Positions 1-64,000 of a DNA stretch of 64,000 nt are shown piece by piece. The notes below the pieces were generated by a model. That model had not been told where the DNA came from. It worked only from the letters and a program-made list of their open reading frames with translations, and searched no databases. The stretch's first letter is position 1. Every line of letters starts with the position of its first letter. A program made the translations under genes and the position numbers. The DNA comes from Pseudomonas sp. ANT_H4 (GTDB lineage: Bacteria > Pseudomonadota > Gammaproteobacteria > Pseudomonadales > Pseudomonadaceae), in the NCBI RefSeq assembly GCF_008369295.1, contig NZ_VOBG01000003.1, positions 1 to 64,000 on the forward strand, given 5' to 3'.

Positions 1-125
1 CAATTATATCCATCGATAACACCCCAGATTCTCCGGCCGAAAGACCGGATGGTTGCACACCCCGGGGTGGAAACTATTGGACGCTGTTTACCCCGGAAAT
101 CTGGAAAGTTTTGCACGCTGATTAA
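1..125 (+). other. Open reading frame running in from the left edge, unrecognised
   Basis: The frame that ends with TAA at 123-125 is open from the window edge and would encode about 40 residues ending ...TPEIWKVLHAD. I do not recognise the family. It may be the 3' end of a gene of another mobile element, because it runs straight into the interior of a serine recombinase whose own start is missing. The short length means it could also be chance. Confidence 0.25.
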
Positions 126-665
126 CAGACCGACGACCAGAATCTGAATCTACAGCGCGATGCACTCAACCTGGCTGGGTGCAGCGTGATCTATGAAGAG
201 ACCATGAGCGGCAAGTCTGCGAATCGGCCAGAGCTGGGGCATTGCCTGAAAGCACTTCGCGCTGGCGATACCTTGATAGTCTGGCGGCTCGATAGGCTTG
301 GACGATCTTTACCTGACCTCGTTGGGATCGTAGGTCAACTGGAGCGGGAAGCGGTGGGATTCGAGTCGATCAATGAGCACATCGAGACCACCAGCGCGGC
401 AGGAAAATTAATCTTCCATGTGTTTGCCGCCCTGGCCGAGTTCGAGCGCAATTTAACTCGTGAACGCACGAAGGCTGGTTTAGACGCGGCACGTGCTCGC
501 GGCCGAAAAGGGGGGCGCAAACCATCTCTGGATGAGCGCCAAACGCGTGAAATCAAAGCCCTACTCAGGGACCCGCAAATCCATGTGACAGACGTTGCAC
601 GCAGATATGGCATCTCTCGCAGCACTCTATACCGGTATGTCGGCAGCGTCAGACCAGACAGGTAA
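126..665 (+). pseudogene. Serine recombinase (resolvase/invertase), N-terminally truncated
   Basis: The frame reads TDDQNLNLQRDAL directly after the TAA at 123-125, then continues through a typical resolvase domain (KALRAGDTLIVWRLDRLGRS, FHVFAALAEFERNL) and a C-terminal helix-turn-helix (VTDVARRYGISRSTLYRYV). In intact members the chain begins about 10 residues earlier with a YARVS segment that carries the nucleophilic serine. That segment is absent, so the reading frame has no catalytic serine. A GTG at 186 could start a 159-residue protein, but it would lack the active site. The gene was presumably part of a transposon or inversion cassette and is now a remnant. Confidence 0.8.
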
Positions 666-792
666 ATTCCAGACGCTTCTCATACTTGAAAAAGAAACAC
701 TGCCTAAGCCAACGGGGTATTAACGAGGGGCCGCCGTATAGTCTGGAGACATTTGATGCCAACCAGGAGGGGCTCTCAGAGAAAATCTTTCC

Positions 793-1311
793 TTGGTTGG
801 GAACGATTCGGTGGATAGCTGGATTGTCGAAGACTGCCGCTCACTGCTGAAAATGATGCTTCCGCCACTAAGTCTTTCAGCGGCTGAGGTCGCGCGCCGC
901 GAGGGCTGTAGCGACATGTCTCTCTTTTATTGGCGCAAGCAAGCTGCGGCCAGGGGAACTCAATTGTCCGACGCCAAGCAACCAGCAGAGAATTGGTCAG
1001 CCGAATCGAAGCTGTCGATCATCATCGAAACGTCAGCGTTGTCAGAGCTGGAAATCGGTGAGTACTGCCGGCGCAAAGGTATTTTTCCTGAGCAGATCAC
1101 TGATTGGCGCAACGCGTTTATCGCCAACAGCACCAAGCAATCGGCTGTTAAAAATGTAAATGCCGGACAATCACGAGACGATAAAAATCGCATCCGCGAA
1201 CTGGAACGTGAGCTGCGCCGCAAGGACGCTGCGCTGGCTGAAACGGCGGCTTTGTTGGTACTGCGAAAAAAGCTCAATGCCTACTGGGGGAGCGACGGCG
1301 AGGACAACTGA
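793..1311 (+). CDS. IS3-family transposase OrfA-like protein (IS remnant)
   Basis: The protein has 172 residues. The N-terminal part has a helix-turn-helix pattern (SAAEVARREGCSDMSLFYW), a second HTH-like segment follows (LEIGEYCRRKGIFPEQITDW), and the C-terminus has the charged coiled-coil seen before the OrfA/OrfB junction (RIRELERELRRKDAALAETA, then LLVLRKK). This layout is typical of OrfA of IS3-related elements. OrfB should follow by programmed frameshift but is broken after about 50 codons, so the element should not move by itself. The exact start is uncertain because no strong ribosome binding site is visible. Confidence 0.7.
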   Translation: MVGNDSVDSWIVEDCRSLLKMMLPPLSLSAAEVARREGCSDMSLFYWRKQAAARGTQLSDAKQPAENWSAESKLSIIIETSALSELEIGEYCRRKGIFPEQITDWRNAFIANSTKQSAVKNVNAGQSRDDKNRIRELERELRRKDAALAETAALLVLRKKLNAYWGSDGEDN

Positions 1312-1457
1312 CCTTGTTGCCAGAACGGTATTTACTCGTTGGCTGGCTCAATGAAGCCATCCTGGCGGGCGCCCGCAGGGCGCCTGCTTGTTTGTCTTGG
1401 GCGCGGCAGTCCTCGTGGCCCCAGGTATTTTCTGGGGCTATATCTCGCGGTAGTGGT
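1299..1457 (+). pseudogene. Fragment of IS3-family OrfB
   Basis: In the frame shifted relative to OrfA, the sequence reads LTLLPERYLLVGWLNEAILA and then GARRAPACLS. This resembles the first residues of IS3-type OrfB proteins. The similarity stops within about 50 codons and no DDE catalytic core follows. The fragment overlaps the end of OrfA, as expected for the frameshift arrangement. Confidence 0.5.
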
Positions 1458-1461
1458 GAAG

Positions 1462-1485
1462 TCGACCGGAAATCCGGTCGGTTTT
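1462..1485 (+). terminator. Hairpin with T-run, possible terminator
   Basis: CGACCGGA and TCCGGTCG form an 8-bp inverted repeat separated by AA and followed by GGTTTT. It lies just after the truncated IS remnant. The loop is very short and the T-run modest, so it could instead be a transposon end. Confidence 0.3.
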
Positions 1486-1556
1486 GAAGGGAAGTGCGTT
1501 TAGAGCACTAAATCAAAAGAATCGACGATCTCGGCAGCGTGAGAGGTGCTTACGGA

Positions 1557-1874
1557 TTATTCCTCACCTTCCTCCTCGGCGAATGCTTCGGCCATCTCGT
1601 TACGCGTCGAGTTGTACTCCTCCACAAAAATGGAGTGATCTTCCTTTTTGACGTGAGCGTCGAAGTGCTGTGGTGCGATGTGATAGCGAGCAGCCAACTG
1701 CCCGGCAGTTATCGCAAAACCCTCAGAATAAGCCGCTCGAACGGATGCCACTTCTGCACACCCAATCACGTAGCCAACCTTGTAGTCGTCGTAGTACGTT
1801 GAAAGCGAATACGCTTCTTCAAACGGTTGATCGGCAGATAAACCGGTTTGCCTTCCAGCTTCAAAATTGCTCAT
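1557..1874 (-). CDS. Hypothetical acidic protein, 105 residues
   Basis: I do not recognise this protein. It begins MSNFEAGRQTGLSADQPFEE and ends with a strongly acidic tail (FAEEEGEE). It has no signal peptide and no membrane segment. A helix-turn-helix-like stretch is possible around FAITAGQLAARYHIAPQHF. It lies 48 bp downstream of the next minus-strand gene (an HTH protein), so the two are probably co-transcribed. The ORF is intact amid mobile-element remnants. Confidence 0.5.
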   Translation of the reverse strand: MSNFEAGRQTGLSADQPFEEAYSLSTYYDDYKVGYVIGCAEVASVRAAYSEGFAITAGQLAARYHIAPQHFDAHVKKEDHSIFVEEYNSTRNEMAEAFAEEEGEE

Positions 1875-1922
1875 TTACGTTCTCACGATGGCTGTGCGTT
1901 GAAGAAGTGATTTGGTGGGACC

Positions 1923-2333
1923 TTAGGTGTTGGGCTCATCATCCGTAACAATATTACTGACGGTCGCTTGGCTGACCTGAAACTGAGCAGCAAGCTGTTC
2001 CTGAGTGTAGTTTCCGGTCATGTAGTATCCCTGTATTTCTCTGCGCTCTCGGTCGGTCAATCGAGCGTTGCCCGCTTTGGGCGTGACGCCCTGCAACACT
2101 GGCGCGGCAGCTTGAAGCCTTCTCCGCAGATCGGAGGCCAACACCATCTTCTCTGCGATTTCCTGAACGTTAGCGGCAGTAAGATCCTCGTGGAGCAACT
2201 GGCGTTCGACTGCCAACAGGGAATCATTCATCTCTTGAAAGGATCGTTGAGCGGTCGCAACTTGCGACCTGGTCATAGCCTGGCTTTCGGTCTTGATGAC
2301 ATAGCCTGAAGGATCAATAGGTTCGTTTGCCAT
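1923..2333 (-). CDS. Small protein with C-terminal helix-turn-helix
   Basis: The protein has 136 residues. The C-terminal 45 residues (TDRERREIQGYYMTGNYTQE, then QLAAQFQVSQATVSNIV) form a clear HTH of the resolvase/sigma-70 region 4 type. The N-terminal 90 residues are predicted helical (FQEMNDSLLAVERQLLHEDL). It is divergent from the 2448-3200 gene across an AT-rich intergenic region of 114 bp, where it could act as a regulator. The downstream 105-residue gene is probably in the same transcript. Its target is unknown. Confidence 0.6.
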   Translation of the reverse strand: MANEPIDPSGYVIKTESQAMTRSQVATAQRSFQEMNDSLLAVERQLLHEDLTAANVQEIAEKMVLASDLRRRLQAAAPVLQGVTPKAGNARLTDRERREIQGYYMTGNYTQEQLAAQFQVSQATVSNIVTDDEPNT

Positions 2334-2447
2334 TTTTCAAATTCATGATAATTCTGATAATCAATATATTAGATTTATCAGAAATCGTCAAAACCATAAA
2401 AACTCACGATAAAATACGTTATCACCAGTTTTAGAAAAGGACCTCTG

Positions 2448-3200
2448 ATGGGCGAATTCACTACGGCTTTCACAAAAACTTTCTTTGTGCAGAACACTTG
2501 GGCACGGTCTGGCACGTTGACGCGCGTTTTCGCCGAGATGGCTGAGGAGGCTTACGAGGCCTATCAGGTCGAAAAGACAAACCGCGTACGTGAGCCACCC
2601 GAAGATGGTTATTCTGAGAAAAGGGTTGAGCAGGATGACCTGATGACCAAGCTCGGTATCAAAAGCATCGTCTTCACGGCAATGGCATTGGAGGCTGGGG
2701 TATTCGAGCTGGCTGCGATCAACCTGGGAGATGCGACTACAACCGACTATCTGGAAAAACTCGATATCAATGCAAAATGGTTTGTCGTCCCCCGATTGAT
2801 TTGCGGGCATTCACTCGCAGAGAAAGGACCGGCGCTAAACAATCTCAGTACGTTGATAAAGGCGAGAAATCAGCTCGTACATTGCAAGTCAAAGCCTTTT
2901 CCCGGCTATCAACCAGACCCAGAGTCACCCACAGGGTGGACCGAGCAATCAATGAAAGAGGTGGAGGAGCGGGCTTCAGAAATTGCCGCCGACTCAAGAA
3001 AATTTGCATCCTACGTCCAGGCCTCATTCCCTACATTAGTGCTGATTTCTTTGGAACTTGAAGCCCTCATCGGAAACTCGGGGCCTCTGCCCGGGTTCAG
3101 CAAAGGCGCAAAGCATACTCGCGCTAAACGGTCTTCTCTGCTCAGCAACCTCATAGGTGAGTGGCGAAAGAGCCATAGCAAATATCATGAGAAAGCATGA
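2448..3200 (+). CDS. Unknown protein with HEPN-like RNQLVH motif
   Basis: The protein has 250 residues, is mostly helical and has no signal peptide. Around residues 140-147 it reads LIKARNQLVHCKSK. The R-x4-H spacing (RNQLVH) matches the catalytic motif of HEPN-superfamily nucleases and HEPN-like helical proteins, in a predicted helical context. I see no second domain. The start is supported by AAAAGGA 9 bases before the ATG. Divergent transcription from an HTH gene in a defence-rich island is compatible with a toxin or abortive-infection function, but that is inference from one short motif. Confidence 0.55.
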   Translation: MGEFTTAFTKTFFVQNTWARSGTLTRVFAEMAEEAYEAYQVEKTNRVREPPEDGYSEKRVEQDDLMTKLGIKSIVFTAMALEAGVFELAAINLGDATTTDYLEKLDINAKWFVVPRLICGHSLAEKGPALNNLSTLIKARNQLVHCKSKPFPGYQPDPESPTGWTEQSMKEVEERASEIAADSRKFASYVQASFPTLVLISLELEALIGNSGPLPGFSKGAKHTRAKRSSLLSNLIGEWRKSHSKYHEKA

Positions 3201-3253
3201 CATGCTGCCGTCCACGAAGAATGGAATTCGGCTGACTGCCGCTGAATTTTGCT

Positions 3254-3745
3254 AGCGGGGCGACAGCCGACCGACCAGAGCTATTGCGCCTGCTCAAGGA
3301 TGCGCGCAAGGGTGACGTGCTGCTGGTGGAATCGATCGACCGCCTCTCCCGCCTGCCGGTGGAAGACTGGCAGAAGCTCAAAGCCGCCATCGACTCCAAG
3401 GGTTTGCGCATCGTCGCGCTCGACCTGCCAACCAGCCATCAAGGGATGCAGGACACTAGGGGCGATGAGTTCACCAGCAGGATGTTGGGCGCCATCAACT
3501 CGATGCTGGTAGAGATGATGGCCGACATTGCACGCAAGGATTATGAGCAGCGGCGTGAGCGCCAGGCCCAAGGTATCGAAAAGGCCAAGGCGGCCGGCAA
3601 GTACCAGGGGCGCCCAATCGATGCAGATCTGCACAAACGCGTGGCGGAATTGCTCGCTGCGGGTCTGGGCATCCGCGCCACCGCACGGCACGCCAGCTGC
3701 TCAACTACTACAGTGCTACGCATCCGCGACCGGCTACCTAGCTAA
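3254..3745 (+). pseudogene. Serine recombinase, N-terminally truncated (second copy type)
   Basis: The reading frame is homologous to the resolvase catalytic domain from about ASGATADRPELLRLLKDARK onward (VLLVESIDRLSRL, LGAINSMLVEMMADIARKDY) and ends with an HTH (LAAGLGIRATARHASCSTTT). The first 40 or so residues, including the catalytic serine, are missing. A TTG at 3284 could start a 153-residue product without the active site. It is not the same recombinase as the one at 126-665, so at least two mobile elements have decayed here. Confidence 0.75.
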
Positions 3746-3770
3746 ATTGGGCCAATTCACAGAGGTCAAT

Positions 3771-4544
3771 TTGAAGAATTATCTAACGTTGTTAAGCCAT
3801 GGCAGCAAAATTGGCGGGGCCGCTGTTGGGGGGGCCGTTGGGTCTCTCACTGGGCCAGCCGGCACAGTTGCAGGCGCAGCCATTGGCGCCGCGGTTGGTG
3901 AAGCTTGCGTGGTCGTTTTGGACGATCTTGCCCAAAGGCTTCTTTCACCAAGAGAAGAACAGCGTGTTGCTGGGGTAGCAGCACTGGCAATCGACAATAT
4001 TCGCGAGCAGCTACTGTGGCGTGAAAGAAGGGATGATGATTTTTTCGAAGCTAGCGTGGACTGCCCCTCGCCTGCCGAGGAGGTCTTTGAAGGAGTTCTC
4101 CTAGCCGCGAAGCAGGAGCATGAACAGCTCAAGCTTCCCTACCTCGCAAATTTTTACTCCAATCTCGTTTTCATGCCCTACATCAAAAAAGCCGAGGCCA
4201 ACTTTCTTCTCAGCATTGCCGAAAGCCTGACCTATCGCCAATTCTGCCTCCTTAGCCTCATTGATCAAATCGCATCCTTTGAGACACGTGACAAACCTTG
4301 GTCTAAAGATAAACCGAGGCATCCGGAATCACACGAGACGACGTTAGAAGCGCTTTATCTGTACCAAAAACAGCTCGTGGTCAGCTTCAGCATTGAGGAG
4401 AGGCGCGGGGCGAATGTATATGAGCCAGGACTGGTCATTCCATCACAGGCGATGATTTCAGGCCCGGGGGTAAAACTTTCTGGGCTATTGGGGCTTCACG
4501 CTATCCCGAAGGTCGAGCTGGAGCGCTTAGCCTTAGTGTGGTGA
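3771..4544 (+). CDS. Unknown protein with N-terminal glycine zipper
   Basis: I place the start at TTG 3771, preceded by AGAGG, because the frame upstream overlaps the recombinase remnant and is not protein-like. The product has about 257 residues. Residues 12-45 are a glycine/alanine-rich zipper (GGAAVGGAVGSLTGPAG, then AGAAIGAAVGE), a pattern found in membrane-inserting or oligomerising segments. The rest is soluble and helical (PYLANFYSNLVFMPYIKKAE). No family is recognised. A membrane-active defence effector is possible but unproven. Confidence 0.5.
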   Translation: MKNYLTLLSHGSKIGGAAVGGAVGSLTGPAGTVAGAAIGAAVGEACVVVLDDLAQRLLSPREEQRVAGVAALAIDNIREQLLWRERRDDDFFEASVDCPSPAEEVFEGVLLAAKQEHEQLKLPYLANFYSNLVFMPYIKKAEANFLLSIAESLTYRQFCLLSLIDQIASFETRDKPWSKDKPRHPESHETTLEALYLYQKQLVVSFSIEERRGANVYEPGLVIPSQAMISGPGVKLSGLLGLHAIPKVELERLALVW

Positions 4545-4987
4545 GAGATATTTTTGAAGTCATAGTGCTGTCACGGAGCGATCGAGCAATACGTGCAATC
4601 GGCTAAATGCCTTGAAGTATCTGGTGTCCCAAGGCAGGTTCGAACTGCCAGCCCCCTTAGGAGGGCAAATGCACAGCTATTTTCTGTTTTCGACAATCTG
4701 GCGAGCATTCTCGCCTAAATGGGTGTCCGGTTTCATTAGACCACTACAAAATGTCCTTTAGCACTTCGTCGATACCCATGAGGTCTCAGATCCAACCCAA
4801 GGGAATGTCAGTCTGAGGCGGGCCGGGAGTGTTAAGCATCATCTCTGCGAATGTCTTTTTAATTTACCGGGCACAGCAGAGGCGGAGCACCGCCTAGGCA
4901 TTTGTTCAATCCTGCTCAGGCTTGCCGTATCCTTGCCAAAATTACCATTTACGGCTGGTGCACACTGCCTCAGCGGGTCAACGCACG
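4545..4987. other. Non-coding stretch holding a tRNA fragment
   Basis: There is no credible gene in this 443-bp gap. It contains the 3' part of a tRNA on the minus strand (see 4622-4664) and the leader of the restriction-modification locus. A frame from 4922 enters the HTH gene upstream of its ATG but is not protein-like. Confidence 0.6.
4622..4664 (-). pseudogene. 3' fragment of a tRNA-Arg(CCT)-like gene
   Basis: On the minus strand the sequence reads as the 3' half of a tRNA: an anticodon loop CTCCTAA (anticodon CCT), a T-arm GGCAG-TTCGAAC-CTGCC, an acceptor strand TTGGGAC, then ACCA. The 5' half (D-arm and 5' acceptor strand) is absent. Integrative elements that insert in tRNA 3' ends leave such copies, so this is probably an attachment-site remnant. 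The anticodon identification rests on the loop only. Confidence 0.55.
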
Positions 4988-5218
4988 ATGAAAGCCGATA
5001 CCTGCGAAATACTCACCCTCGACGACGTGGCTGCGTACCTTAAGGTAGGTAAGCGAACGGTCTATCGCTTGGCTGCAGCAAAGAAAATCCCGGCCTTTAA
5101 GGTCGGAGGGACATGGCGCTTCTCGCGCGCCGATATCGACATGTGGATCAAACAGCAGTCGATGGAAGGTTTGAGTGCTCGCCAGACTGACGACATCGCC
5201 AAGAATCTAGGAAAGTGA
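4988..5218 (+). CDS. Excisionase/MerR-type HTH_17 DNA-binding protein
   Basis: The protein has 76 residues. [20 protein letters not shown] and [20 protein letters not shown] are the classic winged-helix features of the helix_turn_helix_17 family (excisionase/AlpA-like). The ATG at 4988 is chosen because homology begins there; the frame extends 22 codons upstream without protein character. It ends 7 bp before hsdM and is probably the first gene of the restriction-modification operon. Small HTH_17 proteins often precede type I loci, where they may set expression; that role is inference. Confidence 0.75.
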
Positions 5219-5225
5219 ATTGTTC

Positions 5226-7919
5226 ATGAATCAAGAAAAAATAACCCTCTCCCAGCTTGAAGGTTTCCTCTTCAAAGCCGCCGACATCCTGCGCGGCAAG
5301 ATGGACGCCAGTGAGTTCAAGGAGTTCATCTTTGGCATGCTGTTCATTAAACGCCTGTCTGACGAGTTCGACCGCAAACGCGTGGTGCTGCGTAATACCA
5401 CCTACGCCCACCTAAAGGGCCAGCCTGAGCTACTGGAGGAACTGCTCAATGACAAGACCTCCTACGGCGACACCTTCTTTGTGCCGCCCCGCGCCCGCTG
5501 GCACGAGAGCTGGATGGATGAGAAGGGCAACGAGGTGCCGGCGCTAAAGCACCTCAAGCACGACATAGGCAGCATGCTTAACAAAGCCATTGCTGGCATC
5601 GAGGATGAGAACGACGCCCTGGACGGGGTACTGAAGAACAACATCGAATTCAACGCCGTCAAGGGTAAGACCAAGATCCCTGATCAGAAGTGGAAAGACC
5701 TGCTCGATCACTTCAACCAGCCCCAATTCGTGCTGGTCAATGACAACTTCGAGTTCCCCGACCTGCTTGGTGCAGCCTACGAATACCTGATTAAGTATTT
5801 CGCCGACAGCGCCGGTAAGAAAGGCGGTGAGTTCTATACCCCCGCCGAAGTGGTGCGCCTGCTGGTGCAGCTTACCAAGCCCCGGGCCGGCAATACCGTC
5901 TACGACCCAACCGCTGGCTCCGGCGGCTTTCTCATTCAGGCGCACCAGTATGTAGAAGAGCAGGGCCAGGACCCGAATGACCTCGCTCTCTACGGGCAGG
6001 ACTCCAACGGTACGGTCTGGTCCATCTGCAACATGAACATGATTCTCCACAACATCACCCGCTTCACCATCGAACACGGGGATACTCTGGAAGACCCGCA
6101 GATTCTTGAAAATAGCCAGCCGCGCAAGTTCGACTGTGTGCTCGCTAACCCACCGTTCTCGCAGAACTACAGCCGCGCCACTATGAGCTTCACCAACCGC
6201 TTCCGCGAGTTCTGTCCGGAAACAGGCAAGAAGGCCGACCTCATGTTCGTGCAGCACATGATCGCCAGCCTCAAGCCGGACGGCCACATGGCTACCGTCA
6301 TGCCCCACGGCGTGCTGTTTCGCGGAGGCAAAGAAAAACTCATCCGCGAGTTGCTCATTGATGACGACTATCTAGAGGCCATCATCAGCCTGCCGTCTGG
6401 CCTGTTCTACGGCACCGGCATCCCCGCCTGTGTGCTGGTGGTCAATAAAAGCAAGCCCGACGAGCTGCGCAACCAGGTGTTGTTCATCAATGCTGACCGT
6501 GAGTACGCCGAGGCCAAAAACCAGAACAAACTTCGCCCCGAAGACATCGAGAAGATCGACCACGTCTTCACTCACAAGCTGACCATCGATAAATACAGCC
6601 GCCTGGTGGATAAGGAGGTGATCGTCAAACAGCACGACTACAACCTCAACGTCCGCCGCTACGTGGACAACACCCCTGCCCCTGAACCGGAAGATGTTCA
6701 GGCTCACCTCATCGGCGGCATTCCCGAGAGCGAGGTCGCCGCCAAACGGTCCGAGTTCGACAAGTTTGGCGTACAACCCGACACCTTGTTCGAGCCTCTG
6801 CGTTCGGGCTACCTGGCCTTCCGTCCCGCATTGGACACCAAGCCTGCTATCAAGGCGATACTGGAGTCGGACCGAAACCTTCAAACCAGGGTCGCTGGGC
6901 ATCACGCCGCACTCGAGCAATGGTGGCAGGTGGCGCGAGACGACTTCGCCCAACTGAGGGAAGGGCGCAAGCTGCCCGACGTGCGCAGCGAACTGCTCTC
7001 CACGCTCAAGCACAAGCTCCAGCCTCTAGGTGTGCTGGATGAATTCAAGAGCGCGGGCGTGTTCGTCAACTGGTGGCAGGCCATCCGCTATGACCTGAAA
7101 ACCGTCGTCTCCACCGGCTGGCACCACACGCTGATCCCGGACAGCTACCTCATCTTCGAATACTTTCAGAAGGAGGCTGAAGAGATCGAGGCGCTGGAGT
7201 GCAAGCTCAACGAAGCCCAGGGAGAGTTTGCTGAGGCTGTTGAGGCCGCCACCGAAGCTGCCAACTACGAGCCGGAAGATGCTGAAGGCGACGAAGGCGA
7301 GGCCAAACTCACCGCCGCCGTAATCAAGAAATACCTGAAGACCCTGATCGACGACCTAGCTGATGCCAAAACCGACTCCGCTAGAAAGGAAAGCAAACAG
7401 TACGTCAACCTGCGCGACGGTATTAGCGCTATCGAAAAGCGCATCAAGGACTTAAAGAACCGACTCAAGATCAAGCAGGGCGAGCTGGAGCAGAAGCTGC
7501 AACTAAAACGTATTGGTGGAGAAGAAGCAAAGGCTGAAACCAAGACGATTATCGCGCATGCCCAGGGCGTCATACAGATTCTGAACCCGGCAGTGAAGGA
7601 CCAGAAGAAAAAACTCACCGCCCTGCAAAAGGATCTGGCTGTACTGGAGAAGCGACTTGCCCATATCGACGACCTGCTGACCTCCATCGGTGGCCAGTTG
7701 GGTGAGCAGGATGCGAAGCGCCTGATCCTGAAAAAACTGCACGACAGTGCCAACAAGGAGCTGTTGCGCTATCTGAATGCCGAGAAACGTGCGCTATTCG
7801 CCATCGTCGAGAACCTGTGGGACAAATATGCAGTTTCTAGTCAAACGCTGGAAGTGGATCGGGATAGTTCTTTGAAGGTGCTCAAAGGTTTCCTCACTAG
7901 CTTGGGGTATATTGCGTGA
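5226..7919 (+). CDS. hsdM: Type I restriction-modification DNA methyltransferase subunit HsdM
   Basis: This is an N6-adenine methyltransferase subunit that acts with HsdS and HsdR. The AdoMet motif [10 protein letters not shown] lies near residue 230 and the catalytic motif NPPF near residue 308. An HsdM N-terminal helical domain (residues 1-150) precedes them. At 897 residues it is much longer than E. coli HsdM (about 530). The extra C-terminal 350 residues are charged coiled-coil ([20 protein letters not shown]). The ATG at 5226 is preferred over an in-frame TTG at 5220. It overlaps hsdS by GTGA. Confidence 0.95.
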
Positions 7920-9136
7920 ACAGCACTCTTCCTGAATCGTGGCAATGGAAATCATTGTACGAGTTGGCAACGATCAATTACGGGAAATCAGCTAACAATA
8001 TTCTTTCGGATGATGGGGAGATACCTGTTGTCGGTACTGGTGGAGTAGAAAGGTATGGTAGCGACTACTTGCATGACGGTGCATCAATTATTCTCGGCCG
8101 GAAGGGAACTATTGATAAGGTGTCTTTTATCAATGGCAGGTTTTGGCCCATTGATACGGCATATTTCCTAAGCGCTTTCAAAGACGGGGCTAGTGTACGG
8201 TGGCTATATTACTTCTTGCAGACTGTAGACCTTCGATCGCTGAGTGAGGCTACTGGGGTTCCGAGTTTGTCTCGTGAGCTTCTCTACAAAATTATGGTTC
8301 CAACACCATGCCCTCAAGAACAAGAAAAGATTGCTGAGATACTTATAGCGCTTGATCGCGCTATCGAGCAAACCGAGGCGCTGATCGCTAAGCAGCAGCG
8401 CATCAAGACCGGCTTGATGCAGGACTTGATCACTAAGGGAATCGACGAGCAAGGGAACATCCGCTCCGAGGCCACTCATGCGTTTAAGGGCTCCTCGATT
8501 GGGCGCGTTCCGCAGGAGTGGAAGGTCAAGTTGCTCGACGATTGTGTGAGGTCGGATGCACCAATTTGCTACGGGATTCTTATGCCTGGGTCAGGCGTTG
8601 ACGATGGGGTTCCCGTTATCAAGGTGAAGGATATATTTGACGGCGCGATTTGCTTGGATGACATTCTCCTGACCGACCCAAGGATAGATGCCGCTTACAA
8701 GCGCTCGCGTCTACGCACGAATGACTTGCTCATCACTATTCGGGGAACAACAGGGAGAGTAGCTTTGCTGCCGCCAGTTCTCGATGGGGCAAATATTACA
8801 CAGGACACAGCTCGAATTAGGCTGATGGATGGTCATCTCCCTGGTTATTTCTTTTATCTCTTTCAGTCAGAGGGTGTTCAAGCACAAGTTGATCTGCAGA
8901 CGTTGGGGCAAGCAGTAAAAGGCATTAATATCGCCGAAGTGCGAAAGCTGAGAATTCCAGTTCCTCCCGAGGATGAACAGGAACGAATTTACCAATTGCT
9001 CGAACAAATTCACTCTGCTTGGCAGGCTAGTGCTCAATACAGAGACAAATTGCTTCTTCAGAAAGCTGGACTAATGCGCGACTTGCTCACCGGCGAACGT
9101 CTCGTTACGCCGCTTACCAAAGCCGCAATACGATAA
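7916..9136 (+). CDS. hsdS: Type I restriction-modification specificity subunit HsdS
   Basis: The protein has 406 residues with the usual two target-recognition domains. TRD1 spans roughly residues 5-130 and TRD2 roughly 195-340. Each is followed by a helical spacer: [20 protein letters not shown] near 140-160 and [18 protein letters not shown] near 345-365. It starts at GTG 7916 overlapping the hsdM stop. The stretch 7916-8350 is visibly lower in GC than its neighbours, consistent with exchange of recognition domains between strains. The DNA target cannot be read from the sequence. Confidence 0.93.
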
Positions 9137-9149
9137 TCAGGACACCCGC

Positions 9150-12100
9150 ATGGCCTATCAGGACAAGACGCCCGCCCATATCCGCATCGACGAACGCAAT
9201 CACGTCGAGACGCCGCTACTTCATCAGTTGGCTGGGTTGGGCTGGGAAACTATGGACCTAGAGATGAAGCAGGCGCCGTGCCAGAGCTTTCGCGAGAGCT
9301 TTACCGAGGTGGTGCTAGGACCGGTGCTGCGAGAGCAGTTGAAGGTAATCAATCCCTGGTTAGAGGAAGACCAGGTGGAGGAAGTGGTCAGACGCCTTAC
9401 CGTCAGCTTCCCCGGTAACAACTTGCTAGAAAACAACCGTTATGTGCTTAACCTGCTATTGGAAAACACAAGTGTGGCGGAGAACCGACAGACCGGCGAG
9501 AGCCGCCCCACGGTGCGCTACATCGACTTTACGACTCTGACGAACAACCGCTTTATTGCCATCTGCCAGTTCAAGGTGCGCATCCTCGGTACCGAGCACC
9601 ATATCGTGCCTGACATCGTGCTTTTCCTGAACGGCCTGCCGGTGGTGGTGATCGAGTGCAAGTCGCCAAAAGTGAAGGAGCCGATACCTGAAGCTATCGA
9701 CCAGATGTTGCGCTACAGCGAGCAGCGCGGCGCAAAGGGTGAGGGCAGCGCGCCACTTTTCTACTTCAACCAGTTCGTTGTGGCTACCTGCCGCAACCAG
9801 GCCAAGTTCGGCACAATTACCACCCACATCGAAAAGCACTTGTACCGCTGGTCCGACCCGTGGCCACGTACGGTGGAAGACCTCGCTCACAGCGGTAGCA
9901 GCCCTAACGACCAGCAGCGTCTAGTCGCGGGTATGCTAGACCGGCAGAACCTACTGGACATTATCCGCACCTTCACCATTTTCTCGGAGTCGGAAAAGGG
10001 CGAGCTGATCAAGGTCGTTGGGCGTTATCAGCAGTTCCGCGCCGTGAAACTGGCGGTGCAGCGCCTATTGAGTGGCAAGACTCCGAGGGCGCGCAGCGGC
10101 ATTGTCTGGCACACCCAAGGGTCCGGAAAGTCGCTGACCATGATGTTTATGGTGCGTGAGATGTACCGACACTCCCAGCTCTCGAAATGGAAGGTAGTGT
10201 TTGTTACCGACCGCACGCAACTGGAGCAGCAACTCGGAGAGACTGGCGGCAGTATCGGCTTTACCGTAAAGGTGGCAGACAGTATCGCCGAACTGAAAGT
10301 ATTGCTGCGCAGCGACTCTTCCGACCTGGTGATGGCGATGATCCACAAGTTCCGCGAGACGGATTTGTCGGATACCTTCCCGGAGTTGAACAGCAGCGCG
10401 AACATCCTGGTAATGACCGATGAGGCGCACCGCTCGCACTACTCTTTGCTCGGCGCGAATCTGGACAAGGCTATCCCTAACTCGGCGCGTATTGGCTACA
10501 CCGGCACCCCCATCGACAAGACCGAAAGGGTGTTTGGCGACTATATTGACAAGTACACCATGCGCCAGGCCATTGAGGACGGTGTGACGCTGGAAATTGT
10601 TTACGAAGGCCGGACCAACAACGCCGAAGTGGTGAACCAACCTGGCATGGATACTTTGTTCGCGGACGTGTTCAGTGAATACAACCTAGAGCAGCGGATG
10701 GAGATCCTTGGTTACGGCTCCCGCGACGCCTATCTAGAAGCCAGATCCACCATCGAGGCCAAAGCTACGGATATGGTGACGCACTATCTGGAGCACGTGT
10801 TCCCCAACGGTTTCAAGTCCCAGGTAGTGGCGACATCGCGCGAGGCGGCAGTTCGCTACAAGGGGGCGCTCGACGCGGCGTTGGTGGCGGCCATCGAGAA
10901 GCTAGAGCATGTCAATCCGCTCATTCTCGACCTGGAGCGGTTAAAAAGTCTTAAGACTGATGTGGTGATCTCCGGCAGTCACAACGACCTGCCACACATC
11001 AAGGCATACACCGACAGCACCCGCCACAAACGGGCCATCAAGAGTTTCAAGTTGCCCTTCGGCGGCAGCGACGAAGGCGTGACTGGCGAAATCGGAATCG
11101 TGATCGTCAACAACATGCTGCTGACTGGTTTCGATGCGCCCATCGAGCAGGTGATGTACCTGGATAAGGTGATTGTTGCCCACAACCTGCTGCAAGCCAT
11201 CGCCCGTGTAAACCGGGTAGGTGGAGCAGCCAAGGAAAAGGGTTTTATCGTTGATTACGTGGGTGTCGGCCACCACCTCAAGAAGGCAATCGATAACTAT
11301 GACGAACGCGAGCAGAAGGAGTTGCTCGACTGCCTCAGCTTCCCTGAGGACGAATTGCGCGCCCTGCATGCCGACTATAAGGCCATCACGGATCTTCTAA
11401 AACAGTACGGCCTGACCGATCTCAACGATCATGATGCCTTCTTTGACCTGTTTTACGATGAGGATGTGCGCTTTGAATTCATGTTGGCATACAAGAAGTT
11501 GACCCGCAGCCTCGACTTGGTTTTCCCTGCTAAGGAGTCGCTGGGGTACCTGAGTTCTTACAACGCGCTTACCGAGATCAATGTGTTGGCCGGCCGTCAC
11601 CTAAACGATCAGCGCCTGAGCATGAAGGGCATTCCGCCCAAGCTGCGGGCGATCACTGATGAATATCTGGCTTCAAAAGGAATTGATCAGAAGATAAAGC
11701 CGATTTCGATCCTCGACGAGGACTTCGAGACGCAGGTTGGCAAACGTAAGCGCGCCAAAACGAAGGCTGCCGAAGTTGAGCACGCCATTCGCCACCATCT
11801 GGACATAGAGCTGGACGACGATCCGGAGCTGCAGGCTTCTTTTTCTGTCGCACTTGAGGAGATCCTGCAAGAATTCGCCACCAACTGGCAGAAGATCTAC
11901 GAAGAGCTGGAGATACTGCGTAAACGTATCATCGACGCTGCGAACGAGCCGACTTACGGCTTGCACAAAAAAAAGCAGATGCCGTTTTTTCGCATGTTTC
12001 AGGCGGAGCTGGCTACTGCCATGGAGCAGCACCCAAGATATGCAGGGAAACCGGACGAGCGTATCGCCGTGCTGATCGACCTAACCCAACAGATCTACCT

Positions 12101-12302
12101 GGTGATAGAACGTGAGTTGAAACTGGCAAGCTTTTGGGAAAGTGTGCCAGCACGTAACAGGTTAAAGGCGGAGATTCAGCAAATTCTGCTGTCAGAGACC
12201 TTTGCTTCGTTGCCAGGAGTAGTTACCTTGCGTCACCAGATTATTTCGCGTGTGATGGAAATCGCCGAGAAGAACAACGACCTGATTCTGTACGCGAGTT
12301 AA
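9150..12302 (+). CDS. hsdR: Type I restriction endonuclease subunit HsdR
   Basis: The protein has 1050 residues. An N-terminal PD-(D/E)xK nuclease domain has the acidic pair and lysine in HHIVPDIVLFLN and VVVIECKSPK (near residues 150-170). The motor domain carries Walker A HTQGSGKSLTMM (near 321), DEAHRSHY (near 425), GYTGTPIDK and NNMLLTGFDAP. The C-terminal helical region (residues about 850-1050) would contact HsdM. All motifs are intact, so restriction activity is plausible. It follows hsdS by 13 bp and ends 1 bp before a YgjP-like gene. Confidence 0.95.
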   Translation: MAYQDKTPAHIRIDERNHVETPLLHQLAGLGWETMDLEMKQAPCQSFRESFTEVVLGPVLREQLKVINPWLEEDQVEEVVRRLTVSFPGNNLLENNRYVLNLLLENTSVAENRQTGESRPTVRYIDFTTLTNNRFIAICQFKVRILGTEHHIVPDIVLFLNGLPVVVIECKSPKVKEPIPEAIDQMLRYSEQRGAKGEGSAPLFYFNQFVVATCRNQAKFGTITTHIEKHLYRWSDPWPRTVEDLAHSGSSPNDQQRLVAGMLDRQNLLDIIRTFTIFSESEKGELIKVVGRYQQFRAVKLAVQRLLSGKTPRARSGIVWHTQGSGKSLTMMFMVREMYRHSQLSKWKVVFVTDRTQLEQQLGETGGSIGFTVKVADSIAELKVLLRSDSSDLVMAMIHKFRETDLSDTFPELNSSANILVMTDEAHRSHYSLLGANLDKAIPNSARIGYTGTPIDKTERVFGDYIDKYTMRQAIEDGVTLEIVYEGRTNNAEVVNQPGMDTLFADVFSEYNLEQRMEILGYGSRDAYLEARSTIEAKATDMVTHYLEHVFPNGFKSQVVATSREAAVRYKGALDAALVAAIEKLEHVNPLILDLERLKSLKTDVVISGSHNDLPHIKAYTDSTRHKRAIKSFKLPFGGSDEGVTGEIGIVIVNNMLLTGFDAPIEQVMYLDKVIVAHNLLQAIARVNRVGGAAKEKGFIVDYVGVGHHLKKAIDNYDEREQKELLDCLSFPEDELRALHADYKAITDLLKQYGLTDLNDHDAFFDLFYDEDVRFEFMLAYKKLTRSLDLVFPAKESLGYLSSYNALTEINVLAGRHLNDQRLSMKGIPPKLRAITDEYLASKGIDQKIKPISILDEDFETQVGKRKRAKTKAAEVEHAIRHHLDIELDDDPELQASFSVALEEILQEFATNWQKIYEELEILRKRIIDAANEPTYGLHKKKQMPFFRMFQAELATAMEQHPRYAGKPDERIAVLIDLTQQIYLVIERELKLASFWESVPARNRLKAEIQQILLSETFASLPGVVTLRHQIISRVMEIAEKNNDLILYAS

Positions 12303-12303
12303 C

Positions 12304-12978
12304 ATGGAACTGGTCTATAAAGTTGTCTACTCGAAGCGCAAGAGCCTAACCATCTCGGTCGAGCGTGACCGTTCTATCGTGGTGAAGGCGCCGGAAGGCA
12401 CATCGCTAGAAAAGATTCATCGGGTCGTGGAGTCGCGCAAACTTTGGCTTTACGAAAAGACCCGACATGCGCAGAAATACAGCTCTCCACCAAACCCGCC
12501 AGGAAAGGAACTGGTGTCCGGAGAATCCCTGCCCTATCTGGGGCGGCAATACCGCATTGAGCTGGTGGCAGGCGATGGAGGCATTCGCTTCGAGCAGCGA
12601 TTTTTGGTGCCGCAAGCGCTGGCGGGAAAATCGGCGGCATTCCGCAACTGGTTCGTGGCGCGTGCCGAGGAAAAAATACTGCCACGCGTGAAGATATACG
12701 CCAACAATCTCGGTGTTACCTACAAGGAAGCCAAAATCGGGGACGGCAAATACCGATGGGGCTCATGTACACCGAACGACAACGTGATCTTCAACTGGCG
12801 CTTGATCAAAGCGCCCATGTTCGTTATTGACTATATAGTCGTACACGAGCTGGCCCACCTCATCGAACCTAACCACACGGCCCGTTTTTGGAACATCGTA
12901 AACGCACAGGCACCAACAATGGAAAAAGCCAAGGCGTGGCTACAGAAGCATGGCGCACTGCTTGAGCACGATATTTAA
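12304..12978 (+). CDS. YgjP-like metallopeptidase domain protein (DUF45)
   Basis: The protein has 224 residues. It carries the zinc motif VVHELAHLIEPNHTARFW near residues 180-197 (HExxH with a downstream histidine) and the family signature KYRWGSCTPNDNVIFNWRL before it. Family members are called YgjP-like or M48-like metallopeptidases; the enzymatic role is not settled. It begins 1 bp after the hsdR stop and so is translationally coupled to the restriction operon. Genes of this family are often found next to type I loci, suggesting an accessory function. Confidence 0.85.
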   Translation: MELVYKVVYSKRKSLTISVERDRSIVVKAPEGTSLEKIHRVVESRKLWLYEKTRHAQKYSSPPNPPGKELVSGESLPYLGRQYRIELVAGDGGIRFEQRFLVPQALAGKSAAFRNWFVARAEEKILPRVKIYANNLGVTYKEAKIGDGKYRWGSCTPNDNVIFNWRLIKAPMFVIDYIVVHELAHLIEPNHTARFWNIVNAQAPTMEKAKAWLQKHGALLEHDI

Positions 12979-13254
12979 TAGTGCCGCGGCGGTGGGGGGA
13001 GTGGCTATTACTGAACGATGTGAATTGCCCATGATTCTGTAGACACAAATGACTGGCAACTATGGGTCGTTCACTGCCGGTCATTTTTGCTAAAGGGGCC
13101 GGTCAAATCCGGCGCAGATGGCTGGTTAGGTCGAATGCAAATGGGTGGTCAAGTCAGTGTAATTGCCCAAGAGATCAGCGGATCTGGAGAAGTTGCTCGA
13201 TCCAGCGGCGAGATCAGCTAGTCTTCCCGGACCAGTTACTCAAGGACGATACCA

Positions 13255-13473
13255 ATGTCAGATGACTCTGAAGCCAACATAGCCACAGCAGACGCACTCA
13301 CACTACTCCTGCACAACCAGCACGCCATATGTGCGGCCATTGAGGAGGTGACCAAGTGGCTTTCTGAGAATGGAGTGGGGAACGTTGCCGCTAACGCAAT
13401 TGCGGCCATGGAAACGCTGGACCGGAATGCTCAAGACATTACAGGCGCCATCATGCGACTACGGCAGTTATAG
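13255..13473 (+). CDS. Small helical protein, paralogue of the 26535-26759 gene
   Basis: The protein has 72 residues with an AAGGA motif before the ATG. It reads HAICAAIEEVTKWLSENGVG and IAAMETLDRNAQDITGAIM. The same pattern (ALGAAVEGLSCWVEQRG, ALETLDENLVFIRQGI) occurs in the gene at 26535-26759 inside the tRNA-Phe element, so the two are homologous. It is helical and has no signal or membrane segment. I know no function. Its presence in two separate islands suggests a mobile-element accessory gene. Confidence 0.65.
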   Translation: MSDDSEANIATADALTLLLHNQHAICAAIEEVTKWLSENGVGNVAANAIAAMETLDRNAQDITGAIMRLRQL

Positions 13474-13487
13474 GTATACCTATGCCC

Positions 13488-13862
13488 TTACACTCCAAGC
13501 TTTCCAGTGGCTCCAAGCGGCTGGGGCTTATTTGCCTCCTGCACCGCAAGCGCCAGCCGATAGAATTCTCCGGCGAACGCTTTACTGAGCACCGCCGCTG
13601 AAAATAGATATTCCTCATGAATCCCCCGATCGCTTTTTAAGCTCAGGCGACCATACGTGACCCATGGAATTTGCTTATTATCATTAAAGCGTCTGTCTCG
13701 TGAGCCATTCTTGTTTTCGTGCTTCCAGCCGTAGCCGGTAATTTTCGCATCGCTTGGAACTGCTTGGTCCTCTTGGAAACTGGTAACGTATTTGCCGTTG
13801 GACAAGTTCGAGGTTCTACATGGACGAACAGGGCGATTTGCCAAAATCGTCGATCTCTGCAA
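13488..13862 (-). CDS. Hypothetical protein or fragment, 124 residues
   Basis: The ORF has a plausible soluble-protein composition in the middle (ITGYGWKHENKNGSRDRRFN, then DNKQIPWVTYGRLSLKS) and ends LALAVQEANKPQPL. I do not recognise a domain with certainty. The first 20 residues look non-protein-like, so the 5' part may be lost. It is convergent with the 13255-13473 gene. It may be a truncated gene at the island edge. Confidence 0.4.
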   Translation of the reverse strand: MQRSTILANRPVRPCRTSNLSNGKYVTSFQEDQAVPSDAKITGYGWKHENKNGSRDRRFNDNKQIPWVTYGRLSLKSDRGIHEEYLFSAAVLSKAFAGEFYRLALAVQEANKPQPLGATGKLGV

Positions 13863-14013
13863 GTCATCACCGACAGATTAGAGCCGACTGCTGCCGGTCG
13901 CGAATTTCTGAACTTGGGATGCTGCTAACCCCGCGTACCGACCCAGGTGGAGGTTTTGTTGCCTCTTCTGGCATGGTTGCTTTTTGAGGCTACTGAACGC
14001 TGACCCATTCGGG

Positions 14014-14036
14014 AGTGTTGAGCAAAGTGTTGAGCA
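14014..14036. repeat. Direct doublet AGTGTTGAGCA, likely integrase arm-type site remnant
   Basis: AGTGTTGAGCA occurs at 14014-14024 and again at 14026-14036, offset 12 bp, about 50 bp beyond the 3' end of tRNA-Thr. The position and offset match the ATCTACTCAC doublets beside the tRNA-Phe element. No integrase gene lies nearby, so this is probably the surviving end of an integrative element that entered at tRNA-Thr. Confidence 0.5.
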
Positions 14037-14042
14037 GAAACG

Positions 14043-14069
14043 AAAAAGGCCCACCTTGCGGTGAGCCTA
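14043..14069 (-). terminator. Terminator of tRNA-Thr
   Basis: On the minus strand the sequence downstream of the tRNA forms a GC-rich hairpin (GGCTCACC, loop GCAA, GGTGGGCC) followed by TTTTTCG. It lies about 16 bp after the tRNA 3' end. Confidence 0.65.
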
Positions 14070-14084
14070 AGTCGTTGATCTATA

Positions 14085-14160
<76 letters not shown>

Positions 14161-14796
14161 GTGTTAGGGCGCTGATTATAGCGATTGGCAAGCGTCTGTA
14201 AACCCCTGAATTCTTACTATTTTTCAGATACCCAGCTTTTTCCCCATCCGCTTCGTAGCAACCCCTTGGATTCAACCTCACCGCACGCGCCGTCGACACC
14301 GCCCGAAGGTGGTTTCCCAATGCACCGCAGATTCCCCGCTATCCATTTTTTGGGTGGTCGCCAATTGCTATCACGCGAGAGTCTCCCAACCCCGCGCTGG
14401 CCTCCTGAACTCGGCCAGCGCAAGTCACTGGAGGACGCAAGGCCGTGGGGATGTCCCATGGAGTTTCGGTTTTCCTGACGGCCGCATGTATTGGGCGGAT
14501 GTGCGGTTTGTCGGCACGGTCGAGCAGGTTGAAGGGGGTCGGGTGAAGGAGTTTGTCGAACGGGCGGTTTTCAGCAGTCGTATTTGTGGGATGTTTAAGT
14601 TTGCGATTGATGCGTCATTAAGTTGTCTTTTTACCGCTTGTCTAAAGTGTTAATTCGAAAACACCAAAATAATGACACCTACATCACCCTGTCACACAAT
14701 GCCCAAATAAAGGCGCCCACAAAAAGACCTTCGGTAAGCGGCAGTACCAGCTGACCTTTCACGTCTTTGATGCGCCGTGACAAGGGAGTGTAGGTC
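14161..14796. other. Long intergenic region without a supported gene
   Basis: Several ORFs of 80-114 codons overlap here in opposite frames, but none has a recognisable domain or a ribosome binding site. The segment 14600-14700 is AT-rich and probably contains the promoter of the following ParA-like gene. I see no RNA gene in it. Confidence 0.5.
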
Positions 14797-15756
14797 GTGA
14801 GCCGAGCCGACGATATTTTTGTGTTGTTCGATAAGAACACTGCCAGTAATGATCATGAGACGACTTCGATGCGGCACTTTTTCGAAGATGTCCCGGTCGA
14901 CGAGAGTACCGCCCCCGGCATGGGAGGGGGTCCGTCGTTTTCGCGTTATGCCCCCTCAGCCAATGAACAGCCGCAACCGGCCAATGCCACTGCGCGCCAC
15001 GCCAGAGTGGTGGCGTTGGTGTCGGTCAATGGTGGTGTCGGCCGCAGTACCCTGGTGACGGCATTGAGCAGCGGTTTACAGCGTTTGGGGCAGTCGGTGC
15101 TGGCCCTGGACTTGGACCCGCAGAATGCCTTGAATCATCACTTTGGCTTGAATCACGCCTTGCCCGGTATCGGTCGCACCAGCTTGCGCAATGAGTGTTG
15201 GGATCAGCTTGTCCAGTCGGGTTTTTGCGGCTGTCGGGTGGTGTCTTTTGGCGAGACGGATATCCATCAACAAGACGACCTGCTGCGTTGGTTGAAACAG
15301 GAGCCGGGCTGGTTGGCGCAGCACCTGTCAGGCCTGGGCTTGGGCGAGCAAGACATCGTGATCATGGATACCCCCGCTGGCAATAATGTCTATTTGCACC
15401 AGGCATTGGAGGTCGCCGATGTGGTGTTGGTGATTGCCCAGGCGGATGCTGCGTCCTTGGGTACCCTGGAGCAGATGGACCTGTTGCTGGCGCCGCACCT
15501 TGAGCGCAATCCGCCGCTTCGTTGTCATTTTGTGATCAACCAACTGGATGAGACTTCAGCCTTCAGCCTGGACATGCTCGATGTGTTCAAGAGGCGTCTT
15601 GGGGACAATCTGCTGGAGGTAGTGCATCGCGACTCGGCTATCAGCGAGGCGCTGGCTTTTGGCGATGATCCGCTGGATAACGAGGCCGCCAGCATGGCCT
15701 GTGACGATATCCATGAGCTTTGCCGCCTGCTGATCAGCCCACGAATCTTGCCCTGA
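14797..15756 (+). CDS. bcsQ: BcsQ/WssA-like ParA-family ATPase, orphan
   Basis: The protein has 319 residues and starts at GTG. Residues about 70-319 form a MinD/ParA ATPase with the deviant Walker A VNGGVGRSTLVTAL, then LALDLDPQNAL and IVIMDTPAGNN. This matches BcsQ (YhjQ; WssA in P. fluorescens), which helps place cellulose synthase at the pole. The N-terminal 65 residues (ADDIFVLFDKNTAS) resemble a BcsR-like extension. No bcsA, bcsB or other cellulose gene follows; the next gene is an unrelated methyltransferase on the other strand. It therefore looks like the leftover of a deleted wss operon. Confidence 0.75.
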   Translation: MSRADDIFVLFDKNTASNDHETTSMRHFFEDVPVDESTAPGMGGGPSFSRYAPSANEQPQPANATARHARVVALVSVNGGVGRSTLVTALSSGLQRLGQSVLALDLDPQNALNHHFGLNHALPGIGRTSLRNECWDQLVQSGFCGCRVVSFGETDIHQQDDLLRWLKQEPGWLAQHLSGLGLGEQDIVIMDTPAGNNVYLHQALEVADVVLVIAQADAASLGTLEQMDLLLAPHLERNPPLRCHFVINQLDETSAFSLDMLDVFKRRLGDNLLEVVHRDSAISEALAFGDDPLDNEAASMACDDIHELCRLLISPRILP

Positions 15757-15964
15757 GTGGCCGGGTTATGCCGTTACCGCCAGATGCTTATGCACAATCT
15801 GGTGGTTGGAAATGGGCTGAAACAGCCACTTTGTAGCGCTGCACTCATTGGGCTGCAACTGCCTGTTTTGCGTGCGTTTTATTTGTTGAACAAAAAATGA
15901 TCAGTCAGCATTTTGCTCTGTAGCGCTTGCTGCTACGGCCTTCGCCAGAATTTCATCAACAGAG

Positions 15965-17221
15965 TTATCCACAGGCTGCGGCTGGAAAATCTGCCCCTAA
16001 ATCGCGCTCGGCCAGCACCATCAGGTTGCGCGGGGTCAGCGCCGTTTCGCAGAAGCGGCCCACCTGCACGCTGTAGCCGTTTTGCGCGAGAAACAGAGCC
16101 AGATCCAGCACCAGCCACATTTCCAGCGGGCGCCGAAACAGGCCGCGCACCAATTCCAGGTTTCGCACCTCGGCCAGGCGTTGCCAGCCCTGCGTTTCCA
16201 ACGTCGTCCAGTCCTGTTCGCCTGTGGATAATCCCTTGAGCGCTGCCAGTTCCTGGCAGTAATCGGCGAAAGGCTTGCCCAGCCAACTGCTGGGCAGCGA
16301 CGGTGTTGGTAGGTAGTCATCACGCCCGCGCAGTTGCCGTTGCAGCTGATCAAACCCCAGGCGCCTGGCCATTGAGATGTCCCGTTGCTGGCGGACCCTG
16401 GCGCCGGCGGTGACGGTTTCGCTCAACGGCAAGCCGAGCTCTTCCACCGACAGGCGCAAAGCCGAGCGTCGGGCGGGGTCGGACAGCGGCTGGTACTGCT
16501 CGGCGCTGATGCGGTTATAGCAGCAAGGAGCCACGGCCATTTGATTACAGCCAGCGGTGCTTGCCAGTTGCATCAAGCGTACATGCAGGTCGCCGCAAGC
16601 GTGCAGGGCGACGGGTGTGTGTTTGCGGTTGAGTTGCAGCGCGGCATCCTCGGCCATCACATCCTGCTGGCAATGGCTCGTGGGCAATCGATGATGCTTG
16701 CTCAGGGCCATGCCGGCAGCGATCAGGGCGGGGTCGTATTCCAGGCACGTCAGTTGTTGTCCTGGTTGCAGCAGCCTGCGGCCGAGATGGCCTTTGCCCG
16801 CGCACCAATCGAGCCAGTGTGTGGAGCTGTCGGCAAACTGCAGGGCGGCGCCGAAGGCCTCGATCTGCTGCCACTTGCGGCCGGGAACGTCTACGTTCAA
16901 GCGCGGTGGCGCAGGAGCAAGGGCAGCCGTCGGCAAGTTATCCACAGCACTAAGCGTCCGGGATTGGGCTGCCAACTGAGGAAACGGTGCGGGTGCTGGC
17001 AACGTATGTGGCTGGTTATGGCTGCTCTCGGCCTCGGCCAGGGAGCGTCGGCGCAGCCATTGGGCCAGCTCGGGATGCCTGGCTTCCCACGGCAATTGCA
17101 GATGGGTAAAGGGCCGTGGCTGCCACAGCCCTTGATGTTCGGTGAGGAAGGCATCCAGCGCCTGGAAGCGGGCGAGCAGGTACTCACCCGTCAACCGGGT
17201 TTCAGCGTCCCTGGCAGGCAT
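15965..17221 (-). CDS. SAM-dependent methyltransferase, last gene of the ABC operon
   Basis: The protein has 418 residues from ATG 17221. A class I methyltransferase core begins near residue 150 with HWLDWCAGKGHLGRRLL (motif I) and LTCLEYDPALI, followed by VALHACGDLH and VAPCCYNRI. That last motif is typical of the GSTCD-like methyltransferase group. The substrate is unknown. The start overlaps the end of the permease gene by 20 bp, so translation is coupled to the amino-acid transporter operon. The frame extends 38 codons further upstream, inside the permease gene, but that part is not protein-like. Confidence 0.75.
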   Translation of the reverse strand: MPARDAETRLTGEYLLARFQALDAFLTEHQGLWQPRPFTHLQLPWEARHPELAQWLRRRSLAEAESSHNQPHTLPAPAPFPQLAAQSRTLSAVDNLPTAALAPAPPRLNVDVPGRKWQQIEAFGAALQFADSSTHWLDWCAGKGHLGRRLLQPGQQLTCLEYDPALIAAGMALSKHHRLPTSHCQQDVMAEDAALQLNRKHTPVALHACGDLHVRLMQLASTAGCNQMAVAPCCYNRISAEQYQPLSDPARRSALRLSVEELGLPLSETVTAGARVRQQRDISMARRLGFDQLQRQLRGRDDYLPTPSLPSSWLGKPFADYCQELAALKGLSTGEQDWTTLETQGWQRLAEVRNLELVRGLFRRPLEMWLVLDLALFLAQNGYSVQVGRFCETALTPRNLMVLAERDLGADFPAAACG

Positions 17222-17933
17222 CGACCCGCAACCAGCTTTCCAGCAGCTTGAAGCCGCGTACCAGGATGTAAGCCATGAACAGATAGAACAGCCCGGCGGC
17301 GAAGAAGATCTCCACCGGCAGGTAAGTGCGGGCAATGATGGTACGGGCCATGCCGGTCAGTTCCAGCAAGGTCACGGTACTGGCCAGGGCGCTGGCCTTG
17401 AGCATCAGGATCACTTCGTTGCTGTAGGCCGGCAGGCCGATGCGCGCCGCCCTAGGCAGGATGATGTAGAACAGCGCCTTGGGCTTGGACATGCCCAGGG
17501 CCCGCGCTGCCTCGATCTCACCCGGTGGAATGGCCTGGATTGCGCCGCGCAGGATCTCGGCGATATAGGCGGCGGTGTGCAGGGTCATGGTGGCGGTGGC
17601 ACACCAGAACGGGTCGCGCAGATAGGGCCACAGGGCGCTCGCGCGCACGGCGTCGAACTGCGCCAGGCCGTAATAGACCAGGAACAACTGCACCAGCAGC
17701 GGCGTGCCACGGAAGAAGAAAATGTAGCCGTAGGGCAGGGCACGCACGTACCACAGGCGCGACGATCGAGCGATGCCCAGGGGGATCGCCAGCAGCAGGC
17801 CGACGACTACGGCAATGGCCACCAGCTCCATGGTCAGGGTTGCGCCCTGGGCCAGTTTGGGCAGCCATTTGATGATAACGGTCCAGTTCAGGCCCAGGTC
17901 GAAATGCGACAGCCAGCTGTAGTCCCCGTTCAT
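17202..17933 (-). CDS. Amino-acid ABC transporter permease (HisM type)
   Basis: The protein has 243 residues and about five membrane segments. It carries the polar amino-acid uptake permease signature (GEIEAARALGMSKPKALFYI, then ILPRAARIGLP), the EAA loop that contacts the ATPase. It pairs with the permease at 17930-18625, with a 4-bp ATGA overlap between the two. Together they form the channel of a polar amino-acid importer for basic amino acids of the histidine/lysine/arginine/ornithine class. The exact substrate cannot be fixed from sequence. Confidence 0.9.
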   Translation of the reverse strand: MNGDYSWLSHFDLGLNWTVIIKWLPKLAQGATLTMELVAIAVVVGLLLAIPLGIARSSRLWYVRALPYGYIFFFRGTPLLVQLFLVYYGLAQFDAVRASALWPYLRDPFWCATATMTLHTAAYIAEILRGAIQAIPPGEIEAARALGMSKPKALFYIILPRAARIGLPAYSNEVILMLKASALASTVTLLELTGMARTIIARTYLPVEIFFAAGLFYLFMAYILVRGFKLLESWLRVDACQGR

Positions 17934-18625
17934 TGCGTGCTCCTCGCAAAGCCGCGAGCGGCGCGTTTTTCCAGGAAGTACATGCCGGTCATGGCCAGGA
18001 CGGTGAGGCCCAGGTACATGAAGGCGGCGACCATATAGAACGTGAAGGGCTGTTTGGAAACGCTCACGCCGATCTGCGCGTGGCGCATGATTTCTTCCAG
18101 GCCGATCACCGAGACCAGCGCGGTGTCCTTCATCAAAATCATGAACAGGTTACCCAGCCCCGGCAGAGCGATGCGCCACATTTGCGGCATGATCAAACGG
18201 GTGAAGATTCGGAGCTTCGACAGGCCCAATGCAACACCGGCTTCACGGTGGCCCTTGGGGATTGCCAGGATCGCGCCACGAAACACTTCAGTGGCGTAGG
18301 CGCCGAAGCACAGGCCCAGGGCGATCACCCCGGCGGCGAAGGCGCTGAGGGAAAGGTCGGGGTTGCCGAAAAACTCCCCCAGGGCCCGCATCATATTGAC
18401 CGTGCCGAAATAAATCAGCAGTACCCACAGCAGTTCGGGAATGCCACGAACCAGCGTCGAGTAAGTGCCGCCAAGCCATTGCAGCGACTTGTACGGGGAA
18501 GTCTTGGCCAAGGCACCGGCCAGGCCGAGTACCAGCCCCAGGCACAGGGCCGTGAGTGCCAGTTTGACGGTCATCAGCGCGCCGGCTGCGAGCGCCGGGC
18601 CGAATCCGTAGAGATCGATAGTCAT
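17930..18625 (-). CDS. Amino-acid ABC transporter permease (HisQ type)
   Basis: The protein has 231 residues with about five membrane segments. It has the conserved cytoplasmic loop GHREAGVALGLSKLRIFTRL. It overlaps the next permease by ATGA and follows the binding-protein gene by about 80 bp, as usual for HisJ-HisQ-HisM type clusters. It forms half of the membrane channel. Confidence 0.9.
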   Translation of the reverse strand: MTIDLYGFGPALAAGALMTVKLALTALCLGLVLGLAGALAKTSPYKSLQWLGGTYSTLVRGIPELLWVLLIYFGTVNMMRALGEFFGNPDLSLSAFAAGVIALGLCFGAYATEVFRGAILAIPKGHREAGVALGLSKLRIFTRLIMPQMWRIALPGLGNLFMILMKDTALVSVIGLEEIMRHAQIGVSVSKQPFTFYMVAAFMYLGLTVLAMTGMYFLEKRAARGFARSTQ

Positions 18626-18703
18626 GGGTGTTTATTCATATCGCGGCAGGCATTGCGAAGGACCGACGCGCTCAAGCGAGCGCGCCGGGCAGGCAATTCA
18701 GGA

Positions 18704-19459
18704 TCATTCGATACTGAAAGGGAAGTACTTGTCGTTGATTTTCTTGTAGGTACCGTCGGCCTTGATTTCCGCCAGAGCCTTGTTCAGTCGCTCGCGAAGC
18801 GGGTCGCCTTTACGCACGGCGATACCGACCTTGTCGCTTTCTACCACGGGCTCGCCCTTGAACTCGTAAGCCTTGCCGGCGTCGGTCTTGAGCCAATCGA
18901 ATTGCACGTACTTGTCCGCCAGAATCGCGTCAACGCGACCGGAAGTCAGGTCGAGGTAGGCGTTTTCCTGGGTGTCGTAGAGCGTGGTCTTGATATCGTC
19001 GCCCAGGTTATCTTCCAGCCAGGTGCCGGCCAGGGTCGCACGCTGCGCACCGATGGTCTTGCCTTTGAGGTAGGCCTTGTCGGTCTTGAAGTCGGTCGTG
19101 GTTTTAGGCGCGATGAACTGCAGCTTGTTGGAGTAGTACGGGTCAGTGAAGTCGACGGCTTGCTTACGCTCGTCGGTGATCGACAGCGAAGAGATCAGGA
19201 AGTCGAACTTCTTGGCGTTCAGGGCCGGGATGATGCCGTCCCAATCGGAGACGTACACTTCGCATTTCTCGACTTTCATCTTGGCGCATAGGGCGTCGCC
19301 GATGTCTTTGTCGAAGCCGACAACCTGGCCGCTGGCGTCTTTATTATTGAAGGGCGGGTAGGCCGCTTCGATCCCCATTTTCAACGTCTCGGCTGCAGCT
19401 GTGGCGCTGAAGGCCATGGTGACGGCGGCGGCCAGGAGGAATTTTTTATAGTTCTGCAT
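18704..19459 (-). CDS. Periplasmic amino-acid-binding protein (HisJ/ArgT type)
   Basis: The start is set at ATG 19459, which has GGAGC upstream and opens a clear signal peptide (MQNYKKFLLAAAVTMAFSAT, cleavage after AAA). The mature protein begins ETLKMGIEAAYPPFNNKDAS and has the SBP_bac_3 signature (GFDKDIGDALCAKM, YVSDWDGIIPALNAKKFD). Length is 251 residues, normal for the family. It lies between the ATPase gene and the two permeases, and delivers a basic amino acid to the transporter. Confidence 0.93.
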   Translation of the reverse strand: MQNYKKFLLAAAVTMAFSATAAAETLKMGIEAAYPPFNNKDASGQVVGFDKDIGDALCAKMKVEKCEVYVSDWDGIIPALNAKKFDFLISSLSITDERKQAVDFTDPYYSNKLQFIAPKTTTDFKTDKAYLKGKTIGAQRATLAGTWLEDNLGDDIKTTLYDTQENAYLDLTSGRVDAILADKYVQFDWLKTDAGKAYEFKGEPVVESDKVGIAVRKGDPLRERLNKALAEIKADGTYKKINDKYFPFSIE

Positions 19460-19472
19460 GCATGTTGCTCCG

Positions 19473-20246
19473 TTAGCGGTTGCTGGACATGAATTGTTTG
19501 CAGCGCGCCGAAAGCGGGTTGTCGAACACCTGCTGTGGCGATCCTTGCTCTTCGACCAGGCCCTGGTGGAGGAACACCACTTCGCTGGACACCTGGCGGG
19601 CGAAGCCCATTTCATGAGTGACCAGCAGCATGGTGCGGCCTTCTTCGGCCAGCGCGCGGATCACATTAAGTACTTCCTGGACCATTTCCGGGTCAAGGGC
19701 CGAGGTAGGCTCATCGAACAGAATGACTTTGGGCTGCATCGCCAAGGTACGGGCAATCGCGGCGCGTTGTTGCTGGCCGCCGGACAACTGCGCGGGGTAG
19801 GCGTGGCGCTTGTCGCTGATGCCGACCTTGGCCAGCAGGGCTTCGGCGACTTCGATGGCTTCGGCTTTGCTCTGGCCGAGCACCCGGCGCGGGGCCTCGA
19901 TGATGTTGTCGAGGACGCTCATGTGCGGCCACAGGTTAAAGTTTTGAAACACAAAACCGATTTCGCTGCGCAGGCGGTTGATCTGTTTACCGTCGGCCGC
20001 CACCAGCTCACCGTTTTTCGCGGCCTTGAGCTTGAGCTCTTCGCCAGCCACCAGAATTTGCCCTTGATGGGGGTTTTCCAGCAGGTTGATGCAGCGCAGG
20101 AACGTGGACTTGCCGGAACCGGAGGAACCCAGGATCGAGATCACATCGCCGTCGCGAGCGGTCAGCGAGATGCCTTTAAGCACCTCCAGCTCACCGTAGC
20201 GTTTATGCAAGTTGCGGATTTCAAGCGCGGGCGTGGCCTCGGCCAT
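19473..20246 (-). CDS. Amino-acid ABC transporter ATPase (HisP type)
   Basis: The protein has 257 residues. Walker A is GSSGSGKSTFLRC, the signature motif LSGGQQQRAAIARTL, and Walker B VILFDEPTSALDPE, with the switch histidine in LLVTHEMGFAR. All are intact. It is first in a five-gene minus-strand operon (ATPase, binding protein, two permeases, methyltransferase). The order is similar to a Pseudomonas transporter cluster near hisB that I recall from P. aeruginosa (around PA5152-PA5155). Confidence 0.93.
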   Translation of the reverse strand: MAEATPALEIRNLHKRYGELEVLKGISLTARDGDVISILGSSGSGKSTFLRCINLLENPHQGQILVAGEELKLKAAKNGELVAADGKQINRLRSEIGFVFQNFNLWPHMSVLDNIIEAPRRVLGQSKAEAIEVAEALLAKVGISDKRHAYPAQLSGGQQQRAAIARTLAMQPKVILFDEPTSALDPEMVQEVLNVIRALAEEGRTMLLVTHEMGFARQVSSEVVFLHQGLVEEQGSPQQVFDNPLSARCKQFMSSNR

Positions 20247-20800
20247 GTGGGGTCCTCATTGTGTTCGTTGCGTTCCTGCTGTTGGGCCGCCTTCCTGGCG
20301 AGGCGCCAAGCTAGCATAGCGTCTGGATGACAGCCAACAGCGTTACCAGGGGTAAATCGGCGGTGTGCGGCAGGTTGTCGCATCGGCGCAGCAGTGTGTC
20401 GCGCCATCAACAACCGAACAGCCGTTTGAACCCGATTCGCCCAAGGCTTCGCGTAAAAAAAGGCGCGATGGTGCCAGCTTTGGCCGGGTGTTGGAAGGGT
20501 TAAACGGGCAAACGGTCCCTATCAGCCCTCTAATGGGGCGCCACGTACTTTTTATGTGTGTTCTTGGTGCGTTCATTCGTTCTTGAAGTGAGTCGCCGGG
20601 TAACGTTGTGGCGGATTGCCAGTAATCTCAATGACTTGCGGCGGATGACGAATTTCCTTACAGCCCGCGACAAACTTGGCTTTGTTACATTTTGGCGCAA
20701 ATCTTGCGTAAAAAATAAAGAACGCTCTGTTTGTTTCTTTTCACGAGAAAGACGGCAGACCGAGTGGACCGTATTCGCAATTCCTCGCAAAGGTGTGTCA
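20247..20800. other. Divergent intergenic region with regulatory sequence
   Basis: This 554-bp region separates the divergently transcribed ABC operon and the permease gene. A plus-strand frame from 20558 runs into the permease but its first 81 codons are not protein-like. A candidate sigma-54 promoter is listed separately. Nothing else is recognised. Confidence 0.5.
20692..20708 (+). promoter_or_regulatory. Candidate sigma-54 promoter of the amino-acid permease
   Basis: TTGGCGCAAATCTTGCG contains GG at 20694-20695 and GC at 20706-20707 with exactly 10 bases between, as sigma-54 (RpoN) promoters require. It matches the consensus TTGGCAC-N5-TTGC except for one base. It ends about 93 bp before the permease ATG, in the right orientation. 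RpoN dependence fits nitrogen-source transport and the ntrBC genes further right. It is a sequence match only. Confidence 0.5.
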
Positions 20801-22192
20801 ATGAGTCGTACGCAAAGCTCCAATGACCTCGAACAGGGGCTTAAACCACGGCATGTCACCATGCTGTCGATTGCCGGTGTGATCGGTGCCGGTTTGTTTG
20901 TCGGCTCCGGCCACGCGATTGCCGCAGCGGGCCCAGCGGTGCTGTTGGCCTATGCTGCTGCCGGGACGCTGGTGGTGTTGGTGATGCGCATGCTCGCCGA
21001 GATGGCCGTGGCCTCGCCAGACACCGGCTCGTTTTCCACGTACGCCGACCGGGCGATCGGTCACTGGGCGGGCTTCACCATTGGCTGGCTGTACTGGTGG
21101 TTCTGGGTCTTGGTGATTCCGCTGGAAGCCAACGCCGCCGCGACTATCTTGCATGCCTGGTTCCCGGACGTGGCGATTTGGGCATTCACCCTGATCATCA
21201 CCTTGCTGCTGACCGCCACCAACCTGTTCAGCGTGAAGCACTATGGCGAGTTCGAGTTCTGGTTCGCCTTGATCAAAGTCGTGGCGATCATTGGTTTTGT
21301 AATCCTTGGGATTCTGGCGATTTTCGGCTTCTTGCCGGGCAGCCAGGTCAGCGGTGTCTCGCACCTGTTTGACACTCAAGGTTTCCTGCCTAACGGCATG
21401 GGCGCGGTATTGGCAGCGATCCTGACCACCATGTTCTCGTTCATGGGCACCGAGATCGTCACCATCGCGGCCGCCGAATCGAAGAACCCTGGCCAGCAAA
21501 TCTCCAAGGCCACCAACTCGGTGATCTGGCGGATTGGCCTGTTCTACCTGGTGTCGATCTTCATCGTTGTCGCACTGGTGCCGTGGAATGATCCGGCGCT
21601 GGCGGCTGTCGGTTCCTACCAGACGGTGCTGGATCGCATGGGCATTGCGAATGCCAAGCTGATTGTCGACCTGGTGGTATTGGTCGCGGTAACCAGTTGC
21701 CTGAACTCGGCGCTGTATACCGCTTCGCGGATGCTGTTCTCGCTGAGTCGTCGCGGTGATGCTCCGGCTGTGGCCAAGCGCACCAACAAGAGCGGCACGC
21801 CTTATTGGGCGGTGTGGTTGTCCACTGGTGCGGCGTTCCTGGCGGTGTTTGCCAACTACGTGGCACCGGCTGCGGTATTTGAATTTCTGCTGGCCAGCTC
21901 TGGCGCCATCGCGCTGTTGGTGTATCTGGTGATCGCGGTGTCGCAACTGCGCATGCGTCAGAAGCGTATAGCGGCGGGCGAGAAAGTTGCCTTCAAGATG
22001 TGGCTGTTCCCGGGCCTGACCTATGCGGTGATCGTGTTTATCGTCGGCGTGCTGACAATCATGCTGTTCCAGGAAGCGCACCGCGTGGAGATCATGTCCA
22101 CCGGTATCTTGAGCTTGCTGGTGGTTGCGGCGGGGCTGTTTGTGTCTCGTCGGCGCAGGGGCCAAAAGGTGGGGGCTGCAGTGCTCAACTGA
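20801..22192 (+). CDS. Amino-acid permease (APC superfamily, GabP-like)
   Basis: The protein has 463 residues and about 12 membrane segments. The N-terminus has the amino-acid permease signature (LSIAGVIGAGLFVGSGHAIA, then AGPAVLLAYAAAG). FMGTEIVTIAAAESKNPGQQ in the middle matches the AAT family that includes GABA, proline and aromatic amino-acid permeases. The ATG at 20801 is chosen because homology starts there, after AAAGGTG. The substrate is unknown. It is transcribed away from the ABC operon. Confidence 0.88.
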   Translation: MSRTQSSNDLEQGLKPRHVTMLSIAGVIGAGLFVGSGHAIAAAGPAVLLAYAAAGTLVVLVMRMLAEMAVASPDTGSFSTYADRAIGHWAGFTIGWLYWWFWVLVIPLEANAAATILHAWFPDVAIWAFTLIITLLLTATNLFSVKHYGEFEFWFALIKVVAIIGFVILGILAIFGFLPGSQVSGVSHLFDTQGFLPNGMGAVLAAILTTMFSFMGTEIVTIAAAESKNPGQQISKATNSVIWRIGLFYLVSIFIVVALVPWNDPALAAVGSYQTVLDRMGIANAKLIVDLVVLVAVTSCLNSALYTASRMLFSLSRRGDAPAVAKRTNKSGTPYWAVWLSTGAAFLAVFANYVAPAAVFEFLLASSGAIALLVYLVIAVSQLRMRQKRIAAGEKVAFKMWLFPGLTYAVIVFIVGVLTIMLFQEAHRVEIMSTGILSLLVVAAGLFVSRRRRGQKVGAAVLN

Positions 22193-22229
22193 TGGGTTGA
22201 AATACCCTTTGCCGCGCAATGCGAAAACC

Positions 22230-22259
22230 TGTGGGAGCCGGGCAAGCCGGGCTCCCACA
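22230..22259. terminator. REP-like hairpin between convergent genes
   Basis: TGTGGGAGCCGGG and CCGGGCTCCCACA are perfect inverted repeats around CAAG. This is the typical Pseudomonas repetitive extragenic palindrome type. It sits between the convergent permease and 22271-22681 genes and can act as a bidirectional terminator. Confidence 0.6.
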
Positions 22260-22270
22260 TTTGTTTTGTG

Positions 22271-22681
22271 TTAACTCTCTGAGTTGGTCAGTGCCTGGGA
22301 TGCCGCCAAGTAATCGACCTGAAACTCCGGCGATTCAACCCACGCCAACGCCGCCGCTTGATCATCGCTATCGGTCGCCCACTGCCGATACTCGATCAGC
22401 GCCGCGATGATAAAGTCGGTCGCTTCTTCTTCGCCTTCCTGCTCCAACACCAGTGCCAACAATGGATGTGCCAGGAACGCCGCGCACAGCGCCTGTTGAC
22501 TGGTTTCGCCAGCGTTGCGCATTTCCACAAACAGCTCGGTCAAATCCACCGATTCAAGATCAATGCGGCTGTCGTCGCCGTCAAAGGCATCCTTGGGCGC
22601 GCCGGCTCGCTGGGTGCGGTTCTGCTTGGCCTTGGCTTTTGCCCGGTGGGCGCGTTTTTGCTGTTTGTTCGGCGAGGCCAT
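22271..22681 (-). CDS. Conserved hypothetical protein with basic N-terminus
   Basis: The protein has 136 residues. The first 25 are very basic (NKQQKRAHRAKAKAKQNRTQ), the rest acidic and helical (DLTELFVEMRNAGETSQQAL). No signal or membrane segment is seen. I believe similar proteins are common in Pseudomonas but know no function. It lies next to the alpha/beta hydrolase gene on the same strand, with a gap of 70 bp. Confidence 0.6.
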   Translation of the reverse strand: MASPNKQQKRAHRAKAKAKQNRTQRAGAPKDAFDGDDSRIDLESVDLTELFVEMRNAGETSQQALCAAFLAHPLLALVLEQEGEEEATDFIIAALIEYRQWATDSDDQAAALAWVESPEFQVDYLAASQALTNSES

Positions 22682-22751
22682 GGGCTCACGTCCTTGGGTC
22701 AGGATCTGGGTGGGCTATTGAAGCGCAGCTCTGCGAAAATCCCAAGGGTTT

Positions 22752-23672
22752 CTAGGTACGATCCATCACTCGGCGCCCCGGTGTATCTGCGGCCAGTTCG
22801 CCTTGTCGCAGCCACGCCAACGCAATCGGCCACAACCGGTCCTGATATTGGCTGCGAAAAAACGCGAAATGCCCGACTGCCTCTTCGCCAATATCCTGCG
22901 GCGCAATCCGCAGATGCGTGCGCTCGCCCGCCTTGAAATAACCCAGCAGACGCTCGATGGCCGCCACCGTCCCAAACGGATCATCGGTAATGCTGATCGC
23001 CAGGATCTGCGCTTTCACCCGTGAGAATGGCAGCTCGCCCAAGGCACGCCCACTAGGCCGTCCTTCATAACCTGGCGTCGGCGTACTCCAGTCGCGCACT
23101 ACGCCTGCAGGCGTGTCCTCAAGCCAACCCAGCCGCTTGCCAGGGAAGTATCCACAGAGCGCCGTCACCAGCGGCATCACCACATGCCACTTGCCAAACA
23201 TCCACCAGCGCCCGCTCGCTTCATAGTCGCGCCAGTAAGCAAACTGCGCGCCTACCGTCACCAGTCGCCGAATCACCGCCCCTGAGGCCCCGAGCCCTGC
23301 CGCGCAGCCACCAAAACTATGGCCGACCACATCAATTGGTTGCCCTGGAAACTCCCGCTGCGCTCGCTGCAATATCGCCTCGAAATCCAGCACGCCCCAA
23401 TCCGACCACGACGCCTTGAACCCGCGCAACGAGCCGCTGCGTGATTCGCCGATGCCACGGTAGTCGTAGGTGATCACGTCAAAACCGTGAGTGAACAGGT
23501 AATCGGCAAAGCGCGAATAGTGACGGCAACGTACCGACGTGGCGGCGTTGATGATCACTACGGGGCGTTCGATGTCGGTGCGAATATGGCGCCAGGTAAA
23601 GCCGCCGATAAGGTGACCGTCGGTGGCGGGCTCGCTGAATGTTTCGGGTTGCGGTCGGGTGGGCAGGTTCAT
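22752..23672 (-). CDS. Alpha/beta hydrolase
   Basis: The protein has 306 residues from ATG 23672, where GGGATCGAG precedes the start. The nucleophile elbow is VVGHSFGGCA. The upstream segment FDVITYDYRGIGESRSGSLR is typical of serine hydrolases of the YheT/lipase-like group. A C-terminal histidine is present in GHFAFFR. The substrate is unknown. There is no signal peptide, so it is cytoplasmic. Confidence 0.8.
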   Translation of the reverse strand: MNLPTRPQPETFSEPATDGHLIGGFTWRHIRTDIERPVVIINAATSVRCRHYSRFADYLFTHGFDVITYDYRGIGESRSGSLRGFKASWSDWGVLDFEAILQRAQREFPGQPIDVVGHSFGGCAAGLGASGAVIRRLVTVGAQFAYWRDYEASGRWWMFGKWHVVMPLVTALCGYFPGKRLGWLEDTPAGVVRDWSTPTPGYEGRPSGRALGELPFSRVKAQILAISITDDPFGTVAAIERLLGYFKAGERTHLRIAPQDIGEEAVGHFAFFRSQYQDRLWPIALAWLRQGELAADTPGRRVMDRT

Positions 23673-23843
23673 GGCGGCTCGATCCCTTGCGCTTTCGTTG
23701 GGGCTACAGAAGCCCATGCGCAGTTTTATAGGAGATCGAAGCTAACAAATTTCGCACGCCAAAGGCGTAGAGATTTTACGACGCTCGACCTTGGTCCCGC
23801 AGATGCATAGGCTGACAGCCTTTCGCCCCATCCGAGACGCCCC

Positions 23844-24809
23844 ATGACCCGCGACACCCTCGAACAAAACCAGATCCCGGTCTACTTCGTCGCCGTGCTG
23901 CTAGCCGCCGCCCTCGGCCTGCTGGTGCCTTCGATGGCTCAAGGCCTGGGCGCGCTGGTCACGCCGGCCATTGCGGTGCTGATGTACGCGATGTTCCTGC
24001 AAATCCCGTTTCTGGACCTGCGCGAGGGCTTGAGCAACAAGCGCTTCATGTCGGCGTTGCTTCTGGCTAATTTCATCTTGATTCCGCTGCTGGTGTGGGC
24101 GCTGACCCGTGGGCTGGTGGAGCACCCGGCGATGCTGGTGGGGGCGTTGCTGGTGTTGCTGACGCCGTGCATCGATTACGTGGTGGTGTTCACCCATATA
24201 GGCAAGGGCGATTCGCGCTTGATGCTGGCAGCGACGCCGATTCTGTTGCTGCTGCAACTGCTGCTGTTGCCGGTGTATTTGAGTTTGATGCTGGGGTCGC
24301 AGTCGGGCGTGGTGGTTTCAGCGGGGCCGTTTGTCGAGGCATTCCTGTTGCTGATCGCCGCGCCGATGCTGCTGGCGGTACTGACGACTTCCTTGGCCCG
24401 GGGATCAAAAGCCATCAGCGTCTGGAACGATGCCTGGGCCTGGTTGCCGGTGCCAGCAATGGCATTGGTGTTGCTGGTGGTGATCGGTTCGCAGATCACT
24501 TCGGTGGTGCGCGATATCGGCCTGCTGGCGCCGGTGATCCCGGTGTATATCGGCTTCGTGTTGCTGGCGCCGCTGATGGGCGCTCTGGCTTCGCGGTTGC
24601 TCGGGTTGCCTTCGGTGACGGCGCGGGCGGTGACGTTCAGTGCATCGACCCGCAACTCCCTGGTAGTGCTGCCCCTGGCGCTGGCGTTGCCTGAAGACAT
24701 TCGCGGGTTGGCCGCCGCCGCGGTGATCATGCAAACGCTGGTGGAGCTGGTGGGGGAATTGATCTATATCCGCCTGATTCCGGCGCTGGTATGGCCCGCA
24801 GGTCGGTAA
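23844..24809 (+). CDS. Bile acid:sodium symporter / ACR3-like transporter
   Basis: The protein has 321 residues and about ten membrane segments. VTPAIAVLMYAMFLQIPF and LLTPCIDYVVVFTHIGKGD are typical of the SBF/arsenite-permease fold (BART superfamily). AVTFSASTRNSLVVLPLALA is the conserved crossover near the C-terminus. The transported compound cannot be read from sequence; related proteins are annotated as arsenic-resistance or bile-acid symporter family. It is the last backbone gene before the left attachment site of the tRNA-Phe element. Confidence 0.8.
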   Translation: MTRDTLEQNQIPVYFVAVLLAAALGLLVPSMAQGLGALVTPAIAVLMYAMFLQIPFLDLREGLSNKRFMSALLLANFILIPLLVWALTRGLVEHPAMLVGALLVLLTPCIDYVVVFTHIGKGDSRLMLAATPILLLLQLLLLPVYLSLMLGSQSGVVVSAGPFVEAFLLLIAAPMLLAVLTTSLARGSKAISVWNDAWAWLPVPAMALVLLVVIGSQITSVVRDIGLLAPVIPVYIGFVLLAPLMGALASRLLGLPSVTARAVTFSASTRNSLVVLPLALALPEDIRGLAAAAVIMQTLVELVGELIYIRLIPALVWPAGR

Positions 24810-24995
24810 GCGGGTGAGTGTTCAGGATCGTTCAATGAGAGTCTGCCCCAGACCTGGTTATGCATAGGGCCTATCCAGTTGCTCTGGTATGAAGCCTTTT
24901 TCCCGAGACGAGGTTTTGTTCGCGCGATTGATGAAAACTTTATCCTTACCCAGCCCCGATCTATCAACGAATATGGGCTAGTGAATCGCAGACAA

Positions 24996-25089
24996 CAAAA
25001 AACCCGCACTAGGCGGGTTTCTTGTGTGCTTTCAGGTGTGCTTGGCATCACCTGAAAACGAAAGGTGGTGCCCAGAGACGGAATCGAAC
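24996..25089. repeat. attL of the tRNA-Phe element (94-bp direct repeat)
   Basis: This segment repeats 41808-41901 with 92 of 94 matches (differences at the T/G in CTTGTGTGCT and the G/T in AAAACGAAAG). It carries 22 bases of the tRNA-Phe 3' end plus the 70 bases downstream, including the terminator hairpin. Left of it is backbone, right of it the element. The intact tRNA sits at the other end, as expected for integration into a tRNA 3' end. Confidence 0.9.
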
Positions 25090-25139
25090 AACTGTCTACA
25101 GGTCACGTATTTAAAGGGTTTGTCTTTGGTCGATATATA

Positions 25140-25160
25140 AATCTACTCACAAATCTACTC
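25140..25160. repeat. Integrase arm-type doublet, left end
   Basis: AATCTACTC occurs at 25140 and 25152, a 12-bp offset, about 50 bp inside attL. The same word ATCTACTCAC is repeated at the right end (41717-41764). Shared direct repeats close to both cores are what arm-type integrase sites look like. Confidence 0.65.
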
Positions 25161-25314
25161 TCTTTTCAGAATGCTGCTCTGTTTTGAACCTGCCGGCGGC
25201 GACCGAAACCGTGCTGATTTCCTCTGTCGATGCCCGACGAGTGGTAACGCCATCTTGATAAGCCCGCCCAAGTGCAAAGGTATGGCCATCACCACCACTC
25301 CTTTGATGGATCAG

Positions 25315-25473
25315 TCAAAAAGTGGCCCGATTATCTCGTTCCTCACTTTTGAGGAGCCATCGCCACACTTTTGCGGCGATGGTGCTGGCGCCGTGTGGCA
25401 GTTCCACCACACAGAGGCGTTCTTGCCATTCCCCGCGCCAGCACCACCCCGGATCAGGGTAGTGGTCATTCAT
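25315..25473 (-). CDS. Small phage-type protein, 52 residues
   Basis: The reading frame from ATG 25473 gives MNDHYPDPGWCWRGEWQE, then RLCVVELPHGASTIAAKVW and a basic-acidic tail (LKSEERDN). The composition is protein-like and I believe I have seen similar small proteins in Pseudomonas prophages. Its function is unknown. Its start codon lies inside a 27-bp sequence that recurs at 27098-27124. No clear ribosome binding site is seen. Confidence 0.5.
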   Translation of the reverse strand: MNDHYPDPGWCWRGEWQERLCVVELPHGASTIAAKVWRWLLKSEERDNRATF

Positions 25474-25488
25474 GGGGTGTTTCGCGAA
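25462..25488. repeat. 27-bp perfect direct repeat, copy 1 (copy 2 at 27098-27124)
   Basis: The repeat begins GTGGTCATTCATGGGG and ends TTTCGCGAA. Both copies, read on the minus strand, place ATGAATGACCAC (Met-Asn-Asp-His) at the start of a short ORF, of 52 codons here and 33 codons at 27008-27109. It also contains the palindrome TTCGCGAA. It could be a duplicated gene start or a protein-binding site. Confidence 0.7.
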
Positions 25489-25587
25489 CGGGTGGTGTGC
25501 GGGATTATCCATAATTAACCTGACCTCCCATTCCGGTATGGCAGGTACTTGAAAAACTACCGAGGCTCCGGCGGCTCCCTTTTCCGG

Positions 25588-25788
25588 CTACAAGCGCATT
25601 TCCCTGATGACGCGCCTTGGCTCAGCTCCCCGTGAAAGGGCGCGCCGGGCGTCCTTGGTGAGCTGGTCGAGCGCTTGCTCCTCGAATGCTGCCGCCATTG
25701 CGCTGGCCTTCCTGACGATCAGCAGCGCCAGCTCCGGCGGAAACACCACCTTGTCGGCGGGTAGATAATCACAGTCAATAACGGACAC
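25588..25788 (-). CDS. Small hypothetical protein, 66 residues
   Basis: The start is set at GTG 25788 (VSVIDCDYLPADKVVFPPEL), because the frame upstream is arginine/serine-rich and not protein-like. The product is helical (ALDQLTKDARRALSRG) and ends RRVIREMRL. No domain is recognised. It lies at the left end of the element, transcribed toward attL. Confidence 0.5.
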   Translation of the reverse strand: MSVIDCDYLPADKVVFPPELALLIVRKASAMAAAFEEQALDQLTKDARRALSRGAEPRRVIREMRL

Positions 25789-26097
25789 GGCTCTATCCTC
25801 GGTACGCGGTGGGTGCTGGCGCCGGAATGAAGCGGGGCCAGCAGATGACCTGCAGATGTTACCAGCGGAACGTGAGCATCTACCTGGAATCCGGGGGTTG
25901 GCCAAGCTGGCAAGCTGAGCGGTTTCCGCTCCAGGGTGAACAACTCGTTCACCACCTGCTCCGGCCTGCTGTCAGGCCGCTGGAAGCCACGGCAAATACT
26001 TGACGAGCATCTAGCGACAGGACACCACATTTCACGCTGGCGGCGGCGCGCTGCGTGGGCTGCGGGCAGTTTGCCCGTGGTCTGTCGGCGAAAATTC

Positions 26098-27056
26098 GTC
26101 TAGGGTCTGTCTAGTATTGCCTGGCGCGCTAAGCATTTTTCTGGCCCGGTATTTCACCACCCCATCCCGCCAGCCCGGGCTTGATATTGATCGAGCAGTT
26201 ACCTTGACGGCCGCCTCTAGAGTTTTAGACGAGGCTGGTGCTGGTCAGACAGCCCGAATGCTCGCAAAGCCTTGATCTGCGTGGCTTTCAGCGCTCCAGC
26301 CGCTGATGGCTCCGGGTAAATCCGTCAAGACCTGTCAAGAATTTCGTCAAGGCTGGTCAAGGATTCGGCTCTCGGAGCCGCCCGCCACGGGTATGCCCCA
26401 AATTCTGGACGTGGTGGGTATCTGGACTGTTACGCCGATCTGTCGGAGCCCTTGATCGCTGGGGCTCCCGGCCTGAATCAGGTTGCGTGCCGCGGCGCGA
26501 TCCGTCCAGAGCCTGTCCAGAATCCTATCCAGCGTCAGGACTGCCCCAGGCTGCCGGCGACGGTAAGCTCAGCAATGCCCTGGCGAATGAACACCAGGTT
26601 CTCATCGAGCGTTTCCAACGCGCCGCGCACGTTGTTGGCAATGTCTGCCGATCCGCGCTGCTCGACCCAGCAGGAAAGCCCCTCCACTGCGGCGCCCAGT
26701 GCGAGCTGGTTTTGATTGAGGCGGTCGAACAGGCTGGCTATCAGTTTGGTATCCGTCATGGTGGCTCTCCGAGTTTCAATGAAGCGTAGCACCGGCGCCT
26801 GGAGAATCGTCTGGGGTCTGTCGGGGGTGTGAGACGGCCAGACAGCCTACTTTGACGCAGCCCCCACGGAATAAGCCTCAGACGCCCATCCAGCTTGGAT
26901 TCCGTCTCATGCCTGTCTCACATTCCGTCAAAGTGTGGTCAAAGTAAAAGCCGGCCCAGGGTATAGGCATAACCCATCACCTTGTGCGCTCGAAACCGTG
27001 TTGATTCCTACACAGAGTGTCGTTTTCCACACGCTTGGACCTGACAAAACCTGACA
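26098..27056. repeat. Cluster of short doublets, set A (GTC-type words)
   Basis: Outside the gene at 26535-26759 this mostly non-coding stretch holds a run of doublets: GTCTAG at 26098 and 26109; GTCAAGA at 26324 and 26334; GTCAAGG at 26346 and 26356; GTCCAGA at 26504 and 26515; GTCTCA at 26904 and 26915; GTCAAAG at 26927 and 26938; CCTGACA at 27040 and 27050. Offsets are 10 or 11 bp. The word is the same within a pair but changes between pairs. No function is known to me. The rest of 25789-26534 has no supported gene. Confidence 0.8.
26535..26759 (-). CDS. Small helical protein, paralogue of the 13255-13473 gene
   Basis: The protein has 74 residues from ATG 26759 (MTDTKLIASLFDRLNQNQLA). Its ALGAAVEGLSCWVEQRG and ALETLDENLVFIRQGI align with the 72-residue protein in the tRNA-Thr island. 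GGAGAGCCACC upstream gives a GGAG ribosome binding site. It is the only gene in a 1.9-kb zone full of doublet repeats. The function is unknown. Confidence 0.65.
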   Translation of the reverse strand: MTDTKLIASLFDRLNQNQLALGAAVEGLSCWVEQRGSADIANNVRGALETLDENLVFIRQGIAELTVAGSLGQS

Positions 27057-27097
27057 GGGAGTCGACCGAGGTAAAGCGAGCGAATGGTGGTTTTGAT

Positions 27098-27124
27098 GTG
27101 GTCATTCATGGGGTGTTTCGCGAA
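27098..27124. repeat. 27-bp perfect direct repeat, copy 2
   Basis: It is identical to 25462-25488. On the minus strand it opens a 33-codon frame (MNDHIKTTIRSLYLG) ending at 27008. That frame is too short and lacks a ribosome binding site, so I do not call it a gene. Confidence 0.7.
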
Positions 27125-27141
27125 GGCGGGCAGGTTGCCAG

Positions 27142-27695
27142 TGGAAACCACTGCAAAACCCTGGAAACCACAGTGGAAACCAGCGCCTGGCAACCATAAC
27201 TTTTGATAACAGGTTGGCGGCTTGGTTCGCACCTGGTTCGCGTAAGAGGGTGCGAACCAGGAGTGCGAACCTCAGTGCGAACCTGCTGCCGGTACGCACC
27301 CAGAATACGCATTAGCGGTGCGCAATTTGCGCAATCGCTGCGCAGAAACCGGTGGGCCATTGCTGGCGCTGGAGCCTCTGCATCATCGCGCTGACATAAC
27401 TCGATCTGCTGTTACACCGGCTGTTACACGGCTCCAGTGCGTGAATATGCTGCGTGAAACTCTGCGTGAAATCTTGCCGGGGCGATGCTTCGCGCAGGCC
27501 AGGTGCGCGATGGGCGTGCGCGAAACACTGCGCAACACGCGCCGGCCGAAACTGGGCGCCAGCCTTACGTGGGGTTGTTTCGAGAATCGGGCGTCTTGAT
27601 GGTTGTGCCCCGTCCATAGTGCGCACCTGGCCCGGCCAACGTCCTAGGTGTCCGCTCCGCACCAGCGCGATACCGTGGATACCAGAGTGGATACC
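27142..27695. repeat. Cluster of short doublets and triplets, set B
   Basis: Non-coding DNA with repeated words: TGGAAACCA at 27142, 27162 and 27174; TGGTTCGC at 27223 and 27234; GTGCGAACC at 27250, 27263 and 27275; TGCGCAAT at 27319 and 27328; GCTGTTACAC at 27408 and 27420; TGCGTGAA at 27438, 27451 and 27463; GTGCGCGA at 27503 and 27516; GATACC at 27669, 27678 and 27690. Offsets are mostly 9-13 bp. The words differ from set to set. No gene is supported here. Confidence 0.8.
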
Positions 27696-27714
27696 GTGAC
27701 TGTGATGCCGCTGC

Positions 27715-27915
27715 CTACTGGAGGTCTGGCTCGGCTTTTATGCCCAACGCTATTGCCGCACGGTGGGCCTTTCCGCGATACCCCTTTTTCGCTCCCGACA
27801 AAACCTGATACGTGGTGGCGGGGTCGAGGTCATGTTGGCGGGCGAACTCCTGGACACTGATGCCGTGGGCGCGCAGCCAGGTTTTAGCCTCACTTGGCGA
27901 TCTGAGTGTTTTCAT
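27715..27915 (-). CDS. Cro/CI-type small DNA-binding protein
   Basis: The protein has 66 residues from ATG 27915 (MKTLRSPSEAKTWLRAHG). The helix-turn-helix is ISVQEFARQHDLDPATTYQV, followed by LSGAKKGYRGKAHRAAIALG. This is a pattern of phage Cro-like regulators found in Pseudomonas prophages. The 380 bp upstream contain the 10-bp-offset doublet array, which may be its operator region. It probably controls genes at the left end of the element. Confidence 0.7.
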   Translation of the reverse strand: MKTLRSPSEAKTWLRAHGISVQEFARQHDLDPATTYQVLSGAKKGYRGKAHRAAIALGIKAEPDLQ

Positions 27916-28009
27916 CGAGCAGTCCAAATTGGTATGAGTTTGCTCAATTCTAGCTCTTCGTTGGGCCTTTGTAGTCGGGTGAAATAGCCTGATCTGGTAA
28001 GCGCCAGCG

Positions 28010-28297
28010 ACTTAACAAAACTTAACCTTTTTTCGCGGCCAGAACCCGCCGCTGGCCTGCCGAAGCTACTTGTCAAAACTTGACATCGGAGCGGCGCAGG
28101 AACCTGTCAAAACCTGTCATCGAGCAAGCACTAGAACCTTACAAAACCTTACATTGGATCGAGTGCGAGGCCCGGCGCGATGTTGACAAATGTTGACATC
28201 GGATCGGCTTGGAGCGGATGAGAGCGCTCGCGGCCTGTTAGCAAAAGTTAGTCCCTGGAAACGCCCCTTGGCCCACCGACTGTTAACGATTGCTGAC
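28010..28297. repeat. Array of doublets with exact 10-bp offset
   Basis: Pairs: ACTTAAC at 28010 and 28020; ACTTGTC/ACTTGAC at 28068 and 28078; AACCTGTCA at 28101 and 28111; AACCTTACA at 28135 and 28145; TGTTGACA at 28181 and 28191; GTTAG at 28237 and 28247; TGTTAAC/TGCTGAC at 28281 and 28291. All have a 10-bp offset, one turn of the helix, with AAA or AAAA between words in most. Several are followed by ATCGGA, ATCGAG or ATTGGATCG. The array lies between the sensor-kinase stop and the Cro-like gene start. Confidence 0.85.
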
Positions 28298-28307
28298 GGA
28301 ATCGAAA

Positions 28308-29432
28308 TTAGGCGATGGGAAGTTTCACGACAAAAACTGTCCCTTGATCTGCGTTAGAGCTGACATCGATTGAGCCGTTATGTGATGCCACGATCTCTGA
28401 GGCGATGAACAGGCCCAGTCCGAGCCCCTCAGTCGGTCCGTGATCAATTGCAGCTCTCTGAGAGAAACGCCCTAGAGGATTAAATATAAACGGGAGTACG
28501 TCCTCTGGTATGGGCTCGCCATCGTTAAGGACGGTGAAAATAGCGCACCCCTCAAAGGTCTCTAACTCCACCTTGATAGGGAGTTGATTATTTCCATGAT
28601 GTACAGCGTTGCTAATTATGTTAGAGAAGACTTGCTCCACTCTGGCACCGTCAAATTGCCCGTTAACTGGGGCTTTCGCTTCGAACAAGATCCTTGCCTC
28701 AGGATGAAACGCTCTGATCTCTTCGACGACTCGTTCGCAAAGGGGCGAAAGATCTATATTCGCCGGTTTGACAGGTATGCCTGGCCCCATCTGGCAACGT
28801 GTCAAATCAAGGAGATCTCCAACGATTTGGCTGGCTCGACGCACGCTTGTATATATCTGATTGGCAACTTTGGTTGCCCTGGCACCGGTCCCTTCTAAGC
28901 GCCTCAACACGTCGGCACCCAGCAAGATCGCCCCAAGGGGGGTACGCAGGTCGTGGCCCAGAATGCCTAAAAACACGTTTCGTGACGCCTCAACCGCTCG
29001 GGAGTAGCTGGCGACGGATTCTGCGAGAGCTTGATCGATGGCCTCATGGAAGCGGGTCATGTCGTCAACATTAATCGGCGTGCCGTCCTTAACTTGCCTC
29101 ATCCACTGACTGACGACGCTCGTTCTCAGGGCTCGATATTCCGACACCATTTGATCAATCGTGAATCCAGCCATTAACCGCGTCATTGCATGAATTTCAG
29201 CTGCGGTTTCTTCATCATCTAAAGGGGCTTGGCCTTGAGACTTCGCAGCTTGCTCTCGCTTTGTCTGCTTTGTTCGCAAGTCACTGACTATTGCCAGCAA
29301 CATCTGTTCAGCATGATCTCGCAAAGCCTCACTATCGAGGTCTGCGCCTGGCGTTTCAATGGTTCTGGCGAAATCTTCCCAGGCCTGCAGAATCGGCTCA
29401 AGGTTCTCTAGAATGAAATCGGGCAGGCGCAT
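28308..29432 (-). CDS. Orphan sensor histidine kinase with RsbRD-type N-terminal domain
   Basis: The protein has 374 residues and no membrane segment. Residues about 5-140 form a helical RsbRD_N-like sensor domain (FILENLEPILQAWEDFARTI). The dimerisation/phosphoacceptor segment LGILGHDLRTPLGAILLGAD contains His160. The ATPase domain has FSNIISNAVHHGN (N box) and EGLGLGLFIASEIV (G2 box). No response regulator gene is adjacent. It lies inside the tRNA-Phe element as likely cargo and could act on a chromosomal regulator of the host. Confidence 0.88.
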   Translation of the reverse strand: MRLPDFILENLEPILQAWEDFARTIETPGADLDSEALRDHAEQMLLAIVSDLRTKQTKREQAAKSQGQAPLDDEETAAEIHAMTRLMAGFTIDQMVSEYRALRTSVVSQWMRQVKDGTPINVDDMTRFHEAIDQALAESVASYSRAVEASRNVFLGILGHDLRTPLGAILLGADVLRRLEGTGARATKVANQIYTSVRRASQIVGDLLDLTRCQMGPGIPVKPANIDLSPLCERVVEEIRAFHPEARILFEAKAPVNGQFDGARVEQVFSNIISNAVHHGNNQLPIKVELETFEGCAIFTVLNDGEPIPEDVLPFIFNPLGRFSQRAAIDHGPTEGLGLGLFIASEIVASHNGSIDVSSNADQGTVFVVKLPIA

Positions 29433-29809
29433 GTCGGTGATCCTAATTGGATACGAGGCAGGTGCCAGCAGGAAAGCGAGGCTGCGCAGGTACGGTGTGA
29501 GCGGTGCTGGGCAGTGTAGGAGGTTATTTATAGCTTTTAAAGCTCGGCCCGTACTAGGCCCGCTTTGTCTATACGCATGATCAAAGCGTCGCCAGCTTTA
29601 ACGCTGACCCTGACCTCTTGCGTCCATTGCTTAGAGCACCCTTCCGAAGTACGCGCCGAGAGGGTGTGAGATCCGAATGTAAGCCCGAAGATAGATGGTA
29701 ACCAGGCGTGGGTGGTTACTTTTGGTGGTTACCCGAGTGGTTGCCGGTGAAGCAGCGAAACAGACGACTTGGTCTGAATGAGCCCATATCGTCTGTCTCA
29801 GAGCGTGAC
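29433..29809. other. Intergenic region upstream of the sensor kinase
   Basis: There is no supported gene. It probably holds the kinase promoter. It contains one more doublet (GGTGGTTAC at 29711 and 29724) and a related GTGGTTGCC at about 29737. Confidence 0.5.
29711..29732. repeat. Doublet GGTGGTTAC, 13-bp offset
   Basis: GGTGGTTAC occurs at 29711-29719 and 29724-29732, in non-coding DNA between the kinase and the lipoprotein terminator. It is the same style of repeat as the doublets at 26-28 kb. Confidence 0.7.
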
Positions 29810-29832
29810 AAAGCCGCCCGAAGGCGGCCCTG
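29810..29832 (-). terminator. Hairpin after the lipoprotein gene
   Basis: GGGCCGCC, loop TTCG, GGCGGCTTT on the minus strand, about 10 bp after the lipoprotein stop. The T-run is short (TTT), so efficiency is uncertain. Confidence 0.5.
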
Positions 29833-29840
29833 TCTTTTCG

Positions 29841-30263
29841 CTACAGCGTGGTTGGGAGGATGTCTAAAACGCCGTCCCCGCTCGTTGATATTCGGTAGCT
29901 TTTCACCTTCCCGCCGGTGACGATTGTTTCTCGCTCCTGCCTCTCGGCCCCCATCCCGCAGATGCCGCCTCCTTGGTAGGCCGCGCCGACAACAACAGAC
30001 CCCGCTGGAACGTGGAGGGCAACCCTCTCTCCAGGCTTGAGTAATGCCGCCACTTTCCCGTCTACGAAAAGGCCTACCGAGCAAAGACTTCCCGTATGGC
30101 CAGAGTCTCGGGTCACCGATAGCGTACCTGTACCTGGCGCATCTTTCTGGTATGCAAGAACCCTTTCAGGCGGCACCGCAACAGCGTTTTTGATTGGCAC
30201 CGGGGAAGTAGCACAGCCCGCCAGCAGGGCGGCAAATAGTGCTGTTGTGGCTATCCTGCGCAT
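29841..30263 (-). CDS. Phage-associated lipoprotein
   Basis: The protein has 140 residues. The N-terminus MRRIATTALFAALLAGCATS is a lipoprotein signal with lipobox LLAGC (Cys17). The mature part is soluble (VLAYQKDAPGTGTLSVTRDS, VALHVPAGSVVVGAAYQGG). Similar lipoproteins occur next to tail genes in Pseudomonas prophages, as far as I recall. It follows the tail-assembly-protein-I gene by 39 bp. A role in altering the cell surface of the host, such as exclusion, is possible. Confidence 0.7.
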   Translation of the reverse strand: MRRIATTALFAALLAGCATSPVPIKNAVAVPPERVLAYQKDAPGTGTLSVTRDSGHTGSLCSVGLFVDGKVAALLKPGERVALHVPAGSVVVGAAYQGGGICGMGAERQERETIVTGGKVKSYRISTSGDGVLDILPTTL

Positions 30264-30302
30264 ACATCGTCCTCCGTTGAAAAAGGCAATTTACCATCGT
30301 CG

Positions 30303-30905
30303 CTACATCTGGTCTTCGGCGTAGATAGCGGCGCTGATAATCGCGCCTCCTACCCGCCGCTTGCCGTAGCAGAGCGGTACCGGGTTACCGGATGCCGTGG
30401 TGTTGCGTGCTGAGCCAAATGCATAACCGGGAGTATTCTCTGGTGCGGCACTGGTTTTGAGGCCGCCGGCCTGGGGGCTAAGCATTTGGATAATGCCACC
30501 GATCGCCATGGCCGCGCCAACTTGGTAGAGGAACGGGGAGGCTGCCGCGAACGGGGTGAATGAAAGCACAAAGGCAGCAGCGATCAAGACAGACCCAATG
30601 ATGGTTTGCAATGAGCCTCCGCGCTTGCTGCCGGTAATTACCGGCGCAATCGTGATGTCGCCGGTACCACTGAAGTTCAGTTCGCTCTCCCCGATGTTTC
30701 GCTTGTCTCGGAACACGGCGAACTCCAAGCCTCTGGACTTTGCGTTCGAGAGGTAGCGTTCAAAGCCAGGGATCTGCACACACAAGGCTTTTACGGCTTC
30801 CGCCGGTGTGCGCACGGCCAATGGATAGGATTTGCCGAACTGGCGGAGGGCACCGCGAAGTTTGAAGTTGATGACTGGCGTGTATTCGATCACTGATGCG
30901 GCCAT
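30303..30905 (-). CDS. Lambda tail assembly protein I-like
   Basis: The protein has 200 residues and starts after AGGAG. The N-terminal 90 residues (FKLRGALRQFGKSYPLAVRT, FRDKRNIGESELNFSGTGD) match the lambda gene I family (tail assembly, TAI). A hydrophobic glycine/alanine-rich middle follows (FVLSFTPFAAASPFLYQVGA). The C-terminus resembles the segment that ends such proteins (TTASGNPVPLCYGKRRVGGA). In lambda, I is needed to assemble the tail tip with J. Here no J, K, L, M or tape-measure gene accompanies it. Confidence 0.85.
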   Translation of the reverse strand: MAASVIEYTPVINFKLRGALRQFGKSYPLAVRTPAEAVKALCVQIPGFERYLSNAKSRGLEFAVFRDKRNIGESELNFSGTGDITIAPVITGSKRGGSLQTIIGSVLIAAAFVLSFTPFAAASPFLYQVGAAMAIGGIIQMLSPQAGGLKTSAAPENTPGYAFGSARNTTASGNPVPLCYGKRRVGGAIISAAIYAEDQM

Positions 30906-30917
30906 AGTTTATTTCTC

Positions 30918-31298
30918 CTACTTGTCGTTGGTGGCGTGGGTTGGTACTTCGGCGCCGATCTGCATGGCGAGCATCATTCGGGATGCCATGGCGTCGTCAC
31001 GGATAGCCTTTTCGCGGCGTGGGTCAGGGTTCCACGCCCAGCAATGGATCGCCTGGTAGGCGCGAGCCCCACGGAATGTCCCGCGCAATAGGTCGGCCGA
31101 GATCCCTCCCTCGTCCTCTGTGAAAAATGGCCCGTCGATGGTCACCTTCTGCCCATCACGGACGTGTTGCACTTCCCAGACGAGGTAGCCGCCATTCATG
31201 TTTGGGGCGACGGCAAAATCCATGATTTTGCACGCCTCCGCGAAGCGCTCCCGGTACGTAGGCGCCTGGCCCGTTGTGTTGCTATCTTGGTCAGTCAT
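30918..31298 (-). CDS. Hypothetical protein, 126 residues
   Basis: I do not recognise it. It starts after a purine-rich ribosome binding site (AAAGGGGAAAAC). It is soluble, with mixed composition (CKIMDFAVAPNMNGGYLVWE, YQAIHCWAWNPDPRREK). It lies 12 bp upstream of the tail-assembly gene on the same strand, so the two are probably co-transcribed. Confidence 0.55.
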   Translation of the reverse strand: MTDQDSNTTGQAPTYRERFAEACKIMDFAVAPNMNGGYLVWEVQHVRDGQKVTIDGPFFTEDEGGISADLLRGTFRGARAYQAIHCWAWNPDPRREKAIRDDAMASRMMLAMQIGAEVPTHATNDK

Positions 31299-31404
31299 GT
31301 TTTCCCCTTTGCGCCGTTGGCGCTGGTCATGGGCTGGTGCCCGGTGGTGTTACTCGGTGTCGCGCCACGTTTTCGTGATTCGCAAAACGTGGCGCGGAAA
31401 ATGG

Positions 31405-32013
31405 TCAGTTGCCGACGATGCTCAGGGCGGGCGGTAGCTTTGGGCCGAACGGCGCACCCGGGGCGAATGGGTCGGGTAGTTGGTCTTCCGGGCATTCCCT
31501 GATGAACCTGATCATGGCGGCGTGGCAGGCGCGATACAGCGGGCCACCGGCGCCCCATTCGTCGCCCTTGCGGTCGGCGCTGTCCTCCAGTTGGGATAGG
31601 TAGGCCACTCCGCGAAGGCTGGTGTCACCGTCTGCGATAGCCCGATGACGATGTACTGGGTTGACGCTGAGCAGGTCGCACATCTGGTCGAAGCCCAACG
31701 CCTGCGCCAGCCCCTCACGGTCGAACATCAGTGATTGGCCAAACCCAGCAAGTGCGCTCCACGCTCCGCTGCGGGTGGCCTCTTGGTGTTCTTGGGCTCG
31801 CTCCTCCAATTCAGCAATGGTTTGCCGGGTGAAGGGGAGGAATGCTTTCAACTTGCCCGCCTGCCGGCGTAGGGCTCGCCGTTCACCGCGGATAACGTCG
31901 AGCTGGTCAGCAATGGCGCGGCAGATCCGCCGGGTGGTGATGAGCTGCGTTGCGGCGCTGATGCCGGGTTTCATACCGATGTTGCACAGGCGTGTGATAA
32001 GGCTGGGCGTCAT
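31405..32013 (-). CDS. Hypothetical helical protein, 202 residues
   Basis: The start ATG 32013 overlaps the stop of the upstream gene as ATGA. The first 100 residues are helical and basic (IRGERRALRRQAGKLKAFLP, FTRQTIAELEERAQEHQ). The rest is soluble (GAGGPLYRACHAAMIRFIRE). No domain is recognised. It belongs to the element's minus-strand gene series. Confidence 0.55.
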   Translation of the reverse strand: MTPSLITRLCNIGMKPGISAATQLITTRRICRAIADQLDVIRGERRALRRQAGKLKAFLPFTRQTIAELEERAQEHQEATRSGAWSALAGFGQSLMFDREGLAQALGFDQMCDLLSVNPVHRHRAIADGDTSLRGVAYLSQLEDSADRKGDEWGAGGPLYRACHAAMIRFIRECPEDQLPDPFAPGAPFGPKLPPALSIVGN

Positions 32014-32318
32014 TGGTGCGCCTCCATAGGTGTGGCGTCGTAGCAGGCGCGCAGGTCGGCGCCAACCATGCAATGGCGGCCGGTGGGTGCGTAGCAGCTC
32101 CGACAAACCATAATGTGGGTGAGGTACTGGTCACGGGTTTGCCGCCATTCGGGCGTGGCGGTGGCTGCGCTTGCGTGTGGGCTTGTGAGGAGCCGGGGAG
32201 TGCGCTCGACAGGGTTGGCCAGCACCAGGCGTGGGCGAGGCCGACTATCCATTTTTGGCGTGTCGGTACTGGCAATGGCTGGCGGCATGTGATCAAGCAA
32301 GCCGGAAAGCAGACTCAT
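32010..32318 (-). CDS. Small protein with cysteine/histidine cluster
   Basis: The start is set at ATG 32318 (MSLLSGLLDHMPPAIAST), which has AGGTAA upstream; the longer frame starting at 32345 has no ribosome binding site. The C-terminal half has CRSCYAPTGRHCMVGADLRA followed by another Cys, spaced like a small zinc ribbon. The product has 102 residues. It overlaps the next gene as ATGA. The function is unknown. Confidence 0.55.
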   Translation of the reverse strand: MSLLSGLLDHMPPAIASTDTPKMDSRPRPRLVLANPVERTPRLLTSPHASAATATPEWRQTRDQYLTHIMVCRSCYAPTGRHCMVGADLRACYDATPMEAHQ

Positions 32319-32373
32319 GGCGTTACCTCGGCCTGATTGCTCCATTGCCCATATGTGTCTCTAGAAAAAAATC

Positions 32374-32602
32374 GGGGGAACGGGGGAACAGTGGGAACAG
32401 CCAGTGTTTTCGGGGCTTTCAGAGGGGGGTTCTGTTCCCCACGTTTTTTTGTGGGGAACAGTGATAACCAAATACTCGGAAACGCGGACACGCTTATATT
32501 CAAAAACATGTTTGTGTTCCCCCTGTTCCCCATACATTCAATAAGGGGGAACGGCCACAGCCCACGGTTTTACTGGCTGTTCCCCCGTTCCCCCTGTTCC
32601 CC
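32374..32602. repeat. GTTCCCC / GGGGAAC repeat cluster, candidate origin of the element
   Basis: GGGGGAAC is repeated at 32374 and 32382, with GTGGGAAC at 32391. TGTTCCCCAC (32433) and GTGGGGAACA (32451) form a perfect 10-bp inverted repeat around a T-rich loop. TGTTCCCC lies at 32515 and 32524; GTTCCCCC at 32579 and 32587; TGTTCCCC at 32595. It sits in the only large gap of the operon, directly downstream of primase and helicase genes. Iteron-like repeats at this position suggest an origin or a binding site for the replication proteins. Confidence 0.7.
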
Positions 32603-32654
32603 ACGTTTATAGGTTCCTGTGAACTCGGGCATTCATACTTGGTGGATATGGTGG

Positions 32655-34457
32655 TCATGCGCCGCCCCCTTCGCTGTCCATGGCTTCTGGATCGATCACG
32701 TACAGGCGCGCCGAACCGCCGGCGGGGATGCGGTACTTTTTGGTTTTGCGGCTATCGCGGTCGGTGTCGCGTTTGGCCAGGGCACCGCCAACCTCCAGTG
32801 CCTTGACCACGCGGGTGAGGCCGAACCCATGGGCGGCCTCGATCAGTGCGGACTTGTTGAACAGATAGAGCCGCTTGCCGGCCACCAGCTCCCAGTAACC
32901 GGCGCGGTTGAATACCTTGGCATCCACCTCTGCTGCGTCGACATCGGAGAATCGGCTGCTGCCGTGCTTGTCGATAAAATCGATGATGCCGGCCAGGATC
33001 TGGCGGTCTTCTGCGTTGCCCCCGCCGACACGGGAGAGCCATTCCCCGTAGAGCAAGCGGCAGTCGGAGAGGGCGGTGCCCGGCTCCCATGGCAACAGGC
33101 CGTAGGCGATGGCCATCTCGCCCGCCAGCGCGATCACGGCGAACCGGTCGGCCACGCGCCCGGCCTGGGCGTTGTCCTCGACGAACTGGGCGCGGATGCC
33201 GTCAAAGTCACTGAGCAGCCCGGGCTTATCGTCGGCGGCGACTAGGCGCTCCACAAACGCTGGTCCAAGGTGGCCGTGGTGGGCGCCGACCGCTACGGTG
33301 AGCTGCCGGTGAAAGTCCGCTCCCTCAAGTCCGTGCAACTCGTCAAAGGCCCGGTGTGTGCGGGTACCGGCGTTCACGTCGACCATGCGTAACTCAGCGC
33401 CAGCGTGGGCGGCATTGCCGGATATGGCCGCGTGTTCAGAGAGTGAGCGCTCTCCGCTGGAGAGTGTCAGCAGGCGCCAGCTCAATTTGGCGCGGCCTTC
33501 GCGCTCACGGGTCATGGTGCCTTTGCCCTGGCCGTTGGCGAGGGAGTAGGCCATTTCCTGTACGCGCTTGGGGTCGGCGCGCTTTATCTCATCCAAGGGC
33601 AGGATGGTGTCATTGCGGCTCGACGCTTCGATCTCCAGGCCGCCCTTGGTCATGTCCCAACTGGCGGCGAACACGCCCGGGTCACCCCATACCGACGATC
33701 CGATCAGTTGCGCCAGCGACTTACCGCTCGAGCTATCGCCCACCAGGTGAACGCCACCGCCCAGCACGCCGACCAAACTCAGCAATGGGCCAGCCAGTGA
33801 GCAGCCGATCGCCAGTGTCAGCACTGGGTTACCCGCACACTTGGCGGCCACCTCCGATTGCCACAGCGTCAGCTCGCCGCGCCGACTGAAAAGTACCTGA
33901 GCCTTGTTGCTGGCCTGGTACCGCACATTGGCGCTGCCGATGGTTCGCCCAGGCAGCACGAACGCGCCCGACTCATGCCAGCCTGGCCGGCTGGTGGTGG
34001 CAAACACTTCTGCAGGATGCTGGTCGAGCAGGTACTCCATGAACGTGCCGCGTTTCTTGAGGGCGATAATGACGCCCATCCCGAACAAGGCTCGCCGGGC
34101 GTCCTCGCCGCTGCCGCCGAACACTTCCATGGCGATGATCCATTCCTTGATGCCGCCCTCTGTGACTAGGCGTAGCAGCCGGCCCTCGCTGCCATCGTCG
34201 CTGTTGGTGGTGCGGGCGACGACGGTGACGGGGCTGGAGATCCACTCATCAGTGATAGGCCGGTCGCCGGTATCGCCCTCGGCGTCGTCCTGGTCAGCGG
34301 CGGCGCGCTTGAAGCTATGCCAGTAAACGCCCGGGCGCAGCTTGCGGCCCTTCTCATTGATTACCCAATGCTCGTACACCGCCCAGCAGGGGCGATCTGG
34401 AGCAATGATCGCGGCGTCCGGCCGAAGGTTGATCACGTTGGTGTCAGGCTTGGACAT
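32655..34457 (-). CDS. DUF927-domain helicase/ATPase
   Basis: The start is placed at ATG 34457 (MSKPDTNVINLRPDAAIIAP), overlapping the primase gene by 14 bp; the frame upstream lies inside that gene. Length is 600 residues. The DUF927 domain includes a Walker A motif VGDSSSGKSLAQLIGSSVWG near residue 240 and LPLDEIKRADPKRVQEMAYS as Walker B region. The C-terminal 80 residues look like a winged helix (RVVKALEVGGALAKRDTDRD). Such proteins pair with Toprim primases in P4-like and other satellites and are thought to unwind the origin. Confidence 0.85.
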   Translation of the reverse strand: MSKPDTNVINLRPDAAIIAPDRPCWAVYEHWVINEKGRKLRPGVYWHSFKRAAADQDDAEGDTGDRPITDEWISSPVTVVARTTNSDDGSEGRLLRLVTEGGIKEWIIAMEVFGGSGEDARRALFGMGVIIALKKRGTFMEYLLDQHPAEVFATTSRPGWHESGAFVLPGRTIGSANVRYQASNKAQVLFSRRGELTLWQSEVAAKCAGNPVLTLAIGCSLAGPLLSLVGVLGGGVHLVGDSSSGKSLAQLIGSSVWGDPGVFAASWDMTKGGLEIEASSRNDTILPLDEIKRADPKRVQEMAYSLANGQGKGTMTREREGRAKLSWRLLTLSSGERSLSEHAAISGNAAHAGAELRMVDVNAGTRTHRAFDELHGLEGADFHRQLTVAVGAHHGHLGPAFVERLVAADDKPGLLSDFDGIRAQFVEDNAQAGRVADRFAVIALAGEMAIAYGLLPWEPGTALSDCRLLYGEWLSRVGGGNAEDRQILAGIIDFIDKHGSSRFSDVDAAEVDAKVFNRAGYWELVAGKRLYLFNKSALIEAAHGFGLTRVVKALEVGGALAKRDTDRDSRKTKKYRIPAGGSARLYVIDPEAMDSEGGGA

Positions 34458-35325
34458 GGGCGAGTTTCCAGTTGGCGAGGTCGTTGAAGTCGGTGAGGTC
34501 ATCGGGAGCGCCTTCCGGCCACTCAGGGAAAGCCACTTGGCCACCCACCGCCGCCGCCGCTGCGTTTGCCGCTGCGCGCCCCGGGTTGCCATCGGTGAGC
34601 CGGTCGTCGTCGCCGGCGATGACGATTGGCTGGCCCGGGTAGCGAGCGCGTAGGCTCATCGCCGCCGGGATCAGGTTGCCCGCGTTCATGGCAGCGGCAA
34701 CGACATAGCCGCCGTGCTGGTGGAGGCTGGCGGCTGTCGCCCACCCTTCGCAGATGCAAAGCACAGAACCTGGCTCGATGATGCCCAGCGGCGAATAGGC
34801 GCCCTTGATCCGTCCGCCGAACAGGAAGCGCTTGTCGCCGTCCGGGGCAATTCGTTGCAGGTTGACCAAGCGCCCATCCAGGTAGAGCGGGATCAGCAGG
34901 TCAGTGCCACGCTGGCGCAGGCCGTAGGAGCGAACTGCCTTGGCTACCAGATACGGGTGGTCGGGTGAGGCGCGGCGCGCATTGCGCCACCAGTGGTTAG
35001 CCTTCTCGGCGGCCTGCTGCTGGCGCCGGTGTTGCTCGGCTTCGCGCTGGCGCCGGGCCTGGTCAACTCGCTCGCGGATCTGGGCCGCTTCGCGGGCGTC
35101 CACCGGTTCGCGACTACACCAAGTACTGGTGCCACCGGCCTTCCAGCTACCGAACGCGCCGGACGCGATACCGTCAGCAAACAACGTGTACCAGCCATTG
35201 AACGAGCCGGCCTTGTCGCCAGGGACGTGGAAGCGGTGAATGATTCCGTCTTCCACGGGTAGCCAGTCGAGCGGGCCATAGACGGCCTGGAGCGCATCAC
35301 GGAATAGGATCGTCACGTCTGTCAT
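34444..35325 (-). CDS. Toprim-domain DNA primase
   Basis: The protein has 293 residues. A short N-terminal part (FHVPGDKAGSFNGWYTLFAD, GAFGSWKAGGTSTWC) resembles the degenerate zinc/primase entry domain of phage primases. A basic coiled region follows (near 75-105). The Toprim fold has the catalytic glutamate in LCICEGWATAASL (near residue 190) and IVIAGDDDRLTDGNPG (near 235). It overlaps the upstream gene as ATGA and the helicase gene by 14 bp. Confidence 0.88.
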   Translation of the reverse strand: MTDVTILFRDALQAVYGPLDWLPVEDGIIHRFHVPGDKAGSFNGWYTLFADGIASGAFGSWKAGGTSTWCSREPVDAREAAQIRERVDQARRQREAEQHRRQQQAAEKANHWWRNARRASPDHPYLVAKAVRSYGLRQRGTDLLIPLYLDGRLVNLQRIAPDGDKRFLFGGRIKGAYSPLGIIEPGSVLCICEGWATAASLHQHGGYVVAAAMNAGNLIPAAMSLRARYPGQPIVIAGDDDRLTDGNPGRAAANAAAAAVGGQVAFPEWPEGAPDDLTDFNDLANWKLAHVQA

Positions 35326-35549
35326 GCGGCCCCCTTCGGCGGGGTAAACCGCTTGGCCAAGTTCTCCAGTTTCTGAGTCAGGCGCTCCAGCTCATCGCAG
35401 TGGCGGCCTTGGTCGCCTTCCGAGATACGCAGCTCCAGGAAGCCGACCAGGGTTTCCACCAGCAACACATAGCTGGCGCTGTCGATGTGGGCGCCAGCAG
35501 TGGGTGGGCCGCCACTGCCCTTGGGTTTGATTGGGGTCACGTTACCCAT
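35322..35549 (-). CDS. Small hypothetical protein, 75 residues
   Basis: The start MGNVTPIKPKGSGGPPTAG is followed by a helical segment (ASYVLLVETLVGFLELRISE, LERLTQKLENLAKRF). It overlaps the upstream gene by 8 bp and the primase gene as ATGA. No domain is recognised. Confidence 0.6.
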   Translation of the reverse strand: MGNVTPIKPKGSGGPPTAGAHIDSASYVLLVETLVGFLELRISEGDQGRHCDELERLTQKLENLAKRFTPPKGAA

Positions 35550-36003
35550 GAGTCACCCCCTCGGCGCTCGAATAACCGACCCAGGCGGCGCCGTCGAAGC
35601 GTTGCAGGCGCACGTCGGCCAGCGGCACGTCGCCAGCAATGGCAAACCAGTTGATGGGTGAGGCACCACGCTTGCGTCCCACAGATTCCAGCTTGCGGCG
35701 GGTGGTGCTGGTGATACCTGCGTACTTGCAGGCATCCACCCAACTCATCAGGCGCGCGTCGTCGGCAGGAAGGGAAAACCGGGCACAGCCAAACTCGGCC
35801 AGTTGCTCTGCAAAGGTCAGCAAGCGCGGACCATCCGCCCCCATGACCATCTTGGTCGCGGTGCCCTCCCAGCGTTGTGCCTTGGAAAACCACACTAGCG
35901 GAGGCTCATGCTCGGCACCGGCGTTGTTTGGGCGAAGCGATCCAGACGTGAGGATCAGCGGCAGATGATGATGTTCGGTCGTGTAGTGGTGAACCATGAT
36001 CAC
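35542..36003 (-). CDS. Unknown protein with HYT motif at the N-terminus
   Basis: The protein has 153 residues. It starts MIMVHHYTTEHHHLPLILTS, then GSLRPNN and PPLVWFSKAQRWEGTATKM. A HYT near the start, an LILTSGSL step and a VWFS strand recall the layout of ADP-ribosyltransferase-like folds (DarT/KptA-type). I have no alignment to prove it. A small enzyme in a satellite operon could act in host takeover or defence. Starts and stops overlap its neighbours (ATGA upstream). Confidence 0.5.
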   Translation of the reverse strand: MIMVHHYTTEHHHLPLILTSGSLRPNNAGAEHEPPLVWFSKAQRWEGTATKMVMGADGPRLLTFAEQLAEFGCARFSLPADDARLMSWVDACKYAGITSTTRRKLESVGRKRGASPINWFAIAGDVPLADVRLQRFDGAAWVGYSSAEGVTHG

Positions 36004-36284
36004 TGGCCACCTCCTTGGCGATCAGCGCCAGCAAAGGCCCGACAAACTTGACCGTTGTTCACTCCGTGCCAGTGGGTAATGTCGTCAATTGCTTCAACCA
36101 GGCAGGCCGTCACCTGAGCATCCGCGCTTCGCATAACGACACGCCCGCACTCGGCGTCAGCCTCTGTTAAGAACGGCCCCAGCAGTGCCTTTGGCACTTT
36201 TGGATGAGTCACGTAAAACAGCTCGGCGGCTTTCTTCAGGCAAGCCGATCCCGTCGACGCAGATGCGCCGTTTTGAATTTTCAT
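36000..36284 (-). CDS. Small hypothetical protein, 94 residues
   Basis: It begins MKIQNGASASTGSACLKKAA and contains ALLGPFLTEADAECGRVVMR. It ends with a glycine-rich tail (AGADRQGGGQ). It starts 10 bp after the preceding 41-residue gene, with AGGTTAATT upstream as a ribosome binding site. The function is unknown. Confidence 0.6.
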   Translation of the reverse strand: MKIQNGASASTGSACLKKAAELFYVTHPKVPKALLGPFLTEADAECGRVVMRSADAQVTACLVEAIDDITHWHGVNNGQVCRAFAGADRQGGGQ

Positions 36285-36294
36285 AATTAACCTC

Positions 36295-36420
36295 TTAGGT
36301 CAGGGCGCCGGTACGATGCTTGGGTGACTTGGCCGTCGTTTCGGGCTCATCAATATCAAGGTGGACGATCCCTTGCTCCGACATGAGGGCACCGCCGTCT
36401 TGGAATTTGGCGATGGTCAT
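36295..36420 (-). CDS. Very small protein, 41 residues
   Basis: ATG 36420 overlaps the stop of the upstream gene as ATGA and the frame ends TAA at 36295. The product is MTIAKFQDGGALMSEQGIVH, then LDIDEPETTAKSPKH and RTGALT. It fills the gap between two coupled genes, which supports it as real. The function is unknown. Confidence 0.55.
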   Translation of the reverse strand: MTIAKFQDGGALMSEQGIVHLDIDEPETTAKSPKHRTGALT

Positions 36421-36920
36421 GGTTTCACCTTCGATTCAATCGAGGCCATAAAGGCCGCGTCAGTTCTTACCAGGCCTTCATTCGCCTGTTGGACGAAGGA
36501 CCGCTCAGGGATAGCGTCGAGAGTCGAGCCGAGGCGCTCAGCGGCAGCCTTAATCCAACTGCAAATTTCATTCATGAAGCCGGTGCGCTGGCCTTGTAAC
36601 GACGCAGCCTCGTCTTCGGTTGAGGGCTTCTTCGCGTCCATCGCCACGAGTATCGAACTGAGAATTCCCGATGCGTTGTGGATTTCGTCGCTGCGGTGAT
36701 CCCTGACGTACTTGAGATACACCAAAGCCATTGCGCGACCGGCGTCAATACCGCCGAAGTGGCCGCCCAACATTGGCACATCCCAGAAGGATTGCCGCCC
36801 ATGGTCCTTACCAACGAAAGGCAGCCGATCCCATGCCCACTTACCTTCCGGCTTCGACCGAAGGCCGATCTGCTTACTTTTGGGCAGTGGGCGCCTTGAT
36901 TTCGGGATAGAGGTCTTCAT
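36417..36920 (-). CDS. Hypothetical protein, 167 residues
   Basis: It has a basic N-terminus (MKTSIPKSRRPLPKSKQIGL) and then a soluble helical part (GIDAGRAMALVYLKYVRDHR, FMNEICSWIKAAAERLGSTL). No domain is recognised. It is coupled by ATGA on both sides. Confidence 0.6.
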   Translation of the reverse strand: MKTSIPKSRRPLPKSKQIGLRSKPEGKWAWDRLPFVGKDHGRQSFWDVPMLGGHFGGIDAGRAMALVYLKYVRDHRSDEIHNASGILSSILVAMDAKKPSTEDEAASLQGQRTGFMNEICSWIKAAAERLGSTLDAIPERSFVQQANEGLVRTDAAFMASIESKVKP

Positions 36921-37153
36921 GCTGGTGTGCCTCCCAACAAGTCAACCAACTCAATCAGCTCGTGCTGGGCCTGGTCAGAAAGGAGGTGGACCGCCTCATG
37001 GATGCTCATCTCGTTTTCAGCATCAAGCTGGGCTGGCGCATGACCTGTTGCCTCGGTCTTAAAGCAGTCGTTATCCATGAGGATGACTGCAAGGCCGCGA
37101 ATGACGCGCAGGTGGGCATCGATGTTGTTGTAGAGCTCGCGAGAACGAGTCAT
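36917..37153 (-). CDS. Small hypothetical protein, 78 residues
   Basis: The start MTRSRELYNNIDAHLRVIRG at 37153 is preferred because it overlaps the upstream stop as ATGA; the frame 19 codons longer has no such support. It is helical (IHEAVHLLSDQAQHELIELV). It belongs to the family of small helical proteins in this operon. The function is unknown. Confidence 0.6.
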   Translation of the reverse strand: MTRSRELYNNIDAHLRVIRGLAVILMDNDCFKTEATGHAPAQLDAENEMSIHEAVHLLSDQAQHELIELVDLLGGTPA

Positions 37154-37440
37154 GGCTTCACCTCCGAATCCCGCGCCACGTTTTCGGATTGCGCGTTCTG
37201 TGACGCGCACCCACTGAGAGCCTTGCCGATCGCCTCAAAATCTCCGCTGGCGGTGTTGGCACCATCAGCAGCCAGGTTCCACGCAATGTCCACCAGGTTG
37301 CGGACGTGCTGGCTCGTGCCATTGTCTGCCAGTGCGGCATACGGCAGGGATTCAAGCTTGCCCAGAACGACCTGTGCGCTGCCTAGATCCTCAAGAGCGT
37401 CGTGGGCGATTTCTTGGATGGTGCGGACGGGATTGTTCAT
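37150..37440 (-). CDS. Small hypothetical protein, 96 residues
   Basis: ATG 37440 (MNNPVRTIQEIAHDALEDLG) overlaps the upstream stop as ATGA. The protein is helical with SAQVVLGKLESLPYAALADN and LVDIAWNLAADGANTAS. It resembles other small DUF-type helical proteins of Pseudomonas prophages in style. The function is unknown. Confidence 0.6.
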   Translation of the reverse strand: MNNPVRTIQEIAHDALEDLGSAQVVLGKLESLPYAALADNGTSQHVRNLVDIAWNLAADGANTASGDFEAIGKALSGCASQNAQSENVARDSEVKP

Positions 37441-37652
37441 TGCGCACCACCAAGCAATATTGCGCACAGTTTGATCTCGGACCGCAGAGAGTGAACGCGG
37501 CCGGTGAGTGGATGGCCCGCAGACTTCATCAGTGGAACAACTTCATGGATCAAGATGCTTTCCAGTTGGACGGCAAGACCTACCAGGTCGCGAAACAGTT
37601 GTTCACGGCTGGTGCCGACTTCTGGCTGGATCAAATCAGTGGACGTATTCAT
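37437..37652 (-). CDS. Small hypothetical protein, 71 residues
   Basis: It begins MNTSTDLIQPEVGTSREQLF and is helical throughout (LVGLAVQLESILIHEVVPLM, VHSLRSEIKLCAILLGG). It is coupled by ATGA on both sides. The function is unknown. Confidence 0.6.
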   Translation of the reverse strand: MNTSTDLIQPEVGTSREQLFRDLVGLAVQLESILIHEVVPLMKSAGHPLTGRVHSLRSEIKLCAILLGGAQ

Positions 37653-38131
37653 TGCGTACCCCCGACAGACTCAAGGGAGCGGGCAATGGTCATGTGGTGC
37701 GAATAACGCTTGAGGCGGGTTGCGAGGCTGGAGTTTGCGCGGAGGGCGCTCAGGGCCATGCGGCGGTGAGCAAATGCGCGGAGCGCGGACGGATTTAGGG
37801 CTGGCATGGGTGTAGCTCCTTTTGCTGAGGAGCTGCCACGGTTCGCCGTCAAACGAATTAGGGTGGCAGCTGTGCGTGGGTTGACGGACCGGGGCAAAAG
37901 GAACCCGGCAGACCCGAAGGTCTCCCACGCACAGCCACCATAAACTTGATGTGCGGGCACAAAAAAAGCGCCTGCAATCGTGATGGGGGCGCCTGTGCGC
38001 CTTTTGCTAATCGGGCCGTCAAACCCAGCCACGGATTTTGCCATGACTTGGGGCGAACCATACCGATCACTTCCGGCGCGTGCAACCAAAGTTATCGACC
38101 GTTCATCGCCGATCATGAGCATAGCCGTCAT
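37649..38131 (-). CDS. Ash-like phage protein (tentative)
   Basis: The protein has 160 residues. VMAKSVAGFDGPISKRRTG, then AFFVPAHQVYGGCAWETFGS and SVNPRTAATLIRLTANRGSS, recall the Ash family found in P4-like satellites and prophages. A basic C-terminal segment follows (ALRAFAHRRMALSALRANSS). The overlap with Rha (29 bp) and the ATGA to the next gene support a real gene. The family assignment is from memory of the motif pattern and is tentative. Confidence 0.45.
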   Translation of the reverse strand: MTAMLMIGDERSITLVARAGSDRYGSPQVMAKSVAGFDGPISKRRTGAPITIAGAFFVPAHQVYGGCAWETFGSAGFLLPRSVNPRTAATLIRLTANRGSSSAKGATPMPALNPSALRAFAHRRMALSALRANSSLATRLKRYSHHMTIARSLESVGGTQ

Positions 38132-38600
38132 GGCGTGCGTCCTCCATACCGAGCGGCAGCTTCAGTTGCTCCCTCAAATGGGCGACGTGTGCGTACACGC
38201 CCGGCTTGTCATAGCGCCAGTGAGCCAGCCGGCGACCACTGTTGCTGGCTTCCATCTTGCGAGCCTCCAGCGTCTGGCAGGCGTGCCCATAACGCGCTTC
38301 GCGGAAGGCCATGATTAGATCGGCCTTAAGCTCCACGACGCGATCAGTGTTGCGAGATAGGGACAGTAGGAAATAGCACTGATCCTCGTTGAGCAGCGCA
38401 AACCGTTCCGGCCTGCCGCCAGCAGTACCGGCACCCGGTTTCTCCGTTTCAAACGGAACAACCCCAAACCGCTCAAACTTGCCGATGTATCGCTCGATCA
38501 GACCAAGCGTGTTCTTGGCTTTAACGCCCAGTTGTTCGGCCAGTACGCGGCTGTCGGCGCGGGCCTCGCCTTTGGATCGGATCAGGACGATAGCGTTCAT
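38103..38600 (-). CDS. Rha-family phage regulatory protein
   Basis: The start ATG 38600 overlaps the upstream stop as ATGA. The protein has 165 residues. SRVLAEQLGVKAKNTLGLIE followed by RYIGKFERFGVVPF and RFALLNEDQCYFLLSLSRNT are the signature of the Rha family, first described in phi80 and related phages. Rha proteins affect phage growth in particular hosts and are predicted DNA-binding regulators. In this element it lies early in the operon. Confidence 0.75.
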   Translation of the reverse strand: MNAIVLIRSKGEARADSRVLAEQLGVKAKNTLGLIERYIGKFERFGVVPFETEKPGAGTAGGRPERFALLNEDQCYFLLSLSRNTDRVVELKADLIMAFREARYGHACQTLEARKMEASNSGRRLAHWRYDKPGVYAHVAHLREQLKLPLGMEDARHDGYAHDRR

Positions 38601-38962
38601 GCCGCCACCTTCTGGCGTTGCTTCAAGGGCTTGCACAGCATCAGCAGCACGTTGCGGGCGCGGCGACGTTCGCTGGCTGGCAGGGTGTAGCGCGTCACGG
38701 TGCAAGGTTCGCCCCAGTGGTTCGGCACACGCTCGAGCTGGCGCTGAAATTTCAGTCCGTAACCGTTCGCCAAGCTGCTGATGGTCGAATGTAGGCAGTG
38801 GTCGCCGAGGCGCTCGGCTTCAAACCGGATCAGGCTGCCGTCATACAGCATGTGCTCCAGCACGCGAGCGATCTTGCTTGGCGCCTTGCTGGCGGGAGCG
38901 GGGGTGGTAATATCGCCTTGCGATGGGCTGGTCTGCTGGTAAAGAGGCTGGCTCTTTTTCAT
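38597..38962 (-). CDS. Winged-helix protein of phage type
   Basis: The protein has 121 residues. After a polar N-terminus (MKKSQPLYQQTSPSQGDITT) it has SKIARVLEHMLYDGSLIRFE, AERLGDHCLHSTISSL and ANGYGLKFQRQLERVPNHWG. This helix-turn-helix with a DHCLHST step is common in Pseudomonas phage and satellite small proteins. It follows the AlpA gene with no gap and overlaps Rha as ATGA. It is probably a regulator. Confidence 0.6.
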   Translation of the reverse strand: MKKSQPLYQQTSPSQGDITTPAPASKAPSKIARVLEHMLYDGSLIRFEAERLGDHCLHSTISSLANGYGLKFQRQLERVPNHWGEPCTVTRYTLPASERRRARNVLLMLCKPLKQRQKVAA

Positions 38963-39223
38963 TTAGGCCACCTCGCGGCTTTCGGCGATGCGGTCGTTCA
39001 TCCAACTGTAAATTTCAGCCTCAACCCACACAACGCACTTCGGCCCCAGCATTACTTGCTTCGGGAAGTTGTCGGCGGCGATACGGCGGTAGATCTCGGT
39101 ACAGGAAAGGCCGGTGATGCCCTCCACGGCCTGGCGCTTGATAAAACGAATTGGCGGATTATCGCCGTGGGCAAGTACGGCTTGCTTGGCTGGTGTAGGG
39201 ATGTGATGGGTAATGGCTGTCAT
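38963..39223 (-). CDS. AlpA-family DNA-binding protein
   Basis: The protein has 86 residues. GITGLSCTEIYRRIAADNFP, then KQVMLGPKCVVWVEAEIYSW and MNDRIAESRE, match AlpA (PF05930): HTH, wing and the WxExEIxxW-like segment. In P4-like elements AlpA/Vis proteins direct excision and control the integrase and operon. It is the first gene of the long minus-strand operon. Confidence 0.85.
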   Translation of the reverse strand: MTAITHHIPTPAKQAVLAHGDNPPIRFIKRQAVEGITGLSCTEIYRRIAADNFPKQVMLGPKCVVWVEAEIYSWMNDRIAESREVA

Positions 39224-39348
39224 CGTCTAATCGCTCCAGGGCGGTTTGGGTAATCGACGATGAAAAGGTTGGCAGGGAGTGTGCGCAGTTAAAATTGCTG
39301 AGCGGCGCCGGATATTCTGTTAACCGGTCGGATGTGTGATTTATTCTT

Positions 39349-40305
39349 TTATTTTTCTTTACGAGGACGACCAGGCCGCTTTGCAAACTCCGGGGCAGAA
39401 CTTGAAATCCACCTGGCTAGCGCCGCATCATTCTTTGGCAAATTCCAATCGGGTTCCGAGTCAGCGAGTCGCCTAATAACGTTAACCATATCCGTGGTTC
39501 TATGCTTGGCGTAGTCGGCATGCCGCCATAGTGATGTAGCTCGCTCCTTTACCTGTGCCTGGCACGCCCTGGCTTTTTCGTTTCGCATCTCCACATTGGA
39601 TAGCTTTCTGGGCTTACTGTCTGGCTTCCTGGTCGCGATCGACGCTGTAGGTAGCTGCGTGCTGGACCGCTCTTTGCGTAGCTGGTCGTTCTCGCGTGTG
39701 AGCATTTTTATCGCTTTTTCGGACGCGTCGACTGTAGCCGCAATGGATTTTTCCCTCGCAGTAGACGCCTCCAATTGGATTCGTAGGCGCTCAATTTCGG
39801 CGTCTCGCTCGTCGTCTGGACGTATTACCAAGCTCCGCTCTATGCGGATATTTAGTTTGCGAAGTTCGGCGCGTGCGGCTTTCGGGTCTTGGTCCACCAG
39901 CGGTTGAATGATCGGGGTTACAGTTGCGCCATGTGAGGCATAGGACCGTAGCTCTATCTCTCGCACCACCTCAGGCTGGCGTGCGGCGTGCTCGCGCTGT
40001 TTAAGTAGCCATTCGCGATTGACAGCGACGTGCGACGACTCAATAACCCCAACCTCGGTCTCGATAAGAACCGAAACGAGCCTAGTCACAGCTGTATTCA
40101 GATATGAGCCAAGCTGCCCATAAGTGATGGCGAAGCCTGGAATGCTATCTCCGTATTTTGATCCAGTGATGGTTTCGCGGTTGAACTCGGCGTGCGGGTC
40201 TACCGAGTTAATGGCCTTCGCGATGGCCTTTAACACTTCTGGGTGGTCGCGCTTTAGCGAGACTATGGCGCGTTCAAGCGGTATGTACTCTCCGGGTTGA
40301 AGCAT
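39349..40305 (-). CDS. Unknown coiled-coil protein next to the integrase, 318 residues
   Basis: I do not recognise it. The N-terminal 120 residues are globular (YIPLERAIVSLKRDHPEVLK). Residues about 165-225 form a coiled coil (DAEIERLRIQLEASTAREKS, ATVDASEKAIKMLTRENDQL). The C-terminus is basic and ends FAKRPGRPRKEK, which suggests nucleic-acid binding. It lies between integrase and AlpA on the same strand. A regulator or a defence/immunity gene of the element is possible. Confidence 0.6.
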   Translation of the reverse strand: MLQPGEYIPLERAIVSLKRDHPEVLKAIAKAINSVDPHAEFNRETITGSKYGDSIPGFAITYGQLGSYLNTAVTRLVSVLIETEVGVIESSHVAVNREWLLKQREHAARQPEVVREIELRSYASHGATVTPIIQPLVDQDPKAARAELRKLNIRIERSLVIRPDDERDAEIERLRIQLEASTAREKSIAATVDASEKAIKMLTRENDQLRKERSSTQLPTASIATRKPDSKPRKLSNVEMRNEKARACQAQVKERATSLWRHADYAKHRTTDMVNVIRRLADSEPDWNLPKNDAALARWISSSAPEFAKRPGRPRKEK

Positions 40306-40463
40306 TCACTTGCCCTGTCCGCGCACTTTTGGGTTTGGCCAGACGATTGGCCGCCTGTACTTGAGCAGTGGCTAGATACTCATTGCTGTATGAATATCCA
40401 GCGACTGCCATATGTTACCAGCAGGAACCAGATTTACCCAAGTCCGTCTTGTGTGGATAAGTT

Positions 40464-41669
40464 TTAAGCGGGCCGCCTGATGCTCACCACGTTAGCTCCT
40501 GCGCATAGCGCATCTATCGAGTCAGCCCAGGCTTGCATCATTTCCCGGCGCTGCTCGACATAAGCTGCGTGGTTGTAGGTGCCGCGAATTTCGTCGGTAT
40601 CACCGTGGGCGAGCTGGCGCTCTATCCAATCCTTGTTGTATCCCCGCCCGTTGAGTTCAGTACTCAGCAAGTGGCGGAACCCGTGGCCGGTCTGACGTCC
40701 TTCGTAGCCCATGTGGCGAAGCGCTTTGTTAACGGTGTTTTCGCTCATGGGGCGCTGAGGGTTGGCGCCAGCGAAAACGAGCTCATACCGCCCAGTGATC
40801 TCTTGGAGCTGGCGCAGGATTGCAACAGCCTGACGGGGCAGCGGGACAACGTGAGGGCGGCGGGCTTTCATGCGTTCGGCTGGAATTGTCCAGGTTGCGC
40901 GCTCCAAGTCGAACTCTGCCCAGGGGGCTTGGCGAAGCTCGCCCGGTCGAACGGCCGTTAGCGTCAGCAGGCGGATGGCGTGCCGGGTAAGCGAATGGAT
41001 ATTCGCAGCTTCGCTCTTGGCCAACATTTCAGGGAGCTCAGCAAAGGTGACGTGCGGATGATGGCGGGCAGCTTTCGGTGGTGCTGCTACCACGCTCAGA
41101 TCCGTAGCTGGGTTGGCGTCAACGACGCCCTTGGCCAGCCCGTACCGAAATATCTGGTGTAGCCATTGACGGATCTTGCCAGCGGCATTGAGCGTGCCTC
41201 TTGCCTCTACCTTACGCACCAGCTCTACCAGATCGGGCCGGGTGATCGCTTTTACAGGGCGAGAACCAATACCTGGAACCAAATCATTCTCCAGGTACAG
41301 CTTGGCCTTGTAGGTGGTGCTGTCGGCCCAGCGAGGCGCGTTGTAGGCGAACCACTCCCGCGCCAGCGTTTCGAAGGTCAGTCCATCGACCTTCTGTGCT
41401 TGTTTGGCGGTTTTCTTCTGCTCTCCGGGGTCGGTGCCTTCAATCAGTAGCTGGCGTGCCCCATCGCGAAGTTGACGAGCTTTCAGCAGGGTGACCGATG
41501 GGTATGCGCCAAGCGCCAGCATCTTTGCGCCGCCGTTGAAGCGGTACCGATAGCGCCACAGCTTGGAGCCGGTCGGGGTCACTTCTAGGCATAGGCCGTT
41601 GGCGTCGGTCAGCCGATACAGCTTGTCCCTCGGCTTGGCAGTACGGATGGTGGTATCTGAGAGTGGCAC
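40464..41669 (-). CDS. int: Tyrosine recombinase, integrase of the tRNA-Phe element
   Basis: The protein has 401 residues. The N-terminal DUF4102 arm-binding domain (YRLTDANGLCLEVTPTGSKL) is followed by a core-binding domain (about 95-195) and the catalytic domain. Catalytic residues are visible: Arg241 in LTAVRPGELR, Lys268 in ERMKARRPH, His329/Arg332 in GHGFRH, His355 in RQLAHGD and Tyr365 in TYNHAAY (or Tyr370). It is a P4-type integrase. It ends 140 bp before the next gene and starts about 210 bp from the tRNA-Phe 3' end. Confidence 0.93.
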   Translation of the reverse strand: MPLSDTTIRTAKPRDKLYRLTDANGLCLEVTPTGSKLWRYRYRFNGGAKMLALGAYPSVTLLKARQLRDGARQLLIEGTDPGEQKKTAKQAQKVDGLTFETLAREWFAYNAPRWADSTTYKAKLYLENDLVPGIGSRPVKAITRPDLVELVRKVEARGTLNAAGKIRQWLHQIFRYGLAKGVVDANPATDLSVVAAPPKAARHHPHVTFAELPEMLAKSEAANIHSLTRHAIRLLTLTAVRPGELRQAPWAEFDLERATWTIPAERMKARRPHVVPLPRQAVAILRQLQEITGRYELVFAGANPQRPMSENTVNKALRHMGYEGRQTGHGFRHLLSTELNGRGYNKDWIERQLAHGDTDEIRGTYNHAAYVEQRREMMQAWADSIDALCAGANVVSIRRPA

Positions 41670-41716
41670 GCAGCCTCCTTGCAGGCCGCACCAGGCGGGC
41701 GTATTGCCGTCCTAGT

Positions 41717-41764
41717 GTGAGTAGATTTCTAGACCGAACTGGATCTACTCACGAATCTACTCAC
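41717..41764. repeat. Integrase arm-type sites, right end
   Basis: ATCTACTCAC is repeated at 41743 and 41755, and its reverse complement GTGAGTAGAT is at 41717. They lie between the integrase start and the attR core. The same word is doubled at the left end (25140-25160), as expected for arms of the original attP. Confidence 0.65.
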
Positions 41765-41807
41765 ATATGTTTGGGCTTACAAGGGAACGGTTGGGAACCG
41801 TAGAAAG

Positions 41808-41832
41808 CAAAAAACCCGCACTAGGCGGGTTT
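41808..41832 (-). terminator. Terminator of tRNA-Phe
   Basis: On the minus strand AAACCCGC, loop CTAGT, GCGGGTTTTTTG forms a hairpin with T-run downstream of the tRNA. An identical copy lies at 24996-25020 inside attL. Confidence 0.75.
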
Positions 41833-41901
41833 CTTGGGTGCTTTCAGGTGTGCTTGGCATCACCTGAAAACTAAAGGTGGTGCCCAGAGACGGAATCGAA
41901 C
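41808..41901. repeat. attR of the tRNA-Phe element (94-bp direct repeat)
   Basis: Right copy of the repeat also seen at 24996-25089. It overlaps the 3' end of the intact tRNA-Phe gene (41878-41901) and extends through its terminator. The distance between repeat starts is 16,812 bp, the size of the integrated element. Confidence 0.9.
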
Positions 41902-41953
41902 CGCCGACACGGGGATTTTCAATCCCCTGCTCTACCGACTGAGCTATCTGGGC
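41878..41953 (-). tRNA. tRNA-Phe(GAA)
   Basis: The 76-nt minus-strand sequence starts GCCCAGATAGCTCAGTCGG and ends GGGCACCA with encoded CCA. The anticodon loop is TTGAAAA between GGGGA and TCCCC, so the anticodon is GAA. The T-loop is GTTCGATTCC. It is intact and is the integration target of the element. Confidence 0.96.
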
Positions 41954-42056
41954 AACGGGGCGCATTAAACTGGTTTTTCAGGGGGTCGTCAAGCAAGTTT
42001 TCAAAAAATATTTAATTATTACCGTCGCTTACGGGCCAACCCCCCATTTTGATCAC

Positions 42057-42329
42057 TTATTCAGCAGGTGGTACGTAGCCGTCGGCCTTGGCGTAATCCT
42101 CGCCGGAAAAGAACTTGTCCATCTCGCCCTGAAGGTATTTGCGGTCTTCGGCGTTCATCATGTTCAGGCGTTTTTCGTTGATCAGCAGGGTCTGGTGCTT
42201 TTGCCAGTCGGCCCAGGCTTTGGCGGAGACGTGATCGTAGATGTCCTGGCCCTTGGCGCCGGGGAACGGGGCGCGTTCCAGGGCGGGCAGTTCTTCGTGG
42301 TACTTGCGGCAGATGATGGTGCGGGTCAT
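42057..42329 (-). CDS. yggX: Fe(2+)-trafficking protein YggX
   Basis: The protein has 90 residues. [20 protein letters not shown] and [20 protein letters not shown] are the invariant YggX N-terminus, with Cys7 conserved. It protects iron-sulfur clusters from oxidative damage. It overlaps mutY by ATGA, the conserved arrangement; MutY itself needs a 4Fe-4S cluster. Confidence 0.95.
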
Positions 42330-43393
42330 GACGAAACTCCTGCGTTCAATACTTCAGCCGCGCGCTTCAGCAGTTTTTTCACCGGGGCGGCAAGGCCCAG
42401 GCGCGGCGGGGTGGCGAGGTTATACCAGAGCCAGTCGGCCTCGGCCACGTGATGAGCGGATTCCTCGACCTGGACCAGCCAGGGTTCGATAGCCAGTTGG
42501 AAGTGGCTGAAGGTGTGGATCAAGCTCGGCAGCTCCTGGTGCCTGCCCAGTGCCAGCGAGTGCTGGTTGGCCAGGTGTTCCAGGTCGCTCAGGTCATCGA
42601 GCTCCGGCAAGCTCCAGAGGCCGCCCCACAAGCCCGTGGAAGGGCGGCGGTAAAGCAGGATCGCGCCTTCGCCGTTGGCCAGCAGCGGCATCAGTGTGCG
42701 CTTTTGTGGCACGGTCTTGCGCGGCTTGGGGATCGGGTAGCGTGTCTCTAGGCCCAGCATGTGGGCTTCGCAGCCTTTTTCCAGCGGGCACAGTAGGCAA
42801 CTGGGTTTACTGCGGGTGCAGAGGGTGGCACCCATGTCCATCATCGCCTGGGTGTAGGCGTTGACGCGGTCGTGAGGGGTGAAGCGCTCGGCGGTGGCCC
42901 ACAGCTGCTTGGCGACCTTGGGCTCGCCTGGGTAGCCCTCCTGGGCAGTAAAGCGCGCCAGCACCCGCTTGACGTTGCCATCCAGGATTGGCGCCCGCAG
43001 GCCCATGCTCAGGCTGGCAATGGCACCTGCGGTGGACAGGCCGATACCTGGCAGCTCGATGAGTTTCTCGACATTCTTGGGAAACTCGCCGCCGTATTCG
43101 GCAACCACGATTTTCGCGGTCTTTTGCAGGTTACGGGCCCGGGTGTAGTAACCCAGCCCTGTCCACAGGTGCAGTACTTCGTCTTCCGGCGCGGCGGCCA
43201 GGGCTTCGACCGTTGGCAGCGATGCCATGAACCGGTCGAAGTAGTTCAGTACGGTGCTGACCTGGGTCTGCTGCAGCATGATTTCCGAGACCCACACCCG
43301 GTAAGGGGTGATGCCCTGTTGCCAGGGCAAGTCATGGCGACCGTGGCGGTCGTACCAATCCAGCACCGCGGTGGAAAATTGCTCGGTTCTCAT
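42326..43393 (-). CDS. mutY: A/G-specific adenine DNA glycosylase MutY
   Basis: The protein has 355 residues. It removes adenine mispaired with 8-oxoguanine. The N-terminal catalytic region has [20 protein letters not shown], then LQQTQV. The HhH motif is [17 protein letters not shown]. The 4Fe-4S cysteines are [17 protein letters not shown] (C-x6-C-x2-C-x5-C). The C-terminal NUDIX-like domain starts near residue 230. It overlaps both yggX and the AsmA gene by ATGA. Confidence 0.96.
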
Positions 43394-45600
43394 CGATTGA
43401 ACAGGCCTTTCAGAGCGTCTTTGAGCTTCGGGTTGACCTTGTCGAGCTTCTCTTCAAGCTTTTCGCTGAGCTTGTTGCCCGCCGCCTTGACGGCGACCTG
43501 GCCCAGGCCGTCCTTGTCCAGACGGCAGGCCTTGGCGCCCAGTTCCAGCGGGCCACGGCAGCGCAACGGAACTTCGATGCCTTGGAAGTTGGAACCCACC
43601 TGGCAGGCCGGGTCCGGCATGTCGCGCTTGTCGCCTTCGACGATGATGCCGACGCGGTAATCCATGCCCAGCACCCGCAGGTCGACGTCACCGTTGCCGT
43701 TGACGGTCATGCCAGGGATGCGCACTTTCAGGTCCGGGTTGCTGGCGACGCCGTTACGGAATGTCAGGTTGCCCTTGAGCTCCTGGAATGGCGTGTCCTT
43801 GCCCCGTGGCTCGCTGGTGAGGGTTTTGCGGTTGAGCAGGGCAATGCCGGTGCACAGCTGTTGCTCAAGGTTTGCGTTAAGCAGCACGCCATTGTTGATC
43901 ACAAAGCTGGCGGTGCCGTTGAGGCTGTCGATCAGCGCTTTCTGGCTGTTGCCGCGACCGCTGAGATTGCTGTCGAGGGTGATCTGGCCCTTGACCGGCG
44001 GGTTCTGCCCCTGGCTTTGCAGGATGCGCTCAACCGGTACTTGCTTGATGTGGGTTTGCAGCGCCAGTACCGGCACATCCTCACGCACATCGAGGTTGCC
44101 GTTGGCCTGGAAGGTGCCGTTATAGAGGCCACCGCTCAAGGTATCAAGCTTGAGCTGGCCGCCTTGGCCGGAGGCTTTCAGGGCGGCGTTCTGGATCGGC
44201 AGTTTGCTCAGGGTCAGTTGGCCGAACGACAGGTCGGCATCCACGTCCAGGGTGCGCAGGCGGGTCAGCGGCAGCAGCTTGTCTGTGCTCCAGGCGCCCT
44301 TGGTCGGGGCGTCCGGCAGCGGCGTGGTGCCGCCGGCGGCCATGGCGCCCGCTTCACTGCTCTGCACTTCAGCCTGGCGAGCGACCGCTGCGCTGTTGGC
44401 AGCCTCGGACTTGGCCGGTAGATAGTTGTCGGCGTTGAAGGTGTCGGCCTTGAGTTGTACCCGCAGGGATTGCTTGGTGAAATCGTCCACGGCTACGCGA
44501 CCGGTGAAGGTGCTGGCGTCGAGTTTCAGGTTCAGGTCTTCCAGGGCCATGCTGGTAGGCGTGCCCTTGAGGCGGCTGACCAGCTCGACCTTGCTCAGGC
44601 TGCCCTCGGCCATGGCTGGCAGGGGTTGGCCGACGCTGTCGAGGAACTTCGCCAGGTCAAACTGGGCAACCGACAGGGCGCCGCTGATCTGTGGGGTCTT
44701 GTCCAGGTCGTTGACCTTCAGTTCGCCAAGGGCGCGCAGTTGGTTAACCGAGAACTTGAGGTTGGTCCATTCGGCAATGTTGGCCGACATGTCCACCAGC
44801 AACTGGCCCTGGGTGGCGAAGGTTATGGTCTTGCCTTGCAGCGGCTCGCCGGTGGCTTCGCCTGCGACTTTCATGTCTTCGAACTGATAGCGCTTGAGGG
44901 CGCGATCAAAGCGCAGTGCGCCGCTGAGTTCGCTCTTGACCCGCATGACCGGCTGGTTGCTGCCGAAAAACGCGGTGAGCTTGACCGGGATGCTGGTGCC
45001 TTCATGCACTGCGCCGGTGCTCAGCTGGATACTTTCGGCGCTGTACTGCCTGCCGGTTTGTTCGTCGTTGTATTCGATGCGGGCGTTGTTGACCGTCAGG
45101 CTGTCGATGTCCAGGCGGACCGGTTGCGCCGGTTTTTCCGGGGTTGGCGCAGTAGCCGGCACCGCAGCAGTTGGCGCTTCGGTGCTGGCGGCAGGTGCGG
45201 CCTTGCCGATGTCTTCCCAGTTGCCGTGGCCCTGCTTGTCGCGGTTGAGGCGCAGGTTCAGGCCTTCGACACGCACATCGCTCATCTGCACTTCGCGGCG
45301 CAGCAGCGGCAGCACCCGCACCGACAGGCCGAGCATCTGCAGGTCGGCGAACGGTTGGGTCGGGTTGCTCAGGGTCGCAACGCTGGCCTCGTGCAATTCA
45401 AGGCCCAGCCATGGGAACAGGCTCCAGCCGATATCGCCATTGAGCGTCAGCTCGATGTGGGCCTTGTCGCGGGCAATCTGGCGAATCTCGTCTTTGTAGT
45501 CGTTGGGATCGAAGAGATGGGTCAGGGCAAAGCCTAGAGCCACAATGATCAGCAACAGCCCGAGAAGTACCAGACCCAGGATTTTGCCGAACGCTTTCAT
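43390..45600 (-). CDS. AsmA-family envelope protein
   Basis: The start is ATG 45600 (MKAFGKILGLVLLGLLLIIV), a single N-terminal membrane anchor; a frame 9 codons longer has no support. Length is 736 residues. The rest is beta-rich with repeated AsmA-like segments (LELHEASVATLSNPTQPFAD, LSGGLYNGTFQANGNLDV) and a proline/alanine-rich stretch near 165-190. AsmA proteins are thought to bridge inner and outer membranes in phospholipid transport. It is first in the asmA-mutY-yggX operon. Confidence 0.9.
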   Translation of the reverse strand: MKAFGKILGLVLLGLLLIIVALGFALTHLFDPNDYKDEIRQIARDKAHIELTLNGDIGWSLFPWLGLELHEASVATLSNPTQPFADLQMLGLSVRVLPLLRREVQMSDVRVEGLNLRLNRDKQGHGNWEDIGKAAPAASTEAPTAAVPATAPTPEKPAQPVRLDIDSLTVNNARIEYNDEQTGRQYSAESIQLSTGAVHEGTSIPVKLTAFFGSNQPVMRVKSELSGALRFDRALKRYQFEDMKVAGEATGEPLQGKTITFATQGQLLVDMSANIAEWTNLKFSVNQLRALGELKVNDLDKTPQISGALSVAQFDLAKFLDSVGQPLPAMAEGSLSKVELVSRLKGTPTSMALEDLNLKLDASTFTGRVAVDDFTKQSLRVQLKADTFNADNYLPAKSEAANSAAVARQAEVQSSEAGAMAAGGTTPLPDAPTKGAWSTDKLLPLTRLRTLDVDADLSFGQLTLSKLPIQNAALKASGQGGQLKLDTLSGGLYNGTFQANGNLDVREDVPVLALQTHIKQVPVERILQSQGQNPPVKGQITLDSNLSGRGNSQKALIDSLNGTASFVINNGVLLNANLEQQLCTGIALLNRKTLTSEPRGKDTPFQELKGNLTFRNGVASNPDLKVRIPGMTVNGNGDVDLRVLGMDYRVGIIVEGDKRDMPDPACQVGSNFQGIEVPLRCRGPLELGAKACRLDKDGLGQVAVKAAGNKLSEKLEEKLDKVNPKLKDALKGLFNR

Positions 45601-45946
45601 GGGCGAGTCCTTGTATGTCGATTTCAAAATTTAGCCGCAGAGTATAACGCCCGCAGGCCCGCGACTGTGCACGGATCGTTACATTGTATCTAGAGGCCCC
45701 TGCTGATCCCCGTGGGCACGGTAAAACGGAATCCTGGCGTCAGAAAAAACAGATAGACCAAAAAAGGTGATGTCAGTTTGGTTTTTCTGTCATCCACAGA
45801 TGCTAATCTGCGCGCGTTCGTCCGCCTTCTGCGACTTAACGTCGCGCTTCAATGGAGCTTCACTCAACAAAACGGCCACGCTTTGCGTGCAAGGCCGAGG
45901 GAGAGAGCGCCTGACGGACACATACTAATAACTGGGGGAAACACCA
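45601..45946. other. Divergent intergenic region
   Basis: This 346-bp region separates the AsmA gene and the OFA transporter and must hold both promoters. No ORF is protein-like. A clear TAACTGGGGGAAAC ribosome binding region precedes the transporter ATG. Nothing else is recognised. Confidence 0.5.
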
Positions 45947-47608
45947 ATGAGCACTAGCACTGCGGCAGGTCATATTGCCGTACAGCCTGCTTTCCTGTCC
46001 AAGGAACGCATTATCGCCAAGCCGGGGTTCAACCGCTGGCTGGTACCACCGGCCGCCCTGGCCATCCATTTGTGCATCGGTATGGCCTATGGCTTCTCGG
46101 TGTTTTGGTTGCCGCTGTCCAAAGCCCTGGGCGTCACCGCGCCGGTCGCTTGTACGCCGGACATGAGTTTTATCGCGCAAATTTTCTCTTCCCAGTGTGA
46201 CTGGCCCATCTCCATGTTGGGCTGGATCTACACCCTGTTCTTCATCTTCCTGGGCTGCTCGGCAGCGATCTGGGGCGGCTGGCTGGAACATGCCGGGCCG
46301 CGCAAGGCTGGCGTCGTGTCGGCGCTGTGCTGGTGTGGCGGTCTGCTGATCTCAGCGTTGGGGATCTATACCCACCAGATATGGCTGATGTGGATCGGCT
46401 CCGGGGTCATTGGCGGTATCGGCCTGGGCCTGGGCTACATCTCGCCCGTTTCGACCCTGATCAAGTGGTTCCCGGACAAGCGCGGCATGGCCACCGGGAT
46501 GGCGATCATGGGCTTCGGCGGCGGCGCGATGGTGGGTGCTCCGTTGGCGGCAGCCCTGATGGGCCACTTCGGTTCGCCGACCGGCGTTGGCGTTTGGCAG
46601 AGCTTTCTGGTGATGGCTGCGATCTATTTCGTGTTCATGATCGGTGGCGCCTTGTCCTACCGCGTTCCGCCCACCGGCTGGAAGCCTGAAGGCTGGACGG
46701 CACCTGCGAAAAAAGCCAGCAATTCGATGATCACCCACCGTCACGTGCACGTGAACGTGGCCTGGAAAACTCCGCAATTTCGTCTGGTGTGGCTGGTGCT
46801 GTGCCTGAACGTGTCCGCTGGCATCGGCATCCTTGGCATGGCTTCGCCGCTGCTGCAGGAAGTGTTTGGTGGCAAGTTGCTGGGTAATGACCTGGCGTTC
46901 GGCCAACTGGATGCAGGGCAACTGGCTTCCATTGCTGCCATCGCTGCCGGTTTCACGGGTCTGCTGAGCCTGTTCAACATCGGTGGCCGGTTCTTCTGGG
47001 CGTCGTTCTCCGACTACCTGGGCCGTAAAAATACCTACTTCGTGTTCTTCGCCCTGGGCTTTGCCCTGTATGCATTGATCCCGAACCTGGGCCATCTGGG
47101 CAACGTGGCACTGTTCGTCGCGGCGTTCTGCATCATCCTGTCGATGTACGGCGGCGGTTTCGCTACCGTCCCGGCCTACCTGGCGGACCTGTTCGGTACG
47201 CAAATGGTCGGCGCGATCCATGGCCGTCTGCTGACGGCGTGGGCGGCGGCGGGCGTGTTGGGCCCGGTGCTGGTCAACTACCTGCGTGAGTATCAGTTGA
47301 GCATCGGCGTGGAGCGCGCTGCAGCCTATGACATCACCTTGTACATCCTCGCCGGCCTGCTGGTGTTGGGCTTTGTCTGCAACATGCTGGTACGTCCGGT
47401 GGCAGACAAGTACTTCATGACCGACGCTGAACTGACCGCCGAACAGGCACTGGGCCATGACAAGGGCGCCGATTCCAGCACAGTGCTGGAATGGAAAGCC
47501 TCTTCAGGCAGCGTGCCGTTGGCTGTGGCTGCCTGGCTCGCGGTAGGTATTCCGTTGGCGTGGGGTGTTTGGGTGACCCTGCAGAAGACGGCGGTACTGT
47601 TCCACTAA
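45947..47608 (+). CDS. OFA-family MFS transporter (oxalate/formate antiporter-like)
   Basis: The protein has 553 residues and about 12-13 membrane segments. LAIHLCIGMAYGFSVFWLPL at the N-terminus and the loop GGWLEHAGPRKAGVVSALCW fit OFA transporters. IKWFPDKRGMATGMAIMGFG is the family signature. It is longer than typical OFA proteins because of a large central loop and a C-terminal extra helix (VPLAVAAWLAVGIPLAWGVW). The carried anion is unknown. It is inserted between asmA and the his genes. Confidence 0.88.
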   Translation: MSTSTAAGHIAVQPAFLSKERIIAKPGFNRWLVPPAALAIHLCIGMAYGFSVFWLPLSKALGVTAPVACTPDMSFIAQIFSSQCDWPISMLGWIYTLFFIFLGCSAAIWGGWLEHAGPRKAGVVSALCWCGGLLISALGIYTHQIWLMWIGSGVIGGIGLGLGYISPVSTLIKWFPDKRGMATGMAIMGFGGGAMVGAPLAAALMGHFGSPTGVGVWQSFLVMAAIYFVFMIGGALSYRVPPTGWKPEGWTAPAKKASNSMITHRHVHVNVAWKTPQFRLVWLVLCLNVSAGIGILGMASPLLQEVFGGKLLGNDLAFGQLDAGQLASIAAIAAGFTGLLSLFNIGGRFFWASFSDYLGRKNTYFVFFALGFALYALIPNLGHLGNVALFVAAFCIILSMYGGGFATVPAYLADLFGTQMVGAIHGRLLTAWAAAGVLGPVLVNYLREYQLSIGVERAAAYDITLYILAGLLVLGFVCNMLVRPVADKYFMTDAELTAEQALGHDKGADSSTVLEWKASSGSVPLAVAAWLAVGIPLAWGVWVTLQKTAVLFH

Positions 47609-47617
47609 GCAGAACGT

Positions 47618-47650
47618 CAAGCGGGCGCACCATCCTGGAGCGCCCGCTTG
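47618..47650. terminator. Terminator after the OFA transporter
   Basis: CAAGCGGGCGC and GCGCCCGCTTG form an 11-bp perfect inverted repeat, with an 11-base loop, 10 bp after the transporter stop. The T-run is poor, so it could also be a transcript-stabilising hairpin. Confidence 0.6.
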
Positions 47651-47711
47651 TACTGACATGTCTATCCCCGACACCCTTCGCTTCAACTCGTCAGTCTTAT
47701 CCCCTCCGATG

Positions 47712-47740
47712 TTTCTGTTTAGCGCTCGCGCCCCTATAAT
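47712..47740 (+). promoter_or_regulatory. Candidate promoter of hisB
   Basis: A perfect TATAAT lies at 47735-47740, 38 bp before the hisB ATG. The -35 region 17 bp upstream (TTTCTG) is weak. No attenuator with a histidine-rich leader is visible, as expected in Pseudomonas. Confidence 0.4.
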
Positions 47741-47778
47741 GGCTGCCTTTTTCGCCCAATGATTTTGCGGAGCTGGTG

Positions 47779-48372
47779 ATGGCCGAACGTAAGGCGTCAG
47801 TCGAGCGCGACACTCTGGAAACCCAGATCAAAGCCTCGATCAACCTGGATGGCACCGGAAAGGCCCGATTTGATATCGGTGTTCCTTTTCTTGAGCACAT
47901 GCTGGACCAGATCGCCCGTCACGGGCTGATCGACCTGGATATCGTAAGCAAGGGCGACCTGCATATCGACGACCACCACACCGTGGAGGATGTCGGTATC
48001 ACCCTGGGTCAGGCCTTCAGCAAAGCCATCGGCGACAAGAAAGGCATCCGTCGCTACGGTCACGCCTATGTGCCGCTGGATGAAGCGCTGTCGCGGGTGG
48101 TTATCGACTTCTCCGGCCGCCCAGGCCTGCAGATGCACGTACCGTATACCCGCGCCACCGTCGGCGGTTTTGACGTTGACCTGTTCCAGGAATTTTTCCA
48201 GGGCTTCGTCAACCACGCCAACGTCAGCCTGCACATCGATAACCTGCGTGGCACCAACACCCACCACCAGATCGAGACCGTGTTCAAGGCCTTCGGTCGT
48301 GCCCTGCGCATGGCTGTGGAACTGGATGAGCGCATGGCTGGGCAAATGCCGTCGACCAAGGGCGTCCTGTAA
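47779..48372 (+). CDS. hisB: Imidazoleglycerol-phosphate dehydratase HisB
   Basis: The protein has 197 residues. It performs the sixth step of histidine synthesis. Metal-binding histidines occur in [35 protein letters not shown] and [16 protein letters not shown]. It is the monofunctional type, without phosphatase domain. ATG 47779 is chosen over the GTG at 47776 because GGAG lies 7 bp upstream. Its stop overlaps hisH (TAATG). Confidence 0.97.
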
Positions 48373-49010
48373 TGCAGACGGTCGCGGTTATCGATTACGG
48401 CATGGGTAACCTGCACTCGGTGGCCAAGGCTCTTGAGCACGTAGGCGCTGGCAAGGTGTTGATCACCAGCGATGCCGAGGTGATTCGCGAAGCCGACCGG
48501 GTGGTGTTTCCCGGTGTCGGCGCAATTCGCGACTGCATGGCCGAGATTCGCCGCCTGGGCTTCGACGCCCTGGTGCGCGAAGTCAGCCAGGACCGTCCGT
48601 TCCTTGGCATCTGCGTGGGCATGCAAGCCTTGCTCGACAGCAGTGAAGAGAACAACGGCGTCGACTGCATCGGCCTGTTCCCTGGGCAGGTGAAGTTCTT
48701 CGGCAAAGACCTGCATGAAGACGGCGAGCATCTGAAAGTCCCGCACATGGGCTGGAATGAAGTTCGCCAGACCGTGGATCACCCGCTGTGGCACAACGTC
48801 CCTGACCTTGCGCGCTTCTACTTCGTCCACAGCTACTACATCGCCGCCGGTAACCCGCGCCAGGTGGTAGGTGGCGGACACTACGGCGTCGACTTCGCCG
48901 CGGCCCTGGCCGATGGGTCGCGCTTTGCGGTGCAGTTCCACCCGGAGAAGAGCCATACCCATGGCCTGCAGTTGCTGCAGAACTTCGCTGCCTGGGACGG
49001 GCGCTGGTAA
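48372..49010 (+). CDS. hisH: Imidazole glycerol phosphate synthase glutaminase subunit HisH
   Basis: The protein has 212 residues. It hydrolyses glutamine and passes ammonia to HisF. The catalytic triad is visible: Cys in [15 protein letters not shown], and His-Glu in [10 protein letters not shown]. The N-terminus [20 protein letters not shown] is typical. It is coupled to hisB and to the following small gene by TAATG overlaps. Confidence 0.97.
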
Positions 49011-49267
49011 TGGCCAAGAAGGCCAAGCCGCCGATCCTCAACCTCACTCCCCAGCAGGAGAGTGAGGCCACGGACAAGATCAAACGTTTCATGGAGGAGC
49101 GCTTCGAGCTCAAGCTCGGCTCGTTCGAGGTGGCGGAAGTCCTCGAACTGTTCACCACTGAAATTGCTCCGCACTATTACAACAGGGCGATTTTCGATGT
49201 GCAGACGCACCTTAAAGAAAGGTTCGAAAGCATCGAAAGCGACTTGTGGGCGCTCGAAAAACCCTGA
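49010..49267 (+). CDS. DUF2164 family protein within the his operon
   Basis: The protein has 85 residues. PPILNLTPQQESEATDKIKR and LGSFEVAEVLELFTTEIAPH, then YYNRAIFD, match DUF2164. The function is unknown. It overlaps the hisH stop and lies 39 bp before hisA, so it is in the operon. Similar placement is found in other pseudomonads as far as I recall. Confidence 0.85.
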   Translation: MAKKAKPPILNLTPQQESEATDKIKRFMEERFELKLGSFEVAEVLELFTTEIAPHYYNRAIFDVQTHLKERFESIESDLWALEKP

Positions 49268-49306
49268 TTTTCCGAGCAATGCTGAATATCGAATAAGGTT
49301 TGCCAG

Positions 49307-50056
49307 ATGCTGATTATTCCCGCTATCGATCTCAAGGACGGCGCCTGCGTACGTCTGCGCCAGGGCCGCATGGAAGATTCCACGGTGTTCTCCGATGACC
49401 CGGTGAGCATGGCTGCCAAGTGGGTGGAAGGTGGTTGCCGCCGTCTGCACCTGGTGGACTTGAACGGCGCCTTCGAAGGCCGCCCGGTCAACGGCGAAGT
49501 GGTCACTGCCATCGCCAAGCGCTACCCGAACCTGCCGATCCAGATCGGTGGCGGTATCCGCTCCCTGGAAACCATCGAGCATTATGTGAAAGCGGGCGTC
49601 AGCTACGTGATCATCGGCACCAAGGCCGTGAAAGACCCGGCGTTTGTCGCTGAGGCTTGCCGCGCGTTCCCGGGCAAGATCATTGTCGGCCTGGACGCCA
49701 AGGACGGCTTTGTCGCCACCGACGGCTGGGCTGAAATCAGCACTGTACAGGTCATTGACCTGGCCAAGCGCTTTGAAGCCGACGGCGTGTCTGCCATCGT
49801 TTATACCGACATCGCCAAAGACGGCATGATGCAGGGCTGCAACGTGCCGTTTACCGCCGCGTTGGCCGCAGCAACGAAGATCCCGGTGATCGCTTCCGGC
49901 GGTATCCACAACCTGGGCGATATCAAGTCGCTGCTGGACGCCAAAGCGCCAGGAATTATCGGCGCTATCACGGGCCGCGCGATTTATGAGGGCACGCTGG
50001 ATGTGGCCGAAGCCCAAGCCTTTTGTGATGGCTACGCGGTCAGCTCCAAGTCGTAA
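49307..50056 (+). CDS. hisA: Phosphoribosylformimino-AICAR ribotide isomerase HisA
   Basis: The protein has 249 residues, a beta/alpha barrel. The catalytic acid/base aspartates are Asp8 ([15 protein letters not shown]) and the one in [10 protein letters not shown]. Phosphate-binding loops are [10 protein letters not shown] and [10 protein letters not shown]. The reaction is the Amadori rearrangement that supplies the HisF substrate. A repeat region separates it from hisF. Confidence 0.97.
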
Positions 50057-50121
50057 GCTGCAAGCTGCAAGTAAAAGAAAATCTGCTTCTACTTGCAGCT
50101 TGTAGTTTGAAGCTTGCAACT
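50052..50121. repeat. Inverted AGCTGCAAG-type repeat between hisA and hisF
   Basis: AAGCTGCAAGCTGCAAGTA and TACTTGCAGCTTGTAG form an imperfect inverted repeat around an A-rich centre, followed by AAGCTTGCAA. Such AGCTGCAAGC elements are scattered in Pseudomonas intergenic DNA. In RNA it would fold between two operon genes and could affect relative expression. Confidence 0.6.
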
Positions 50122-50139
50122 CTTATCGGAGATAAGCCC

Positions 50140-50910
50140 ATGGCGCTGGCCAAACGCATCATCCCTTGCCTGGACGTCGACAACGGTCGAGTGGTCAAGG
50201 GCGTCAAGTTCGAGAACATCCGTGACGCCGGCGACCCGGTGGAAATCGCCCGTCGCTACGACGAACAGGGCGCCGACGAGATTACCTTTCTCGACATCAC
50301 CGCCAGCGTCGATGGTCGCGACACTACGCTGCATACCGTCGAGCGCATGGCCAGCCAGGTGTTTATCCCGCTGACTGTCGGCGGCGGTGTGCGCACCGTG
50401 CAGGACATCCGCAACTTGCTCAACGCGGGTGCCGACAAGGTCTCGATCAACACTGCAGCGGTGTTCAATCCGGAGTTTGTCGGCGAAGCGGCGCAGCACT
50501 TTGGCTCGCAATGTATCGTCGTTGCTATCGACGCCAAAAAAGTCTCAGGCCCTGGCGAACCCCCGCGCTGGGAAATCTTCACACACGGCGGTCGCAAACC
50601 TACCGGGCTGGACGCGGTGGAGTGGGCGATGAAGATGGAAGCCCTGGGCGCCGGTGAAATCCTGCTGACCAGCATGGACCAGGACGGCATGAAAAACGGC
50701 TTCGACCTGGGTGTGACCCGCGCCATCAGTGATGCCCTGGGCATTCCGGTGATCGCGTCGGGCGGTGTCGGTAACCTGCAGCACCTGGCCGACGGCGTTA
50801 TCGAAGGCCACGCCAGTGCGGTACTGGCGGCGAGTATTTTCCACTTTGGCGAATACACGGTGCCCGAGGCCAAGGCCTACATGGCCGCACGCGGCATCGT
50901 CGTTCGCTAA
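50140..50910 (+). CDS. hisF: Imidazole glycerol phosphate synthase cyclase subunit HisF
   Basis: The protein has 256 residues from ATG 50140 ([20 protein letters not shown]). Catalytic Asp11 lies in IPCLDVD and Asp130 in IVVAIDAKK. Phosphate-binding loops are [10 protein letters not shown] and [10 protein letters not shown]. It partners with HisH. The frame extends 11 codons upstream into the repeat but homology starts at 50140. Confidence 0.97.
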
Positions 50911-50976
50911 ACGTCACTGGACACCATGGCAGGCTCGCGGCACTCTTGGGCTTGCCATGGATTTCGGTAACTCTTC

Positions 50977-51732
50977 ATGTTCAAAGACCTTCTTCTTGCC
51001 CTTGCCAGCATCTCGATTTTGTTGGCAGGTTCGGCCCAAGCCGCAGAGCGGCCTGACGCCTCCCTGGTGCTGCTGACGGAAAATTTCCCGCCCTACAACA
51101 TGGCGAAAAACGGCAAGAACTTCGCCAAGGACGAGAACATCGAAGGTATTGCCGTGGACATCGTCCGCGAGACCTTCAAGCGTGCCGGTATTCCCTACAA
51201 CCTGACCCTGCGCTTCCCTTGGGAGCGAATCTACAAGCTCGCCCTGGAAAAACCGGGTTACGGTGTGTTTGTGATGGCGCGCCTGCCGGATCGCGAAGCG
51301 TTGTTCAAGTGGGTTGGCCCCATCGGCCCAGACGATTGGGTGCTGCTGGCCAAGGCCGACAGCAAGATTCAGCTGACAGACCTTGAGCAGGCCCGGCGCT
51401 ACAGAATCGGCGCTTACAAGGGCGATGCCATTGCCCAGACCTTGGAAAAACAGGGGCTCAAACCGGTGATTGTGCTGCGTGACCAGGACAACGCGCAAAA
51501 ACTGCGCGATGGCCAGATCGACCTGTGGGCCACCGGCGACCCGGCCGGACGTTACCTGGCGCGGCAGGTCGGCATTACCGGGCTCAAGACCGTGCTGCGC
51601 TTCAACAGTGCCGAGCTATTTCTGGCACTGAATAAGGACGTGTCTGATGAGGTGGTGGCCAAGTTGCAGGTAGCGCTTGATCAGCTCCGCAAGGACGGCG
51701 TGGTGGACGAGATCATGGCGCGGTATCTCTAG
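50977..51732 (+). CDS. Periplasmic solute-binding-like protein
   Basis: The protein has 251 residues with a signal peptide (MFKDLLLALASISILLAGSA, cleavage after AQA). The mature part has an SBP_bac_3-like fold (VLLTENFPPYNMAKNGKNFA, VDIVRETFKRAGIPYNLTLR). No transporter genes accompany it. It resembles PA5139-type proteins found next to hisF in Pseudomonas. The ligand is unknown. Its stop overlaps the convergent gene by 4 bp. Confidence 0.8.
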   Translation: MFKDLLLALASISILLAGSAQAAERPDASLVLLTENFPPYNMAKNGKNFAKDENIEGIAVDIVRETFKRAGIPYNLTLRFPWERIYKLALEKPGYGVFVMARLPDREALFKWVGPIGPDDWVLLAKADSKIQLTDLEQARRYRIGAYKGDAIAQTLEKQGLKPVIVLRDQDNAQKLRDGQIDLWATGDPAGRYLARQVGITGLKTVLRFNSAELFLALNKDVSDEVVAKLQVALDQLRKDGVVDEIMARYL

Positions 51733-52508
51733 CGGTAAGCCCCATTCTTCCCGTGCCCGGCCATGGCCTTATTACTGCGCACACTGATCATCAATTTTAT
51801 ATCAATCCACTCGATGCCCTGGGCCTTGAGCTTGGGCAGTTCGCGCTCAAGCACCGCCAGGGTTTGCGGGTAGGGGTGGCCGATCATTACCGCCGAGCCC
51901 TGTTTATGAGCCAGCTTGATGGCGGTCTGCAGTTGCGTAGTAATCGCCGCTTCGGTGCGCTCGTCATCAAGGAATACGTCCCGCGAAACGCTGGCCAGGC
52001 CGATCTTCTGCGCCTCGGCGGCGGCCACGGTCTTGGCACTGGTGCGGCTGTCGACGAAAAATTTTTGACGGCGCTGCAACTCACCCATTAGCCAGGCCAT
52101 GGCTTCAGGTTGCGCGGTCATGCGGCTGCCCATGTGGTTGTTGATGCCGGCGGTGTAGGGCACGGCCTTGAAGGCAGCGTCCAGGCGCTTGCCCAGTTCT
52201 TCGATGGGCAACTCCGGATGCCAGGCGAAGGGACCGGTGGCGGGGTCCATGGGCATGTGCAGGATGACGATCTTGCCGGCACGGTGGGCTTCGCGGGCGA
52301 ATTCGGCGGCATGGGGTGTATCGGGCATGATCGCCGTGGTAACCGGGCCGGGCAGCGCCAGCACGCGCCTATCCCGCGGCAGGTTCTGGCCCAGGTCGTC
52401 GATGATCAAGGTCAGGTAGGCTTTGTGGGGGGAGGGTGTAACGCTGGCAGGGTTGCCTTGGGCAACCCCCACACAGCACAGCAGAGCGATGATCAGTCCA
52501 CAGCGCAT
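51729..52508 (-). CDS. yibQ: Divergent polysaccharide deacetylase (YibQ family)
   Basis: The protein has 259 residues with a signal peptide (MRCGLIIALLCCVGVAQG). The conserved pattern AYLTLIIDDLGQNLPRDRRV, MPDTPHAAEFAREAHRAGK and MGSRMTAQPEAMAWLMGEL fits the divergent polysaccharide deacetylase family 2. It is periplasmic. It follows the ctpA gene by 1 bp and is in the envC-ctpA-yibQ operon, which is conserved in gamma-proteobacteria. Confidence 0.85.
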   Translation of the reverse strand: MRCGLIIALLCCVGVAQGNPASVTPSPHKAYLTLIIDDLGQNLPRDRRVLALPGPVTTAIMPDTPHAAEFAREAHRAGKIVILHMPMDPATGPFAWHPELPIEELGKRLDAAFKAVPYTAGINNHMGSRMTAQPEAMAWLMGELQRRQKFFVDSRTSAKTVAAAEAQKIGLASVSRDVFLDDERTEAAITTQLQTAIKLAHKQGSAVMIGHPYPQTLAVLERELPKLKAQGIEWIDIKLMISVRSNKAMAGHGKNGAYR

Positions 52509-52509
52509 A

Positions 52510-53817
52510 TCAACGGCTGCGGGTGATGCTCAAGCCCTTGAGCAGGCTCAAGGCCTGGGCCAACTGGTAGTCATCGTCCTGTGGCATCGGCTTGGCTTTG
52601 GTACCGCTGCCGGTTGGCTGGTCGGCACCGCCGTTGCCATTGCCCAGGTGACCCTGCAAGTCGGCTTCCTTGAAGTACTCGCTGTCCTGCTCGTTGGTGA
52701 TCTTGGCCCTGCGCACTTCGATGTCCGGCACGATGCCCTGGGCCTGGATCGAGCGCCCGTTCGGCGTGTAGTACAGCGCCGTGGTGATCTTTAGTGCGCG
52801 CTCGTTGTTCAGCGGCAGCACGGTTTGTACCGAACCCTTGCCAAAGCTGGTGGTGCCCATCAGTACGCCGCGTTTCTGGTCTTGCAGGGCGCCGGCGACG
52901 ATTTCCGAAGCCGAGGCACTGCCGCCGTTGATCAGCACCACCATTGGCACGCCTTCGCTCAGGTCGTTGCCGGTGGCCGAGAAGCGCAGTTCGGAGTTGG
53001 CGATACGGCCCTTGGTGTAGACGATCAGGCCCTTGGTGATGAAGTGGTCGACCACTTCCACTGCCGACTGCAGCACGCCGCCTGGATTGTTGCGCAGGTC
53101 GAGGACGATGCCGCTGAGTTTCTTGCCGTTGTCCTTGCGCATCTTCGCCAGGGCCGTGGCCACTTCGTCGCCGGTCTTGACTTGGAACTGGGTGATGCGG
53201 ATGTAACCGTAACCCGATTCCAGCAACTGGCTCTTCACGCTCTTGACCGTGATGGTCGCCCGCGCCAGGGTCACGTCAAACGGGGTGCCGCCGTCGCGCA
53301 CCAGGGTCAGGGTGATTTTCTGGCCGATCTTGCCACGCATTTTGTCGACGGCTTCGGTCATGGTCTGGCCACGGGTCGGCTGGCCGTTGATCTTGACGAT
53401 CAGGTCGCCGGCCTGGATTCCGGCCTTGGAAGCGGGAGTATCGTCGATGGGCGAGACCACCTTGATGACGCCGTCCTCGGCGCCCACTTCAATCCCCAGG
53501 CCACCGAATTCGCCGCTGGTGCTTTCCTGCAACTCGGCAAAGTCTTCCGGGCCCAGGTAGGCGGAGTGCGGGTCGAGGTTGCTGAGCATGCCCTTGATGG
53601 CATTTTCCAGCAGGGTCTTGTCGTCCACGGGTTCGACGTAGGCTGCCTTGATCCGGTCCATGACCTCGGCAAAGGTGCGCAATTCGTCCAGCGGCAACGG
53701 TGCCTTGGTGGTCGCGGCCGTGGCTGTCTGAGCGGTCTGGTCGGCGAATGCCAAAGGCGCGCCGATCACCAGAGCGATCGTCAGGGCCAGCGAAGTGAGG
53801 CGGGACAAATGCAGCAT
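52510..53817 (-). CDS. Carboxy-terminal processing protease (S41, CtpA/CtpB-like)
   Basis: The start is ATG 53817, with TAGGAG upstream and a signal peptide (MLHLSRLTSLALTIALVIGA). Length is 435 residues. A PDZ domain spans about 85-170 (IDDTPASKAGIQAGDLIVKI). The catalytic Ser lies in NGGSASASEIVAGAL and Lys in GTTSFGKGSVQT. It degrades periplasmic substrates such as peptidoglycan hydrolases. The frame is open 50 codons further upstream but that part lacks protein character. Confidence 0.93.
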   Translation of the reverse strand: MLHLSRLTSLALTIALVIGAPLAFADQTAQTATAATTKAPLPLDELRTFAEVMDRIKAAYVEPVDDKTLLENAIKGMLSNLDPHSAYLGPEDFAELQESTSGEFGGLGIEVGAEDGVIKVVSPIDDTPASKAGIQAGDLIVKINGQPTRGQTMTEAVDKMRGKIGQKITLTLVRDGGTPFDVTLARATITVKSVKSQLLESGYGYIRITQFQVKTGDEVATALAKMRKDNGKKLSGIVLDLRNNPGGVLQSAVEVVDHFITKGLIVYTKGRIANSELRFSATGNDLSEGVPMVVLINGGSASASEIVAGALQDQKRGVLMGTTSFGKGSVQTVLPLNNERALKITTALYYTPNGRSIQAQGIVPDIEVRRAKITNEQDSEYFKEADLQGHLGNGNGGADQPTGSGTKAKPMPQDDDYQLAQALSLLKGLSITRSR

Positions 53818-53848
53818 GTCGAACGAACTCCTAATGTAGGTACGGCCC

Positions 53849-55135
53849 TTATCCTTGGGCGCGACACCATTGTGCAGGGTCGCTCGGGCGACCCTGCTGA
53901 CGAATAGCGAAGTACAGCGCCGGGGTATCCTGGCCACCACTGTTACCGACAGTGGAGATGGATTCACCGGCTTTTACAACATCACCTGCCGCTTTGAGCA
54001 AAGTCTGATTGTGGCCGTAAAGGCTCAAATAGCCATTGCCGTGGTCAAGAATCACCAGCAAACCGGCGCCGCGCAGCCAATCGGCAAACACCACGCGGCC
54101 ACCGTGAACGGCGTGCACCTGGCTGCCGGCGGAGGCACTGATCATCACGCCATCCCACTTGGTGCGGGTGTCATCGCCACGGGTTTGACCAAAGCGTGCA
54201 AGCAATCGACCATCAACTGGCCATGGAAGTTTGCCGCGAGCTGAAGCAAAAGGTCCGCCAAAGGATTCGCCTGCGCTGGAAACCAGTGGGCCAGGGGCTG
54301 CGCGCGCCGGTTTACGCGGGGCGTCGGTGGCGACCGCCTCGGCCTCACGCTGGCGCTTTTTTTCTGCTTCCTGCTGGGCGATCAGCGCTTTTTGCCGCGC
54401 CTCTTCAGCCTCACGAGCCTGGCGTGCCAGGGTTTCCTCGATGGTTTTCAGTACTTTACCCAGGTCGGCCTGGTCTTGCTGACGGGCCTGTAGCTTGGCA
54501 TCGCGGGCCTTCACGTCATTGTTGAGCTTGGCCAGCGCCTGCTGGCGCTCCTTGCGGACCTTGTCCAGCTCATCGCGCTGGGTGTCGAGGCTGCTTTTCT
54601 GCTCCAGCAATTGCGTCTGTTGCTGGGCGATTTCCTGCTCGACATTGGCCAGCTGGCGCAGGGTCTCGTTGAAGCTTTGCAACTGCTCCAGGCGGGCCTT
54701 GCTCAGATAGTCATAGTAAGTGAGGGTGCGGGCGAATTTTTCCGGGTTTTGCTGGTTGAGCAGCATCTTGAGGTATTCCTGGCGGCCGTTCTGGTAGGCG
54801 GCGCGGGCCTGGATCGCGATCAGGTGTTGCTGTTCAACGCGGGCGCTCTGGAGTTTTTTTTTCTCACCGTCGAGCCGCTCCAGTTCCGACTCGCTCTTCT
54901 TTAGTTCTTTTTGCAACTCCTGGACCTGCTTCTCCAGGTTGCCCATCTCTGTTTCCGTACCGCGCAGGTCTTTCTGCACGCCGGATTTTTCTTCCTGGAG
55001 TTTGCCGAGGAGTTTCTTCAGCTCAGTAATGTCCTGACGCGTGGCGTCCAACTGTTGTTGGGTTTGCGCGCGCTCGTCGGCAAAGGCCGGTTGGAGCAGG
55101 CAGGCAAGAGCAAGGGTAATCAAGGCGCGAAGCAT
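53849..55135 (-). CDS. envC: EnvC-like murein hydrolase activator
   Basis: The ATG at 55135 opens a signal peptide (MLRALITLALACLLQPAFA); a GTG 5 codons earlier is the alternative. Length is 428 residues. A long coiled coil (residues 20-230: DITELKKLLGKLQEEKSGVQ) is followed by a LytM (M23) domain with VHAVHGGRVVFADWLRGAGL and YLSLYGHNQT. The zinc ligands are degenerate, as in activator-type EnvC. It activates amidases at division. It is upstream of ctpA and yibQ. Confidence 0.92.
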   Translation of the reverse strand: MLRALITLALACLLQPAFADERAQTQQQLDATRQDITELKKLLGKLQEEKSGVQKDLRGTETEMGNLEKQVQELQKELKKSESELERLDGEKKKLQSARVEQQHLIAIQARAAYQNGRQEYLKMLLNQQNPEKFARTLTYYDYLSKARLEQLQSFNETLRQLANVEQEIAQQQTQLLEQKSSLDTQRDELDKVRKERQQALAKLNNDVKARDAKLQARQQDQADLGKVLKTIEETLARQAREAEEARQKALIAQQEAEKKRQREAEAVATDAPRKPARAAPGPLVSSAGESFGGPFASARGKLPWPVDGRLLARFGQTRGDDTRTKWDGVMISASAGSQVHAVHGGRVVFADWLRGAGLLVILDHGNGYLSLYGHNQTLLKAAGDVVKAGESISTVGNSGGQDTPALYFAIRQQGRPSDPAQWCRAQG

Positions 55136-55190
55136 AGAGGCGGGCGACACCAGGGAAAGGGACGGCCTAGTATGCCCGCCAAGCGCTGCA

Positions 55191-55226
55191 AAAAAAACGC
55201 CTCAAAGCCAACTGCTTTGAGGCGTT
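55191..55226 (-). terminator. Terminator of gpmI
   Basis: AACGCCTCAAAG and its inverted copy CTTTGAGGCGTT form a strong hairpin. On the minus strand it is followed by TTTTTTTT. It lies about 50 bp after the gpmI stop and just before envC. Confidence 0.85.
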
Positions 55227-55272
55227 CGTCATAAAAAGCCGTTTATGGCGGTTTCATCGGTCGGTTTTGCGG

Positions 55273-56799
55273 TTAAACCAATATCGAAGTGCCAGTCATC
55301 TCTTTCGGCTTCTCCAACCCCATCAACATCAGCATGGTCGGTGCCACGTCTGCCAACACGCCGCCTTCACGTACTTTCAGGTCGCGCTTGCCGACGTAGA
55401 TGAACGGTACTGGCTCGGTGGTGTGGGCGGTATGTGCCTGGCCGGTGGATTCGTCGGACATTTGCTCGCAGTTGCCGTGGTCGGCGGTGATCAGCGCTTC
55501 GCCGCCGACTTTTTCCAGGGCCTCGACGATGCGACCCACGCACAGGTCCAGGCATTCCACTGCTTTGACTGCCGCTTCCAGGTTGCCGCTGTGGCCGACC
55601 ATATCGCCGTTGGCGTAGTTGACGACGATCACGTCATAACGCTGGTGCTCGATGGCATCGACGATCTTGTCGGTGACTTCTGGTGCGCTCATTTCCGGCT
55701 GCAAGTCGTAGGTGGCGACTTTTGGCGACGGGATCAGGATGCGTTCTTCGCCCGGGAACGGTTCTTCGCGACCGCCGGAGAAGAAGAAGGTCACGTGGGC
55801 GTATTTCTCGGTTTCGGCGATACGCAGTTGGGTCTTGCCGTTTTTTGCCAGGTAATCACCCAGCACGTTCTCCAGGCTGCCTGGGGCAAAAGCCGACGGG
55901 GCCGGGATGTTGGCGGCGTATTGGGTCAGCATGACAAAGTGGGCTTTTGGCTGACGGGCGCGCTCGAAGTCCTTGAAGTGCTCATCGACAAACACATGGC
56001 TCAGCTCGCGGGCGCGGTCGGCGCGGAAGTTCATGAACACTACGGCGTCGCCGTCTTCCACTTTGACCGGCTCACCGATGGTGGTGGCCTTGACGAACTC
56101 GTCGCTCTCGCCACGGGCATAGGCGGCTTCCAGGCCTTCCTGGGCGGTGGCGGCGTTGAACTCGGCGTTGCCGTCGACAATCAGGTTGTAAGCCTGGGAG
56201 ACGCGATCCCAGCGGTTATCACGGTCCATGGCAAAGTAACGGCCTACCAGGCTGGCAATACGGCCCTTGCCGAGGGTCTTGAAGGCTTCGTCCAGCAGTT
56301 CGATGGACGATTGCGCGCTTTTCGGTGGGGTATCGCGGCCGTCGAGGAAGGCGTGCAGGTAGATATTTTCGGCGCCGCGCTTGAAGGCTAGTTCGGCCAT
56401 GGCGATGAGGTGGTCCTGATGACTGTGTACGCCACCGTCCGACAGCAGGCCCATGAAATGCACGGCTTTACCGGCAGCGACGGCTTTATCCACCGCTGCG
56501 CAGATGGTCGGGTTCTCGAAGAACTCACCGTCGCGGATGGATTTGGTCACTCGGGTGAAGTCCTGGTATACCACTCGTCCGGCGCCCAGGTTCATATGGC
56601 CGACTTCCGAATTGCCCATTTGACCGTCCGGCAGGCCTACATCCATGCCCGAACCCGAGATCAGGCCGTTCGGCACCGTGGCGCTTAGACGGTCCAGTAC
56701 AGGCTTTTTGGCCGAGTACACGGCGTTGTCGTGGTGGCTTTCACTGTGTCCGAAGCCATCGAGAATTATCAGGACCAAAGGTTTAGGCGTGGTAGTCAT
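55273..56799 (-). CDS. gpmI: 2,3-bisphosphoglycerate-independent phosphoglycerate mutase GpmI
   Basis: The protein has 508 residues from ATG 56799 ([20 protein letters not shown]). Metal-binding residues are in LIILDGFG, the nucleophilic Ser in [16 protein letters not shown], and the C-terminal ligands in [13 protein letters not shown] and [11 protein letters not shown]. It interconverts 3- and 2-phosphoglycerate with Mn2+. It is monocistronic and divergent from the rhodanese-grxC-secB operon. Confidence 0.96.
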
Positions 56800-56890
56800 A
56801 GATCCTCTCGCGGCGGTATTAAAGGAAGGCAATTGAAAAGGGAGTGGCAGTTTAAAGCGAAGTTCCGGTGGCGTCACCGCTTTACGGGGG

Positions 56891-56918
56891 TTGGCCGGCC
56901 ATGGTGGCTGTGTATACT
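56891..56918 (+). promoter_or_regulatory. Candidate promoter of the rhodanese-grxC-secB operon
   Basis: TTGGCC at 56891-56896, a 16-bp spacer and TATACT at 56913-56918 fit a sigma-70 promoter. It lies 33 bp before the first ATG. Confidence 0.5.
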
Positions 56919-56950
56919 TACCGCCATTTTAACGCCCTGGAACCTCCTTG

Positions 56951-57364
56951 ATGGTTGATCACCTGATTGCATTCGCCACTTCCCACTATTTGCTCGTCGG
57001 TGCCTTCGTCATATTGCTGGCGCTGCTGATCGCTCACGAAATGAGCCGCGGTGGCCGCAGCCTCAGTACTGCTGAGCTGACCGCGCTGGTCAACAAGGAT
57101 GAGGGCGTTGTGGTCGACATTCGTCCGGCCAAGGATTTCGCCGCCGGTCACATTGTTGGCGCGCTGAACATTCCCCAGGACAAGCTGATTGCACGCCTCG
57201 GCGAACTGCAAAAGCACAAGGACAAGACCATCATCCTGGTCGACGCCCAGGGCCAGCACTCCGGTGGTCACGCCCGCGAGATGCTGAAATCCGGTCTCAC
57301 CGCCGCCAAGCTGTCGGGCGGTATCTCCAGTTGGCGCGCCGATAACCTGCCATTGGTGAAGTGA
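56951..57364 (+). CDS. Membrane-anchored rhodanese-like protein
   Basis: The protein has 137 residues. Residues about 10-30 are a membrane anchor (YLLVGAFVILLALLIAHEMS). The rhodanese domain has VVDIRPAKDFAAGHIVGALN and LSGGISSWRADNLPLV. The expected active-site loop with Cys reads LVDAQGQHSGGHA here, so the catalytic cysteine is missing. The protein is probably a non-catalytic binding module. It is followed by grxC after 1 bp. Confidence 0.85.
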   Translation: MVDHLIAFATSHYLLVGAFVILLALLIAHEMSRGGRSLSTAELTALVNKDEGVVVDIRPAKDFAAGHIVGALNIPQDKLIARLGELQKHKDKTIILVDAQGQHSGGHAREMLKSGLTAAKLSGGISSWRADNLPLVK

Positions 57365-57365
57365 T

Positions 57366-57620
57366 ATGAGCCAGGTTGTCGTGTATTCCAGCGATTGGTG
57401 CCCTTACTGCATGCGGGCCAAGGCCTTGCTGGAAAAGAAGGGCGTTGCCTTCGAAGAGATCAAGGTCGATGGCAAGCCACAGGTGCGCGCCGAAATGGTC
57501 CAGAAAGCGGGACGCACGTCCGTGCCGCAAATCTGGATCGGCGCCCGGCACATCGGTGGATGCGACGACCTGTTCGCCCTGGAGAGCGCTGGTAAATTGG
57601 ATGCGCTGCTTCACGTCTGA
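57366..57620 (+). CDS. grxC: Glutaredoxin 3 GrxC
   Basis: The protein has 84 residues. The active site is SSDWCPYCMRAKALLEKKG (CPYC). TSVPQIWIGARHIGGCDD has the cis-proline and glutathione-binding GGCDD. It reduces disulfides with glutathione in the cytoplasm. It sits between the rhodanese-like gene and secB, the conserved order. Confidence 0.96.
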   Translation: MSQVVVYSSDWCPYCMRAKALLEKKGVAFEEIKVDGKPQVRAEMVQKAGRTSVPQIWIGARHIGGCDDLFALESAGKLDALLHV

Positions 57621-57662
57621 CTCCTAAACCCTAAAAGACCCCAAGATCAAGAAGGATCTGTG

Positions 57663-58148
57663 ATGACTGACCAACAGAACACCGAAGCGGCAGCAGAAGA
57701 GGCTCAAGGCCCACAATTTTCCCTGCAGCGCATCTACGTGCGTGACTTGTCGTTCGAAGCGCCAAAAAGCCCGGCGATCTTCCGCCAGGAGTGGACGCCA
57801 AGCGTCGGCCTGGATCTGAACACCCGTCAAAAGGCACTGGAAGGCGACTTCCACGAAGTCGTACTGACCCTGTCGGTCACCGTCAAGAATGGCGAAGAAG
57901 TAGCCTTCATCGCTGAAGTGCAACAGGCCGGTATCTTCCTGATCCAGGGTCTGGACGAAGCATCCATGAGCCACACCCTGGGCGCGTTCTGCCCGAACAT
58001 CCTGTTCCCGTATGCCCGAGAAACCCTGGACAGCCTGGTCACCCGTGGCTCGTTCCCGGCGTTGATGCTGGCTCCGGTGAACTTCGATGCCCTGTATGCG
58101 CAAGAGCTGCAGCGCATGCAACAGGAAGGCTCGCCGACGGTTCAGTAA
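57663..58148 (+). CDS. secB: Protein-export chaperone SecB
   Basis: The protein has 161 residues from ATG 57663, with AAGGAT upstream. [39 protein letters not shown] and [20 protein letters not shown] are family signatures. SecB keeps preproteins unfolded and delivers them to SecA. It is the last gene of its operon and is followed by a strong terminator. Confidence 0.97.
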
Positions 58149-58163
58149 TACGTCGATGCAGCC

Positions 58164-58193
58164 AAAAAAAGCGCCGTTGCCGGCGCTTTTTTT
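58164..58193. terminator. Bidirectional terminator between secB and trmL
   Basis: AAAAAAAGCGCCG and CGGCGCTTTTTTT surround TTGC. A- and T-runs on both sides allow termination for both convergent genes. Confidence 0.9.
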
Positions 58194-58647
58194 ATTTGAA
58201 GCCCAACTGCCGCCAACCTTCGTAGACGGCGATGGCTACGGTGTTGGACAGGTTCAGGCTGCGGCAGCCTTCGCGCATCGGCAGACGCAGGCGATGGCCA
58301 TCGGGCAGGGCGTCGAGCACGTCCGCCGGCAGGCCCCGGCTTTCCGGGCCGAACAGGAAGGCATCGCCTTCGGCAAAGCTGGCATCATGAAATGGCCGCG
58401 AGCCCTTGGTGGTGAAGGCGAACAGTCGCGGATGGTTCAGGCTTTCCAGGCAGCTGGCGAGGTCTGCGTGGCGTTGCAGGGTGGCGTACTCGTGGTAGTC
58501 CAGGCCCGCCCGACGCAGGCGCTTGTCGTCCATGTCAAAGCCCAAGGGTTCGATCAAATGCAGGTGGCAGCCACTGTTGGCGCACAGCCTGATAACGTTG
58601 CCGGTATTCGGCGGAATTTCTGGTTGAAAAAGGATGACGTGAAACAT
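58192..58647 (-). CDS. trmL: tRNA (cytidine/uridine-34-2'-O) methyltransferase TrmL
   Basis: The protein has 151 residues from ATG 58647 (MFHVILFQPEIPPNTGNVIR). SPOUT-family knot motifs are LFGPESRGLP and MREGCRSLNLSNTVAIAVYE. It methylates the wobble base of tRNA-Leu isoacceptors. GGAG lies 7 bp upstream, inside the coding region of the divergent gene. The frame is open 89 codons further upstream, but homology starts here. Confidence 0.95.
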   Translation of the reverse strand: MFHVILFQPEIPPNTGNVIRLCANSGCHLHLIEPLGFDMDDKRLRRAGLDYHEYATLQRHADLASCLESLNHPRLFAFTTKGSRPFHDASFAEGDAFLFGPESRGLPADVLDALPDGHRLRLPMREGCRSLNLSNTVAIAVYEGWRQLGFK

Positions 58648-59086
58648 GCACGGCTCCGAAGGCAAAGATGCGCTGCATTCTACCCCTGAAGAAGATCCCA
58701 GGCCGAAGCTATTGCCACGGGTTTTGGGTTCGTTGGCGATTGTCGGGTTGATGGTGGGTTTGATGATTGGTCGTTTGACCACTGCGGACCCTGTTGAGCT
58801 GCAACAGGTGGAGCCGACGGCCGATGGTCTGCTGGTATGGTTCAACAGCGAACCCAAGCTCCATGGCGAACACATTGATGGCACCGTGGCGCTGTTGTTC
58901 GACGCGCTGGGCAAGGCTCAGGGCGGACAACTGAAGGTCAGCGACAAGGATGTGAACTGGCGGGTACGCAAGACCGACGGTGGCTTGCTGCTGAACCTGG
59001 TGGCGGCTCGGCCATTGCGCGGTGAATGGTCGGGAGAGAAGGTCGATGGCCGCTGGCGGCTCAAGATCCATCTCCAGGAGCAATAA
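58646..59086 (+). CDS. Membrane-anchored hypothetical protein
   Basis: The protein has 146 residues. It has one membrane segment (VLGSLAIVGLMVGLMIGRL, about residues 27-45). The rest is a soluble domain (EPTADGLLVWFNSEPKLHGE, LLLNLVAARPLRGEWSGEKV). Its ATG overlaps the trmL ATG on the opposite strand in a shared CATG. AAGGA lies upstream inside trmL. Function unknown. Confidence 0.75.
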   Translation: MHGSEGKDALHSTPEEDPRPKLLPRVLGSLAIVGLMVGLMIGRLTTADPVELQQVEPTADGLLVWFNSEPKLHGEHIDGTVALLFDALGKAQGGQLKVSDKDVNWRVRKTDGGLLLNLVAARPLRGEWSGEKVDGRWRLKIHLQEQ

Positions 59087-59300
59087 AAGAGGGAATCCCC
59101 GGCCTGCCTGTACCAAGGTTCCCAAAACGGGCTGGGGCTACGGGCGAGTCGCCTCATAAGCCCCGGGTGTAAAGAAGGGAGTTCCCGGCCTGCCTGTACC
59201 AGGGCTCCCAAAACGGTTTGAAGCGCGACGCGGATCGCATCAAGCACCCCGGATGTAAAGAAGGGGATTCTCGGCCTGCCTGTACCAAGGTCCCCGAAAC
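59085..59300. repeat. Tandem repeat, 2.5 units of exactly 86 bp
   Basis: CGGCCTGCCTGTACCA occurs at 59100, 59186 and 59272, always 86 bp apart. Flanking sequence is also conserved (GAAGGGA before it, CCCAAAACGG after it, GTGTAAAGAAGGG between). No ORF in it is convincing. Confidence 0.8.
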
Positions 59301-59373
59301 TGGGTAGTGATAGAGGTATTGCAGGGGGCGTGCCAACGTTGTTCAGGTGTGCCAAAAAAACTCAGCAAGAAGC

Positions 59374-59400
59374 GAAAAGCCCCGGGTTACGGGGCTTTTG
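59374..59400. terminator. Hairpin terminator downstream of the 86-bp repeats
   Basis: AAAAGCCCCG and CGGGGCTTTT surround GGTTA. It could stop the 58646-59086 transcript, and on the other strand transcripts coming from ntrC (stop at 59555). Confidence 0.8.
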
Positions 59401-59554
59401 CGTTTTCAGCGCTTAAGAGTTTTTAAGCAGTGCAGGCGTTTAACGCCTGGGGTTTGTGCGCGGTGCTGGATCGTGGTGCATTGAAGCGGTGCACGTTTTG
59501 ATCGCGGGCAAGCCCGGCTCCACACTGGATCTTCGGTGTGTTGGAGGGCGCAAA

Positions 59555-60991
59555 TCAGCCCTCGTCGCCCTCGTCATCATCCCCGCCATCGACCTTCATC
59601 CCCAGCTCCTTGATCTTGCGGGTCAAGGTATTGCGGCCCCAACCCAGCAATACGGCGGCGTCGCGACGGCGGCCGGCAGTATGCTTGAGGGCGGTTTCGA
59701 TCATGATCCGCTCAAAGGCCGGCACGGCACTGTCCAGCAGGTTCGACTGGCCGCGTGCCAGCGCCTGGTCAGCCCATTGGCGCAGCGCCTGCTCCCAGTT
59801 GGTCACGGGTGCTGAATCCTGCGGTAGGCTCAGCAGTTCCGGCGGCAGGTCGCTGATGTGCACTTCGCGCCCGGACGCCATCACCGTGATCCAGCGGCAG
59901 GTGTTTTCCAGCTGACGCACGTTGCCCGGCCATGGCAGGTTCTTCAGGTATTCCTCGGTTTCGGTCTTCAGCAGCTTCGGTTCGACTGCCAGCTCCTGCG
60001 CGGCGCGGGCGAGGAAGTGGCGGGCCAGGGTCGGGATGTCTTCGCGGCGGTCCGACATCCGTGGGATATGGATGCGGATCACGTTGAGGCGGTGGAACAA
60101 GTCTTCACGGAATTTCCCGGCCTGCACCAGGGCTTCCAGGTTTTGGTGAGTCGCGGCGATGATCCGCACATCGACCTTGACCGGCGTATGCCCGCCGACC
60201 CGATAGAACTCGCCGTCCGCCAATACTCGCAGCAAGCGGGTCTGGGTATCGGCCGGCATGTCGCCGATTTCATCGAGAAACAGCGTGCCGCCATCCGCCT
60301 GTTCAAAACGGCCACGACGCAGGTTGGCCGCACCTGTGAACGCGCCTTTTTCATGGCCGAACAGCTCGGACTCCATCAAGTCCTTCGGGATCGCCGCCAT
60401 GTTCAAGGCGATGAACGGCGAAGCCGCCCGTGGGCTGTGCCGGTGCAGGGCGTGGGCCACCAGTTCTTTACCGGTACCGGACTCGCCGTTGATCAGCACG
60501 GTGATGTTGGAATGGCTCAAGCGCCCGATGGCGCGAAACACTTCCTGCATTGCCGGCGCTTCACCGATGATTTCCGGGGTGCGGGTCAGGGTTGGCACAA
60601 CCTCTTGGCCTTGCTGTTCCTGGGCGTGCTGGTTGGCGCGCTTGACCAGCGCGACGGCTTCGTCGACGTCAAACGGCTTGGGCAGGTATTCAAAGGCGCC
60701 GCCCTGATAGGAGGCGACAGCGCTGTCCAGGTCCGAATGCGCGGTCATGATGATCACCGGCAAGCGCGGGTGCTGCTCGCGAATTCGCGCCAGCAAGTCC
60801 AGGCCACTGGCGCCGGGCATGCGGATGTCGGAGATGATCACGTCGGGCTGTTGGCGGACCAGGCGGCTCATCACCCCGTCGGCGCTGTCGAAGCTCTGGG
60901 TGGTCATGCCTTCCTGTTGCAAGGCTTTCTCAAGGACCCAGCGGATGGAGCGGTCGTCATCGACGATCCAGACAGTTTCACTACGGCTCAT
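59555..60991 (-). CDS. ntrC: Nitrogen regulation response regulator NtrC (GlnG)
   Basis: The protein has 478 residues. The receiver domain has IVDDD and phosphoacceptor Asp55 in VIISDIRMPG. The AAA+ domain has Walker A NGESGTGKELVAHAL, the sigma-54 contact loop KGAFTGAANLRRGRFEQADG and Walker B LFLDEIGDMP. The Fis-type HTH is RRDAAVLLGWGRNTLTRKIK. It activates RpoN promoters under nitrogen limitation. It overlaps ntrB by ATGA. Confidence 0.97.
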   Translation of the reverse strand: MSRSETVWIVDDDRSIRWVLEKALQQEGMTTQSFDSADGVMSRLVRQQPDVIISDIRMPGASGLDLLARIREQHPRLPVIIMTAHSDLDSAVASYQGGAFEYLPKPFDVDEAVALVKRANQHAQEQQGQEVVPTLTRTPEIIGEAPAMQEVFRAIGRLSHSNITVLINGESGTGKELVAHALHRHSPRAASPFIALNMAAIPKDLMESELFGHEKGAFTGAANLRRGRFEQADGGTLFLDEIGDMPADTQTRLLRVLADGEFYRVGGHTPVKVDVRIIAATHQNLEALVQAGKFREDLFHRLNVIRIHIPRMSDRREDIPTLARHFLARAAQELAVEPKLLKTETEEYLKNLPWPGNVRQLENTCRWITVMASGREVHISDLPPELLSLPQDSAPVTNWEQALRQWADQALARGQSNLLDSAVPAFERIMIETALKHTAGRRRDAAVLLGWGRNTLTRKIKELGMKVDGGDDDEGDEG

Positions 60992-62073
60992 GTCGATGGG
61001 GCTCCTTGTTCCAGTGGCAGGAAGATCGAGAACGTGGTGTGGCCAGGATGGCTTTCACATTCGATCAGGCCCTGGTGCTGGCTGATGATGTTCTGGGTAA
61101 TGGCCAGGCCCAGCCCGGTACCGTCCGGGCGGCCGCTGACCATGGGGAAGAAGATGGTTTCCTGCAATTGGGCAGGAATGCCTGGACCGTTGTCGATGAT
61201 CTCGACCTTGGTCACCAGGCGATGGCGCACATGGCCGATGGTGAACTGGCGCAGGGCGCGGGTGCGCAGGCTGATGCGGCCCAGGCGCAGCTCGTTCTGG
61301 CTGCTGATGGCCTGCATGGCGTTGCGCACGATATTGAGCACCGCCTGGATCATCTGTTCGCGGTCGATCAAGACGTCGGGAATACTCGGGTCATAGTCGC
61401 GCACCAAGGTGATGCAGCCCTGGCTTTCAGCTTCTACCAGATGGCAGACGCGCTCCAGCACTTCATGGACGTTGGTCATCGCAAGCGACGGTAGCTTGTT
61501 GGAGCCGAGCATGCGGTCCACCAGGTTACGCAGACGGTCAGCCTCTTCGATGATGACGTTGGTGTAGTCCTTGAGGCTCTCGTCCGGCAGCTCACGGGCC
61601 AGCAACTGGGCGGCCCCGCGAATCCCGCCCAGTGGGTTTTTGATCTCATGGGCCAGGCCGCGCACCAGCATTTTGCTGGTTTCCTGCTTGGACAGTTGCG
61701 CCTCCTCCTTGGTGATCCGCAGCAGGCGGTCACGAGGATGGACTTCCAGCAGCAGCAAGGTAGTGCCGTTGCTCAGGATGGGTGTAACCGCGTAGTCGAC
61801 CGTCAGGGTCTGGCCGGTGAGGGCGGTGAGCATCGCTTCGCGTTTGGTGAACGGGTGCGCCTGCTCCACGGCCTGACGCAAGGAACTCAGGGCCTCAGCC
61901 GACTCAGTGAACAATTCGCTGATGAACTGCCCATGGCTGCGCTGACCGCTGATGGCCAGCAGCATCTCTGCCGCGGGGTTCATGTACTCAAGACGCAGTT
62001 CGTCGTTGAGCAGGATGGTCGCGGTGGTCAGGTTGTCGAGTAGCAAACGGTGCAGTGCGTCGCTGATGGTCAT
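60988..62073 (-). CDS. ntrB: Nitrogen regulation sensor kinase NtrB (GlnL)
   Basis: The protein has 361 residues and is cytoplasmic. A PAS domain (about 10-120) is followed by the phosphoacceptor His in LVRGLAHEIKNPLGGIRGAA. The ATPase domain has VLNIVRNAMQAIS and GRPDGTGLGLAITQNII. It phosphorylates NtrC and is controlled by PII. It is upstream of ntrC and downstream of glnA in the usual Pseudomonas order. Confidence 0.96.
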   Translation of the reverse strand: MTISDALHRLLLDNLTTATILLNDELRLEYMNPAAEMLLAISGQRSHGQFISELFTESAEALSSLRQAVEQAHPFTKREAMLTALTGQTLTVDYAVTPILSNGTTLLLLEVHPRDRLLRITKEEAQLSKQETSKMLVRGLAHEIKNPLGGIRGAAQLLARELPDESLKDYTNVIIEEADRLRNLVDRMLGSNKLPSLAMTNVHEVLERVCHLVEAESQGCITLVRDYDPSIPDVLIDREQMIQAVLNIVRNAMQAISSQNELRLGRISLRTRALRQFTIGHVRHRLVTKVEIIDNGPGIPAQLQETIFFPMVSGRPDGTGLGLAITQNIISQHQGLIECESHPGHTTFSIFLPLEQGAPST

Positions 62074-62324
62074 TAGGACCTCTTTTGGAGCAAGGCGCAG
62101 GCTTGAGGCATGCGCTGATACAAGGAAAATGCAAAAACCAAACCAAGGCTCCGAAAAGAAGCGTTAAAGCCCTGAAATAAGGGTTTAAGGCGCGAAACTG
62201 TAGCGTTCTGCCAACCTAGGCGGGAAGTTTCGAACCAAAATGGGCTGGTCATGTGGGAAGAGTGCAGGGCATCGCACCAATATAGTGCGATTTTGTGAGG
62301 GCTGCATGAGGTGTCTACGGGTAC

Positions 62325-62800
62325 TTATCCTTTGTAGATACACAATTGCGCGGTGGCGCGGATCATTGCCAGTTGCCGTAATGGATCAAGGGGTTGATGA
62401 ACAGCCTTTGCCAGCCACTGTGGGCATTGTGGATCGCTACGCTGGGGGGTGAAGTCTGCCAGTTGTTGCAGCAGGCGCTTTTGCAGTTGATCCAGTTGCG
62501 GGCGAATCTGCCCGACCAAGTCCGGACGCGGCGCGTTGGGCGCGTTGCCCTGCAACTGCCAATCGGACAAGTGGGCGTACTGCACCAGTTTGTTCGCCTC
62601 AATCTGTGCCGAGAAAAATTGCTCGGCCTGCGCCGGCGCCAGTTTGTAGCCTGCTCCCGTGGACGGTCCTCGACGGGCTTGTGGCTGTCCCATTTGCTCA
62701 AGGCCACCTGGTCGGCAATCGCCAGACGTTCGGCGATGCTGTCGAGCAGTGGCGCGATGGTCGTTAACGATAACGCGTAAATATTGAAGAAATGCGGCGT
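62325..62800 (-). pseudogene. Periplasmic chorismate mutase (AroQ-gamma type), frameshifted
   Basis: Two frames together give a secreted AroQ-type chorismate mutase. The first reads IAPLLDSIAERLAIADQVAL, then SKWDSHKPVEDRPRE. The second reads AGYKLAPAQAEQFFSAQIEA, NKLVQYAHLSDWQLQGNAP and ends DPLRQLAMIRATAQLCIYKG. A small deletion near 62650-62665 breaks the frame, and the signal peptide region is missing. I recall a homologue near ntrBC/glnA in P. aeruginosa (PA5184 type). Catalytic Lys/Glu residues around SKW and ANK would be split between frames, so it is a pseudogene. Confidence 0.75.
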
Positions 62801-62847
62801 CCTTGAGTTTTTCGTGGGCAAGCCTGCTCCCACAGGGTTTTCGGGCA

Positions 62848-62878
62848 AAAAAAAGACCTCCCGAAGGAGGCCTTTTTT
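62848..62878 (-). terminator. Terminator of glnA
   Basis: On the minus strand AGGCCTCC, loop TTCG, GGAGGTC is followed by TTTTTTTT. It lies about 30 bp after the glnA stop. Confidence 0.9.
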
Positions 62879-62908
62879 CGTCACGCCACGTTAAGCAGCG
62901 CTACCGGA

Positions 62909-64000
62909 TCAGCAGCTGTAGTACAGCTCATATTCCAGTGGGTGTACGAAGGTACGGACCTTGATTTCTTCTTCGCTTTTCAGGGCGATGTAGGCATCGA
63001 TAAAGTCGTCGCTGAACACGCCGCCTTTGGTCAGGAACGCACGGCCCTTGTCCAACTCTTCCAGGGCTTCTTTCAGGCTGCCGCACACTTGTGGGATCTC
63101 TTTGGCCTCTTCAGGCGGCAGGTCGTACAAGTTTTTGTCGGCGGCGTCGCCTGGGTGGATCTTGTTCTGGATACCGTCCAGGCCGGCCATTACCAGGGCA
63201 GCGAAGGCCAGGTATGGGTTGGCTGCTGGATCCGGGAAGCGAGCTTCGATACGGCGAGCGCGAGGGCTGGACACGTAAGGAATACGGATCGAAGCGGAAC
63301 GGTTGCGAGCCGAGTAGGCCAGCATTACTGGAGCTTCGAAACCTGGGACCAGACGCTTGTAGGAGTTGGTCGACGGGTTGGTGAAGCCGTTCAGGGCCTT
63401 ACCGTGCTTGATGATGCCGCCGATGAAGTACAGGGCAGTGTCAGACAGGCCGGCATAACCTTCGCCAGCGAAGGTGTTCTTGCCATCTTTGGCGATGGAC
63501 AGGTGAACGTGCATACCCGAACCGTTATCGCCGTATAGCGGCTTAGGCATGAAGGTAGCGGTACGGCCGTAGGCATCAGCCACGTTGTGTACGCAGTACT
63601 TCAGGGTCTGAACTTCGTCAGCCTTGGCAACCAGGGTGTTGAACTTCACACCGATTTCGTTCTGGCCGGCAGTTGCCACTTCGTGGTGGTGAACTTCGAT
63701 GACCAGGCCCATTTCTTCCATGGCGTTGCACATGGAGGTACGGATTTCGTGGTCGTGGTCGAACGGCGGAACCGGGAAGTAGCCGCCTTTGACGCCTGGA
63801 CGGTGGCCTTTGTTGCCGCCTTCCACGTCCTGGTCGGACATCCACGAACCTTGTTCGGAGTAGATCTTGAACATCGAGCCCGAGATGTCGGACTTGAACT
63901 TCACTTGGTCGAAAATGAAGAATTCTGGCTCCGGGCCTACGAATACGGTGTCACCGATACCGGTCGACTTCAGGTATTCCTCGGCACGCTTGGCGATCGC
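62909..64000 (-). CDS. glnA: Glutamine synthetase GlnA, C-terminal part, cut by the window edge
   Basis: The frame is open to the right edge, giving about 363 C-terminal residues. It has the metal-binding [11 protein letters not shown] near the edge and [34 protein letters not shown] and [20 protein letters not shown] are GSI signatures. The adenylylation loop Tyr is in [17 protein letters not shown]. It converts glutamate, ammonia and ATP to glutamine, and is controlled by NtrBC. The start is outside the window. Confidence 0.97.

Follow-up and report, generated by a model that had tools for sequence, protein, structure and literature searches.

The left arm of the Pseudomonas satellite phiAH14b very probably holds a library of about 22 different putative small terminase (TerS) recognition sites, that is, pac sites, serving packaging by many helpers. 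The window analysed here is a stretch of 64,000 nucleotides from Pseudomonas sp. ANT_H4, and the element within it is phiAH14b, an inducible satellite (identity of 100% across 4911 bases). Each proposed site would be a word of about 6-9 bp, paired or tripled at a spacing of 10, 11 or 12/13 bp. Words of this kind are carried by phages of three terS families: phrog_546, with the words beside the gene (class A), phrog_1206, with the words inside it (class B), and some members of Terminase_2, also with the words inside (class C). We infer that TerS binds at the words, that packaging starts at each site and that access to a wide range of helpers is the benefit. When a resident or incoming helper turns lytic, the satellite would replicate by means of its own primase, the small terminase of the helper would locate its own word in the array and the large terminase would then be recruited. 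Satellite concatemers would fill helper capsids by the headful, with about three genomes in each, and the many words would allow one satellite to be served by many unrelated helpers. If this reading is true, helper range could be predicted from the array sequence alone, the spread of one satellite via many phages would be explained, and the array would supply ready material for testing how small terminases select their DNA.

The satellite and its array of paired words

phiAH14b has the traits of a P4-like satellite. The integrase gene (40464..41669, - strand) adjoins a tRNA-Phe gene (41878-41953), and the element codes for AlpA and a DUF927 primase/helicase (32655..34592, - strand). Capsid and terminase genes were absent among the proteins tested, a survey that covered 9 ORFs with Pfam, 10 of the 29 annotated proteins with PHROGs and the whole element with three TerS profiles. 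In agreement with these data, the accessible part of the published description gives phiAH14b no terminase, reports that it is packaged by the headful, as trimers, inside phiAH14a capsids, and proposes p60 of phiAH14a as the TerS (PMC4936722). A lambda tail-I-like gene is also present in the satellite.

The first-pass annotation had pointed to about twenty 'doublet' repeats in this region, and the counts bear this out. We counted exact repeats at offsets of 8-13 in positions 25080-28300 and compared them with 500 dinucleotide shuffles. Doublets of 6 nt or more numbered 31 (shuffle mean 4.3, maximum 12), those of 7 nt or more 22 (mean 1.1, maximum 6) and those of 8 nt or more 16 (mean 0.34, maximum 4). 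The pairs of 7 nt or more concentrate at offsets 10 (7 pairs), 11 (4), 12 (6) and 13 (3), with one pair each at offsets 8 and 9, and the remaining 51 offsets between 4 and 60 total 14. With offsets limited to 9-13, the segment 26000-28310 contains 19 such pairs, a density of 8.2 per kb. The remainder of the element (30000-41700) contains 7, or 0.60 per kb, and the host flanks contain 27 over 46 kb, or 0.59 per kb. All five example pairs of the annotation were recovered, namely GTCAAGA at 26324/26334, GTCCAGA at 26504/26515, GCTGTTACAC at 27408/27420, GTGCGCGA at 27503/27516 and AACCTGTCA at 28101/28111. Its description of doublets with a new word each time needs amending: the words do differ from group to group, but several groups are triplets, and by their architecture the words form three classes (A, B and C), each a set of variations on one theme. 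One member of the array (29711-29742) lies beyond the span described at first. Our list of 22 words includes three imperfect pairs found by eye (26806, 28068 and 28237), and leaves aside the doublets at 25564, 25841, 25903, 25955, 26050, 27293 and 27669, together with the integrase doublet at 25139.

Two other roles were considered for the array region and rejected. In iteron and operator arrays, short direct repeats spaced by roughly a helical turn all share a single word, whereas in phiAH14b each group has its own word. A coding role was set aside because the 10-13 bp offsets lack codon periodicity and Pfam assigned no family to the three small left-arm ORFs (26535, 27715 and 25588). PHROGs identifies ORF 27715 as an HTH DNA-binding protein and places ORF 26535 in a family of unknown function.

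Paired words at small terminase genes

Class A words begin with GTC, and their counterparts stand just upstream of terS in the family of the helper, phrog_546. A loose motif for a paired GTC site is matched in every one of the 30 regions upstream of terS that were compared, which come from phiAH14a and from 29 of 30 loci (L392 omitted). For all but two of these regions (28/30), the alignment to the array outscores those to each of 100 base-shuffled versions of it, with 24/25 bases in the best case and 22/25 for phiAH14a; the sites of L393 and L402 score no higher than the shuffled arrays. Read by eye, the two halves agree over at least 6 bases in 18 of the 30 regions and differ in 12, the helper's included. 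An exact class A pattern scan of viral contigs gave 3 matches, none of them at TerS. Within the array (all sites here and below are on the + strand), GTCTAG is paired at offset 11 in 26098..26114, a partial match to the helper site, whose halves are GTCTAGA and GTCAAGA. The group at 26321..26362 has GTCAAGA twice and GTCAAGG twice at offsets 10, 12 and 10. The GTCAAGG doublet stands upstream of terS in three loci, and the match of GTCAAGA to terS loci reaches 6 nt only. At 26501..26525, GTCCAGA is paired at offset 11, and the site shares 24/25 bases with the terS upstream sites of four loci and 22/25 with that of phiAH14a. The imperfect pair GTCTGGGG / GTCGGGG at 26806..26830 shares 20/25 bases with the upstream site of a single locus, and four related elements have a perfect GTCAGGGGT doublet. 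Two further pairs at offset 11 complete the class: GTCTCA at 26901..26925, which matches the upstream sites of four loci over 23-24/25 bases, and GTCAAAGT at 26924..26948, whose word recurs upstream of one terS, with 20/25 bases shared.

Class B words begin with TGS, are typically spaced by 13 and 12, and lie inside phrog_1206 terS genes. In a survey of Pseudomonas terS genes that were not selected by word, 21/21 carry a paired word; in 15 genes the word belongs to the present array, in 5 it is intact only in related arrays and in 1 it belongs to neither. The survey took 21 of 25 phrog_1206 matches, dropping L376 (near a contig end), L388, L389 and L391 (weak fragment). Three copies of TGGAAACC stand at 27139..27182 (spacings 20 and 12); the doublet recurs in the terS of three loci and, in a pattern scan, inside TerS ORFs at 36/72 viral loci. 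The group at 27223..27284 consists of inverted sets, TGGTTCGC twice at offset 11 and then TGCGAACC three times at offsets 13 and 12, the first part being the inverted one, and the GCGAACC doublet of this group occurs in the terS of eight loci. At 27319..27344, TGCGCAAT stands twice with TGCGCA (offsets 9 and 11); a TGCGCA pair occurs in 5/21 related loci, and a search for terS partners of TGCGCAAT gave nothing above a 6-nt match. The GCTGTTACAC pair at 27408..27429 (offset 12) has a 9-nt match in the terS of two viral loci, L497 and L536, with helix NHVAIT, and a scan with CTGTTACA placed 2/120 among the matches listed in TerS. The triplet of TGCGTGAA at 27438..27471 (offsets 13 and 12) has its counterpart in the terS of L386, where the word stands three times on the sense strand at offsets 12 and 13. 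Two copies of GTGCGCGA with TGCGCAA occupy 27503..27535, and one terS (L387) has TGCGCGA three times. The GTGGATACC pair at 27675..27695 (offset 12) recurs as an identical 9-nt doublet in the terS of L367, and the outlying member at 29711..29742, with GGTGGTTAC twice and a partial third copy (offsets 13 and 12), is paralleled by TGGTTACC three times in the terS of L390.

A further pointer from a word to terS came from one that is not whole in the window. TGCGTACC is intact in the arrays of relatives and is represented here only by a degenerate 6-nt pair at 27293. A scan with this word pointed to terS genes, with the pair inside a TerS ORF in 85/120 among the loci listed, against 0/68 for the reversed word; TerS ORFs make up 3.4% of the DNA of the pooled viral loci. 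The spacing runs 12-then-13 on the sense strand of terS and 13-then-12 on the + strand of the window, a swap of order that is expected for antisense sites. In 30 of the 85 TGCGTACC genes the copies are in different reading frames, which favours selection on the DNA; the corresponding count for the TGGAAACC genes is 0/36.

Class C comprises pairs at offset 10, with an orientation relative to terS opposite to that of classes A and B. A pattern scan of viral loci with ACCTGACA, paired at 27039..27056, fell inside an ORF matched by one of three TerS profiles in 75/120 among the loci listed. AACCTTACA (twice at 28135..28153) lies inside a TerS ORF in 14/45 viral loci scanned. The ATGTTGACA pair at 28180..28199 is mirrored by TGTTGACA AA TGTTGACA within the Terminase_2 terS of L423, and the pair GTTAGC / GTTAGT at 28237..28252, read by eye, by TGTTAGCAAATGTTAGT within that of L422; in all, class C words were found inside 2/18 Terminase_2 terS loci surveyed. 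Three other pairs are of class C type. ACTTAAC is paired at 28010..28026 and kept in three relatives, ACTTGTCA / ACTTGACA at 28068..28085 was read by eye, and neither ACTTAAC nor ACTTGTCA found a partner in the terS loci compared. AACCTGTCA, twice at 28101..28119, has a terS match of 6 nt only.

Altogether, 14/22 words have a doublet match in or by terS (over 6 nt for GTCTCA and at least 7 for the others), and 8/22 have no close partner. Conversely, 16 of the 28 distinct doublet words of 7 nt or more at terS sites match the array, a count whose class A part is a lower bound, against 1/96 for doublets flanking those loci (Fisher p 8.5e-12). The earlier suggestion that these are sites for many proteins, those of helpers included, fits these data, but the proteins to which the matches point are TerS, and not recombination proteins, Cox/Vis or regulators. 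Could the array instead be what is left of lost terS genes, formerly part of the satellite? The words are indeed the same as in terS. However, none of 270 ORF segments of the element matched a TerS profile at E 0.1, class A sites match DNA upstream of terS over about 25 bp, and words belonging to different terS families stand side by side and recur in relatives. We consider such an origin very unlikely, and a library of recognition sites accounts better for the matches.

Recognition helix and choice of word

The words also correlate with the proteins. Among 121 distinct TerS proteins, 24 variants of the predicted recognition helix are associated with 11 words and no helix has two words; thus, at the level of these sequences, the helix predicts the word without exception. 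The table was built from 179 ORFs, of which 9 fell outside the helix pattern, and the other 170 were reduced to 121 by identity over the first 120 residues. Words came from a preset list of 13, many TGCGTAC and TGGAAAC genes were obtained by word, loci of phrog_51 and phrog_370 are included, and close relatives remain, so that related genes are non-independent. In an AlphaFold model of modest quality (pLDDT 73.9, pTM 0.45), the recognition helix lies at residues 31-40 and comes second in an HTH-like pair. Sequence and fold searches of the PDB with a class B TerS returned nothing useful.

The accessible sections of two accounts of small terminases give a mixed picture. The pac site of SPP1 and P22 is at or within terS and may hold direct repeats, and TerS has an HTH; weak or non-specific binding in vitro is described for the TerS of SF6, P22 and others, and specific binding to cos for those of lambda and PaP3 (PMC4737164, PMC9611059). 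The binding mechanisms are called unclear and controversial (PMC9611059). For SF6/SPP1, the HTH domain alone shows little sequence preference (PMC4737164, PMC9611059), unlike the correspondence between helix and word across the 121 proteins compared here.

The array might also act as a decoy, titrating the small terminases of rivals or helpers and hampering their packaging. The same sequence evidence would fit, and interference of satellites with the packaging of their helpers is known, as documented in part of PMC5052747. On the other hand, each word is present only once or a few times, which would offer little for titration. Moreover, phiAH14b lacks a terminase and yet is packaged by the headful by its helper, according to the accessible text of PMC4936722, which requires at least one such site. 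Working packaging sites are thus the simpler reading, and we regard a decoy as improbable.

Known systems and related arrays

No such array was found in the literature searched, with bioRxiv and most subscription journals outside its scope. P4 has one P2-type cos site, whereas phiAH14b has an array of pac-type sites. The likeness of the pair to P4/P2 lies in a related integrase, AlpA, primase and helper-dependent packaging, as set out in the accessible part of PMC4936722. This text describes the same element, and within that part doublets, a pac sequence and several helpers are unmentioned and 'repeat' appears once. A further parallel is provided by the cos-type SaPIs such as SaPIbov5, in which, from the part of PMC5052747 consulted, the satellite copies the packaging site of its helper and is packed by helpers sharing it. 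SaPIbov5-type islands have one conserved cos that related phages share, in contrast to the approximately 22 different pac-type words and three terS families of phiAH14b.

Similar arrays were found in Providencia and Morganella contigs. It is likely that elements of the Pseudomonas satellite type and those of Providencia and Morganella keep libraries of TerS sites for a broad set of unrelated phages, with a simple helix code in phrog_1206, the array being in effect a list of helpers. As part of this joint reading, the phrog_1206 code may assign E..IR, H..IN, H..IQ and H..IL to TGCG, TGGA, TGGC and TGGT, respectively. In E. coli, 351/5426 genomes matched a Morganella array locus; the one match inspected concerns a neighbouring gene, in a region with 3 doublets of 7 nt or more (0.7 expected, maximum 4), and we claim no array there.

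Among 20 related loci, the number of doublets of 7 nt or more ranges from 3 to 25, with hardly any in L052. Judged by eye, much of the word order is kept, though not strictly, as the CTGTTACA and GTCTAG sites move. Word positions changed in 5.6% of cases, against 15.8% over all aligned positions. The 136 changed word positions comprise 115 with a change in one half only, 10 with the same base in both halves and 11 with different bases; seven doublets were excluded beforehand, and some alignments are possibly non-orthologous. On whether the halves of a pair change together, the answer is divided: changes to the same base exceed the approximately 1.5 expected under independence, but most changes are confined to a single half. 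In these alignments the words are conserved, and strict co-change of the halves is without support. The copying process once proposed to keep the halves equal is unneeded, since the same paired words and spacings recur at terS and the recognition helix varies with the word. The related idea of local slippage or copying, leaving functionless tandem duplications of 10-13 bp, would explain why halves are nearly equal and pairs differ. Nevertheless, the spacing classes stay constant while the spacers vary, word positions vary less than their background and the matches at terS loci are well above chance, which leaves slippage scarcely credible beside a library of packaging sites.

The AAATCTACTC doublet at 25139..25160 (offset 12) is a probable arm-type site of the satellite integrase and stands outside the packaging series. 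It recurs beside the integrase gene as a ATCTACTCAC doublet at 41743, and its own integrase is most likely what it serves. This precedent, in which each end of the element carries a doublet with an offset of 12, might suggest that the whole array consists of arm-type sites for many integrases, or of Cox/Vis/AlpA sites. Several observations make that very doubtful: the same word at both ends was found solely for AATCTACTC (25139/41743), the other array words being absent among integrase-end doublets; their partners lie in or adjoining terS and correspond to the helix; and relatives with a different left-end doublet have the other words in common. In 15/20 relatives, AAATCTACTC/TCTACTC, GGGATACAC or TTCCCCGTT forms a doublet close to the left end of the array, and this doublet may track the type of integrase.

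Paired words in the left arm of the satellite

The closely spaced direct repeats described in the first-pass annotation are borne out: the left arm holds 22 doublets of 7 nt or longer, whereas 500 shuffles gave 1.1 on average and never more than 6, and their density is 8.2 per kb in the array versus 0.6 per kb elsewhere. We sorted the approximately 22 words by hand into three classes. Class A (26098-26948) has the form CCGTCnnnn..CTGTCnnnn at offsets of 10-12; class B (27139-27695 and 29711) consists of TGG, TGC or TGT words, often triplets, at offsets of 13 and then 12; and class C (27039 and 28010-28252) is built as WORD-AA-WORD at an offset of 10. A doublet at 25139, found again at 41743 beside the integrase, was kept apart from these classes. 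Two further doublets, GCAGATG (offset 11, 25841-25861) and CCTGCT (offset 10, 25955-25970, retained in 7/21 related loci), had no terS match among the loci compared, and may be words of a fourth terS family.

The array belongs to a satellite prophage (25000-41900) that lies at tRNA-Phe (41878-41953) and carries integrase, AlpA and DUF927 primase genes. The top phage record is phiAH14b (KU708005, 16,812 bp), with 100% identity across 98% of a 5-kb query. The satellite also encodes a histidine kinase with an RsbRD_N domain (28308-29432, minus strand) and a C4 antisense RNA (37859-37945, minus strand; RF01695, 89 bits), perhaps its immunity RNA. GGGGAAC/GTTCCCC repeats at offsets of 8-9, adjoining the primase gene (32373-32600) and similar in the related locus L042, are possible replication iterons.

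Satellite DNA was matched in 266 of 298 Pseudomonas genomes searched, for many at the tRNA end only. In 20 fetched regions we counted 3 to 25 doublets each, with many words in common. By eye, word order is mostly but not strictly alike, with differing stretches between words; CTGTTACA is displaced in L044 and L051, and GTCTAGT in L050. Some relatives' words (TGGCAACC, TGGTAACC, TGCGTACC, TGGTCACC and GTCAGGGG) are not intact in the window array. In 15/20 relatives, AAATCTACTC/TCTACTC, GGGATACAC or TTCCCCGTT forms a doublet near the left end, a pattern that would suit a doublet belonging to the integrase. The idea that the halves of a pair change together held only in part. Words are clearly conserved, with 5.6% of positions changed versus 15.8% of background in alignable stretches. 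Co-change is weak: of 136 changed word positions, 115 differ in one half only, 11 differ in both halves in different ways, and 10 carry the same change in both (about 1.5 expected).

Array words at small terminase genes

Families of terS were also surveyed independently of the words. A search for phrog_1206 in 149 Pseudomonas genomes gave 25 matches, and a paired or tripled class B word lies 177-199 nt from the match start in all 21 usable genes. Ten words occur among them: six are present in the window array (GTGGATACC, TGGAAACC, GCGAACC, TGCGTGAA, TGCGCGAA and TGGTTACC; 15 genes), three (TGGCAACC, TGCGTACC and TGGTCACC; 5 genes) occur intact in arrays of relatives but not in that of the window, and one, GTGGAACAC, is in neither (1 gene).

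phrog_546, the family of the helper's TerS, gave 35 matches, from which 30 loci were taken forward. In 29 of these loci plus phiAH14a, a class A site, defined as a loose motif, lies 5' of the start codon (30/30). Its halves, read by hand, are identical over at least 6 bases in 18/30 and differ in 12/30, including phiAH14a; for 28/30 sites, none of 100 base-shuffled versions of the array gave as good an alignment as the array itself. The family, which includes phiAH14a p60 (L173 28369-28845), carries the PHROGs label 'unknown function'; its position, the gene order around it and the class A site speak for phrog_546 as a TerS family. The host's own phrog_546 prophage (L406, contig 8) bears the phiAH14a site.

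Among 18 Terminase_2 matches, terS of L423 contains TGTTGACA and that of L422 TGTTAG, both at offset 10 and resembling array sites 28180 and 28237, respectively. Two others (L425 and L426) contain the offset-11 doublets GGGCGAG and ACGGTAAG, of a kind also found in another array, L146, with ACGGTGAG, AGGGCGAG, ACGGTAAG and TTACGGCAAG in series (11640-11810). The remaining 14 of the 18 loci lack a class C word. GATGTTAAA-type repeats (offset 12), a word set absent from the window array, lie about 180 nt from the match start in L434, L436 and L439.

Pooling distinct doublet words of 7 nt or longer, with class A matches as a lower bound, 16/28 at terS sites match the window array versus 1/96 in the same loci's flanks (p 8.5e-12); with relatives' words included, the figures are 22/28 and 8/96.

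In the converse direction, viral contigs were searched for pairs of TGCGTACC, a word from relatives' arrays, and this led to genes that PHROGs names terminase small subunit (four examples tested). With TerS ORFs called by profiles built from terS genes recovered by family search, the pair fell within the ORF in 85/120 loci among the matches listed; the reversed word, of the same composition, did so in 0/68, and TerS ORFs make up 3.4% of pooled viral-locus DNA. Counts were 36/72 viral loci for GTGGAAACC, 75/120 for ACCTGACA and just 2/120 for CTGTTACA (both among the matches listed), and 14/45 viral loci for AACCTTACA; the exact class A pattern was at TerS in 0/3 viral matches.

Recognition helix and word

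In an AlphaFold model, the class B recognition helix spans residues 31-40. Among the 121 distinct TerS proteins of class B, helix predicts word without exception, a set in which 8 of 11 words are supported by one or two proteins each, many genes of the two commonest words were retrieved by word, and related proteins are not independent. (S/T)(E/D)(G/A)xxRKRA goes with TGCGTAC, SDTAIR(K/A)KA with GCGAACC, NEATIRSRA with TGCGTGA, KESTIRSRA with TGCGCGA, (S/T)HTAI(N/G) with TGGAAAC, THGAIN with TGGATAC, SHTAIQ with TGGCAAC, NHATIL with TGGTTAC, AHNTIM with TGGTCAC, NHVAIT with TGTTACA and SHTNIN with TGGAACA. Copies of TGCGTACC occupy more than one reading frame in 30/85 terS genes (coding VR- or GTQ), which favours selection on the DNA itself; for TGGAAACC, this was seen in 0/36.

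A proposed packaging model and arrays in other genera

According to Dziewit and Radlinska (PMC4936722), mitomycin C induces phiAH14b along with phiAH14a, the DNA is circularly permuted without cohesive ends, and no terminase gene was found in phiAH14b. These authors proposed p60 as the helper's TerS, and inferred that phiAH14b trimers are headful-packaged into phiAH14a capsids. The array probably works as follows: a helper's small terminase would find its own word within it, and headful packaging of satellite concatemers would ensue. A short site could suffice, as the headful mode requires no specific end cut. Where identical units are joined in a concatemer, the direction of a site would be expected to make little difference, which would leave class C free to face opposite to A and B. 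This mechanism directly suits the known helper with the class A sites; that helpers use classes B and C as well is a prediction made from sequence only.

A satellite array of differing terminase sites was not found in the literature searched, which largely leaves out preprints and subscription papers. In contrast to the different terminase-type words of phiAH14b, SaPIbov5 has a single shared cos packaging site (PMC5052747). Other papers retrieved deal with TerS (PMC9611059, PMC4737164).

Beyond Pseudomonas, no array was found in the stretch examined of an E. coli A28 element (L726 8519-18466), a DUF927 element beside dinD with injection and ejection protein genes. Doublet arrays sharing several words occur in Providencia rettgeri (contigs L724 and L725) and Morganella morganii (L723), with 9-10 doublets of 7 nt or longer per 1.8-2 kb versus 0.4-0.7 expected (maximum 5 in 200 shuffles). 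A 770-aa ORF adjoining the Morganella array looks, by eye, like a P4-type primase candidate.
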